Shown here: one piece after another, positions 1 through 36,198 of the stretch
Numbering within the stretch: position 1 is the first letter of the stretch
Layout: the number at the start of each line of letters is the position of its first letter
Virus record (IMG/VR): IMGVR_UViG_3300017991_000238
Coordinates: 1-36,198 of that record
Length of the DNA: 36,198 nucleotides
Direction: 5' to 3' (one strand)
Source of the DNA: a virus
Notes under the pieces: model-generated
What the model was told of the DNA's origin: nothing
The model's input: only the letters and a program-made list of their open reading frames with translations
The model's database searches: none
Made by a program: the position numbers and the translations under genes

Positions 1-276
1 AGCTGATTCTGAGGGAGAAATCGAGGGTGACTCCGAAGCTGAAGGACTGACAGACGGAGACTCGCTCGGTGAAATAGATGGCGATTCGCTAGCTGAGGGG
101 GATTGCGAAGGGGATATACTAGGCGAAATTGAAGCAGAGGGAGAAACCGAGGGCGACTCACTTGGAGAGATAGAAGGCGAAACCGAAGCAGACGGCGATT
201 GCGAGGCTGAAGGAGAAGCCGAGGGGCTGGGGCTTATTGAAGGTGATATTGAAGCTGAAGGGCTCCCCGCCGCCGT
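1..276 (-). repeat. Low-complexity repeat encoding SPSxS units
   Basis: On the minus strand the codons alternate Ser-Pro-Ser-(Ala/Ile/Glu/Val/Gln)-Ser for at least 90 residues. At DNA level it is a degenerate repeat of six to twelve bases that varies at third positions (TCG, TCA, TCT, AGC, AGT for serine). The repeat is therefore kept at protein level and is not a recent perfect duplication. It continues off the left edge. Confidence 0.85.
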
Positions 277-894
277 AAGCTCGAAGAGGGTAAGCTGCAA
301 ATCGCAATTAGAATCAGCCTCTATCTCGTAATAAGCGTCAATATCCGTGGCACCGGCACTATATATTGTCCAAAACTGATAAACATTGTTATTAGGACTT
401 TGGCTATTATCCGGTGCATTGCCGCCTATTGTGGAATCAACAAGTGCTTTACTGTGAGTATTACTCCCCGCTGCTATGGCTAATACATCATTTTGTGTAC
501 CTGATAGCTCCGCTGTTGTTTTGCTGGAGGCCCAGGAGACCCCCGCCGTATCAGTGTTTACCTTGCTTACGGTGTCGCCACCAGGATTAAAGACTGCAAC
601 ACAAAGCCAGCGATGTTCCCAACCATCGCCCCAGTCCGCCGTAACATCCAATGTTGCATTATCCGAGCCCGCAATAGCCCACCCTACTAAGGCACGTGTA
701 TCCAGATAGCCAAACTTTTCTTCTTCTGTGTAGGAATTACCATCATCATCGGAAATAACAGAATCACCGATAGCTACAGCACCACCCATAAAGGCTACAA
801 TCAAATCGCCCTCTACCACATTGACGGTAGCAGTGTGGCTGGTAGTGTTATTGTAGGCACCAGCAGTACCGGTATCTCTTAATGTCCATCCCAT
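1..894 (-). CDS. Ser/Pro-repeat virion surface protein, 3' part cut by window edge
   Basis: An open frame runs leftward from an ATG at 894 to the window edge (about 298 codons, C-terminus missing). The first ~200 residues look like a compact beta-rich domain, with stretches such as LVGWAIAGSDNATLDV and YYEIEADSNCDLQLTLFEL. From about position 275 leftward the protein becomes an uninterrupted SPSxSxSP repeat (SPSAS, SPSIS, SPSES units). Such linkers are common in tail fibre or surface-exposed phage proteins. A GGGAGGAG ribosome site lies 12 nt before the ATG. It is the last leftward gene seen, after the ejection proteins and a small exported protein, where host-contact proteins are often encoded. 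The frame is also open between this ATG and the TAA of the gene before it. The function as a tail or surface protein is inferred. Confidence 0.7.
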   Translation of the reverse strand, partial: MGWTLRDTGTAGAYNNTTSHTATVNVVEGDLIVAFMGGAVAIGDSVISDDDGNSYTEEEKFGYLDTRALVGWAIAGSDNATLDVTADWGDGWEHRWLCVAVFNPGGDTVSKVNTDTAGVSWASSKTTAELSGTQNDVLAIAAGSNTHSKALVDSTIGGNAPDNSQSPNNNVYQFWTIYSAGATDIDAYYEIEADSNCDLQLTLFELTAAGSPSASISPSISPSPSASPSASQSPSASVSPSISPSESPSVSPSASISPSISPSQSPSASESPSISPSESPSVSPSASESPSISPSESA

Positions 895-966
895 ACTCGA
901 TTCTATCTCCTCCCAGTAAAGCTGTCCGTCGGTTGCAGGCTGTATTTCGCCGCTGAGCGGTTCATC

Positions 967-1356
967 TTACATATCCCCATCGTTAAGCCAGTACACGCCT
1001 ATTTCTCCCGTACTGGCAATATAGTGATACAACCCACAATAAAACCGCACCGGCGTGTTGAACGGTATCGGCTGATACCAGTCAACCTCACTGGTTGTGA
1101 TAACCAACGTGGGAATCATCTCTTTCTCGGTTGTCGTGAATATCTCGCAATTCGTAGCGAAGTCGTAAACGTCAAAGGTGCACGTGCTGGCTTTATCTCC
1201 CCGGACAATGACCTCGAACAGATAGCCGGGCTTTGCGGTGACTGGCGTTCCTGTGGCTGTAGCAACCGAGGTTACGTTGGATTTTGACCAGCCGCTTGCG
1301 TAAACTCCTGCTGCAATGAGCAAAACGGCTAGGGTGATGGTGAGAACTTTTTTCAT
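967..1356 (-). CDS. Small exported protein with signal peptide
   Basis: 129 residues from the ATG at 1356, chosen because AGGAGGT sits 7 nt upstream and because the product then begins MKKVLTITLAVLLIAAGVYA, a clear Sec-type signal peptide with predicted cleavage after YAS. An 11-residue upstream extension in the same frame lacks a ribosome site. The mature part contains cysteines (STCTFDVYDFATNCEIF and FYCGL) and looks like a small beta-rich domain. No family was recognised. It ends in TAA, and the same frame stays open beyond it into the repeat protein. A signal peptide on a gene in the tail region is odd. It could be a minor virion protein or a periplasmic host-directed factor. Confidence 0.75.
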   Translation of the reverse strand: MKKVLTITLAVLLIAAGVYASGWSKSNVTSVATATGTPVTAKPGYLFEVIVRGDKASTCTFDVYDFATNCEIFTTTEKEMIPTLVITTSEVDWYQPIPFNTPVRFYCGLYHYIASTGEIGVYWLNDGDM

Positions 1357-1385
1357 TTGACTTACCTCCTTGATGGGATTATTCT
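1357..1385 (+). promoter_or_regulatory. Candidate sigma70 promoter for plus-strand gene at 1392
   Basis: TTGACT (1357-1362) lies 17 nt before TATTCT (1380-1385), matching the -35 and -10 consensus at five and four of six positions. The expected start of transcription is about 1391-1392, at the ATG of the next plus-strand gene. It overlaps the ribosome site of the leftward gene. Prediction only. Confidence 0.4.
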
Positions 1386-1391
1386 CCAAAT

Positions 1392-1712
1392 ATGAGTAAT
1401 CTTCGAAAACTCATCTCCAAATATTTCGTAATGCTTTTCTTTCCAGCCTTTTTCGTTGCCGCTCATGCCATCCCTTATTGCGAAGAACCCTTTGAGTATT
1501 TGTTTCTTATTCCTGTCGGTTTTTTCATGGGCCTTTCTGTTGGATTAGTTTTGGCTTCCCTGCTATGGTTTCTGGGGGAATATCTGGGGATCGCTTTTTT
1601 TGCAATTCTTGAAGATACTGTCGCCCGCCCACGAGTGTTACGAATGTCCCTAATTGCTGGAGCAATTTTTGTGATCCTGGTTTTAATTGGAGCATGGTTT
1701 CAAGTTGTTTAG
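1392..1712 (+). CDS. Small polytopic membrane protein, probable moron
   Basis: 106 residues on the strand opposite to all neighbours. The N-terminus is basic (MSNLRKLISK) and is followed by a hydrophobic segment (about 12-26). A long hydrophobic stretch spans about 36-72 (LFLIPVGFFMGLSVGLVLAS) and a C-terminal one about 86-104 (LIAGAIFVILVLIGAWF), giving three or four membrane helices. There is no Shine-Dalgarno, but a sigma70-like promoter would start the mRNA at the ATG. The last 188 nt overlap the 3' end of the leftward ejection-protein gene in antisense. The first 133 nt are not shared with another gene and still encode a plausible signal anchor, which supports a real gene. Host-envelope action is an inference. 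It could also be a chance ORF. Confidence 0.45.
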   Translation: MSNLRKLISKYFVMLFFPAFFVAAHAIPYCEEPFEYLFLIPVGFFMGLSVGLVLASLLWFLGEYLGIAFFAILEDTVARPRVLRMSLIAGAIFVILVLIGAWFQVV

Positions 1713-3960
1713 CCGCCTTCTCTGAAAGCATCGCATCAGCCAACCGCTCATTGTATTTACCGCCCAAAAGATTCATAACCTTCTTATAAACGGTCATTTT
1801 CCAGGTGTGCAGGGGATAGGCTATGGCCTTGGCCGTTTGTGCCGCTGTGCCGCCAAATTCCTCTAGCTGAATCAATCTGGTTGCGGTCGTGGATTCTCGC
1901 CCGAGGATCAAGCCTGCCCTATCAAGCACTTCTGAAAAATCTTCCAAGTTCTTGAACTGCTGTTTAGACATGGCAGCTTTCATAATTTTCCGTTGAGATA
2001 AATCACCAAAAACCTTTTGCCTGAATCTCCCACCTAGATTTGTTACTCCACCGGTTACCGTTTCCTTGATGCTTTCAAAGGATTTTGTTAGGTGTGTTCT
2101 AAGTAAAGCATTCCAGGCATCCTCTCCGCCGTATTTTGTGATAACGGGCTTGGCTTTGTTGATAATTTCCGGGGAGGACTTAAATAAGAGGCCTGCTGCT
2201 TTTTCGACTTCATCACCTTCCAGTTTTGCCAATCTGCCAACAAGCCGTTTTTTACCTGCTAACTGCTCAAAGGTTTCTGATTCCCCGGCAAATATCTTGC
2301 GGGCCTTGGCATAGTTGGGGCTTGTAGCGTCCATTTGTTTGAGCAGGGTTTCTCTGATTTTGGAGTAGTTTCGCTTGACTGTGTTGCCAAGGCCGGTTTG
2401 TTTGGCATTTGCTATTATATCGTCAAGTTCCATTTTGGTTCCGTGGAGACCCTGGAGGGAAGTGTCATATTCGGAAACATCTTTTGCAATTTTTTCAGAA
2501 ATGGTTTTCCATTTATTTGCTATTTCATGAAGATTTGTAGCCGTTGTAATGAATCTATTTTTTAATCCAAGTTTTTTTGCCGCTTCCTCTGTTAAGCGCA
2601 CAGACCAAGGAAATAAGCCCTTTCCTGGATGACCTTCTGCACTTTCTATGGCTGCATCAAGAATAGCCATTGATTTTGCAGTTGGCTTTGAATATCCCAA
2701 ATCAATCCACTTGAGCACTTCTTGTGATTTGGCAGTTAGTTCAACCTTTCCTGCTATCTCAGTTTCTATTCTACGTGGCAAATCTGGCTTTTCCAGAATC
2801 TTCTTAGCCCTCAATAGCTGGTTCCTGATCTCGCCTTTTGCCGTTTTCAATTCATCGTCAATCAAAGCTATTACAGGTTTGATGTCTACATCAGGAGCTT
2901 CTTCAAATGCCTTCTTATAAAGTGGTGCCGCCTTATCCGCCCTTACCTTCTTAGCCGCCTGTATGCTTGCCTTTGCCGCCTTTACTCCTGCCGTTCCTGC
3001 GCTTTCGGCTGTAGTTGTGGGCGGTGCTATCTTATTGAGCATTTTATTGATTGCGGTTTGTATCTGTTCCGCCTGCGCTCTGCGTACTCCACCGATCTTG
3101 TCTGCGGTTTCCGGTAGATCGGCTAACAGATTGAATCGGCTAATAAGCTCAGGGCTTCTTGTGGTTTGCGGAGGCAATAGGTCAATTCCATGTTGTTTCC
3201 CAAGCCCTGCGATTCGCTTTGTTTCCTCAAGGCTTATCCGTTCCCGGCCTCTGCCAGCCGCCTTAATAAGCCGCGCGCCTTTCCTGCCTTTGGTGACATC
3301 CATTGCGCGTATGGCTCCCCTACCAAGCAGCTTTTCACCACCGTAAGCAAGTGCTGCTTCAGTAGCCATGCTTTTAAGAGTGCCCGAAATTGTTTGCGGT
3401 TCTCCATAAGCCAAAGAGCCGATTGATTTTCGTATGCCTTCCCCTCCTGCGGCCCCTAATGCCGCTGTCCACGGCCCAGCACCCGCCCCGATAGTGCCCA
3501 TAACGATAGATGGGCTCCGCGCTAAGGTTTCCGCAGCCATGCCTTTAGCTTTTTGCTGGCTTGGAGTCACATAATAAAGGATACCATCATCTCCTTGATA
3601 AACCGGTCTCCCTTCCACCATGCCGAATCGTTCCCGCGGGATACCCATACCTTGAGAGAGAATATCTAATTTGGTTTCGGGCTCATCTACAAGGCCAGCC
3701 TTTACAAGTGTGCCAAACCCTGCTCGCTGTACGTCTGTGGGAACAGGTTTTATCTCCGGCTTTGTGGTAATGGTACTGACTTTACCCGTTGGCTCTTCTT
3801 CGGTTTGAAGAAAATAAGGGCCTTCTTTTCCGCCGATTTCGGTTTGAACAGGAACAATGCCCTCAAGGATTTCAGTCGCTATATCAGGCTGTTTAGGCGT
3901 TTTCTTTTCCTGTTTCTTGCCGATATTCCCTTCTAATATATCTGTCGCTATATCGCTCAT
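1525..3960 (-). CDS. Internal virion / DNA ejection protein (811 aa)
   Basis: The N-terminus carries a short duplicated motif, DIATDILEG (residues 3-11) and DIATEILEG (26-34). A Gly/Ala-rich hydrophobic helix at about 150-176 (SIVMGTIGAGAGPWTAALGA) is typical of phage proteins that leave the capsid and insert into the envelope during DNA injection. The rest is long, Lys/Glu-rich and helical. The gene starts ATGA-coupled to the upstream 489-residue protein, and with the 217-residue protein they form a three-gene set like the P22 or T7 internal virion protein trios. The last 188 nt overlap a plus-strand membrane-protein ORF. The ejection role rests on composition and position; no catalytic domain was seen. 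Confidence 0.75.
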   Translation of the reverse strand: MSDIATDILEGNIGKKQEKKTPKQPDIATEILEGIVPVQTEIGGKEGPYFLQTEEEPTGKVSTITTKPEIKPVPTDVQRAGFGTLVKAGLVDEPETKLDILSQGMGIPRERFGMVEGRPVYQGDDGILYYVTPSQQKAKGMAAETLARSPSIVMGTIGAGAGPWTAALGAAGGEGIRKSIGSLAYGEPQTISGTLKSMATEAALAYGGEKLLGRGAIRAMDVTKGRKGARLIKAAGRGRERISLEETKRIAGLGKQHGIDLLPPQTTRSPELISRFNLLADLPETADKIGGVRRAQAEQIQTAINKMLNKIAPPTTTAESAGTAGVKAAKASIQAAKKVRADKAAPLYKKAFEEAPDVDIKPVIALIDDELKTAKGEIRNQLLRAKKILEKPDLPRRIETEIAGKVELTAKSQEVLKWIDLGYSKPTAKSMAILDAAIESAEGHPGKGLFPWSVRLTEEAAKKLGLKNRFITTATNLHEIANKWKTISEKIAKDVSEYDTSLQGLHGTKMELDDIIANAKQTGLGNTVKRNYSKIRETLLKQMDATSPNYAKARKIFAGESETFEQLAGKKRLVGRLAKLEGDEVEKAAGLLFKSSPEIINKAKPVITKYGGEDAWNALLRTHLTKSFESIKETVTGGVTNLGGRFRQKVFGDLSQRKIMKAAMSKQQFKNLEDFSEVLDRAGLILGRESTTATRLIQLEEFGGTAAQTAKAIAYPLHTWKMTVYKKVMNLLGGKYNERLADAMLSEKAAKQLETMLQLKPGSQKLLQQLGTFVTLVGGRQYLQELQKKRSPDIPPETIAGKPKLIQQKGP

Positions 3961-5426
3961 TTTGCCAACCCGAAATATCGTGACACTTCAAGTTTCAGTT
4001 GCCCCGCTGGGATCCCCGGATTTGCCGCTTTGATTTCTTCGGCTTTCCGATTGATAATGCCTTTCATATTAGCTAATGAGGGCAGCATATCGTTGTTAGC
4101 CATGTCCTTGATTGACTTCTCATCCATGCCGCTTTTCAAGAGATAGACATATCGAGCTTGAGCCATCCGTAAAGCGGTATTCGCTGATTTCCATTTCGAT
4201 TCAAATTCTGTAGGAGAATCCCCGTCAAGCAACCCTTCTCCGGGATCAGGCATTGCCTTTCTGAGTCTATTAGCCTCTTTCTCACTCATTTGGGCACCGG
4301 TAATTTCTTTGATATGTCGGTTGATATTGTCTATGGCATCCCGCCTGAAAGCCGTATAATTCTCTAACAAAACCTTGTCATCAGGCTCTAAGCCTAAATC
4401 AACCCATTTTTCTATAGGTGTTCCCCGGAGTTTTTCTTTCCACTTCGATGTAAAGGTTTTCCACCGGGTACCGAGTTCCTGATATTCCGGTCGATAGTTC
4501 TGCGCTATCTGTTCAAGGCGTTGGATACCTTCAACAGTATTTAAAATTTTATCCTCAAGGGTTCCTGCCGTTCTTCGTTGCATACCTCCAGCGGTTCTTC
4601 CTACTCCTGTTCTGATATGCGTTCCCCCTTCAGTGACTTCAATGTCCATTCCCGTGCTGTAGGGTACAGAACCTTCAGGCGGGGCTACATTATTTGGCAG
4701 GTTGATGACTTTATTGTCAGGCGTTACCCAGGATTTCATAGCCCTGGATTCCGAACCTTTTGACTCAAGCAAAAGCTGTTCCTGTTCTATCGCTTTAGCC
4801 GTTGCTGGCATTATTTGGTTGATTGTTTCTCCTGTGGTATCTTGGGAAATTTGGTCAATCATCTGCTCAAGCATCTGCTGTCGAGGGCCGGGAGAACTTT
4901 TCTGATATTCCTTTTCCAATCCTTCAAGCGCTAACGATTGCAAGGTAGGCCAATTTTTTATACCAAGATGATACGCTGCTCGATTTGTTATTTGAGGATC
5001 ATTTGCCCATCCTTTAATAATGTCAGTAACTGGCTTCCAGGCTTTATCAAGCCCTACATTAGCAAGCTGTAATTTCTCAAACCGCATTACACTGGAAGGG
5101 CTGAAATCTTTTTCGGTAATGGCAATTTGTTGTTCTGCCGTACCTGCCTGTCGCTCCTGTACGGATACTCGTCTTTCAGCTAGCCCCGGCACATGCTCAC
5201 TAATTACACCCTCACTCGGATGCATTGTCTTCCGGTCATATCCATATTCCGCTTTGCTCACTCGCTCCAAGCGGGCCTGCTCTTTCTCGGATAATGCCTG
5301 CTGGCTTTGGGCAAGCGCATGGCTCTGTTTAAACTGCTCTCCCCCCTGCTTCAATGCTGCCAGGCGTAATGCCATCTGCCCGAAATCCAGGGCGGTATTT
5401 CTTCGAGGGATATAGAATCGGCTCAT
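3957..5426 (-). CDS. Internal virion / ejection-type protein (489 aa)
   Basis: Start placed at the ATG at 5426 (MSRFYIPRR). GGAGG lies just upstream, and this ATG overlaps the TGA of the preceding gene as ATGA. An upstream in-frame ATG would add eight residues but has no such support. The protein is helical, with a Gln/Glu/Lys-rich coiled-coil-like N-terminal part (residues 20-100) and a conserved-looking C-terminal half containing HIKEITGAQMSEKEANRLRKAMPDPGE. That motif also occurs in virion proteins of other phages, where it is usually annotated only as structural. Its stop overlaps the start of the 811-residue ejection protein by four bases, so the two are probably made in fixed proportion. 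Confidence 0.7.
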   Translation of the reverse strand: MSRFYIPRRNTALDFGQMALRLAALKQGGEQFKQSHALAQSQQALSEKEQARLERVSKAEYGYDRKTMHPSEGVISEHVPGLAERRVSVQERQAGTAEQQIAITEKDFSPSSVMRFEKLQLANVGLDKAWKPVTDIIKGWANDPQITNRAAYHLGIKNWPTLQSLALEGLEKEYQKSSPGPRQQMLEQMIDQISQDTTGETINQIMPATAKAIEQEQLLLESKGSESRAMKSWVTPDNKVINLPNNVAPPEGSVPYSTGMDIEVTEGGTHIRTGVGRTAGGMQRRTAGTLEDKILNTVEGIQRLEQIAQNYRPEYQELGTRWKTFTSKWKEKLRGTPIEKWVDLGLEPDDKVLLENYTAFRRDAIDNINRHIKEITGAQMSEKEANRLRKAMPDPGEGLLDGDSPTEFESKWKSANTALRMAQARYVYLLKSGMDEKSIKDMANNDMLPSLANMKGIINRKAEEIKAANPGIPAGQLKLEVSRYFGLAK

Positions 5427-6076
5427 TCGTACACCTCCATCCTTCTCCAAATGTAGAGGCTCCCAATGCCCTCACATAGCTTTAGAAATCCCGTAGTTAT
5501 CCAGTATGAACTCATAAACTTGAGTTGCTTTTTCTTGCCGAGTATCACTTCCCCGTAATCAACCAGCCGGTCAACCAGAAAGCGCTTGACGAGCTTCTTT
5601 GGCATGATGGGAACAATAAGGCGGGCCAGAGTATAGTAGCCTATCAATTCCTCAAGGCTCATGTAGCTGTCCCGGTATTCGCGCGCTATGTTGACCTCAT
5701 AAGAGTCGGGGTCTGTGCAGGCAGAGATGATAATGCAGCCGCCGCCGACTAATGAACCAATCCCGCCACCAATCGCAGTTCCGAGACCTGGCAGGATCAG
5801 CGAACCGATGCCTGCCCCTATAGCTGCGCCCCGTGCTTCGCGCCTTTCCTGTTTTCGTGCTTCCTCTGCTATTCTGATCTCTTCTTCCTGCCCTCTCTCC
5901 TGAATATCAAGGCCCCGCTCCTGAAGGGCAAGTTGCTTATGCCGGGCCAGCCGTTCCGAGGCCCCGCTTGCGTAGCCGCTCACGATCCCGCCGACTTCTT
6001 TCTTGCTCAACGGATGCCCTGCCAGCCGGGCCTTTCTCTTGGCCTCCATTAACTTTTGCGTGAAATTCTGATACAT
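5423..6076 (-). CDS. Small internal virion protein with glycine zipper and CFI-box-like domain
   Basis: 217 residues. Residues 40-80 form a charged coiled coil. Residues 83-112 are a glycine-zipper membrane segment (GAAIGAGIGSLILPGLGTAI). From C113 onward (CIIISACTDPDSYEVNIARE, then YRDSYM and YYTLARLIVPIM) the pattern matches the CFI-box C-terminal domain, known as CFIATAAYG followed by RxFRDxYL and YYxxSPxxA. It belongs to the same coupled trio as the two genes downstream (ATGA overlap at 5423-5426). A membrane-active role during DNA entry, by analogy to P22 gp7-type proteins, is inferred. The CFI-box assignment is by eye. The 3' end has further hydrophobic, aromatic residues. Confidence 0.65.
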   Translation of the reverse strand: MYQNFTQKLMEAKRKARLAGHPLSKKEVGGIVSGYASGASERLARHKQLALQERGLDIQERGQEEEIRIAEEARKQERREARGAAIGAGIGSLILPGLGTAIGGGIGSLVGGGCIIISACTDPDSYEVNIAREYRDSYMSLEELIGYYTLARLIVPIMPKKLVKRFLVDRLVDYGEVILGKKKQLKFMSSYWITTGFLKLCEGIGSLYIWRRMEVYE

Positions 6077-6085
6077 CTCTCGCTC

Positions 6086-9000
6086 CTATTCGCGTATTCT
6101 CTCAAAGGGTTCGTAATAGAGCCCAAGGCCGATAAGCTCCATTCCGTCATAAACTGCGTCAAAATCTCCCGAAATCTTGAAACTATGATACAGACACGGC
6201 CCTAAAACGCACTGGTCTGTCTGGTACTCGTTCGTGCCGGGGTCAATATCGCCCGGTAGCTCCCAGGTCTGCGCTGTGGTAGCCGAGGTAATGATGTTAT
6301 CGCAGTAGTGCGCTATGCTGATCGTCTCCCCGGTGGTAGCCTTCTTCTCATAGAGCAAGCGGAAATACTCGATTACCGTATGCCGTAACAAGGGCCATTC
6401 ATCATCCAGCATAAGGTCTTTCGTCCAGACGTATTCGGCAATGTCCTCACCGTCCCAGGTGAGGCCGTTTTCCAGCCGATACATATAGGCGTTATCGTCC
6501 ACGCCGTAAGAGTAATTCTTCCCGGCGGTATCCTTGACCGTAAAGCCAACCTGTAAGGGATTATGACCATTGCTATCCTCTCGATAGAGCTTCGTCCATT
6601 CCTGGTGATCCAGGGAATACTCAAGTTCTACGTTGTGTGTAGCCTGCCCTGCGCCTGAAGAAATCAAGAGCTTGTATGAGCGTAAAGCCGGATCGTACCA
6701 GCCCACGCTATCGTCCAGTCTGGCGGTAGGTATGCAGCGCGTATCGTTCGGGTCCCAATAGCATTTAATATCTTCGGAAATGCTCTGGATCGTGGCGCCG
6801 TCACATTTAACCACGCCGGTGTCGGTCTGCCAGATTGCGATCTGCCGCTTTATCTCATCGGGTCTGCCGGTGAATCCCACGTCACATGCGGCCATTGACA
6901 GCGGGGCCACACACCCGGTTTTCTCCGAGATAAGCTGCATCTCCCAGGCGCTCGGCTCATCCGTCCAGTCTCCCCATACCCGCCATGTCTCGTGATTCTT
7001 GGTAACGAGATATTGATACACCCCGGAGTATTGAAAGACGTTGTATATGGGAATTGCCGCGGTGATACCTTCGCTGTCCCCGAAATAGAAGCTCCCCGAA
7101 TCATCTCCATTCCAGATATCCGGGGCATTGTAAGCGGAGTATATGGCCTTGTTCTGCTCTCCTACGGTCTGATTGAACAGAAATGACCTGCCCCCGTAGA
7201 AGCCGGGGAACTTATAGCCTTTGATGGGATAGGTAACGGGAATGCCCGCAATCTGGTCAATCTCCGTCTCGCCATCCAGAGGACCTGCCGAGAGACCTAA
7301 GCGGTAGAAAAAGAACGGTGCGCTCCCTTGTATCGCCCGCTCGAATTCCTCTCCCCGCTCTGCTGCGGAGAAGAGCACCACGCCGCTCTGCGCGAAGGTC
7401 GTGGAGGCCTGCGTTTGATTGAGAATATCCCCCACGCTCTCCCATGTGTCCCCTGTCCAGCGGTCAACGGTAAGCTCTGCGGCATTGGAGTTCTCATAAG
7501 TTCCCGAAGGATCTAGGTAGAATTGAAAGCCCTGCTGTGGCTCAGCAAAGCCGACGTACCAGTATTCCGAGGTCGTCATAGCGTCCAGAATAACGCTATC
7601 CCAATCGTACTCGCTGGCCTGGTCAAAGTAATCCTTCCAGTTTCCCCCGATATAGGTCTTGCACGCAGTACATCCCCGGTTGGTGCCGTCCCAGATGTTC
7701 GTAATATCCTGCATGGGAGCGTCTACCGTGACCTGATAGATGGTAGCGTCTCCCTTGTCGATATGGAATTGATACCAGTAGAGGAGTTGCCCTTCGAGGT
7801 ACTTGGGCTTCGAGGTATCTACGGTTGAGGACCAGGTGACGGTTCCGCTGCTGGTGAGGCCGGTTGTGTTGTCGGTTACGGAGAGGTCAACCCATGATTT
7901 ACCATTCCATTCCTGAGCGGTAATGGTGGCCCCTGCCTCTGAATTAGTATTTTTGAGATAGAACTTAACTCCCTGAAGCGGGCGGGTATAGCCGACAAGC
8001 CAGTGAAGGGAAGCGTCAACATAGGCACGGACAGGGACATTAAAGTTTGAGGTCCAGCGGGCTATGCCTTTGGAAATGCGGTATTCATCAAAATTCGCTG
8101 CGAACTCATTATCGGATTCGTCGCGTCCGATTTCTATAGAACTCGCTAAATCGTTTATGTCGATTGCAGCCGGCGTAGTGCCAACGACCGTCCCATTGAT
8201 AGTCAAGGCCCATAAACTTGAATCTGAGTCCCAGCCCTTAATCAAAGCTAAATGATTCCATTTCTTGTAGGCGCAATCTAAAAAGGTAGTCCAATCATAT
8301 GTTATTGATGCTTCGGTAGCAGCACCAGCATATATTTCAAACTCAAGATTGTGCGCTGTAAGCAAAATATAATTGTAGCGAAAGCTAAAATAATTATTAG
8401 CATCGTGAGGCTGACAATAGAAGCCGCCGTCATGGATTTCACTATTGAAATAAATCCAAAAATCTATCGTATAATCCTCTGCAGTCGTGGCAGCCCAATC
8501 AGCATGATCAGCGATAGATACATAATCCCCTGCGCCATCAAAAACCCCCGACTTCGGCCCAAATTTCGCTTGAGCCGTAGTAATAGCAGCATCCCCTTCA
8601 GCACTTGGGGCATGTACTCCTACAGCATCGGCAAACTCGGTTGTTGTGCCGTCCATGTGCATAAGCAACTTGCAATAAGTATCATTCCCGCCGCCGATCC
8701 ACGACACCTCGTCATTGTCATCGAGGCTCGTTCTGATCCTGTCCGTGTAGTCTTTTGGCTGTTCTACTTCATCCTCAACGGTCGTATAGGTAACGATAAA
8801 AGCCGTAGGCAACTGCTCGTCACCTCCCCAAATTACGCTTTCCTCACCGTTGCAATAGATCATGTTTCCCTGGGGAGCCATAGAGAAGCGTCCGAGGCCG
8901 GCGCCGGACACATCGGTATAAATCTCCGTGCCGACAAAATCCCCCGCCGTGGGAATAGCCGTCTCGTTATCCCAAATCTTGCCCTCGTAATCCAGGCCGG

Positions 9001-9316
9001 TACTTACCGCTAAAACAAGTACATGGCTCTCAGCGGGATTGTCTTTTCTGAAATGGAAGGCATTAGCGGGATACTGCTCATCGGTATCAAAGGGCGTGGT
9101 GTTTATCTTGCTATGCCCGGAGACACCCTTCAGGCGTTTGCCCTCTTTTCTGAGGTTTTGAATATCCTGAAAGCCGTAATCGTCTATCAGGCGGGGATCT
9201 TCTGCCGGTTGCCAGCGTCCGATAAAGGGATACGAGTAGGGTTTGAAGCTCGAAGCAAAGGCGTAGACGCTGAGACCGATAAGCAGCAAAATTAAAAAGG
9301 TTGTAATCTTCTTCAT
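6086..9316 (-). CDS. Large tail protein with LamG-type domain and N-terminal signal sequence
   Basis: 1,076 residues. The N-terminal ~190 residues contain QDIQNLRKEGKRLKGVSG, INTTPF, ESHVLVLA and RFSMAPQGNMIYCNGE, a pattern common in podovirus-type tail (tail tubular B or stopper-like) proteins. Residues ~215-425 are a concanavalin/LamG-like insert: LLMHMDG, VFDGAGDYVSIADHADW, FTIDFWIYF-like strands and FDEYRISKGIARWTSNF. The remainder is beta-rich with receptor-binding-like composition. The protein starts MKKITTFLILLLIGLSVYAF, a credible signal peptide, which is unexpected for a tail component. The ribosome site AAGGAGA is 12 nt upstream. It lies between the head-tail adaptor and the ejection trio, as expected for a tail protein. 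Confidence 0.8.
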   Translation of the reverse strand: MKKITTFLILLLIGLSVYAFASSFKPYSYPFIGRWQPAEDPRLIDDYGFQDIQNLRKEGKRLKGVSGHSKINTTPFDTDEQYPANAFHFRKDNPAESHVLVLAVSTGLDYEGKIWDNETAIPTAGDFVGTEIYTDVSGAGLGRFSMAPQGNMIYCNGEESVIWGGDEQLPTAFIVTYTTVEDEVEQPKDYTDRIRTSLDDNDEVSWIGGGNDTYCKLLMHMDGTTTEFADAVGVHAPSAEGDAAITTAQAKFGPKSGVFDGAGDYVSIADHADWAATTAEDYTIDFWIYFNSEIHDGGFYCQPHDANNYFSFRYNYILLTAHNLEFEIYAGAATEASITYDWTTFLDCAYKKWNHLALIKGWDSDSSLWALTINGTVVGTTPAAIDINDLASSIEIGRDESDNEFAANFDEYRISKGIARWTSNFNVPVRAYVDASLHWLVGYTRPLQGVKFYLKNTNSEAGATITAQEWNGKSWVDLSVTDNTTGLTSSGTVTWSSTVDTSKPKYLEGQLLYWYQFHIDKGDATIYQVTVDAPMQDITNIWDGTNRGCTACKTYIGGNWKDYFDQASEYDWDSVILDAMTTSEYWYVGFAEPQQGFQFYLDPSGTYENSNAAELTVDRWTGDTWESVGDILNQTQASTTFAQSGVVLFSAAERGEEFERAIQGSAPFFFYRLGLSAGPLDGETEIDQIAGIPVTYPIKGYKFPGFYGGRSFLFNQTVGEQNKAIYSAYNAPDIWNGDDSGSFYFGDSEGITAAIPIYNVFQYSGVYQYLVTKNHETWRVWGDWTDEPSAWEMQLISEKTGCVAPLSMAACDVGFTGRPDEIKRQIAIWQTDTGVVKCDGATIQSISEDIKCYWDPNDTRCIPTARLDDSVGWYDPALRSYKLLISSGAGQATHNVELEYSLDHQEWTKLYREDSNGHNPLQVGFTVKDTAGKNYSYGVDDNAYMYRLENGLTWDGEDIAEYVWTKDLMLDDEWPLLRHTVIEYFRLLYEKKATTGETISIAHYCDNIITSATTAQTWELPGDIDPGTNEYQTDQCVLGPCLYHSFKISGDFDAVYDGMELIGLGLYYEPFERIRE

Positions 9317-9329
9317 TTTATGGTATCAT
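9301..9329 (+). promoter_or_regulatory. Candidate sigma70 promoter for the lipoprotein gene
   Basis: TTGTAA (9301-9306), a 17-nt spacer and TATCAT (9324-9329) form a plausible promoter inside the first codons of the leftward tail gene. Transcription would start near 9336, only a few bases before the GTG at 9340. That agrees with the missing ribosome site of that gene. Confidence 0.4.
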
Positions 9330-9339
9330 TCTCCTTAGC

Positions 9340-9672
9340 GTGAAATTAGCTGTGATATTCTTTATCATCGCTACTCTACTGACTTCCTGTGCTGCCCCGC
9401 GACCCTGGACAAAACAAGAGAAAATCTCTGCCGGTTATTTCTGTCTCGCTCATTTCGCCGATTATTACACCACCACTAAGATGCTCAAGAATCCTGCCAA
9501 TTGGGAAATCAATCCTGCTGTCGATGAAGAACAACCTGAAATATATTTTTCTCTCACTGCCATAGGTGCCCTCGTTGTAGGTCATTTCTGGCCCGATGCC
9601 CGAAAGCCTTTATTCATTGGTTACGGCACCTTAAATGCCGGTTTAGCTGCACATAACAGCACATTACATTAA
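9340..9672 (+). CDS. Lipoprotein, probable lysogenic-conversion moron
   Basis: 110 residues from a GTG start. The N-terminus is a lipoprotein signal peptide: basic Lys, hydrophobic AVIFFIIATLL, then the lipobox LTSC with the modified Cys at residue 17. The mature part contains PRPWTKQEK, FADYYTTTKML, NPANWEINPA, GHFWPDARK and GTLNAGLAAHNS. That resembles a small lipoprotein family found in other phage genomes, whose function I do not know. The gene faces against the late operon. It shares a 23-nt gap with the tail gene start and overlaps the next gene's 3' end by nine bases. No Shine-Dalgarno is visible and a promoter would place the mRNA start almost at the GTG. A membrane-surface role such as superinfection exclusion is inferred. 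Confidence 0.75.
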   Translation: MKLAVIFFIIATLLTSCAAPRPWTKQEKISAGYFCLAHFADYYTTTKMLKNPANWEINPAVDEEQPEIYFSLTAIGALVVGHFWPDARKPLFIGYGTLNAGLAAHNSTLH

Positions 9673-10563
9673 ATACCGCTTCTCCCGTTTCTCCTTCTCA
9701 TGTTCCTCGTAGTATCGCCGGTTGAAATTGACCAGGGCCCTGATCTGCTGTTTGTATATGTTCGGCCACACCACGGCATTATCTACCTGCACCTGTGCCT
9801 CAACTAGGCGTGTTATAGCACCTGCTACAATCGCATGGTGAAAGACCGGAGGCAGGACAGGAACATCGGCATCCGCTGAAAGCGGGGAAACCCGCTCTTC
9901 AAGCCAGTAGCGCAAAATATATTCCTGATCGGCTCCGGGATACCAGATAATCTGATTCGTCTCCACGCCCGCCGAACTAAAGCCCTTGCCGTGATAATAT
10001 CGTTCAGGCCTGCCCGTAGTGTCGTTGTAATGGTACTTGGTGTTCGATTCTATCTCCTGCGGGGTGATCTCGGTCATTTTCCCCTCGTCACACCATGCGG
10101 CCTCAAGAATCCGCTGCACGTTCTTTCCAGCCGTTGCCAGGGTCTTGCCCCTGTGGTGTACTGTGCCGCTTGAGGTGTAGGCGGTATAGCCGCTCGTATC
10201 CACGATGCTGAAGGTGTCGTCCGTCAGATAGGTAATGTAGTAAATCCGGTCGTTTACCTCGGTCATACCAGCTACACTGTGGATCGAGACAAGATCGCCG
10301 GTAACGAAACCGTGCGCGGTTGCCGTGACCACACCGGGGTTTGCCGAGGTAATATCGGTAATGGTAGCCGGGGCCACCGATTTGAGCGTGTCGTCAAAGT
10401 CCACAAGCCAGTAGAGGGGATACAGGTCATCAGCTACCATGAGCTCATTCATGTAGACCATGTTCGCCATGGCCTTGACCATGGTGCTCATGGCGCTGTC
10501 AAAGTGCTTGATAACCTTCTCTATTTCGCCGTATATGTCTGCAAAGGTGAGGTAATCAGCCAT
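9664..10563 (-). CDS. Head-tail adaptor with inserted E1-FCCH-like repeat domain
   Basis: 299 residues. The N-terminal helical part (1-60) and C-terminal part (FHHAIVAGAITRLVEAQVQV, then a basic tail) fit a podovirus adaptor or connector that binds under the portal. Residues ~67-137 (ITDITSANPGVVTATAHGF, GMTEVNDRIYYITYLTDDTF, GYTAYTSSGTV) form a small beta domain of the type annotated in many phages as E1-FCCH-like. It is inserted in the middle of the adaptor. The start overlaps the end of the GT-C gene by eight bases and a GAGACGT element lies upstream. The adaptor role is inferred from composition and from its place before the large tail gene. Confidence 0.65.
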   Translation of the reverse strand: MADYLTFADIYGEIEKVIKHFDSAMSTMVKAMANMVYMNELMVADDLYPLYWLVDFDDTLKSVAPATITDITSANPGVVTATAHGFVTGDLVSIHSVAGMTEVNDRIYYITYLTDDTFSIVDTSGYTAYTSSGTVHHRGKTLATAGKNVQRILEAAWCDEGKMTEITPQEIESNTKYHYNDTTGRPERYYHGKGFSSAGVETNQIIWYPGADQEYILRYWLEERVSPLSADADVPVLPPVFHHAIVAGAITRLVEAQVQVDNAVVWPNIYKQQIRALVNFNRRYYEEHEKEKREKRYLM

Positions 10564-12088
10564 CAGTTACGTCTCCGGGTTCTGGAAATCGTGTAGTTAC
10601 TGCCCAGCCAGGTCTAAATTTCCCTTTCTGCATTTGATCGAGCATAAAAGCGTTATGATTGGCCATCTGCATGACCCGGCCATAAGGGATAATCTTGCTA
10701 TTTGTGCTGTACTCAGTACCAAAATACTTATTAAAATATGTAGCGACATACCAATATTTGAGGGCTTGTTTATGATAGCCGAGCCGCCACATTGCACCGG
10801 CATAATTAAACACCGAACGAGGATCAGGGCTTTTTTTGCATACATCTGCCCACAGCCGTAAATCCGTTTGCCATGCGGCATTTTGCACATAGGTATTAAA
10901 CCCAAAGAAAAGCACCAGCATTGCGGTTGCCACAATCACGGCTTGCTTTAGATAGCGCCGGGAAAGGTGAATAATCACAATCGCTACTGGCAGGAAAAAA
11001 AAGAAACTCGGTATGTAGTTCCGGTGTTCATAGATCAATTCCAGCGGTATGATTGTTCCTTCCACAAGATGATTCAGAAAAAAGAAATACACACAGAACG
11101 CTATAAGCGGCTGTTTTTTCGTCTTGAGTGCGGTGAGCAAAAGGATAATGCCGATTATACTCAAGGCTATGAGGGTTTCAGGGGGATCAAACAGACCCCG
11201 GGAAACAGGGATTACATGCGTAAGAGAAAGAGCCCCATGATAGGGAATAAGCAAAATCATAATGTAAAATACGATTGCCCTGGATTCCGTGAGAAGCCGC
11301 TCGCCCATCGTAAAATCACGCTTTGCAAAACCAGTTTGCAGTTGTGAAAACGTGAATGTCTCCCATCCCTGCACGGCCAGCGTGAGCAAAAAACCGGCAA
11401 CGATAAACCCGCCGAACACATAGAGCTTTTTCCTGCTTATCCCGAAAAACATAAGCTCTAAAAGCGCAATGGCAGGAAAGGCCAGTATTGCGTTTTCTTT
11501 GCTGCCCATAGCCAACACTATAGCTACCCCTGAGAAAATGTACTGGTGAAGCGAATAGCGCTTCCTGGCCTTAATATAGAAGTACAATCCTGCGATATAG
11601 AACATCCCGCAGAGAGCATTTTGCCTCTGCACGATATAAGTCACGTTGGTAAGCTGTACCGGGTTAATGGCCCATAGCAGCGCAGCGATTCCCGCAATCT
11701 GCCAGGCATACTCGCCGTATTTCTCTTTCAGCTTTGGCAGGGTCACAACCTGCATGATAAACAAAAACAGAAACAGGGCGGTTATGATGTGAACAATGAC
11801 ATTGACAATGTGATAGCCAAGCACCTCAAGGCCGTGGAAATAATGATTAAGCGCAAAGGAGAACATGGCCACCGGGCGGTAGAGAATGGGGTGGTAAATA
11901 TCGCCTCGGGCTCCACCGGCGAACCAGCTCGCTTTGACGCTCTCCCAATTAAACTCGGTCATGTGAATGTTTTTATTGCGAATGATGTTGACCGAATCAT
12001 CATAATGGAACGGGCAAAGCAAACTATTGGAGTAAACAATCAAGATTGTCGCCGTGAGAATCGCAAATATGATCAGGTTTCGCTTCAT
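10556..12088 (-). CDS. GT-C membrane glycosyltransferase of the TMTC/ArnT/PMT type
   Basis: 510 residues from MKRNLIIFAI at 12088; the longer frame reaches back into the previous gene. About ten membrane helices. Family marks: the acidic first-loop motif FHYDDSVNI (28-35, DD at 30-31), YRPV at 70-73, GYHIVNVIVH at 91-100, and NPVQLTNVTYIVQRQN at 142-157, the hallmark of TMTC-like bacterial proteins. A short TPR-like helical hairpin follows near the C-terminus (RSVFNYAGAMWRLGYHKQALKYW). Family knowledge: these enzymes transfer a sugar from a polyprenyl-phosphate donor at the outer face of the inner membrane. It lies among virion genes and reads with them. With the GT2 at 24426 it could form a two-part surface-glycosylation system (inference). 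A polytopic glycosyltransferase here is unusual. Confidence 0.8.
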   Translation of the reverse strand: MKRNLIIFAILTATILIVYSNSLLCPFHYDDSVNIIRNKNIHMTEFNWESVKASWFAGGARGDIYHPILYRPVAMFSFALNHYFHGLEVLGYHIVNVIVHIITALFLFLFIMQVVTLPKLKEKYGEYAWQIAGIAALLWAINPVQLTNVTYIVQRQNALCGMFYIAGLYFYIKARKRYSLHQYIFSGVAIVLAMGSKENAILAFPAIALLELMFFGISRKKLYVFGGFIVAGFLLTLAVQGWETFTFSQLQTGFAKRDFTMGERLLTESRAIVFYIMILLIPYHGALSLTHVIPVSRGLFDPPETLIALSIIGIILLLTALKTKKQPLIAFCVYFFFLNHLVEGTIIPLELIYEHRNYIPSFFFFLPVAIVIIHLSRRYLKQAVIVATAMLVLFFGFNTYVQNAAWQTDLRLWADVCKKSPDPRSVFNYAGAMWRLGYHKQALKYWYVATYFNKYFGTEYSTNSKIIPYGRVMQMANHNAFMLDQMQKGKFRPGWAVTTRFPEPGDVTDG

Positions 12089-12134
12089 ATTCTCTGAGGG
12101 CGGAGGCCCCGTTTCCGAGGCCCCCGGTTTAAGG

Positions 12135-13076
12135 TTATCTAATACGGGTAAACCAAAAATGCAGTAAACCCCAACCATCAGTAGCTTCCTTGGTCGAGAA
12201 CATATAAACCAAGCTCTGCTCGATAGTTCCGTGTATGATTTTGGGAGTCCTCACCAGCATACCTTGTTTGTCTGCCGTGTCACTCGTCCCTGTTGACATA
12301 TATCCCAAAAATGGTCCCACGGCTCCTGCCGCGAAAATTGCCATTCCTTCACCCGTTGTAACGAGTGAGACGCTGGTATTAACACCAGATCGGAATGGAT
12401 CGTGGAAGCCAGCGGTTGCCAACACCTCATCAATGATAAAGCCATCAGCATCCCCGTCAGTTCCGGCACCGGCAAGCCCAAAGCTCACTTCGGCACTTCC
12501 CGCGCCGCCGCTCATAGCGGTGCCGACTTCGATGAGCATTGCGTCAATAACGCTTACTCGATCGAATTGAATACCGGTGTCTATTTCCGTACTTGATCCG
12601 GTGGTTACGATAAACGCGCAACCATGATGCCGGACGTTCGGACGCTCATCTATAATCACGCTATGCGTATACTGGTCAAAATCCTCTACAAACGCAGTAT
12701 AGCCGCCGGCTTGATCCACCACGATCAGATCCACAGCCTCATCATTTGTTTCTGCGGGATCGACCCGAAAGCGAATCATATCGTTGCCGACAGTGGCACT
12801 GCCATAATTCGTCCCGCTCACCGGATTGGCAAGTGAAGTCATAGCATCCGAATCATAGTAGTACAGCGTTTCAAGTGTAGCTACACTATCCGCCTTCATA
12901 ACGGCATACGTAATACCGGAGGTTATTTTCGTAAGCTCCATCTTGCCGTCAGCGGTCAGTGTGCCATCCCAGGAATAAACCTGCGCCCACATATCTTTGA
13001 AGCCTGCATGTGCGGTCATGGCAACGCTGAAAACAAGAGCTATTGCCAGCACAAAAGTTAAAAGTTTCCTTGTCAT
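12135..13076 (-). CDS. Putative structural protein with signal peptide
   Basis: 313 residues with a strong ribosome site (AAGGAGGTAG). It begins MTRKLLTFVLAIALVFSVAMT and ends the signal region with AHA-G, an almost ideal signal-peptidase site. The mature region is Gly/Thr/Ala-rich and beta-like (FRVDPAETNDEAVDLIVV, IDAMLIEVGTAMSGGAG, SVSLVTTGEGMAIFAAGAVG). That composition is typical of head decoration or other phage surface proteins, but no specific family was recognised. It lies between a repeat-containing head gene and the GT-C glycosyltransferase. It is either an unusual virion protein made with a signal sequence or an exported host-surface protein carried in the late operon. Confidence 0.65.
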   Translation of the reverse strand: MTRKLLTFVLAIALVFSVAMTAHAGFKDMWAQVYSWDGTLTADGKMELTKITSGITYAVMKADSVATLETLYYYDSDAMTSLANPVSGTNYGSATVGNDMIRFRVDPAETNDEAVDLIVVDQAGGYTAFVEDFDQYTHSVIIDERPNVRHHGCAFIVTTGSSTEIDTGIQFDRVSVIDAMLIEVGTAMSGGAGSAEVSFGLAGAGTDGDADGFIIDEVLATAGFHDPFRSGVNTSVSLVTTGEGMAIFAAGAVGPFLGYMSTGTSDTADKQGMLVRTPKIIHGTIEQSLVYMFSTKEATDGWGLLHFWFTRIR

Positions 13077-13092
13077 TCTTTCTACCTCCTTC

Positions 13093-13815
13093 TTAGCCTA
13101 AACGGGTTTGTGAGTTGCCAAGTACATTGCCCTGACTGTTCTCGACTCGCATGAGAACCGTGGCCGTGTACCATAATGCCTCATAGTTATTCGCTGCCGG
13201 TGGGGCTGCCGCTGCATCTGCGTCAATCTTCTCGCACAGCGTTTCCCATGCGTTGATAATATCGTAAAGCAAATCGCACAGGACTCTATCAGTCGGCCTC
13301 CCTGTCGGACCTATCCTCGTAACTACCCAGGGCGTACCCGCGCTGTCCAACATGGTAGTAAAACCACCCGTTGAATCCGTGTTGCCGAGAATCGTTTGCT
13401 GATCGTACCTGCCGCTTTCAAAGATGTACGGTAGGACAAGAGCCTCATAGCAAAGATCCTCATAGTCGTTATCATCAGTAATACCAGCGTCACCGTCCAA
13501 CTGCTCTACAAGCGTCTCAAAACTGTTAATCCAGTCATAAAGCCACTGGATCAGAGCAGCATTAGATAAACCTCCGCTGGGCATGATGATGTGATCGACC
13601 GTAGTCACGTTTTGGGTTTTGTTGCCCCGGTAATCCCACACTTGCGTATGGAATATCGCCGTATAGCAATTCGCCACATAGGTTGTCAGTCCGGTGCCCT
13701 CAGTATCTAACTTCAGGCAAAGGCCATACATGGACTGCTGAAGCATATACATCAGGTCAATGAGGTACTTATCACTAACCCCGTTCGGCTTGATCTCTGG
13801 ATGTATATTAGCCAT
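13093..13815 (-). CDS. Head-region protein built of three related repeats
   Basis: 240 residues, no known family recognised. It contains three related units of ~60-80 residues. Unit one starts LIDLMYMLQQSMYGLCLKLD, unit two IQWLYDWINSFETLVEQLDGD and unit three LCDLLYDIINAWETLCEKID. Each is followed by an acidic or Gly-rich link, a (C/N)YxALxY-like helix, and in units two and three an LGN motif. Each unit probably folds as an alpha-helical bundle. GAGGT precedes the start. Its place, two genes after the capsid gene, suggests a head or head-completion role, but this is only positional. Confidence 0.6.
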   Translation of the reverse strand: MANIHPEIKPNGVSDKYLIDLMYMLQQSMYGLCLKLDTEGTGLTTYVANCYTAIFHTQVWDYRGNKTQNVTTVDHIIMPSGGLSNAALIQWLYDWINSFETLVEQLDGDAGITDDNDYEDLCYEALVLPYIFESGRYDQQTILGNTDSTGGFTTMLDSAGTPWVVTRIGPTGRPTDRVLCDLLYDIINAWETLCEKIDADAAAAPPAANNYEALWYTATVLMRVENSQGNVLGNSQTRLG

Positions 13816-13826
13816 CGTTTATACCT

Positions 13827-14504
13827 CTATTCTTCCTCAACCAGTTCGGTAGGCTCTTCAGGGGTTTCCCCTGCTACCCACCGGGCCAGATTCTCGGCCT
13901 TCAGTTGAGGATTCACGATCATCTCATAGACCCGGCGAAGGCGGTTCACTTGCTTTCCGTCAGGAAGCACATAGCGATTGTCGACCTGTATCCTGCCCTC
14001 GCGTATGTCGAGCTTGAAGCAAATCTGAGCCCGTGCGGAATGGCTGGGTACAAGGCAGCACCGTGTCATGGTGGTCCCATCGGCAAGCGGGATCTCGCGG
14101 TCAAAGACACAATCAATGGTAATGCCGCCGTTTTCGTAATCCCGAACCGGCCTCGCGTGAGCGCTTTTAATGGTGACGCGCTCCTCGCGGGTGCCCTTTC
14201 CGACCTTCTTCTGGATGATAACACCCCGGCCGGATGGGTCTTGGTACTCCGGTTCTTTAGGATTGACAGCGACAACGTGCGTGACGTTCAATTCCCGCTC
14301 CTTCCCGTCTATACTTACTGTAATCTTGCGCTCCGGGTAGCCGTCAAACGGATGTGCCGCCCGTGCTACATGCTGCGGAACAGGCTGGAAATCATCTAAG
14401 GTAAGACCTTCTACCTTGAGCGATTCCATCTCCTGCTCCAACGTCTTATCTTCCTTTTCCTTTGTGGCCTTCTCAGCCGGATCTGTGAGTTTTCCTTGTG
14501 CCAT
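13827..14504 (-). CDS. Hypothetical virion-region protein (225 aa)
   Basis: Start set at the ATG at 14504 (MAQGKLTDPAEK) because GGGGAGAAAGAAG directly precedes it. A ten-residue upstream extension would use that ribosome site as coding sequence. The first ~45 residues are highly charged and probably disordered. The rest is a mixed basic/acidic domain with ARAAHPFDGYPERKITVSI and two nearby cysteines (DGTTMTRCCLVPSHSARAQ). The C-terminal tail is acidic (EEPTELVEEE). It sits directly downstream of the major capsid gene, where decoration or head-stabilising proteins often lie. I recognise no family. Confidence 0.6.
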   Translation of the reverse strand: MAQGKLTDPAEKATKEKEDKTLEQEMESLKVEGLTLDDFQPVPQHVARAAHPFDGYPERKITVSIDGKERELNVTHVVAVNPKEPEYQDPSGRGVIIQKKVGKGTREERVTIKSAHARPVRDYENGGITIDCVFDREIPLADGTTMTRCCLVPSHSARAQICFKLDIREGRIQVDNRYVLPDGKQVNRLRRVYEMIVNPQLKAENLARWVAGETPEEPTELVEEE

Positions 14505-14607
14505 CTTCTTTCTCCCCATATCCCCGGTAGTCAATGGGCGGAAGGGGGCCGGGAGTTACCCCTTTTCGCATTCAGCGGCCAGCTTTCAGCTATCCACCCA
14601 AAGATCA

Positions 14608-15594
14608 TTAGTTATTGGTCCGGTAGGTTCGGATAACCACAAACGCATTATCGGCACTGTTAAACACGGCCTTGGTCATGCCGTAAATCGCACCGATGCA
14701 GAAACCAACCTTATTGCCATAGTCAAAGGTTTTTTCATTCCAAACCTTGCGCTTGGCATAGGCGATTCCCGCACATCCGACACCCATAAACCCGGCACTT
14801 GCTCCGTTCACAGCGCCACCGCCCCAGGTTGTTGATGTGGGCACGCGCTCATGCACATGCAGGATCGTGTTGTTCCACCGTCCGATTGCGCCGGTAAACA
14901 GCGCATTATCGGGGCCGGGCTTTTGCGCTTCTCTCTGCGCCTGGCTCCATGCAGCGTCACGCTCCTTGAGGTCAAATTCCTGATCGGGAGACATGACACA
15001 TACAAACCAGCGCCTTCCGCCTGCCGGTGTGCCTATGATCTTTGGGGTGGCTTTCTTGGCGTATGCAACGGCCTTGGAGATCAAGGCCAGCGTCATGTAA
15101 TCGCCTGCCTCGATGTCTCCCGTACCCGTAGCATCCCCGCCATAGAGAGCCTTGGTCGGGCTATCCCAGATAGCGTCAAACATATCCTGGTCGATAGTGT
15201 CGGCCTTCCACCTCTTGAGCAAACGCCGTGCCCACTGGCGAACTGCCTTATCCGAAGGGTACTGATCGGAGAGCTTACCCTTTGTCCTGACGGCATTACG
15301 CTTTTGGTTGATCGTAATTGCATCGTCATAGACGTTGGGAACTTCCTCGTTCCCCTCCATGATATTGTCGCCACTGATACCGGCACCGCTCAGGTTTCTG
15401 ACCTGCCCGAAGGTGTGTTGATATCCCTGCTCTCTTTCGAGATCCGGGAACTCAACGATAATATTAGTTTCCTCACTTGCGCCGACAAAACCCTGGCTGA
15501 AGAAGTAGGACTCGGTTTTGGCCTCTATCCACCACCTCTTTGCCCAGGTCTGCGCTGTAAGGGCATCTGCGGTCGTAAAAGTCCAGTCGGCCAT
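14608..15594 (-). CDS. Major capsid protein, N4-gp56 family
   Basis: 328 residues matching the N4-gp56 capsid family in length and motif order. Seen are the N-terminal WAKRWWIEAKTESYFFSQGFVG, EFPDLEREQGYQHTFGQVRNLSGAGISGD, the conserved EGNEEVPNVYDDAITINQKRNAV, the KADTIDQDMFDAIW helix and a C-terminal AKRKVWNEKTFDYGNKVGFC segment. These proteins adopt the HK97 fold and tile the head shell. The gene follows the acidic scaffold gene, the usual order. Its AAGGAGG site lies in the loop of a short inverted repeat that includes the start codon in its stem. Confidence 0.9.
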   Translation of the reverse strand: MADWTFTTADALTAQTWAKRWWIEAKTESYFFSQGFVGASEETNIIVEFPDLEREQGYQHTFGQVRNLSGAGISGDNIMEGNEEVPNVYDDAITINQKRNAVRTKGKLSDQYPSDKAVRQWARRLLKRWKADTIDQDMFDAIWDSPTKALYGGDATGTGDIEAGDYMTLALISKAVAYAKKATPKIIGTPAGGRRWFVCVMSPDQEFDLKERDAAWSQAQREAQKPGPDNALFTGAIGRWNNTILHVHERVPTSTTWGGGAVNGASAGFMGVGCAGIAYAKRKVWNEKTFDYGNKVGFCIGAIYGMTKAVFNSADNAFVVIRTYRTNN

Positions 15595-15617
15595 TAGAAA
15601 AACCTCCTTGTCTAATG
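15592..15617 (-). promoter_or_regulatory. Hairpin holding the capsid ribosome site and start codon
   Basis: CATTAGA (15592-15598) and TCTAATG (15611-15617) are perfect inverted repeats. In the minus-strand mRNA the loop of 12 nt contains AAGGAGG and the 3' arm ends in the capsid ATG. This could tune capsid translation, but no function is shown. Confidence 0.4.
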
Positions 15618-15630
15618 ACCTCTCTCAGCG

Positions 15631-16662
15631 TTAATCCCAAGCCGCAAACGCTTTTGGATGTTTCTCTTTCAGTTTCGCCGGAGCATTCTTGATGAAATTG
15701 TCCATCTCAGCGTCACTCAAACTGTCGATATGGTCTGCGAGCTGCTGTTCCGAATACTCCATAAACCTGCCGTATCCTGTTTTTTCCTCATCGGATTTCT
15801 GCGTGGTAGCGCTCTTCACGGTTCCCTTGCTCAATCCGTCAATGAGGGCCTTGGTGCTTTGCACCTGTGCAGCCTTCAGGATCTCCTCGTGGTTCATGAG
15901 GATGTAGGCATCGGCCATTGTATTAGCCCTGCCCGTTTCCTCCATCCAGTTCAGGATTCCGTCAATAAAGGTATCAAGCTGCTTGGTTTCCTTGCTTTCA
16001 AGGTTATCCTTTTCCTTGCCGAACATCTCATGGGCCATCTTCTCGGTGAAGGTATTAACCTCCTGTTCCGATTCCCGTTTAAGCCTCTCTTGTGTTTCAA
16101 CCGTTTTCCGCTGGGTTTCGCGTTGCTCGTCACGGTAATCGTTGTAAATGGCCATAGCAGTGAACGGGTCGGCATCATAGACTTCCTGAAGGGTTTTACC
16201 GTTATAGGTTCCGCCCTGGACGCGCATGTGAGCCACGTCTGCAAAAGTCGTCTGTGCTGTCTCCGTTTCCTTCTCTTCCGGCTTCTCATCAGGATACTTT
16301 TCATAATAGGCTTGGGGATCACGCCTCAAAAGGTCGTTTTTCCGTTTCTCTTCCTCTCGTTCCCGCACGATCTGATCCACGCGGGATTGAGGCACCATAT
16401 TCTCTTTTTCTTCTTCCTCTTCCTGCTCCGTCTCCTCGGTCTCTTCTTCCTCGGTTTCGGTGGTCTGCTCGGTTTCGGACTCTTCTTGTTGCGATTCTCC
16501 CTTATCCTCCGAGGTGTCCTGGGTCTCCTGTCCCAATTCCTCTTCGGATTCGCCTAGTATCTCCAATTCTTCTTTGCTGAATTGATTATCCCCTCCGGTA
16601 TCTCCTCGTTGTTCTTTGAGGATTTCCCAAAAAGGATGCCACCATTTCCTTAGCACTCCCAT
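15631..16662 (-). CDS. Capsid scaffolding protein
   Basis: 343 residues. Residues ~28-90 form an extremely acidic, low-complexity region (runs of Glu with Thr/Gln). It is followed by a charged helical section (SRVDQIVREREEEKRKNDLLRRD) and a basic or mixed C-terminal helical domain ending NAPAKLKEKHPKAFAAWD. This layout, long acidic coiled coil plus small C-terminal capsid-binding helices, is typical of phage scaffolds. It lies immediately before the major capsid gene and after the portal, the conserved place for a scaffold. The start has AAAGGAGAT eight bases upstream. There is no sign of a fused protease. Confidence 0.75.
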   Translation of the reverse strand: MGVLRKWWHPFWEILKEQRGDTGGDNQFSKEELEILGESEEELGQETQDTSEDKGESQQEESETEQTTETEEEETEETEQEEEEEKENMVPQSRVDQIVREREEEKRKNDLLRRDPQAYYEKYPDEKPEEKETETAQTTFADVAHMRVQGGTYNGKTLQEVYDADPFTAMAIYNDYRDEQRETQRKTVETQERLKRESEQEVNTFTEKMAHEMFGKEKDNLESKETKQLDTFIDGILNWMEETGRANTMADAYILMNHEEILKAAQVQSTKALIDGLSKGTVKSATTQKSDEEKTGYGRFMEYSEQQLADHIDSLSDAEMDNFIKNAPAKLKEKHPKAFAAWD

Positions 16663-16732
16663 ATTATCTCCTTTCGCATACGATTTAGGCTCGTAAGAGG
16701 CCTTGATTGCATGACCTTCCGGGTCAAGTCGG

Positions 16733-16954
16733 TTACTTTTCCGTTACTTTGATCTTGATGCTGTACTCGCCGGTGACTTCGTACTTCTCGGGCTCGTAGT
16801 CGTCCGGCACCACTGATCGATCTAAGGTAAAGGTTCGGTTGGCAAGATATTTCTCGTCCTGCTCCAGCTCGAAATAGGAAGCGAGACGGTCAACCTTCTT
16901 GAACAGAACTTCGCCTTTGATCTCAACCTCTTTGGGTTTCTTTGGCGTTACCAT
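16733..16954 (-). CDS. Small hypothetical protein between portal and scaffold
   Basis: 73 residues, with AAAGGAGGAAAGCC before its ATG. It is Lys/Glu-rich with alternating hydrophobic and charged residues toward the end (YEVTGEYSIKIKVTEK), suggesting a small beta domain. I recognise no family. It is 13 bases from the portal gene and reads with it, so it is probably a late gene of head assembly. Confidence 0.6.
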   Translation of the reverse strand: MVTPKKPKEVEIKGEVLFKKVDRLASYFELEQDEKYLANRTFTLDRSVVPDDYEPEKYEVTGEYSIKIKVTEK

Positions 16955-16967
16955 GGCTTTCCTCCTT

Positions 16968-18887
16968 TCATTTTTTTAGGGCTCCTGCCTGCATCATCAT
17001 CTCTTCTTTTTTCTTCATACGGGCAGCTATCTTGTCACGATTCGGATCATCAACATACTCAAGTGCGGCCTCGGCATCGTAGATACCGGCCTCTACGTAT
17101 TCCATTGCCAACTGCGCCTTTGCTATCCTATTGGTTGGCAGAGACGAGCCAGCGGTGAGTTTAACGTCCAGATCGATCAAGCTAATCCCAGGGGGCTTGC
17201 TCGCGTCTGCCGGACGTATCTTCTCAAGGGCATCTTCCCATTTGCGTTGTATCTTCTCTTGCATCTCCTCGTCAGGCTCTTCCATCTCTTCGCCCAGCTT
17301 GGCCTTTTCCTCATCGGGCATCCACTTTCGCCATTCATCCTCTTCCAATAGGCGCTCCCACATATAGCGAGGCCAGTATTTCAGGATCATGGCGATATTG
17401 ACTTTGGCCAGCCGTATGAGTGCAGCTTCCAGGACTCTCAGAAAGGGCTTGCTCATCATGCCGCCCATATCCTGAAGGGCCAGCACAACACGCCCGGAGG
17501 GGTCGGTTCCTTCGGGAACTTTGCCCCGCATAACATCGTGGATGTCGTACATATCGTTAATGTCGGCCTCTGCCATTTGCCGGATCTCCAGGAACTTATT
17601 GGCATCAATGGAACCGGCCTGTAGCCGCTGCGGGGTAAAGGCAGAGGTCTGGCTCACCAGTAGTTCTGAGCCGGGGGTTCCGGGCTCTCCCTTCCACTTT
17701 GTTCCCTGTGCAGGCCGTACAATAGGAGCGTTCGCCAGGTGCGCTATGGCATGGGCGAATTGCAGCGTAGCCTTGTTGAGCTGTCTGTTCGGGTCTTTAG
17801 CGTATGCAGTAGGGCTCATGGGATACGAGTTTCTGGTTCGCTGTGCTCTGATAGCGATAACAGGCAGCACCGGGTTTCCGTCTGCATCCATGCCGTGCGG
17901 GTTTTCCTGCTCCTCGATGAGTTTCTTACCGATAATAAAGCGGTGGATTCTCTTTTCGAGCTTTCTCGGCCAGTACACGCCATCCTCTATGGCATCCCCG
18001 GCCTTAAGGTCCTTTTTCTTTTCCTTATCGAGTTCAATCGGCTCGGCCTGCGGCAACCCATCCGGGCCGGGCCTTACCACCCAATCTTCGTCACCGGTCT
18101 TGAGCATCCAGGCATCGATCTCCCAGATGTTCTCCGGCTCGGATTGCGCGGTTGAATCGCTGTCCAGCTTGTCTTTCTCGCCTTCCGCATAGTTATCCGC
18201 TCCGGTGATACCGCTGGACGTAGCGTCTGTTTCCTCTTTGAGCTCTATCTTGAAGTTCAGATCCTCTTCGTCCAGAATGTCTCCGTAATGCTCTTTGATG
18301 TAAGGCTTTGAGCGTAACTTTGCCTCGATGATATGCGTATCGGAGAGGTCTTTCTGGCGGGCGTTCCTGTCCCAATAGAAGTCCTCGGGCGGGGCTTCCT
18401 CAAAGAGGATTCTGCCGAAGGGACCTTTAGAGGGGTCGTGACGCACCTTGAGGAAGGAGATGCCGCCCACTTGCGTTTCCTCCACGCCGTCATAGGTAAC
18501 GTCATTTCCCTCGTTTTTTGTCCATACCGTATCGTGCCCTCGCTTCAGCAGTTCCGCTATGTAGAGATCAGAACTGCCGATGGGAAAGAACTTGATCTCC
18601 GGCTTTTGATCCGTAACGATAGCGGCCTTGCCCTGCACGCCCTTGACACATTTGTTTGTGACATTGGGCTCCTGCTTTTGCCGTCTAATCTCGTCAAGCT
18701 CCTCACCGGTCCACCAGGATTCCTTGTCGTTTTCGATAATGCCCCAGCACTTATCACGCCGGGTGAGCCATTCCGCGCGCTTGGTGTCCTCTTTGTAAAT
18801 CTTGAGATAAGAGTACACTTCGAGGATCTTCGAGGCATCCTTGCCGGTGATAACCGCTTCCAGTTTTTTCAGATCGATTTGTTCCAT
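16968..18887 (-). CDS. Portal protein, P22-like type
   Basis: 639 residues, within the usual length of P22-type portals. Seen are the N-terminal clip-like region (WWTGEELDEIRRQKQEPNVTNKCVKGVQGKA), EIKFFPIGSSDLYIAELLKRGHDTVW, GISFLKVRHDPSKGPFGRILFEEAPPEDFYWDRNARQKDLSDTHI described in pieces here, and a C-terminal helical part with SPTAYAKDPNRQLNKATLQF and GTDPSGRVVLALQDMGGMMS. These are classical portal features. Portal subunits form the dodecameric ring where DNA enters and leaves. The gene lies between terminase and scaffold. The ribosome site is weak (GAGCACGTA before the ATG). Confidence 0.85.
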   Translation of the reverse strand: MEQIDLKKLEAVITGKDASKILEVYSYLKIYKEDTKRAEWLTRRDKCWGIIENDKESWWTGEELDEIRRQKQEPNVTNKCVKGVQGKAAIVTDQKPEIKFFPIGSSDLYIAELLKRGHDTVWTKNEGNDVTYDGVEETQVGGISFLKVRHDPSKGPFGRILFEEAPPEDFYWDRNARQKDLSDTHIIEAKLRSKPYIKEHYGDILDEEDLNFKIELKEETDATSSGITGADNYAEGEKDKLDSDSTAQSEPENIWEIDAWMLKTGDEDWVVRPGPDGLPQAEPIELDKEKKKDLKAGDAIEDGVYWPRKLEKRIHRFIIGKKLIEEQENPHGMDADGNPVLPVIAIRAQRTRNSYPMSPTAYAKDPNRQLNKATLQFAHAIAHLANAPIVRPAQGTKWKGEPGTPGSELLVSQTSAFTPQRLQAGSIDANKFLEIRQMAEADINDMYDIHDVMRGKVPEGTDPSGRVVLALQDMGGMMSKPFLRVLEAALIRLAKVNIAMILKYWPRYMWERLLEEDEWRKWMPDEEKAKLGEEMEEPDEEMQEKIQRKWEDALEKIRPADASKPPGISLIDLDVKLTAGSSLPTNRIAKAQLAMEYVEAGIYDAEAALEYVDDPNRDKIAARMKKKEEMMMQAGALKK

Positions 18888-18912
18888 TACGTGCTCTTTT
18901 TCGGTGTTGCTA

Positions 18913-18930
18913 GATGTCCTAAATGGACAT
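18913..18930 (-). repeat. Short inverted repeat upstream of portal
   Basis: GATGTCC and GGACAT(T) around a TAAAT loop form a perfect six-base-pair hairpin in the short gap before the portal gene. There is no T-run, so it is not a typical terminator. It may affect mRNA stability or portal translation. Confidence 0.35.
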
Positions 18931-18943
18931 TCCCGCCCTTGAT

Positions 18944-19051
18944 TCAGATACGGCGGTATTTGCCTTCAGGCACCTTGAATTGTTTATTAGGTCCTGATAT
19001 GGTTCTGACTTTCCCGCCTGCTTTGTTGCAGTTCTCAAATGCTTCAGGCAT
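18944..19051 (-). CDS. Tiny basic conserved-type phage protein (35 aa)
   Basis: A 36-codon frame reading MPEAFENCNKAGGKVRTISG, then PNKQFKVPEGKYRRI. Its ATG overlaps the last eight bases of the gene before it (ATGCCTGA), a typical phage coupling. The pattern FxxCxxxGGKVRT...GxYxRI recurs in many phage micro-proteins near head genes, though no function is known to me. Its position between the 150-residue gene and the portal fits this. Confidence 0.6.
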   Translation of the reverse strand: MPEAFENCNKAGGKVRTISGPNKQFKVPEGKYRRI

Positions 19052-19496
19052 CTTTGTTGCCTCCCGGCACTACAAGATTCGGTTTCATCTCCTTGAGAAA
19101 CAGCGGCATGAAATACTGACTAATCTTCATGCAGCTCGGCGATATTTTCTCAATCATAAGATCGCTCTGGCCATCGTCCACGAGGACTTTGGTATGAATC
19201 AAAAGCCAGTCAATATCTCGGTCCGTAAGGTCGTCTATTCGGTCTTTCGGCATCTTGCAGCAGATGTTACGGATGTAGACGCCTACGGCATCCGGCACGG
19301 GCAAGACCTGATAGCCTATCTCCCAAGGCGGAAACACTACGGTCTGCACCTCTCGAATATCCCGCTCCCTGTAGACATTCCCGGCCAATACCAAAGAGGG
19401 GAGCTTGCCCGGATTCTCTACCCGGTGTCTGACTTCCTTCAATGCTTCCAGGAAATCGGTATTGATTGTCAGCTTTTCTTTGTGCTTGCTTGCCAT
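19044..19496 (-). CDS. Hypothetical protein between terminase and portal
   Basis: 150 residues, AAGGAGCAC before the ATG. A basic N-terminus (MASKHKEKLTINTDF) is followed by a helical and then beta-like region with VLAGNVYRERDIREVQTVVF. A cysteine pair (IRNICCKMPKDRIDDLTDRD) and a hydrophobic segment (LIHTKVLVDDGQSDLMIEKI) follow. No family recognised. It is the first gene after the strong terminator that follows the terminase genes. Transcription of the structural genes must therefore either read through that terminator or start close by. Confidence 0.6.
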   Translation of the reverse strand: MASKHKEKLTINTDFLEALKEVRHRVENPGKLPSLVLAGNVYRERDIREVQTVVFPPWEIGYQVLPVPDAVGVYIRNICCKMPKDRIDDLTDRDIDWLLIHTKVLVDDGQSDLMIEKISPSCMKISQYFMPLFLKEMKPNLVVPGGNKDA

Positions 19497-19507
19497 GTGC
19501 TCCTTGT

Positions 19508-19559
19508 GCCAACAAAAAAGCCCTGATCTCCTTAGCTAAGATCAGAGCTCCTTGTTGGC
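19508..19559 (-). terminator. Strong rho-independent terminator with nested outer stem
   Basis: On the minus strand an 11-bp stem (19539-19549 with 19519-19529, one G-U pair) with a 9-nt loop is followed by six T residues (19519-19514). An outer perfect 8-bp pair, GCCAACAA (19508-19515) with TTGTTGGC (19552-19559), encloses it and shares bases with the T-run. It lies between terminase and the next late gene. It could act as an attenuator that limits transcription of head genes unless antitermination or read-through occurs. Confidence 0.75.
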
Positions 19560-19615
19560 TTTTGCCCCTACCGTGCGCCTTCGGAACGGGGCTAAACTAT
19601 GTTAGTTACGTTCTT

Positions 19616-21229
19616 CTAGTAATCCCCCTTCTGCCATTTCTTGAGCCACCCCTTCGGCTCTTCCGGCACCTGCGCCGGTGGATCTCCCATAAAGTGACTG
19701 GCTTGGATGCTACAGCCTGCGCCAATTACACAATCATCGAACTTGCCTTCTTCAGCGCCCAGCTTGCCGTTCTCATCTCTGATAAACGTAGAGCACTCGT
19801 CAATCAGGGTAGCGTCATACATGGTGCCCTTCATTTGCCTGAGCCATGTTTTGAGATCCCCGCAAAGCTCATGTTTGCTCTGATTCGTCTCAGACCAGCC
19901 TATCTCTTTGGTGGGAGGGCCTACTTTTGCCGGTATCATCTTGAAGTAAAGCATTGCATCGAGCTTTTCCAAGCGCTTGCACGTGGTAATCCCTGCCCCT
20001 GTCCTTTCGGGACATATCAGGGCGTTACCGTCCGCGTTCGCATAAAATTGTGATAGCCGGAAAAGCAGCGTTCCCCACTCGTATGCGTCTACTCTATTCG
20101 AGCGCATCCGGGCTACTACCTCATCGAGGTGCCGATCAATGACATAGGCCACACTGTAGGTTTCGCCCAAGCCTTCGGAAACATCTGAGCCGATGCAATA
20201 ACGGTTCTCCCAAAAGCGTCCGTCCCATCCGTCAACCAGGTGATAGGGATAGCGCCACACTTCAAGGATCCCCCGCTTGTTCTCCACAAACTCTATTTCC
20301 TTGTGCTGGTTGACCTCAAGGCTGCCTCTATTGCCATCCATTGTAAACGTATGCCGAGCCAGCACCTTTCCAAAATAACTGCCAAGCATAGTGCTAATAG
20401 CTTCCTGTTCGGTAGCTGGATAGTGCTCACTAATCTCCTCATCGTCCATGCCTCCGTCCCGCTGTTCCTTGATGAACAAAGGGATCTTCTCTTTCTCATC
20501 CTCGTCATAGATGAGCTTGGTTGACCGTAACGGATGATCGGACCAGGGCATAAAGATTCTCTCAAAGTCATTGCTGCTGTTCATGCTTCCTGAGTACATT
20601 TCCCGTGTCCAAAACCATCCGGGGGCGGTCTTGATAGAATTAGAGATAACGATAACTCGGCCTCTAGCTGAATCCACGCCGGGTTTCGATGCTGAGTAAA
20701 TGTCCTTAACATACCGGTTCCAGCACGTCTCATCGAGTACCAAGAGGTTGAGCGTCTTGGATTGCGCTCCTGAAGGTGTCGTGGCTATACTCTGGATCGT
20801 GGACTCAAGCAGGTTATTATGGGAAAAGACAAGCTCCTCGTTGGTTGCCTTGCGAAGCGCGGGATAAATCCAGTCAGGTAGGCTATTGAGCATGAATCTG
20901 ATTCGCCCGGTTACTTCCCAGGCTATCTGTTCCTTGTAGCTGATAATAACGATGAGCTGTAAGGGCTTGGTTATCGCTTTCCATAGACAGTAAGCTGCGG
21001 TAAGCCATGTAAGCCCTAACTGCCTAGCTTTGAGGATGATAAGCCGGTCAGCCTTCATGAGCCGACTTATGATCCGCTTTTGCGATTCCCACAGCTTGAA
21101 CGGTATGGCTTGACTCGTTACCTTATCCTCAATCCAGACGTAGTTATCCACGAAATACTCAAAGGACTCACACACCCTCTCGCATTCTTGGACCTGCTGC
21201 TTGAATATGTCTACGGCTTCATTTTGCAT
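19616..21229 (-). CDS. terL: Terminase large subunit
   Basis: 537 residues, the DNA-packaging motor. ATPase marks: the adenine-binding Q/W region WESQKR near residue 50, a Walker A-like KARQLGLTW at 67-75, Walker B LLVLDE at 162-167 (acidic pair 166-167) and coupling motif VIVISNS at 192-198. Nuclease marks of the RNase-H fold: GSDVSEG (Asp 349), CPERTG (Glu 408) and FDD (498-499). It is expected to dock on the portal, cut concatemeric DNA and pump it. Its start lies within the last 11 bases of the small-subunit gene, and the strong terminator follows it. The set of motifs leaves little doubt. Confidence 0.92.
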   Translation of the reverse strand: MQNEAVDIFKQQVQECERVCESFEYFVDNYVWIEDKVTSQAIPFKLWESQKRIISRLMKADRLIILKARQLGLTWLTAAYCLWKAITKPLQLIVIISYKEQIAWEVTGRIRFMLNSLPDWIYPALRKATNEELVFSHNNLLESTIQSIATTPSGAQSKTLNLLVLDETCWNRYVKDIYSASKPGVDSARGRVIVISNSIKTAPGWFWTREMYSGSMNSSNDFERIFMPWSDHPLRSTKLIYDEDEKEKIPLFIKEQRDGGMDDEEISEHYPATEQEAISTMLGSYFGKVLARHTFTMDGNRGSLEVNQHKEIEFVENKRGILEVWRYPYHLVDGWDGRFWENRYCIGSDVSEGLGETYSVAYVIDRHLDEVVARMRSNRVDAYEWGTLLFRLSQFYANADGNALICPERTGAGITTCKRLEKLDAMLYFKMIPAKVGPPTKEIGWSETNQSKHELCGDLKTWLRQMKGTMYDATLIDECSTFIRDENGKLGAEEGKFDDCVIGAGCSIQASHFMGDPPAQVPEEPKGWLKKWQKGDY

Positions 21230-21539
21230 TCTTCTTTTGCTTCTTCTTCGCTTCCTGCCGTGATTCGACTACCAGGGCCATAGCGTTAGGCAGTTTCAAA
21301 TCAACCTCGCTCTTCTCTGCTGGATAGTCTCCCCTGAGCTTATGAGCATCCATGCGAGCCTTTTGGCGTGTACCCCAAGCAACCATAGGCTCTGAATATA
21401 CTATCCCTTGCTGTGTTGAGAATACTTTGGTTTCGCACGCCTCAAGCTCTTTCTCCAGGTACTCTAACAACCGCTCCGCAGTTATCCGGTTTCTGATGAT
21501 CTGCGGGCCGGTTTCTTCTTTTTTCTTCTTCGGAGGCAT
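21219..21539 (-). CDS. terS: Probable terminase small subunit
   Basis: 106 residues. The N-terminus is very basic (MPPKKKKEET) and the C-terminus also (EAKKKQKKNAK), with a helical core (RLLEYLEKELEACETKVF, then KARMDAHKLRGDYPAEKSEVDL). The HKLRGDYPAEKSE stretch resembles small terminase subunits, which bind the packaging site and load the large subunit. It overlaps the large-subunit gene by 11 bases and starts at TAATG overlapping the previous stop. I could not identify a clear helix-turn-helix by eye, so the assignment relies on position, size, charge and that motif. Confidence 0.7.
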   Translation of the reverse strand: MPPKKKKEETGPQIIRNRITAERLLEYLEKELEACETKVFSTQQGIVYSEPMVAWGTRQKARMDAHKLRGDYPAEKSEVDLKLPNAMALVVESRQEAKKKQKKNAK

Positions 21540-22327
21540 TATTTCCTATACCTCCCCATCACATAGGTTCCTAACAGCGGAGGCCATGCTTTCTTTACCT
21601 CACAGGTGAAATACTGCTCTAAGGCTGCATGTATCTCCTTGCCGGTGTGATAGTGATCCGCTGGTTTCTGCAATTTGCAGAGCTTCCGGCCAAGCCGATA
21701 GAGCCAATCTTCTGAAGGGGAGAGACACAATAGGTGGCCTCCGGGTTTGAGGACACGATATAGTTGATATGCGGCCAGATCCAGGTCTTTGAAATGCTCC
21801 AAGACGGATGAAGCCCATACAACGTCAAACTGTTTATCTCGAAAGGGCACATAGCCCGCAAAGCTAGCTCTTCGCACTTCTACGTTATTGAGGTTGAGTT
21901 TTACTGTTAGCTCTCTCGCAGCATCGGGGTATTTGTCATACGCCGTTACAGAGCTGAAATGCTCTGCCAACGTAGGCAGCATCACGCCGTTACCGCAGCC
22001 GAAGTCAAGGCACGTTCCTGAGCTATCGTCACGCAGTTTCCACAATGCTTTGAGCTTCCCCCACTGGATCCACCGCATGAACCAGCCCCCGGTGTGATAC
22101 AAGGGCGTGTCAACATAGCCCTGAGCACATTCGTTCAAGGTTATGGCCGGGATCTTGACGATCTTCGCGGGAGGGTTCGCGGTAGGTAAGAGCGCCTTGA
22201 ATCCCAGCCATGCCTCTTTATATTGGCCGGAGGAGAGAGCCGCCAATACGGTTTGCTCCTTGGTGACCACGACCCTGACGAAGATCACCAGGAGAAAGGT
22301 TGCTATGATTGTGAGCCAGTTTTTCAT
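21539..22327 (-). CDS. Membrane-anchored class I SAM methyltransferase
   Basis: 262 residues from the ATG at 22327, which overlaps the stop of the preceding mini-gene as ATGA; the longer frame lacks support. The N-terminus is a membrane anchor (NWLTIIATFLLVIFVRVVV, 3-21). The catalytic domain is Methyltransf_11-like: motif I CLDFGCGNG (107-114), an acidic residue after VTAYD (131), FDVVWASSVLEHF (167-179) and LKPGGHLLCLSP (193-204). Such enzymes methylate small molecules, lipids or sugars, not usually DNA. It lies at the end of an envelope-type cassette immediately before terminase. The substrate is unknown. An anchored methyltransferase next to a radical SAM enzyme suggests membrane lipid or glycan modification (inference). 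Confidence 0.8.
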   Translation of the reverse strand: MKNWLTIIATFLLVIFVRVVVTKEQTVLAALSSGQYKEAWLGFKALLPTANPPAKIVKIPAITLNECAQGYVDTPLYHTGGWFMRWIQWGKLKALWKLRDDSSGTCLDFGCGNGVMLPTLAEHFSSVTAYDKYPDAARELTVKLNLNNVEVRRASFAGYVPFRDKQFDVVWASSVLEHFKDLDLAAYQLYRVLKPGGHLLCLSPSEDWLYRLGRKLCKLQKPADHYHTGKEIHAALEQYFTCEVKKAWPPLLGTYVMGRYRK

Positions 22328-22419
22328 AGGGGCCAGTTCCCGAAGATAATCCCAACTGCGGTCACAATACCGAATATCACTACGCCCCATATCAGGCGCT
22401 TAATCGTGGGGTTCATCAT
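22324..22419 (-). CDS. Tiny single-pass membrane peptide (31 aa)
   Basis: A 32-codon frame with a basic N-terminus (MMNPTIKR) and one helix (LIWGVVIFGIVTAVGIIFG). GAGGTGGGC precedes the ATG. The ATG overlaps the TGA of the radical SAM gene, and its own TGA overlaps the ATG of the methyltransferase gene (both ATGA). This double coupling strongly suggests a real gene translated with its neighbours. It might help membrane placement of the anchored methyltransferase (inference). Confidence 0.65.
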   Translation of the reverse strand: MMNPTIKRLIWGVVIFGIVTAVGIIFGNWPL

Positions 22420-23768
22420 GCCCACCTCGTTTTTAAGACCACCCACGCACCTTTGAAGCCCTGCCACAGTTGCCCGAGAGAGCGCACTTTAGCAAGGTAT
22501 GACCATACTCTCCCTGGTTGAAGATATACGGAGCGATAGGCTTGCTTTTGCAGGGCTTTCATTTCTTGTTCTGATCTTCCTCTCGGGGTGTAAGCCAGCC
22601 TGCCGCCTTCCCAGCCTCCATGAGTTTTGTAATCTTCCCATCGAGTGCTGAGACTTTCTTGGTGAGATCGGCAATAATCGAAGAGAGCCGTTCCAGGGAA
22701 GGGAGTGCAGAGGGTGAATTGTGACCAGTCTGCATTGATTTCCCTCGCCAGCGAAATGGTTTCATGTGATTCCTCCCGTGTTTCCGTAGGTATCCCCAGC
22801 ATAAAGAATGCCCGGATATTGATACCTACCCTTTTAGTTGCTTTGAATGTCTCCCGTACTTGTTCAAGCGTGGTGCCCTTCTTGATGAAGTCTAAAAGCC
22901 TTTGGGTTCCGGTCTCTACCCCATAGCTGATCTGCCAGCATCCGGCCTGCTTCATACGCCTGAGCATTGCCTCATCTACCGTGTCGACCCTGCTCTCGCG
23001 TGTCCAAGAGATTCGGCGATTAAGGCCAGTGTCGCGAAGAGCGTCACAAAGGCTATACATCCAGGAACGATTAACGGTAATAGTATCCGCTTCCAAGTTG
23101 ATTTCTTTCGCATTGTAATCCCTCACAAGGAGTTCTATCTCTTGAATTACCCTATTCACTGAGTGAAAGCGCACTTTCCGCCCATGCAACCGACAGCAAA
23201 AAGCGCAGTTGAACGGACAGCCGCGGGCCACTATGACCGTATAGGCGTGGTGTCCCCGGTTGCGGGAGGCCGTGATTTGGTACTCTTTCATGGGGAGGAG
23301 ATGGCGTGCGGGGAGGGGGAGGGTGTCGAGATCACCCGTAGCCGTAGAAGCTACAAAGCGATAAGAGCCTTTGTTAATAGCGTCAAAGATCGCCTTTTCT
23401 CCTTCACCCTTCACTACCACATCAGCCTCGGGTATATCCCTCAAAGTCTCTTGAGATAAAACCGTTGGATGAGGGCCGCCGAGGACGATAGGAACGTCAG
23501 GAGCTACAGTTTTGCACTTATGAACGTAGTCTTTGACAACCTCATAGCTCGGAGTATTCATCGTGAAGCCGACAAGATTATATTTCTCAGGATACAAGGG
23601 TGTTTTCTGTACCTGCCCATCCCATATCCGCACCTCATGCCCTGTCTGCTCCAAGGCACCGGCCACATACGCCAGTCCCAGGGGCTCTGAGCATGGGCCG
23701 AACTGCGCCATGTCCTTGCCATAGCGCTGCTCTGCGGTTAAAGGTGGGTTAATGAGCAAAACGCGCAC
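22416..23768 (-). CDS. B12-binding-type radical SAM enzyme
   Basis: 450 residues from a GTG start with GAGGTG upstream. Residues 1-140 are the cobalamin-binding-like domain (LLINPPL, PLGLAYVAGALEQTGHEVRIWD, VLGGPHPTVL, EADVVVKGEGE). The radical SAM core follows, with the 4Fe-4S cysteines 184, 188 and 191 in RGCPFNCAFCC, then ISYGVETGTQRLLDFIKKGTTLEQ and FFMLGIPTETREE. Enzymes of this class methylate or rearrange unreactive carbons (for example BchE, hopanoid and P-methylases). The deacetylase gene's last 20 bases overlap this gene's start, and this gene's stop overlaps the membrane-peptide start. A class rarely found in phage genomes. Substrate unknown. Confidence 0.85.
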   Translation of the reverse strand: MRVLLINPPLTAEQRYGKDMAQFGPCSEPLGLAYVAGALEQTGHEVRIWDGQVQKTPLYPEKYNLVGFTMNTPSYEVVKDYVHKCKTVAPDVPIVLGGPHPTVLSQETLRDIPEADVVVKGEGEKAIFDAINKGSYRFVASTATGDLDTLPLPARHLLPMKEYQITASRNRGHHAYTVIVARGCPFNCAFCCRLHGRKVRFHSVNRVIQEIELLVRDYNAKEINLEADTITVNRSWMYSLCDALRDTGLNRRISWTRESRVDTVDEAMLRRMKQAGCWQISYGVETGTQRLLDFIKKGTTLEQVRETFKATKRVGINIRAFFMLGIPTETREESHETISLAREINADWSQFTLCTPFPGTALFDYCRSHQESLSTRWEDYKTHGGWEGGRLAYTPRGRSEQEMKALQKQAYRSVYLQPGRVWSYLAKVRSLGQLWQGFKGAWVVLKTRWA

Positions 23769-24465
23769 GCAAACACCTCTTTGCTAGGTTACATCCCCAA
23801 TCGAACACCCATTGCCTGTACCAGCCCAGGCCGTCATTCCAGCGCTCGGGGTGGATGTTGTAATATGTATCGATCATCACACCTGGACCGTCTCCGTCCG
23901 GCCAGTCTTTGAGGTTGTAGTCCGGGTTTTCTCTCCCGGTATCTGTGATATACTCTCCGCCTACCTTCTCCGCTTGCCCTACCAATCCAAACTGCTCAGG
24001 ATCAAAGTAGTCAAAGAACTCCCGGTTGTCATGTTTGGTCAGCGGGTTCCCATGAGCAGCGCATGTCTTGACCGGTACCCAGGCTCTCAAAATCTCAAGC
24101 TCGCTGTTAAAAATAGCGTGTGCCAACCCTATGTCACCCCTTGCCTTGTCCATTACTTCGTAGTGGTAGGCAACCTCGTGGCCCCAAAAATGGATATTTT
24201 CGATGATATGCTGGTTAAAGGTGGTTTTCCGGAAGTAATAGGTACTGTGGACACCCATAGCTGCTTCGAGATAGGCCATTCTGAGGGCATTTTGAGGCCT
24301 GCGGTCTACATCGTGGCGGAGGACAACAAAAGAGGGCATCGAAAGAAGCGCTGTAGCTGATCTTCGTAATTTGAAATATTCTTCCACCATAATAATTACA
24401 TATCTAGCTTCCATCAGCGATTCTATCAGCTCTTGATAAGCCGCAAGGGTGAAATCCTTTGCCAT
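23749..24465 (-). CDS. NodB-like polysaccharide deacetylase family protein
   Basis: 238 residues from MAKDFTLAAY at 24465, chosen because GAGAGGTGC precedes it; an 11-residue extension is possible but lies inside the previous gene. The metal-binding motif LRHDVDRRP (Asp/His at 51-54) and GHEVAYHYE (95-103) match polysaccharide deacetylase-type enzymes of the variant found in surface-polysaccharide clusters. The usual second catalytic motifs are not obvious, so its activity may be atypical. It overlaps the GT2 gene end and the radical SAM gene start, so the three are probably translated as one unit. Confidence 0.7.
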   Translation of the reverse strand: MAKDFTLAAYQELIESLMEARYVIIMVEEYFKLRRSATALLSMPSFVVLRHDVDRRPQNALRMAYLEAAMGVHSTYYFRKTTFNQHIIENIHFWGHEVAYHYEVMDKARGDIGLAHAIFNSELEILRAWVPVKTCAAHGNPLTKHDNREFFDYFDPEQFGLVGQAEKVGGEYITDTGRENPDYNLKDWPDGDGPGVMIDTYYNIHPERWNDGLGWYRQWVFDWGCNLAKRCLRARFAH

Positions 24466-25142
24466 GCACCTCTCCCGAGTATGCCCAAAATGGGCCAAAT
24501 CACCTTGTATATCTTAATCCCCGACTGCTCACCATTGCCGTACACAGGCGCTGTCTGTACGTTCGTGATCCTGGCTCCTACTTGTGAGAGTTTGATGAGC
24601 ATGTCATTGGGCATTCCATAGCGGGGGTAGATTTTGTCGAGCGAAAGTTTTTCAAGTATAGATCGATTAATTGCCGTATATCCCGATTGAGAATCTTGTA
24701 TGGCATAGCCGGTAAGAAAAGAAGTAAAAGCAGAAAGAATGACACCACCAAAATACCTAATCGCAGGCATAATAAACCTATTCCCCTTAGCATAATCAGT
24801 CTCCCCTAATGCTACCGGCTCCACGATCCGGTAAAGATCCTGTGGGTTCATCTGACCGTCCCCGGCCATGACTGCGATAATGTCAGCCTTATAGTCGAGG
24901 GCCGCTTGATAGCCTGAGACAATAGCGGCCCCCACGCCTCTGTTCTCGCAATGAATAATTGTTTTAATCCTTGGATCATCCTTTTCGGCAAGGGCCACAC
25001 GATCCTCGGTATCATCGGTAGAAGCATCATCAACCACGATAATATGATCAACAAAAGCAGGGATAGTGCGAAGAGTCCCATAGATTAATCGCTCCTCGTT
25101 GTAGGCTGGTACGACAACAGCAATATGCTTGCCCATTATCAT
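24426..25142 (-). CDS. GT2 family glycosyltransferase, DPM1/GtrB-like
   Basis: 238 residues. Motifs: VVPAYNEERLI (10-20), IIVVDDASTDDT (34-45), the donor-binding AVMAGDGQMNP (90-100) and IQDSQSGYTAINRSIL (148-163). These match the dolichol-phosphate mannose synthase or bactoprenol glucosyltransferase branch, which loads a sugar onto a polyprenyl phosphate on the cytoplasmic face. A hydrophobic patch (FGGVILSAFTSFLTGYAI) may contact the membrane. It lacks the two clear C-terminal helices of GtrB. It is the first gene after a repeat-rich gap and so probably the first of this transcript. The GT-C at 10556 could use its lipid-linked product. Confidence 0.8.
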   Translation of the reverse strand: MIMGKHIAVVVPAYNEERLIYGTLRTIPAFVDHIIVVDDASTDDTEDRVALAEKDDPRIKTIIHCENRGVGAAIVSGYQAALDYKADIIAVMAGDGQMNPQDLYRIVEPVALGETDYAKGNRFIMPAIRYFGGVILSAFTSFLTGYAIQDSQSGYTAINRSILEKLSLDKIYPRYGMPNDMLIKLSQVGARITNVQTAPVYGNGEQSGIKIYKVIWPILGILGRGAWQRISPLRLIKS

Positions 25143-25254
25143 TGTAAGTCATTGTAATTCCTTGTTTTCATATTATCAAATGCGCTTCAGAGAGCGGTTT
25201 TCAGAGAGCGTTGACAGAGAGCGGTTTTCATAAACCGATAAAAAGCAACTTTTT
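25143..25254 (-). promoter_or_regulatory. Repeat-bearing gap, probable control region for the leftward late operon
   Basis: This gap separates the small early genes from the glycosyltransferase-to-tail block. It holds three direct repeats of CAGAGAGCG, two extended to CAGAGAGCGGTTTT (25188-25201 and 25215-25228) and one variant (25202-25210). It also has a hairpin CGGTTT/AAACCG (25222-25237). On the minus strand a -10-like GATAATAT lies just downstream of the repeats but no good -35 is seen, as expected for an activator-dependent promoter. Function inferred. Confidence 0.45.
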
Positions 25255-25482
25255 TCATGGCATGTATTTTTTTTCAAAAAACAATTTTAAGCTGGTTGCC
25301 CAAGCACAGCATTTCTTCACTTGGCCTTTCCCAATCTGCATTTTAAACAATACGCCCTCCTCTTTTAATTCTTTCCCGAACCTCTGCCGTATCTGCTCAG
25401 GCGTAAACACCCTCTCACCGTTATGATCTATAATCGCCCGACTCATACCCTCATAGCCTATGCAGAGAAAGTCGTCAGACAT
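25255..25482 (-). CDS. Small hypothetical protein (75 aa)
   Basis: Starts with an ATG that overlaps the stop of the preceding gene by eight bases (ATGTCTGA); GGAGCGG precedes it. It reads MSDDFLCIGYEGMSRAIIDH, then GERVFTPEQIRQRFGKELKEEG, a short helix-rich stretch, and a Lys-rich end. No family recognised. It is the last gene before the repeat-bearing gap. Confidence 0.55.
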   Translation of the reverse strand: MSDDFLCIGYEGMSRAIIDHNGERVFTPEQIRQRFGKELKEEGVLFKMQIGKGQVKKCCAWATSLKLFFEKKYMP

Positions 25483-25690
25483 TCATCCGCTCCAGGTCCT
25501 TGACAAATTTCTGTAAATCCTCATTCGTCAGCTGATTAAGATACTTGTCTTTTGCCTCATAAACCCTCAGCGCGTCCTCCCAAATATCCCGTGCGAGTAT
25601 GTTCTTCAATTCATAAGCACGTTTAATCAGCTTATTCTTGGTGTTGATGTCGTTGAGCCATGCTCTGTCAAATAGCGCATGTTCTGTCAT
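25475..25690 (-). CDS. Small hypothetical helical protein (71 aa)
   Basis: Start set at the ATG at 25690 (MTEHALFDRAWLNDINTK), with GAAGGAGTGAGT before it. A 22-residue longer frame would overlap the replication gene and has no ribosome site. The product is helical and charged (KNKLIKRAYELKNILARDIWEDAL, described in parts). No family recognised. It lies two bases from the replication gene and overlaps the next gene by eight, so it is likely part of the replication operon. Confidence 0.55.
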   Translation of the reverse strand: MTEHALFDRAWLNDINTKNKLIKRAYELKNILARDIWEDALRVYEAKDKYLNQLTNEDLQKFVKDLERMNV

Positions 25691-25692
25691 AC

Positions 25693-26421
25693 TCACTCCT
25701 TCTCCAAATAACACCCGGCACATAGGCCGCCCATGTACTTCTGCTCTTTCCCGCATTTCTCACATAGGCCGCTGTCCTTCGGGCTTATGTCCTCATCCTC
25801 CCAGCCCTTGGCATTTAGCCATGTCGCTGGATACGGGATAAATTGTTTATCATCCCATTGCCCGGATTTTATGGCCTGCTTTATCTTGGCTAACATAGTT
25901 GCTAAAAGCTGCTCGTCCGGCTTAATCCGCATAAAGATTTTTTCTGCTTGGCCTTTGGATTTCTTTCGAGGGTAGATTGACCAGAATTTTTCAAATGCGC
26001 TATATATTTCTTTTGATAGTTTCTTTCTTTCTTTTGTGTCCGCCCCATCGGGTAACTTTTTGATACCCCGTTGGGTAACTTTGGGGCCTGATGGGGTAAC
26101 TTTTTTGCGAGTTACCCCGTTAGGTAACTCCTGCCAGCCTTGCCAGTCCTTGTTTATAGCAATTTGGTTACCTGATCGGGTAACTACGTTTCTATGATTT
26201 AATTCCCTTAACGTCCTGCTCACGTGCGCCTTATGTATTTGAGTTAATTCCACAATTTGACTTATTGCGATGTAATCCGCTTTTTTTTGAAAACCATACG
26301 TTTTACGGATAATCGCATCTATCACTCTCCGCTGATATGCGCTAAAATTCGTCCGGGCAAATGCTTCAAGTAATTCATTCGCAATTTTCGTATACCCATT
26401 TTCAAGTTGTGGACTTGCCAT
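25693..26421 (-). CDS. Phage replication protein O-like initiator
   Basis: 242 residues from the ATG at 26421 with AGGAGACAC upstream. Residues 1-85 are a winged helix of the phage replication O family: SPQLENGYTKIANELLEAF, AYQRRVIDAIIRKTYGF, ISQIVELTQIHKAHVSRTLR. Residues ~140-210 are the common C-terminal module (FEKFWSIYPRKKSKGQAEK, QFIPYPATWLNAKGWEDE). A zinc-ribbon-like CEKCG...CAGC ends the protein. The linker (80-130) is encoded by a cluster of DNA repeats that look like the origin, as in lambda O. No separate helicase or loader was seen, so host helicase is probably recruited (inference). It probably starts theta-type replication. Confidence 0.85.
   Translation of the reverse strand: MASPQLENGYTKIANELLEAFARTNFSAYQRRVIDAIIRKTYGFQKKADYIAISQIVELTQIHKAHVSRTLRELNHRNVVTRSGNQIAINKDWQGWQELPNGVTRKKVTPSGPKVTQRGIKKLPDGADTKERKKLSKEIYSAFEKFWSIYPRKKSKGQAEKIFMRIKPDEQLLATMLAKIKQAIKSGQWDDKQFIPYPATWLNAKGWEDEDISPKDSGLCEKCGKEQKYMGGLCAGCYLEKE
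26050..26185. repeat. Iteron cluster, probable replication origin
   Basis: Seven copies of (A)GGTAACT or its complement: 26050-26057, 26073-26080, 26094-26101, 26122-26129 and 26178-26185 in one orientation; 26110-26117 and 26166-26172 reversed. Two pairs form larger palindromes (AGTTACC, 6 nt, GGTAACT at 26110-26129). The copies fall in different reading frames of the overlapping gene (KLP, KVT, GVT), so the repeat is conserved as DNA, not as protein. Location inside an O-like initiator gene matches lambdoid origins. Confidence 0.75.
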
Positions 26422-26445
26422 GTGTCTCCTATCCAGACAATAAGG

Positions 26446-26501
26446 TTGCCGGCGGGGTACGGGGATAGGCCGCACCCCCGAGGTTTACCTCATGCCGGCA
26501 A
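26446..26501. repeat. Inverted repeat in the gap upstream of the replication gene
   Basis: TTGCCGGC (26446-26453) and GCCGGCAA (26494-26501) are perfect eight-base arms around a GC-rich 40-nt centre with further pairing (GGGG/CCCC and AGGT-TT-ACCT). It fills most of the 86-nt gap between the methyltransferase and replication genes. There is no T-run, so it is not an ordinary terminator. It may structure the mRNA leader of the initiator. Confidence 0.4.
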
Positions 26502-26507
26502 AACTAT

Positions 26508-27128
26508 TCATCCCTCCCTTTCTCCCTTAAATTCCAAAACCTCCTGGGCCAACCTCCTTACTGCTATCTCACAATACTTTTCCTCTATCTCTATCCCGAT
26601 GGCTTTACGGTTGAGCTGTTTAGCTGCTACAAGGGTAGTGCCACTGCCCATGAAGGGGTCGAGGATGGTTTCATCAATTTCCGAAAACCGACTTACTAGG
26701 CACTTCGCATATTCAATTGGTTTTGGAGATGGGTGATTTTTCTTGCTCAAATCTTTAATTGTAAATTGACAGAAATTTTGCCCCAATCTAACCTTACCAG
26801 CACAAACAGCAATAATGATGTTCATGTAACCCAAGGAACTCCTTGTCATGCCATTTCGATTCCATGCGTAAAATAAACCTCGATAATTTTCTCCAAAAGC
26901 GAGTATTAGATTTGCTGTGGCTATTCCGTCTATATTTGCAACAACGCCATGTTTTGCTTTTAAGGCGTGTTTCTCCCATCCGGTGATATACTTTCCATCC
27001 CATTCAGCATGGTTTTTCCCATACGGCGGATCTGTCAGCACCAAATGCACGGGCTCAAGCTGAGGCATTATCTCAAGACAATCCCCATGGTATATGGTGC
27101 AGTAGTTATCCTGGTAGTAGGGTTTCAT
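26508..27128 (-). CDS. DNA methyltransferase, DPPY type
   Basis: 206 residues from the ATG at 27128 (MKPYYQDNYC; AGGAAAGGG upstream). Catalytic motif IV TDPPYG comes first (about residues 32-37) and SAM motif I DPFMGSGTT near the C-terminus (about 157-165), the beta-class order. The middle contains YAWNRNGMTRSS and NHPSPKP. DPPY points to N6-adenine (or N4-cytosine) methylation. The target region is short, so the recognition site is probably short. It is an orphan enzyme: no restriction enzyme lies beside it. Probable roles are protection from host restriction or marking of the genome. Its first ten residues match those of the second methyltransferase. Confidence 0.85.
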   Translation of the reverse strand: MKPYYQDNYCTIYHGDCLEIMPQLEPVHLVLTDPPYGKNHAEWDGKYITGWEKHALKAKHGVVANIDGIATANLILAFGENYRGLFYAWNRNGMTRSSLGYMNIIIAVCAGKVRLGQNFCQFTIKDLSKKNHPSPKPIEYAKCLVSRFSEIDETILDPFMGSGTTLVAAKQLNRKAIGIEIEEKYCEIAVRRLAQEVLEFKGEREG

Positions 27129-27291
27129 CCCTTTCCTCTTCCCGCCACTGCCGCATAACCTCACCAACTCGACTCACGACTTCAAGCTCGATTTGATATA
27201 GTCTACTCACCCGATCATCGGGTTTCTTACGGCTCTCGGCGAGCTCAACCATACGGTCGACAATTTGCTCTATGTGTGGGTCAATAGTCAT
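27106..27291 (-). CDS. Small hypothetical protein (61 aa)
   Basis: It starts with ATGA overlapping the stop of the nuclease gene and overlaps the start of the methyltransferase gene by 23 bases. It is helical and charged (HIEQIVDRMVELAESRK, LYQIELEVVSRVGEVMRQW). No family recognised. It could be a small regulator or partner in the nuclease and methyltransferase set. Confidence 0.5.
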   Translation of the reverse strand: MTIDPHIEQIVDRMVELAESRKKPDDRVSRLYQIELEVVSRVGEVMRQWREEERDETLLPG

Positions 27292-27596
27292 AGCTCAATA
27301 GGTAAATCCAATGCTGCAATCACATGCTCAACACACCACGCTGTCAGTGCAATGCCTCCTGCCCTGGACACTTGATTGAGAAATTTGGCCTGCTCTTCGG
27401 TTGGACTTCGGCCAGGCCGTTTGACTTCAATGGCGAAAAACCGTCCCTTATAACAGCCGACAATATCGGCGACACCGTGTTTAGACATCATGCCTTGCCA
27501 GACCTTCCAATGGAATATCCCCAGGGCATCGAGCAAATCCCTAATTTGTTTGGTGATATCGGCCTCTTTAAGCGGTGCCTTCCCGCCTTTACTCAT
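27288..27596 (-). CDS. VRR-NUC domain nuclease
   Basis: 102 residues, almost entirely one VRR-NUC domain of the PD-(D/E)XK superfamily. It has an N-terminal helix (EADITKQIRDLLDALGIFHW), WQGMMSKHGVADIVGCYKG with the catalytic Asp, FFAIEVKRPG with the Glu-x-Lys pair, and EEQAKFLNQVSRAGGIALTA. Stand-alone VRR-NUC proteins are common in phages, where they are thought to cut branched DNA such as Holliday junctions; that role is family knowledge. GAGAGGAC precedes the start, which overlaps the coiled-coil mini-gene by eight bases. Confidence 0.85.
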   Translation of the reverse strand: MSKGGKAPLKEADITKQIRDLLDALGIFHWKVWQGMMSKHGVADIVGCYKGRFFAIEVKRPGRSPTEEQAKFLNQVSRAGGIALTAWCVEHVIAALDLPIEL

Positions 27597-27723
27597 TTAG
27601 TGTCCTCTCGATTAGCTTCATTACATGGCTTGGGGTTAGAGCCCTCCCTGAATAGACCGGTTTATCTCCGTCGTGTGCCGCCCATGTATGTATCACTTGC
27701 AAGGCAGTTTCCAGCTTTTCCAC
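27589..27723 (-). CDS. Small coiled-coil protein (44 aa)
   Basis: A GTG-started frame just downstream of the second methyltransferase gene. It reads VEKLETALQVIHTWAAHDGD, then KPVYSGRALTPSHVMKLIER, TLNE. The heptad LEKRVEKLETALQ continues upstream of the GTG, so the true start may be a rarer codon there. The stop overlaps the nuclease ATG by eight bases (ATGAGTAA), a typical coupling. A purine run, GGAAAAGCGG, precedes the GTG. Function unknown; perhaps a dimerising accessory protein. Confidence 0.5.
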   Translation of the reverse strand: MEKLETALQVIHTWAAHDGDKPVYSGRALTPSHVMKLIERTLNE

Positions 27724-27736
27724 CCGCTTTTCCAGC

Positions 27737-28975
27737 TTAGCTATCTGCTGGACTTGAATATGTAAAATCCAAAGTCCCTTCTCTTATTTCCCCTTCACTC
27801 ATCCGGTGATATTCACCCTTCAAGTCTATCCCTACCGCCTTCCTAAACATGCGCTTTGCCACTACCAGGACTGTTCCCCTGCCTGAAAACGGGTCAAGCA
27901 CGGTATCCCCTTGTTTTGTGCCTGCCTTGATGCAGGTCTCGACCAGCTTCTCCGGGAATGTTGCAAAGTGAGCTTTTGGAAACGGTTGAGTGGCGATAGT
28001 CCAAACGGAGCGAATGTTGCGACGTGGATAGGTAGCTGAGCCTTCTCTTATTCCAGAAATTTTATCCGTTGGATACCTTTTTTGGCCTTTTTCTCGGCCT
28101 TTCCGATGAAAAGAACCATGCGCACCGGGACCCGTATCCCATCCATCCGGCATTTTAATTGATCGAGCTTTTCTATTATCATTAGGGTATATAGATTCTT
28201 CCCTCACCGCATCCTGATCCCAGTAATACTTAGCTGACTTGGTAAGTAAGAAAATATACTCATGGCTTTTGGTGGGCCTATCTTTCACGCTCTCGGGCAT
28301 CGGGTTTGGCTTTGACCAGATGATGTCTGATCGGAGATACCAGCCATCCGCTTGCAGGGCAAAAGCCACCCGCCAGGGAATGCCGACGAGGTCTTTGGGT
28401 TTGAGGTTTGATAAATTTCGACACATTAAATGCCGTGTATTTTTTGATTGCCATGTCTTACTACCAGATAAAGTCGATGTTGCTCCATTACCACCTTGCA
28501 TGGTACTCCCCGCATAACTATCCCCCAAATTCAAAAAGCACGTCCCATCCTTCCGCAGCACTCGCCTTATCTCACGGAATATATCGGTAAGGTGTTTGAT
28601 GTAGAGTTCAGGTGTGGGTTCAAGACCAAGTGAGCCACGCCAAGCGTTGCAGTGGAGACAGAATTGTCCTGCCATATGCTTTTGGTGATTACCGTCAAAA
28701 CATCTTGATTCTTCCCCATAGAATCTATTTGTGGTCCTTGATTTTGCAGCTGTTATTTCTTCTCTCACGTCATGCTTCTCTTGCCATTCCCCCCACTCAT
28801 GTTCACATCCCCCTGGATGATCCCATATCTGAGGTTCAAGGCCGTAATCCCTTAACCCCCAGTAGGGCGGGGAGGTTACAACACACTGGACGGATTCAGC
28901 GGGTAGGAAGGGCAACACATTGAGAATATGACCCGCATATTGTGTGCAGTAGTTATCCTGGTAATAGGGTTTCAT
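27737..28975 (-). CDS. DNA methyltransferase, SPPY type (N4-cytosine-like)
   Basis: 412 residues from the ATG at 28975 with GGAGAGGG upstream. Motif IV TSPPYWGLRDYG lies near the N-terminus and SAM motif I DPFSGRGT near the C-terminus (beta order). SPPY is usual for N4-cytosine methylation. A Cys/His-rich segment sits between (GCEHEWGEW, and CFDGNHQKHMAGQFCLHC) and could bind zinc. Further marks are FLNLGDSYAG, LVGIPWRVAFALQADGWYLR and IIWSKPNPMPESVKDRPTKS. It is also an orphan enzyme. It shares the MKPYYQDNYCT start with the other methyltransferase. A nine-base-pair hairpin lies in its leader. Confidence 0.85.
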   Translation of the reverse strand: MKPYYQDNYCTQYAGHILNVLPFLPAESVQCVVTSPPYWGLRDYGLEPQIWDHPGGCEHEWGEWQEKHDVREEITAAKSRTTNRFYGEESRCFDGNHQKHMAGQFCLHCNAWRGSLGLEPTPELYIKHLTDIFREIRRVLRKDGTCFLNLGDSYAGSTMQGGNGATSTLSGSKTWQSKNTRHLMCRNLSNLKPKDLVGIPWRVAFALQADGWYLRSDIIWSKPNPMPESVKDRPTKSHEYIFLLTKSAKYYWDQDAVREESIYPNDNRKARSIKMPDGWDTGPGAHGSFHRKGREKGQKRYPTDKISGIREGSATYPRRNIRSVWTIATQPFPKAHFATFPEKLVETCIKAGTKQGDTVLDPFSGRGTVLVVAKRMFRKAVGIDLKGEYHRMSEGEIREGTLDFTYSSPADS

Positions 28976-28989
28976 CCCTCTCCTTAAAG

Positions 28990-29015
28990 ACTCACACACC
29001 TGCCCCTGTGTGAGT
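28990..29015 (-). repeat. Nine-base-pair hairpin in the methyltransferase leader
   Basis: ACTCACACA (28990-28998) and TGTGTGAGT (29007-29015) are perfect inverted repeats around CCTGCCCC, 15 bases before the methyltransferase start. With no following T-run it is unlikely to terminate. It could be an operator or an mRNA control element, perhaps for the methyltransferase itself (inference). Confidence 0.4.
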
Positions 29016-29062
29016 AAGTGGTTGGAATCATAACAAGTAAATATAATAAAACTTAATATTTC

Positions 29063-29272
29063 CTAACATGACTTGCCGAAAAATTTTTGATAGAGTCCTT
29101 GCCAAAAGAAGCAATCGTCTCGCTGCTCTTGCAAAACACGGTCTTTGAGTGCTTGCTCGGTAAAGCCCGAGACGGTCATCCCTTTACGGTCGGCAATCTC
29201 TTTGACAATTTCCATGAGCTGGGCGGATACGGAAATAGACGTGTTCTCCTTTTTCTTGAAGAAATTAGGCAT
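29063..29272 (-). CDS. Ribbon-helix-helix-type protein
   Basis: 69 residues. A beta strand followed by two helices (NTSISVSAQLMEIVKEIADR, KGMTVSGFTEQALKDRVL) fits an Arc/MetJ-type DNA-binding fold. GGAGGGGCC precedes the start, which overlaps the regulator gene's stop by eight bases (ATGCCTAA). Next to the switch regulator, it may be a second repressor or an antitoxin-like regulator. No toxin partner was seen. Confidence 0.65.
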   Translation of the reverse strand: MPNFFKKKENTSISVSAQLMEIVKEIADRKGMTVSGFTEQALKDRVLQEQRDDCFFWQGLYQKFFGKSC

Positions 29273-29531
29273 GGCCCCTCCTTAGAAAAAAATGTGTAAA
29301 CTTATTTAATAGTGTGGTATGAGGTGCGGATTTTGGGGTAAGATGGGGAAAGAGAATTTCATCGTGGGTTATCCGGCCTACAAGTGCTTTCTCAATCTCA
29401 AGTGCCAGTTCTGGTGATGCCCGGCGCTTTCCATTTTCGATGCGCCATATAGTAGACTGATTTTTCTTTGTTAGTGCGGCAAGCTCTTTGATGGTTAAGC
29501 CTGCCTGAAGGCGAGCTGTTTTCAAGTCCAT
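29265..29531 (-). CDS. Cro/C1-type (XRE) regulator, probable leftward switch gene
   Basis: 88 residues from the ATG at 29531 (MDLKTARLQAG). The helix-turn-helix is LTIKELAALTKKNQSTIWRIENGKR. There is another in-frame ATG at 29540, but that codon overlaps the likely -10 element, and promoter geometry places +1 at 29532-29531. No ribosome site is seen for either, so the message may be leaderless. The C-terminal tail (LFPHLTPKSAPHTTLLNKF) is not a typical peptidase domain, so it is a short repressor without self-cleavage. It probably binds the two identical-arm operators of this switch. Which of the two XRE proteins keeps lysogeny cannot be told. Confidence 0.8.
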   Translation of the reverse strand: MDLKTARLQAGLTIKELAALTKKNQSTIWRIENGKRRASPELALEIEKALVGRITHDEILFPHLTPKSAPHTTLLNKFTHFFLRRGHA

Positions 29532-29538
29532 GAACAGC

Positions 29539-29567
29539 ATATATCATAGGTGATATGTTTATGTCAA
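29539..29567 (-). promoter_or_regulatory. Leftward switch promoter with operator O1
   Basis: On the minus strand TTGACA (29567-29562) is followed 17 nt later by ATATAT (29544-29539). The spacer contains a perfect inverted repeat, ATATCA-CCTA-TGATAT (29541-29556 on the plus strand). A protein bound there would cover the promoter. The distance from TTGACA to the operator (five bases) is the same in the rightward promoter. Confidence 0.7.
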
Positions 29568-29590
29568 GACAAAATATAGCTTTTGCCTAA

Positions 29591-29788
29591 ATGGAATACC
29601 ACGTCTTAAAGCAATGGATAGCACAGAGTGATTATAGCCAAGCAGAACTTGCTCGAATATTGGGCTTACATCAATCCAATTTTTGCGCTATGGTCAATGG
29701 ATACAAGAATAGGAACATGACCATCAGACAGTTGGAAAAGGTTTGTGAACTAATCGGCTATAATCCACGTTTTCTGTGGCCTAAATAG
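29591..29788 (+). CDS. Small Cro/C1-type (XRE) regulator, rightward
   Basis: 65 residues. The helix-turn-helix is SQAELARILGLHQSNFCAMVNG, then IRQLEKVCELIGYNPRFLWPK. It reads opposite to the other XRE gene, from the same operator region. No ribosome site is present; a -10-like TATAGC (29575-29580) would start the message within a few bases of the ATG. Operator O1 is centred near -38 from that start, a position from which a bound regulator could activate it, as lambda CI does at PRM. A bidirectional terminator follows 3 nt after the stop. It is probably the functional opposite of the other regulator in the lysis/lysogeny decision (inference). Confidence 0.75.
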   Translation: MEYHVLKQWIAQSDYSQAELARILGLHQSNFCAMVNGYKNRNMTIRQLEKVCELIGYNPRFLWPK

Positions 29789-29790
29789 AA

Positions 29791-29825
29791 AAATTGCCTC
29801 CAAGGCATAAAAGAGGCAATTTTTT
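29791..29825 (+). terminator. Rho-independent terminator after the rightward regulator
   Basis: AAATTGCCTC (29791-29800) pairs with GAGGCAATTT (29813-29822), loop 12 nt, followed by T residues to 29825. The opposite strand also shows a stem followed by T residues, so it may work both ways. It isolates the regulator gene from the early promoter, whose TTGACA starts two bases later. Confidence 0.85.
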
Positions 29826-29826
29826 G

Positions 29827-29856
29827 TTGACAAAGCTATATCACCCATGATATAAG
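29827..29856 (+). promoter_or_regulatory. Rightward early promoter with operator O2
   Basis: TTGACA (29827-29832), then five bases, then the operator ATATCA-CCCA-TGATAT (29838-29853), with the -10 as ATATAA (29850-29855, spacer 17) or TATAAG (29851-29856, spacer 18). The operator arms are identical to O1. The leader to the first gene is about 42 nt. It should drive the small early genes and, if not stopped, the recombination genes. Confidence 0.75.
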
Positions 29857-29904
29857 GGATTCAAACGCTGGCGAACCGACTCCAGCCATTAACAGGAGGG
29901 CAAG

Positions 29905-30072
29905 ATGGCTAAGGGCAAAAAGAGACAAAAGCTATTGAGCGAGAAACGTGTAGCTAAAAAACATCGGATGGAAAACCCTGGTGCAGAAAGCAACTATGCT
30001 AAGAAAGCTCGATTCTTGGCTAAATATGGTGGCTTTGGCTTTGATTACTCAGAACCAAAACCCTGGAAGTAA
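29905..30072 (+). CDS. Small very basic protein (55 aa), first early gene
   Basis: A frame starting at ATG 29905 after AACAGGAGGGCAAG, an ideal ribosome site. It reads MAKGKKRQKLLSEKRVAKKH, then RMENPGAESNYAKKARFLAK, then an aromatic-rich end (YGGFGFDYSEPKPWK). The Lys/Arg-rich first half suggests nucleic-acid binding. No family recognised. It is the first product of the early promoter. A near-identical ribosome site precedes the next gene. Confidence 0.65.
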   Translation: MAKGKKRQKLLSEKRVAKKHRMENPGAESNYAKKARFLAKYGGFGFDYSEPKPWK

Positions 30073-30089
30073 TCTAACAGGAGGGCAAG

Positions 30090-30281
30090 ATGAAAGTACA
30101 GCATAATGTTTTTTTAACGGTGCAAGAGTCTGATTCGATCTGCGTCACGGATCATAAAGATTATATCCACATACATGCTGGATGCCGTGATGGATTCACG
30201 CTTCAACTCACTAGGGAACAAGCCAAAGAGTTAATAACAGATTTATTACCAATACTTGATTACAAGCTTACGCTTACATAA
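30090..30281 (+). CDS. Small hypothetical early protein (63 aa)
   Basis: Good ribosome site (AACAGGAGGGCAAG). It reads MKVQHNVFLTVQESDSICVT, a beta-rich part (YIHIHAGCRDGFTLQLTREQ), then a helix (AKELITDLLPILDYKLTLT). No family recognised. Confidence 0.6.
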   Translation: MKVQHNVFLTVQESDSICVTDHKDYIHIHAGCRDGFTLQLTREQAKELITDLLPILDYKLTLT

Positions 30282-30293
30282 CAGGAGTCCACC

Positions 30294-30464
30294 ATGCCAT
30301 TTGGGAGAGAATACAAATACTGCAAATGCGGGCAGTCCATTATTATTGAATGGCCTTGTTGGCCGGTATTCAAGGACGAAAACGAGGCCGTAATCATTCG
30401 CTGCCCTAACTGTGACGAATGGCTGACGGTTGGTGATTTAGTCGAATTAGGGGAGCTAGAATAG
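30294..30464 (+). CDS. Zinc-ribbon mini-protein (56 aa)
   Basis: Starts at ATG 30294 after AACAGGAGTCCACC. Cysteines CKCG (10-13) and CPNC (37-40) give a two-knuckle zinc ribbon (YKYCKCGQSIIIEWPCWP...IIRCPNCDEWLT). The C-terminus is acidic (VELGELE). Such small zinc ribbons are common in phage early regions and could bind DNA, RNA or a host protein. Confidence 0.65.
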   Translation: MPFGREYKYCKCGQSIIIEWPCWPVFKDENEAVIIRCPNCDEWLTVGDLVELGELE

Positions 30465-30474
30465 GAGGGCAACC

Positions 30475-30567
30475 ATGATCCTCTGGATAATAATCGGATG
30501 GCTACTCTGTATAATCGCAATCATCCTGTTTTTTAAGGAGGCATCCAGATGCGACCCTCAGCACTAA
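30475..30567 (+). CDS. Single-pass membrane micro-protein (30 aa)
   Basis: ATG 30475 after AGGAGGGCAACC. It reads MILWIIIGWLLCIIAIILFF and then KEASRCDPQH: one membrane helix followed by a short polar tail. It overlaps the next mini-gene by 19 bases. Function unknown. Confidence 0.5.
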   Translation: MILWIIIGWLLCIIAIILFFKEASRCDPQH

Positions 30568-30641
30568 ACGGGTTTTCCATAGGCATAGCAATTCTGGCCG
30601 TAGTGGGCCTGATGATATTCATACACTATATCTATTTTTAG
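30549..30641 (+). CDS. Single-pass membrane micro-protein (30 aa)
   Basis: ATG 30549 preceded by AAGGAGGCATCCAG, a strong ribosome site inside the previous frame. It reads MRPSALNGFSIGIAILAVVG and then LMIFIHYIYF, a single helix. The downstream gene begins 10 bases later with its own AGGAGGG site. Function unknown. Confidence 0.5.
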   Translation: MRPSALNGFSIGIAILAVVGLMIFIHYIYF

Positions 30642-30650
30642 GAGGGAATC

Positions 30651-30830
30651 ATGATCCCATTACTTTACCGAGCATTCAAAATCTCTGAAACCTCATACGA
30701 AACCCCTTTCCTGATCCAATTTCAGGACTGTCAAGAATTTGACGCAACCGAAATGACCCGAGACGAGATTGATTTCCGGCTGGAAACGTGGCGGGAACTC
30801 GGCTGGTCATGGGAGGTATTACCGGCATGA
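30651..30830 (+). CDS. Small hypothetical early protein (59 aa)
   Basis: ATG 30651 after TAGGAGGGAATC. It reads MIPLLYRAFKISETSYETPF, a hydrophilic central region with an acidic helix (FDATEMTRDEIDFRLETWRE), then LGWSWEVLPA. Its TGA overlaps the next ATG (ATGA at 30827-30830). No family recognised. Confidence 0.6.
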   Translation: MIPLLYRAFKISETSYETPFLIQFQDCQEFDATEMTRDEIDFRLETWRELGWSWEVLPA

Positions 30831-31132
30831 AACACACACCTGGACCATGGCAAATAGATAAAACATTATGGCCTGATGCATCATGGCTGATTCGTAGCGG
30901 TAAAATTGGTATCTGCGCCGCCTGGAAAACAGATGATCGTATTGACAGAATGGCCAATGATGAAGCTGCTAAAGCTAACGCTAACCTAATTGCCGCTGCA
31001 CCTACGCTTAAAGAAACCAATTACATTTTAGCTGTCCTGTCTCTCCAATCGGACAGATACGCTACTGACCCTGAATTTAGGGATGCAGTGGATAATGCAT
31101 TAGAAGCAGATAGGGTAGCGGAGGGTAGATAA
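30827..31132 (+). CDS. MKHTPGPW-family phage protein (101 aa)
   Basis: Start at the ATG at 30827, coupled to the previous stop; the 13-residue longer frame lies inside the previous gene. It begins MKHTPGPWQIDKTLWPDASW and contains DEAAKANANLIAAAPTLKET, the two conserved ends of a widespread small phage family of unknown function. GGGAGG lies upstream inside the previous gene. The C-terminal helix is acidic. Confidence 0.7.
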   Translation: MKHTPGPWQIDKTLWPDASWLIRSGKIGICAAWKTDDRIDRMANDEAAKANANLIAAAPTLKETNYILAVLSLQSDRYATDPEFRDAVDNALEADRVAEGR

Positions 31133-31228
31133 ATGAGCGAGAAAACCTGGCGCAGAATCGGTTGGCTGGTGTGTCTGATAACTGTCCTATATTTTGGGAT
31201 TCATCTAACTATATGGTGGTTGAGCTAA
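31133..31228 (+). CDS. Membrane micro-protein (31 aa)
   Basis: ATG 31133 following GGAGGGTAGATAA. It reads MSEKTWRRIGWLVCLITVLY and then FGIHLTIWWLS: a basic start, one helix, aromatic end. The following gene starts inside its last 16 bases. Third such peptide in this early run. Confidence 0.5.
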   Translation: MSEKTWRRIGWLVCLITVLYFGIHLTIWWLS

Positions 31229-31515
31229 TCATATGTACTGATTCACCTATACGAAACATATACGAGTTTGAGCAGGTAGTTATCCTGACTAAGTGCTGCG
31301 GCCCTTTGACGATATTGGCCCACACTTATAGGGATTTAATCAAGGAAGTACGCCCCTTTTATCCGAGCTTCGATGTTCGAGTCAACCATGCCCCTACCTT
31401 AACCAATATTGATGTTATTGAAAAAGAGGGAGCAGACTACGGCATCTTGAGGCATGTGGCTGAGGGGATAAGGCTAGAGACGTTAAGAGGGGAACCTAAC
31501 AGCTTAACCATGTAG
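31213..31515 (+). CDS. Hypothetical early protein (100 aa)
   Basis: The ATG at 31213 (MVVELIICTDSPIRNIYEFE) is preferred because the longer frame would overlap the micro-protein almost entirely. The product appears mixed alpha/beta (VVILTKCCGPLTILAHTYRD, VNHAPTLTNIDVIEKEGADY). It has a weak ribosome site. No family recognised. It is the last protein gene before a ~380-base stretch with no protein gene, which holds a structured region and the tRNA. Confidence 0.5.
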   Translation: MVVELIICTDSPIRNIYEFEQVVILTKCCGPLTILAHTYRDLIKEVRPFYPSFDVRVNHAPTLTNIDVIEKEGADYGILRHVAEGIRLETLRGEPNSLTM

Positions 31516-31529
31516 CCAATCATTAACCT

Positions 31530-31745
31530 AAACTCTCTGAAATATATTGTGACATGCTGGTAGGAAAAAACCGTTAGTGGTATGAGGCATCCACTTTAAA
31601 AAACCGCTGAGAGTTTTCGGTGAACCAACCTGCCAGCACCCAAATGGACCGAGATGGTGCAGCAGATGGCAAACAAAATGCAAAGGGGATTGCGTAACGC
31701 ACCTCATCCAACCCCTGAAGATGCTTGCCACCTGCTCTCGGTCCA
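31530..31745 (+). ncRNA. Candidate structured RNA upstream of the tRNA
   Basis: No good ORF, but several strong pairings. AAACTCTC (31530-31537) pairs with GAGAGTTT (31609-31616). TGCTGGTAGG (31555-31564) pairs with CCTGCCAGCA (31629-31638, one G-U); these two cross and would form a pseudoknot. AGTGG/CCACT hairpin at 31576-31595. A second domain has TGGACCGAGA (31645-31654) with TCTCGGTCCA (31736-31745), then GCAGaTGGCAA (31662-31672) with TTGCCAcCTGC (31725-31735), AGGGG/CCCCT and a TGCG/CGCA hairpin. The strand is assumed from the neighbours. No promoter is clear. Nothing known was recognised. Confidence 0.5.
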
Positions 31746-31755
31746 CCAAAAACAA

Positions 31756-31830
31756 CGCGGGGTCGCCAAGTGGTAAGGCGCCGGGCTCATACTTCGGCTA
31801 TCGGAGGTTCGATTCCTCCCCCCGCTACCA
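31756..31830 (+). tRNA. tRNA with anticodon CAT (Met or lysidine-type Ile)
   Basis: 75 bases with an encoded CCA end. Acceptor CGCGGGG with CCCCGCT (six pairs plus a C1-U72 mismatch), U8, D arm GCC-AAGTGGTAA-GGC, anticodon stem CCGGG/TTCGG (two G-U pairs) with loop CTCATAC, and T arm GGAGG-TTCGATT-CCTCC. The anticodon is CAT. The D and T arms resemble glutamine tRNAs. Whether it reads AUG or, after lysidine modification, AUA cannot be decided from sequence. Confidence 0.85.
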
Positions 31831-31840
31831 AAGAGAGGTT

Positions 31841-31884
31841 CTTGGATTAACCAAGCCCCACCGGGGGCGGGGAATTGCCCCCGG
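31841..31884 (+). repeat. Two hairpins between the tRNA and next gene
   Basis: CTTGG-ATTAA-CCAAG (31841-31855) is followed by CCGGGGGC (31861-31868) with GCCCCCGG (31877-31884), eight perfect GC pairs. No T-run follows, so they are not ordinary terminators. They may help processing of the tRNA 3' end or influence translation of the next gene, whose ribosome site (AAAGGCGGG) begins one base later. Confidence 0.45.
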
Positions 31885-31896
31885 AAAGGCGGGAAT

Positions 31897-32142
31897 ATGG
31901 AAACAGCGTATATGAAAATGCGGAAGTATTTGGCAAGTAAGTTTGGCGGCAACGTACCATATTTTTCGATCGAGCATAAAGTTACACATTATTGCTCTGA
32001 CCCTTATTATTCAGAAACCGAATGGGGAGTATATGTAATTGATTATAATTGGCACAGAGCCCCAACCATCGACCAGGCCATCGCCCTGCTCGACGAGGAA
32101 ATATCCCCCTCAAGCCCAGGATGTATTGGGGTGGGGGTGTGA
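31897..32142 (+). CDS. Hypothetical protein (81 aa)
   Basis: ATG 31897 with GGCGGGAAT directly before it. It reads METAYMKMRKYLASKFGGNV, then aromatic-rich (FSIEHKVTHYCSDPYYSETE) and DQAIALLDEEISPSSPG. It is likely a small globular protein. No family recognised. It leads the recombination gene set. Confidence 0.5.
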   Translation: METAYMKMRKYLASKFGGNVPYFSIEHKVTHYCSDPYYSETEWGVYVIDYNWHRAPTIDQAIALLDEEISPSSPGCIGVGV

Positions 32143-32154
32143 AGGAGGGATACA

Positions 32155-32685
32155 TTGTACCCTAGAGTTACAGAGATTCTTTCGCCGTATGTCGATTTCT
32201 CCATGGTGCCTGAGCATTTACTTTCTCGCGCTACAGATAGGGGCCGGAAGGTCCACGCAATCATAGCGGCGATCCTGCAAGGCCTCTGGTATCCGAAACC
32301 CGACCCTGAATGCGCCGGGTACATTGCCAGTTTCCAGACCTGGAAAGAGCAGTTTGTGGAGGAAGTGATCTTTGTCGAGCATGAGTTTATCGACCCTGCC
32401 TATGGGTTCATGGGTCACATAGATTTCTTTGGGAAACTTCGAAAGCTGGGATATGGTCTGATTGACTGGAAAACGCCTCTTGCTCTAGCAAAAGCATGGC
32501 GGTTGCAGATGGTGGCTTATCATAAACTTTTGCGCGTCAATAATAATCCTGTTGATGTCATCGCTTCCCTGCAACTCAAACCAAATGGAGGCATCCCCAA
32601 AATGGTGCGCTATGAAGACAGCGCACAGGATTTTAACATTTTTCTCGGGCTCCTTAATGCCCATAACTTTTTCAAAGGAGGATAA
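32155..32685 (+). CDS. PD-(D/E)XK exonuclease of the recombination module
   Basis: 176 residues from a TTG start with GAAGGAGGGATACA upstream. The nuclease core is YGFMGHIDFFGKL (catalytic Asp), YGLIDWKTPL (Asp-x-Lys) and WRLQMVAYHKLL (Gln/Tyr motif of RecB/Cas4-like enzymes), after an N-terminal VTEILSPYVDFSMVPEHLLS and GRKVHAIIAAIL. Next to RecT it is expected to resect double-stranded ends to give single strands for annealing, as RecE does for RecT. It lacks the Cys cluster of Cas4. The gene ends four bases before the next. Confidence 0.8.
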   Translation: MYPRVTEILSPYVDFSMVPEHLLSRATDRGRKVHAIIAAILQGLWYPKPDPECAGYIASFQTWKEQFVEEVIFVEHEFIDPAYGFMGHIDFFGKLRKLGYGLIDWKTPLALAKAWRLQMVAYHKLLRVNNNPVDVIASLQLKPNGGIPKMVRYEDSAQDFNIFLGLLNAHNFFKGG

Positions 32686-32688
32686 ACC

Positions 32689-33408
32689 ATGTCTCTTGAC
32701 TTTGCACAGGTGGCCAACGGGAAACCGAGACCCACAAAAGAAAAGAGGGAAAAAACCTTTGTAATGCTTACTCCTACGGCTCCCAAGATTGAGCCCATTC
32801 AAAAGGAGTTCGCCAAATACAAACCACAATTAACAGATCTTGAGAAACAGGCTAAAGAACTTGAGGTCAAAGATCAGGGCACCTTCCAGGTTGCCGTTGA
32901 CGGTGCGGCCACTGCCAAGGGCTTAATTAAGGCAATAGACGGAAGGAAGTCTGAGATTACCGGACCTTACCGGGAGTTTATCAATCAGGTGAACAATGCC
33001 GCTAAGTTCTTCACAGAACCGCTCAAAAATATTGCCGGCCAGTTCAGCCGGAAAAGCGGAGATTACCAATACGAGCTTGAACTCGCCCGCAGGAGACAGG
33101 AGAAGGCAATCGAGGAAGCAAACAGGAAACTCCAGGCGGATCTTGATAAGCAGGCAAAAAAGGACGGCGTGGATGCACCCACCGTTACTCCTGTCAAACC
33201 GGCAAAGCCTGAGAATGTCATTCATACTGAGGGCGGGCATTCACAGCACCTGCGCAAACAGTGGGTGGGAGAGATTGAGGACCCCGAGAAAGTTCCCCGG
33301 GAATACTGCTCACCGGATCAGCGGCTTATCAATAACGCCGTGAAAATGGGTGTCCGGGAGATCCCCGGTGTGAAGATATTCGAGAAAGTAAGCGCAGTAC
33401 ATAGATAA
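32689..33408 (+). CDS. Recombination-module coiled-coil protein (239 aa)
   Basis: ATG 32689 after AAAGGAGGATAAACC. The N-terminal half is a charged coiled coil (KPQLTDLEKQAKELEVKDQG; LARRRQEKAIEEANRKLQAD). The C-terminal part, GHSQHLRKQWVGEIEDPEKV, then PREYCSPDQRLINNAVKMGV and REIPGVKIFE, is a motif often found in phage proteins encoded beside RecT or other single-strand annealing genes. Its function is not defined. It could be a nuclease or annealase helper. Confidence 0.65.
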   Translation: MSLDFAQVANGKPRPTKEKREKTFVMLTPTAPKIEPIQKEFAKYKPQLTDLEKQAKELEVKDQGTFQVAVDGAATAKGLIKAIDGRKSEITGPYREFINQVNNAAKFFTEPLKNIAGQFSRKSGDYQYELELARRRQEKAIEEANRKLQADLDKQAKKDGVDAPTVTPVKPAKPENVIHTEGGHSQHLRKQWVGEIEDPEKVPREYCSPDQRLINNAVKMGVREIPGVKIFEKVSAVHR

Positions 33409-33422
33409 TAGGTGAGGCTAAT

Positions 33423-33626
33423 ATGCCAGAAAACCATGAAGTCTGTAAAGAGTGTGGTGCCGTATCTCATGGCAATATGTTTTGTAATACATGCAGAACC
33501 TATATGAATAAAACGTATGGCTGGAATTTGCCGCCTTGGAATCATCCAGCCGAAAAGCCATGCGGAAAAGAAGCAGTACAGGCATTCATTGATAAACTAG
33601 AAACAATAAACAAAAAGGAGGATTAG
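33423..33626 (+). CDS. Zinc-ribbon protein (67 aa)
   Basis: ATG 33423; a weak site (GGTGAGGCTAAT) is upstream. Cysteines CKEC and CNTC (VCKECGAVSHGNMFCNTCRT) form a zinc ribbon. A helical C-terminus (KEAVQAFIDKLETINKKED) follows. It lies between two recombination genes and may assist them. Confidence 0.6.
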   Translation: MPENHEVCKECGAVSHGNMFCNTCRTYMNKTYGWNLPPWNHPAEKPCGKEAVQAFIDKLETINKKED

Positions 33627-33627
33627 T

Positions 33628-35091
33628 ATGACATCACAAAAAGCACTTACCGTGCAAAAAGCAAAGACAATCAGGTCTTTCCTAGAAGGCCAAAGAAAGC
33701 AGCTTGCCATGGCCGTCCCGAAGCATCTCCCTGTCGATAGGTTGCTCAGGGTAGCCATGACAAGCATCCAGCAAACTCCCAAACTCTTAGACTGTACTCC
33801 TGTTAGCTTGCTCAGGTGCGTAATGACCTGCGCTCAGCTCGGGCTCGAACCTGATCAATTCCTGGGCCAAGCATACCTTGTGCCGTTTTGGAATAGCAAG
33901 AAAAATTGCATGGAGGCGCAACTTATCCCTGGATACCGGGGATATATATCTCTTGCCCGGAGATCCGGAGAAGTTCAATCAGTGTCGGCTCAGGTCGTCT
34001 ATGAAAGAGATGAGTTTATTTTGAAATACGGTATCCATGAAGATCTTACTCATATACCTATTGAAAGGGATCGAGGGAAAGCGAAAGGCGCCTATGTTAT
34101 TTTCAAGTACAAAGACGGCGGATACTCCTTTGACTACATGAGCGTGGATGACATCAATAAAATACGACAACGCTCTAAGGCAAAAGACGATGGCCCTTGG
34201 GTCACAGACTATGATGAGATGGCCAAAAAGACGGTCATCAAGCGGCATTCGAAACTTGCTCCTTTGAGCGTAGAATTCCAGAAAGCCGTTGCTTTGGAAG
34301 ATCGAGCATACACAGGCGAATCCCAGGAAGGCATCTTTGATAATCTCAATGGCGATGTTATCGACATGGAAAACGGCGAAAAGGATAATGAGGCCCTCGC
34401 CACGCAATTTGATGAGAAGATAGGCAAACTAGAGAGCCTAGACATAGATGAACTCAGTGCATTCCTCAAAAAAGCTGCTGATACTTACAACATGCCTGTT
34501 GAGCAAGTGAAGGCCGAGGCAATGGAAGATTTTGATAGCTTTTACAAGAGCTTCGAAAACTGGCAACGGGTAGAGAAAGCGAAAGAGGAAAAAGGCGGTA
34601 AGGTTGTTGATGCGGATTTTTTTGATGATAAAAAAGATCCCATCCGTGAGCAGTACCTCAATCTCCGCTCCGCAGGCTTCAGCACGTGGGTACACAAGAA
34701 CCTCGATATGATTCGAGGGATGGACAATCCCTATGCAGACGAAATCAAGGCGAAATGGGAAAAGCTCTATCCCGATGATACTTATCCCTTAGACAAAGCG
34801 GAAAGTCCACCCACAGGCGAAATAGCTACTCCTGAGCAGGAAAATGAGCCTACGCCTGAGGTAACAGACCCCGAACCCACGATTGGACCCGAAGAAGAGC
34901 CCCAAAGAACGCAGACGGAAATCAAGGAAGCCCCTGAAGGCTATCCCATCAAATGCAACAATCCTGAGATCGCAGCCAACCATGTGAATCAGCGGTACTG
35001 TGAGCAGACATGCCGGTTCAGAGAAAATGAGCATGGGGAAGTATGCGAGGATTATTTGAGCTACGTGGAAGGACTGGCAGGGAGAGAATGA
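33628..35091 (+). CDS. recT: RecT-family single-strand annealing protein with long C-terminal extension
   Basis: 487 residues. Residues ~1-240 are RecT: VPKHLPVDRLLRVAMTSIQQ, CTPVSLLRCVMTCAQLGLEP, GQAYLVPFW, AQLIPGYRGYISLARRSGEV, GAYVIFKYKDGG and WVTDYDEMAKKTVIKRHSKL. RecT anneals complementary strands and is usually 270-300 residues. Here a ~240-residue extension follows: a helical region (KIGKLESLDIDELSAFLKKA), a Pro/Glu-rich linker (~400-435) and a Cys cluster (IKCNNPEIAANHVNQRYCEQ, TCRFRENEHGEVCEDY). The extension may bind a partner or DNA (inference). AAAAGGAGGATTAGT precedes the ATG. The stop overlaps the next gene (ATGA). Confidence 0.9.
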   Translation: MTSQKALTVQKAKTIRSFLEGQRKQLAMAVPKHLPVDRLLRVAMTSIQQTPKLLDCTPVSLLRCVMTCAQLGLEPDQFLGQAYLVPFWNSKKNCMEAQLIPGYRGYISLARRSGEVQSVSAQVVYERDEFILKYGIHEDLTHIPIERDRGKAKGAYVIFKYKDGGYSFDYMSVDDINKIRQRSKAKDDGPWVTDYDEMAKKTVIKRHSKLAPLSVEFQKAVALEDRAYTGESQEGIFDNLNGDVIDMENGEKDNEALATQFDEKIGKLESLDIDELSAFLKKAADTYNMPVEQVKAEAMEDFDSFYKSFENWQRVEKAKEEKGGKVVDADFFDDKKDPIREQYLNLRSAGFSTWVHKNLDMIRGMDNPYADEIKAKWEKLYPDDTYPLDKAESPPTGEIATPEQENEPTPEVTDPEPTIGPEEEPQRTQTEIKEAPEGYPIKCNNPEIAANHVNQRYCEQTCRFRENEHGEVCEDYLSYVEGLAGRE

Positions 35092-35279
35092 AACAACAAG
35101 TCATAGCAATGCGAAGGCATACGGGGAAGATTGCGGTTAGCGGACGCGAAACACAACTGATCCTTCCCCCAGGTTGCACAGGCATACTCTTTTGCTTCGA
35201 AAGCAAGAAAGCAGCTCGCGAATATTGGGGAAAGGATGTTGAATTGGTACAAATTGAGGAGGTGGAAAAAAACAAATGA
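35088..35279 (+). CDS. Hypothetical protein (63 aa)
   Basis: The ATG at 35088 overlaps RecT's TGA (ATGA), which decides the start; a longer frame would lie inside RecT. It reads MKQQVIAMRRHTGKIAVSGR, ETQLILPPGCTGILFCFESK, KAAREYWGKDVELVQIEEVE. Mixed alpha/beta. No family recognised. Confidence 0.6.
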   Translation: MKQQVIAMRRHTGKIAVSGRETQLILPPGCTGILFCFESKKAAREYWGKDVELVQIEEVEKNK

Positions 35280-35437
35280 CCACCTTTAACGATGGCCACG
35301 AGCCCGAACGTCAATACACGGTCTGCCCACACTGTGGGTATGTAGACGATAGCCATAAGTTTATTGTGATCGACGGCTCGCTGGAATGCCCGGAGTGTTG
35401 TGAGGAGATAGAGGAACCATCCGGAAATACCGGATAG
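35276..35437 (+). CDS. Zinc-ribbon mini-protein (53 aa)
   Basis: The ATG at 35276 overlaps the previous stop (ATGA), with GAGGAGGTGG upstream. Two knuckles, CPHCG (17-21) and CPECC (38-42), flank a short beta stretch (HKFIVIDGSLE). It is followed by an acidic tail. It could bind nucleic acid or a protein. Fourth Cys-rich protein or domain in this arm. Confidence 0.65.
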   Translation: MTTFNDGHEPERQYTVCPHCGYVDDSHKFIVIDGSLECPECCEEIEEPSGNTG

Positions 35438-35476
35438 TTGTCAAGGATTACTTGACTGCTGAAAGGGGGGAGGAAG

Positions 35477-35677
35477 ATGTCAGTATCAATCATGGAAGCA
35501 TTAATTAATGCAGATTACAATCTACAAAACAATGGAATGATTGGTTTAGCCTTTGCTAAAGATCAAATCCATAATGCAGTACAGTTATTGGTAAAGGGTT
35601 ATCCCCTTTATGAGCAGATAGAACCGCTATTAGAAAAATACGGCAATATTGCAAAGGTACCAGAGAATAATGCCTAA
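35477..35677 (+). CDS. Hypothetical helical protein (66 aa)
   Basis: ATG 35477 after GGGGGGAGGAAG. It reads MSVSIMEALINADYNLQNNG, MIGLAFAKDQIHNAVQLLVK, GYPLYEQIEPLLEKYGNIAK. All-helical, no family recognised. Confidence 0.6.
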   Translation: MSVSIMEALINADYNLQNNGMIGLAFAKDQIHNAVQLLVKGYPLYEQIEPLLEKYGNIAKVPENNA

Positions 35678-35700
35678 CCCCGCCCTGTAAAGGAGAAACC

Positions 35701-35979
35701 ATGAAAGAATACGAATGCGAGTATTGCCACGATACTGGCTGGTACGGCGATAATGGCCCAGGAATCAGAGGCAACAATGAGTATATGCCCTGCGATATGT
35801 GCTGGCGGGGAAAAGTGAATTTAAACCCTGCTAGAATATGCAATACCTGTGACCATTGCAGCGATAGACACCACGAGCTAGATCCTCTTGGCGAATGGAA
35901 ATGGTGTGAGCTGCACCAAAAAGATGTGCATGAAGATGACGAAACCTGTGAAGATTGGAAGGAGCTGGTTGTAAAATAG
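35701..35979 (+). CDS. Cys-rich zinc-binding protein (92 aa)
   Basis: ATG 35701 after AAAGGAGAAACC. An N-terminal DnaJ-like double knuckle, CEYCHDTGWYGDNGPG with CDMCWRG, is followed by a second cluster, CNTCDHCSDRHHE with WCELHQKD and CEDW. Two zinc sites are likely. Similar small phage proteins are known but without assigned function. Confidence 0.65.
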   Translation: MKEYECEYCHDTGWYGDNGPGIRGNNEYMPCDMCWRGKVNLNPARICNTCDHCSDRHHELDPLGEWKWCELHQKDVHEDDETCEDWKELVVK

Positions 35980-35981
35980 AT

Positions 35982-36034
35982 GCCCCCCGCCCGCCAAAAC
36001 TATGCTATGCTCGCTCCTGAATTTAAGGGGGGGC
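35982..36034 (+). promoter_or_regulatory. Inverted repeat that could mask the integrase ribosome site
   Basis: GCCCCCC (35982-35988) and GGGGGGC (36028-36034) can pair across a ~40-nt loop. The second arm is part of the purine run AAGGGGGGGC just before the integrase ATG at 36040. Pairing could lower integrase translation. Not tested, and only one possible fold. Confidence 0.35.
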
Positions 36035-36039
36035 TTATC

Positions 36040-36198
36040 ATGAAAAGGGCAACCGTACATCCAAAGGGGAAACGCTGGTATGTCAATCTATATTGGAAAA
36101 GCAAGCGATACCGTAGGTTTCATTACGATGAACAATTCGGGTTTATTTATAAGGAGTTGGCTGAGGATATAGCCACACAGATAAATGGAGATATTAAA
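36040..36198 (+). CDS. Integrase (tyrosine recombinase), N-terminal fragment
   Basis: ATG 36040 after AAGGGGGGGC; the frame is open to the window edge (53 codons). The N-terminus MKRATVHPKGKRWYVNLYWK, SKRYRRFHYDEQFGFIYKE looks like the arm-type DNA-binding domain of phage integrases (basic beta strands K-x-W-Y-V-x-L-x-W-K, R-Y-R). The catalytic domain lies beyond the window. It fits the end of a rightward arm of a temperate phage, but identity is not proven from this part alone. Confidence 0.6.
   Translation, partial: MKRATVHPKGKRWYVNLYWKSKRYRRFHYDEQFGFIYKELAEDIATQINGDIK

Follow-up and report, generated by a model that had tools for sequence, protein, structure and literature searches.

The window (the whole stretch of DNA that was analysed, 36,198 bases) is the IMG/VR record IMGVR_UViG_3300017991_000238, in which profile searches identify terL, a P22-like portal, capsid genes and replication genes. 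A repressor/cro-like pair of HTH proteins lies at the early switch of the phage, and the right end has a truncated ORF that has no Pfam match and may be the end of an integrase gene. The minus strand carries a cassette of GT2, deacetylase, B12-radical SAM enzyme, 31-aa TM peptide and methyltransferase, in this order, followed by the terS-like and terL genes. The features are as follows (TM helices come from a simple hydropathy-window scan and signal peptides from inspection by eye).

24426..25142, minus strand: GT2 of 238 aa, polyprenyl-phosphate-sugar-synthase/GtrB-like (PF00535, E=3.9e-20)
23749..24465, minus strand: putative deacetylase of 238 aa, predicted CE4/NodB fold
22416..23768, minus strand: B12-binding radical SAM enzyme of 450 aa (PF02310, E=5.1e-22; PF04055, E=4.9e-22)
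22324..22419, minus strand: 31-aa single-TM peptide predicted from sequence, ATGA-coupled on both sides
21539..22327, minus strand: class I SAM methyltransferase of 262 aa with an N-terminal TM anchor of one helix (Methyltransf_11, E=2.3e-20)
21219..21539, minus strand: terS-like gene directly after the cassette, named by position only (Pfam DUF5850 below cut-off)
19616..21229, minus strand: terL, Terminase large subunit (PF03237, Terminase_6N, E=1.4e-8; phrog_2, E=3.8e-23)
12135..13076, minus strand: p313, putative exported protein with a Sec-type signal peptide (signal-like N-terminus), adjoining the GT-C gene
10556..12088, minus strand: GT-C glycosyltransferase of 510 aa, TMTC/PMT type, ~9 TM helices (ATG at 12088; ORF open from 12178)

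The GT2 and deacetylase genes share 40 bp, the deacetylase and radical SAM genes share 20 bp, and ATGA overlaps are found at the radical SAM/peptide and peptide/methyltransferase junctions; such overlaps resemble those of a translationally coupled operon. A first-pass annotation of this DNA had described four enzymes upstream of the terminase genes, each overlapping the next or linked through a 31-aa membrane peptide, and both its coordinates and this layout proved right. The four genes are real, but as a list of the set they are incomplete: the GT-C at 10556-12178 very likely belongs with them. A promoter scan gave a single 10/12 site ahead of the GT2 gene (25179-25151); taken together, the sites number 10 against 5.1 expected, a weak excess. 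None of the four cassette enzymes reaches an NCBIfam equivalog cut-off, and a defence library searched with the cassette returned generic radical SAM and methyltransferase matches only. All functions given here for the cassette are putative assignments from sequence and predicted structure.

The GT2 had been assigned to the polyprenyl-phosphate sugar type, and the matches to PF00535 and to the phage GtrB-like family phrog_841 (E=1.8e-19) bear this out. Matches to the AglJ, PpgS and ArnC profiles are all under cut-off, and the protein does not score as ArnC (PRK10714, 31.3 bits against a cut-off of 529). Residues D38/D39 and D95-x-Q97 are invariant in the alignment. The phage GT2 has no TM helix, whereas five cellular homologues each have two C-terminal TM helices. 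Sequence searches of solved structures found no match to the GT2 or the GT-C at the limits used; the same search with the deacetylase alignment gave two matches, both at chance level.

The deacetylase has no match in Pfam or NCBIfam (HpnK family included), yet its identity as given in the first-pass annotation agrees with the predicted fold. Foldseek places the AF2 model (pLDDT 81, fair quality) in CE4 with probability 1.00, and the model resembles deacetylase folds up to Z 13.8 (VIA), with WbmS, an O-antigen biosynthesis protein (3hft, Z 12.3), and ArnD (8t0j, Z 9.9) close to it. The motifs RHDVD, GHE(I/V)xYHYEVMD and HGNPL are invariant across nine deacetylase sequences, phage and cellular. 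The usual second metal ligand of CE4 enzymes is a histidine; in this family a methionine appears to stand at what we take to be that position. Apart from the same contigs (see below), searches for more distant phages with the deacetylase turned up a single faecal phage record fragment, which holds no other cassette gene.

In the radical SAM enzyme, PF02310 covers residues 21-126 at the N-terminus and the PF04055 core covers 178-340; a cobalamin-like domain had been noticed in the first-pass annotation. The motif CPFNCAFC fits CxxxCxxC, and the three cysteines of CPFxCAFC are invariant; by domains and motif, the enzyme fits class B (cobalamin-dependent) radical SAM. Its best NCBIfam scores are all far under cut-off: ApyD with 186 bits (cut-off 750), HpnJ (TIGR03471) with 162.3 bits (E=1.8e-47; cut-off 577.6) and BchE with 157 bits. 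Only nine of 50,697 phage records contain a match to the enzyme at E<=1e-5, every one with less than 27% identity, in keeping with the earlier remark that B12-type radical SAM enzymes are rare in phages. Judged by sequence similarity, we found no close phage counterpart of the B12-radical step among these records.

For the methyltransferase, the start is most likely ATG 22327 (262 aa) rather than 22390 (283 aa), because the former gives the ATGA overlap and is the start used in the related contigs L008 and L010. The catalytic part is preceded by ~50 residues with a TM helix. The earlier description as an anchored methyltransferase is thus right for the window, but the anchor is missing from the cellular homologues, and in place of a single methyltransferase gene L008 and L010 have one cistron for an anchor protein and another for a catalytic core, which flank a different small ORF. 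We suspected from this split that the anchored form was a fusion made by deletion, and dropped the idea because the cellular proteins show no break at the split point. The ORF of the 31-aa peptide is 95.7% identical in L008, and L010 has a different hydrophobic ORF there.

The same genes are found at the same site in three other IMG/VR contigs, which represent two distinct viruses (L009 and L010 are one virus, with 99.99% identity across 22 kb); this is the comparison of neighbourhoods in related phages that the first-pass annotation had proposed. The window and L008 share 84-95% identity in the cassette, compared with 98.9% for terL and 99.7% for the portal, and dN/dS is 0.07-0.29 for the cassette and 0.03-0.08 for terL and portal. 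Selection on the cassette is purifying, and either its constraint is weaker or recombination has acted, a pattern that host-facing genes would be expected to show. The phage radical SAM enzymes and the phage GT2s each form one clade (support 99/99 and 100/100, respectively; tree without root).

Genomes scanned with the deacetylase alignment yielded two Deltaproteobacteria MAGs that carry the whole set, and after further searches six cellular loci with the set were known (L011, L016, L026, L036, L039 and L040). The cellular set consists of a GT2, a deacetylase and a single ~700-aa radical SAM-methyltransferase fusion, four domains identical in kind to those of the phage cassette, and the phage radical SAM enzyme shares 52-55% identity with the radical SAM part of the fusion. 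The radical SAM enzyme and the methyltransferase are separate proteins in the phage, with a membrane anchor between them, whereas the cellular fusion has no TM helix and the cellular GT2 has two. The GT2 is present in five of the six loci (L026 ends at a contig edge). Four loci have the order GT2-deacetylase-[radical SAM-methyltransferase] on one strand, and the L011 locus has its GT2 close by but on the opposite strand. Beside the set we found genes for PMT_2/PMT or TMTC-like GT-Cs (L036, L039 and L040) and, near it, LPG_synthase_TM flippase-like genes (L011 and L036). The radical SAM enzyme is rare: three of 297 genomes sampled from the phylum of L011, counting L011's own, contain it. When TerL was used to look for a host among 297 genomes from this phylum, the search returned only a distant prophage (31%, G083) from which the cassette is absent.

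The GT-C sits 9 kb from the cassette, amid structural genes. Its match to PMT_2 is weak (E=6.1e-5, 23.7 bits, below the cut-off of 26.1), and its orthologue in G3 passes the curated PMT_2 cut-off with 27.4 bits. Its relatives include the TMTC-like GT-Cs whose genes precede the cellular operon in L036 and L039, and it retains the DD (D30/D31, first loop), YRP, KE and R-x-Y positions that were assigned to donor and metal binding in a TMTC study (PMC7801869). Neither the phage GT-C nor its G3 orthologue has a TPR match, so the C-terminal repeats of TMTC are lacking. The phage GT-C has no match in the 50,697 phage records. The only multi-TM ORF in a greedy ORF set of the window (a linear fragment) is that of the GT-C. 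The neighbouring p313 has no Pfam match, and its AF2 model is unusable (pLDDT 39).

With these genes, we consider it probable that the phage carries a Gtr/Arn-like lipid-linked sugar pathway made up of the GT2, the deacetylase, the B12-radical SAM enzyme, the methyltransferase and the GT-C. The proposal builds on the observed gene identities, conservation, motifs, cellular operon, relatedness of the GT-C and purifying selection; for the substrate, the order and chemistry of the steps, flipping, the acceptor, cooperation between cassette and GT-C, and what the phage gains, we infer the following. The GT2 would charge polyprenyl phosphate with a sugar, probably an amino sugar bearing an N-acyl group, and the CE4 deacetylase would take off the acyl group to leave a free amine. 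The B12-radical SAM enzyme would then change the sugar skeleton, most likely by C-methylation and possibly by ring contraction or rearrangement, and the membrane-anchored methyltransferase would attach another methyl. A host protein or an unrecognised one would flip the lipid-linked sugar, the phage GT-C would then pass the sugar on to an acceptor beyond the cytoplasmic membrane, and the phage may benefit through receptor masking or through modification of its exported proteins. The donors of GT-C enzymes are polyisoprenol-linked sugars (PMC6801728); since the phage has its own enzyme of this type, both the start and the end of such a pathway appear to be encoded by the phage. The pathway appears nearly complete, with the unusual, altered sugar attached outside the cell membrane. 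The idea of lipid-linked sugar modification in the first-pass annotation is supported and is strengthened by the cellular operon and by the phage GT-C, which that annotation had missed; its observation of the locus is confirmed, and its interpretation is partly supported.

Both the Gtr gene order (PMC11436027) and the Arn order GT2-deformylase-flippase-GT-C (PMC10632790) match the proposed pathway. With Gtr serotype conversion (GtrA-GtrB-GtrC, P22 type) it has in common a phage-borne GtrB-like GT2, a separate membrane glycosyltransferase and a lipid carrier; it differs in the added deacetylase, B12-radical SAM enzyme and methyltransferase, in the GT2 without TM helices, and in a GT-C outside the cassette block, whereas the variable membrane glycosyltransferase of Gtr lies in the same operon. 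No flippase (GtrA, ArnE/F or LPG_synthase_TM-like) was seen in the ORFs checked for TM helices in this linear fragment. Arn (ArnC-ArnD-ArnEF-ArnT) likewise has a GT2, a deacylase of CE4 fold and, through the PMT clan, a GT-C kin to that of the phage, but the phage lacks sugar-nucleotide enzymes among its recognised genes, has the extra B12-radical SAM enzyme and methyltransferase, and its version of the system is viral. TMTC and bacterial PMT-type GT-Cs share the four conserved positions and the ~9 TM helices, and the phage protein is without the C-terminal TPR. Counting against a Gtr/Arn-like pathway are the failure to see a flippase in this fragment, the distant GT-C with its weak Pfam match, the GT2 without TM helices and the lack of any NCBIfam equivalog assignment.

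The trio of glycosyltransferase, deacetylase and B12-radical SAM enzyme also occurs, in the same logical order, in the HpnI-HpnK-HpnJ pathway to hopanoid cyclitol ether (PMC12583986), so the cassette could instead modify a hopanoid-like lipid: the GT2 would join a lipid tail with N-acetylglucosamine, which the deacetylase would convert to glucosamine, the B12-radical SAM enzyme would contract the ring to a cyclitol ether and the methyltransferase would finish a product that stays a membrane lipid, with the GT-C unneeded. The match to HpnJ fits this, but its score is far under the cut-off, the deacetylase is of another family (CE4 fold and no HpnK match), and GT-Cs accompany the set. Because five of the six set-bearing genomes have no squalene-hopene cyclase match (the MAGs may be incomplete), we regard an HpnIKJ-type lipid as unlikely; by the same parallel (PMC12583986), the radical SAM step could be a ring contraction. 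Less likely still, and by a wide measure improbable, is a RiPP-type maturation in which the enzyme acts as a peptide C-methyltransferase on small ORF peptides. The top NCBIfam score belongs to ApyD, a RiPP enzyme, and a 31-aa ORF adjoins the radical SAM gene; the score is far from the ApyD cut-off, however, the peptide is a bare TM helix replaced by another ORF in L010, and the cellular loci link the enzyme with a GT2 and a deacetylase. A recently captured host fragment or an assembly error, functionless in the phage, would explain why nothing but a cellular operon resembles the cassette and why divergence is uneven relative to terL. This reading, whose misassembly form the first-pass annotation named as what would overturn it, is in practice already refuted: the three contigs with the same cassette before the terminase, the dN/dS values and the presence of the same set in cellular genomes show that the cassette is neither chance nor misassembly, and the anchor, the GT2 without TM helices and the support for the phage clade are specific to the phages.

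One version of the proposed Gtr/Arn-like pathway names the acceptor of the final step: the sugar would go onto the phage's own Sec-exported late proteins, p313 and others, rather than the host surface, through O-glycosylation by the GT-C outside the cytoplasmic membrane. Because p313 adjoins the GT-C gene, has a signal peptide and is duplicated in G3 with the signals kept in the copies, exported phage proteins are acceptor candidates beside host surface glycans; further late phage proteins show signal-like N-termini, and TMTC relatives are part of a protein O-mannosylation pathway (PMC7801869). For p313 itself, the link to the GT-C is one of adjacency, and we hold it to be a possible acceptor, with the exported-protein reading as a whole a less likely one whose probability overlaps with that of the pathway. 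If true, it would mean viral protein glycosylation with a B12-radical-SAM-modified sugar from a polyprenyl carrier.

If the lipid-linked sugar pathway is right, phage-borne pathways of this kind would gain a cobalamin-radical SAM tailoring step that has no close counterpart among the 50,697 phage records, and phages may have a further route to altering either the surface of the cell or the proteins that they export. It would also draw attention to a set of bacterial genes (GT2, CE4 deacetylase, radical SAM-methyltransferase fusion and GT-C) and open B12 radical chemistry on lipid-linked sugars to experimental test. A related group of radical SAM enzymes (L025, L037 and L038), without an adjacent deacetylase, has GT2, methyltransferase and GT-C genes nearby.

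Surface-chemistry genes are recurrent at the terL-adjacent site, since in the more distant phage L043 (terL at 49%) the genes for another deacetylase-like protein, with an RHDVD motif, and for a hexapeptide/LpxD-like acyltransferase adjoin terL (L043:5075-6894). The related phage G3 contains two more GT2-like genes and an O-methyltransferase-like gene downstream of its tail genes (L028:14891-17221); the window stops short of the matching place. G3 also encodes a ClpP-like protease with a lipoprotein-like signal between the methyltransferase and terS (L010:7752-8480; Pfam CLP_protease, 1e-20), and an ORF similar to this protease is found upstream of terL in L043 (L043:79-642).

The cassette methyltransferase is interrupted in two relatives at one shared site by different small ORFs (window 22010-22040; L008:3480-3766; L010:7130-7270), and is unbroken in the window and in cellular versions.

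Other features of the window include:
26508-27167 and 27737-28999, minus strand: two DNA methyltransferases (phrog_67; early region)
29265-29788: divergent HTH pair, resembling a cI/cro switch
31756-31830, plus strand: tRNA-Met (CAT) gene, inside the phage
35980-36198: incomplete ORF with likeness to the N-terminus of tyrosine integrases and no Pfam match

Sec-type signal peptides are an unusual feature for virion proteins. As judged by eye, they are found at the N-termini of three late-block proteins in the window:
967-1389, minus strand: 140-aa protein
6086-9316, minus strand: 1076-aa protein
12135-13076, minus strand: p313, the exported protein encoded next to the GT-C gene

In G3 (L028:3423-7856), such signals, again judged by eye, are also carried by late-block proteins of 391 and 116 aa, and the G3 homologue of the 1076-aa protein contains a lectin-like domain.
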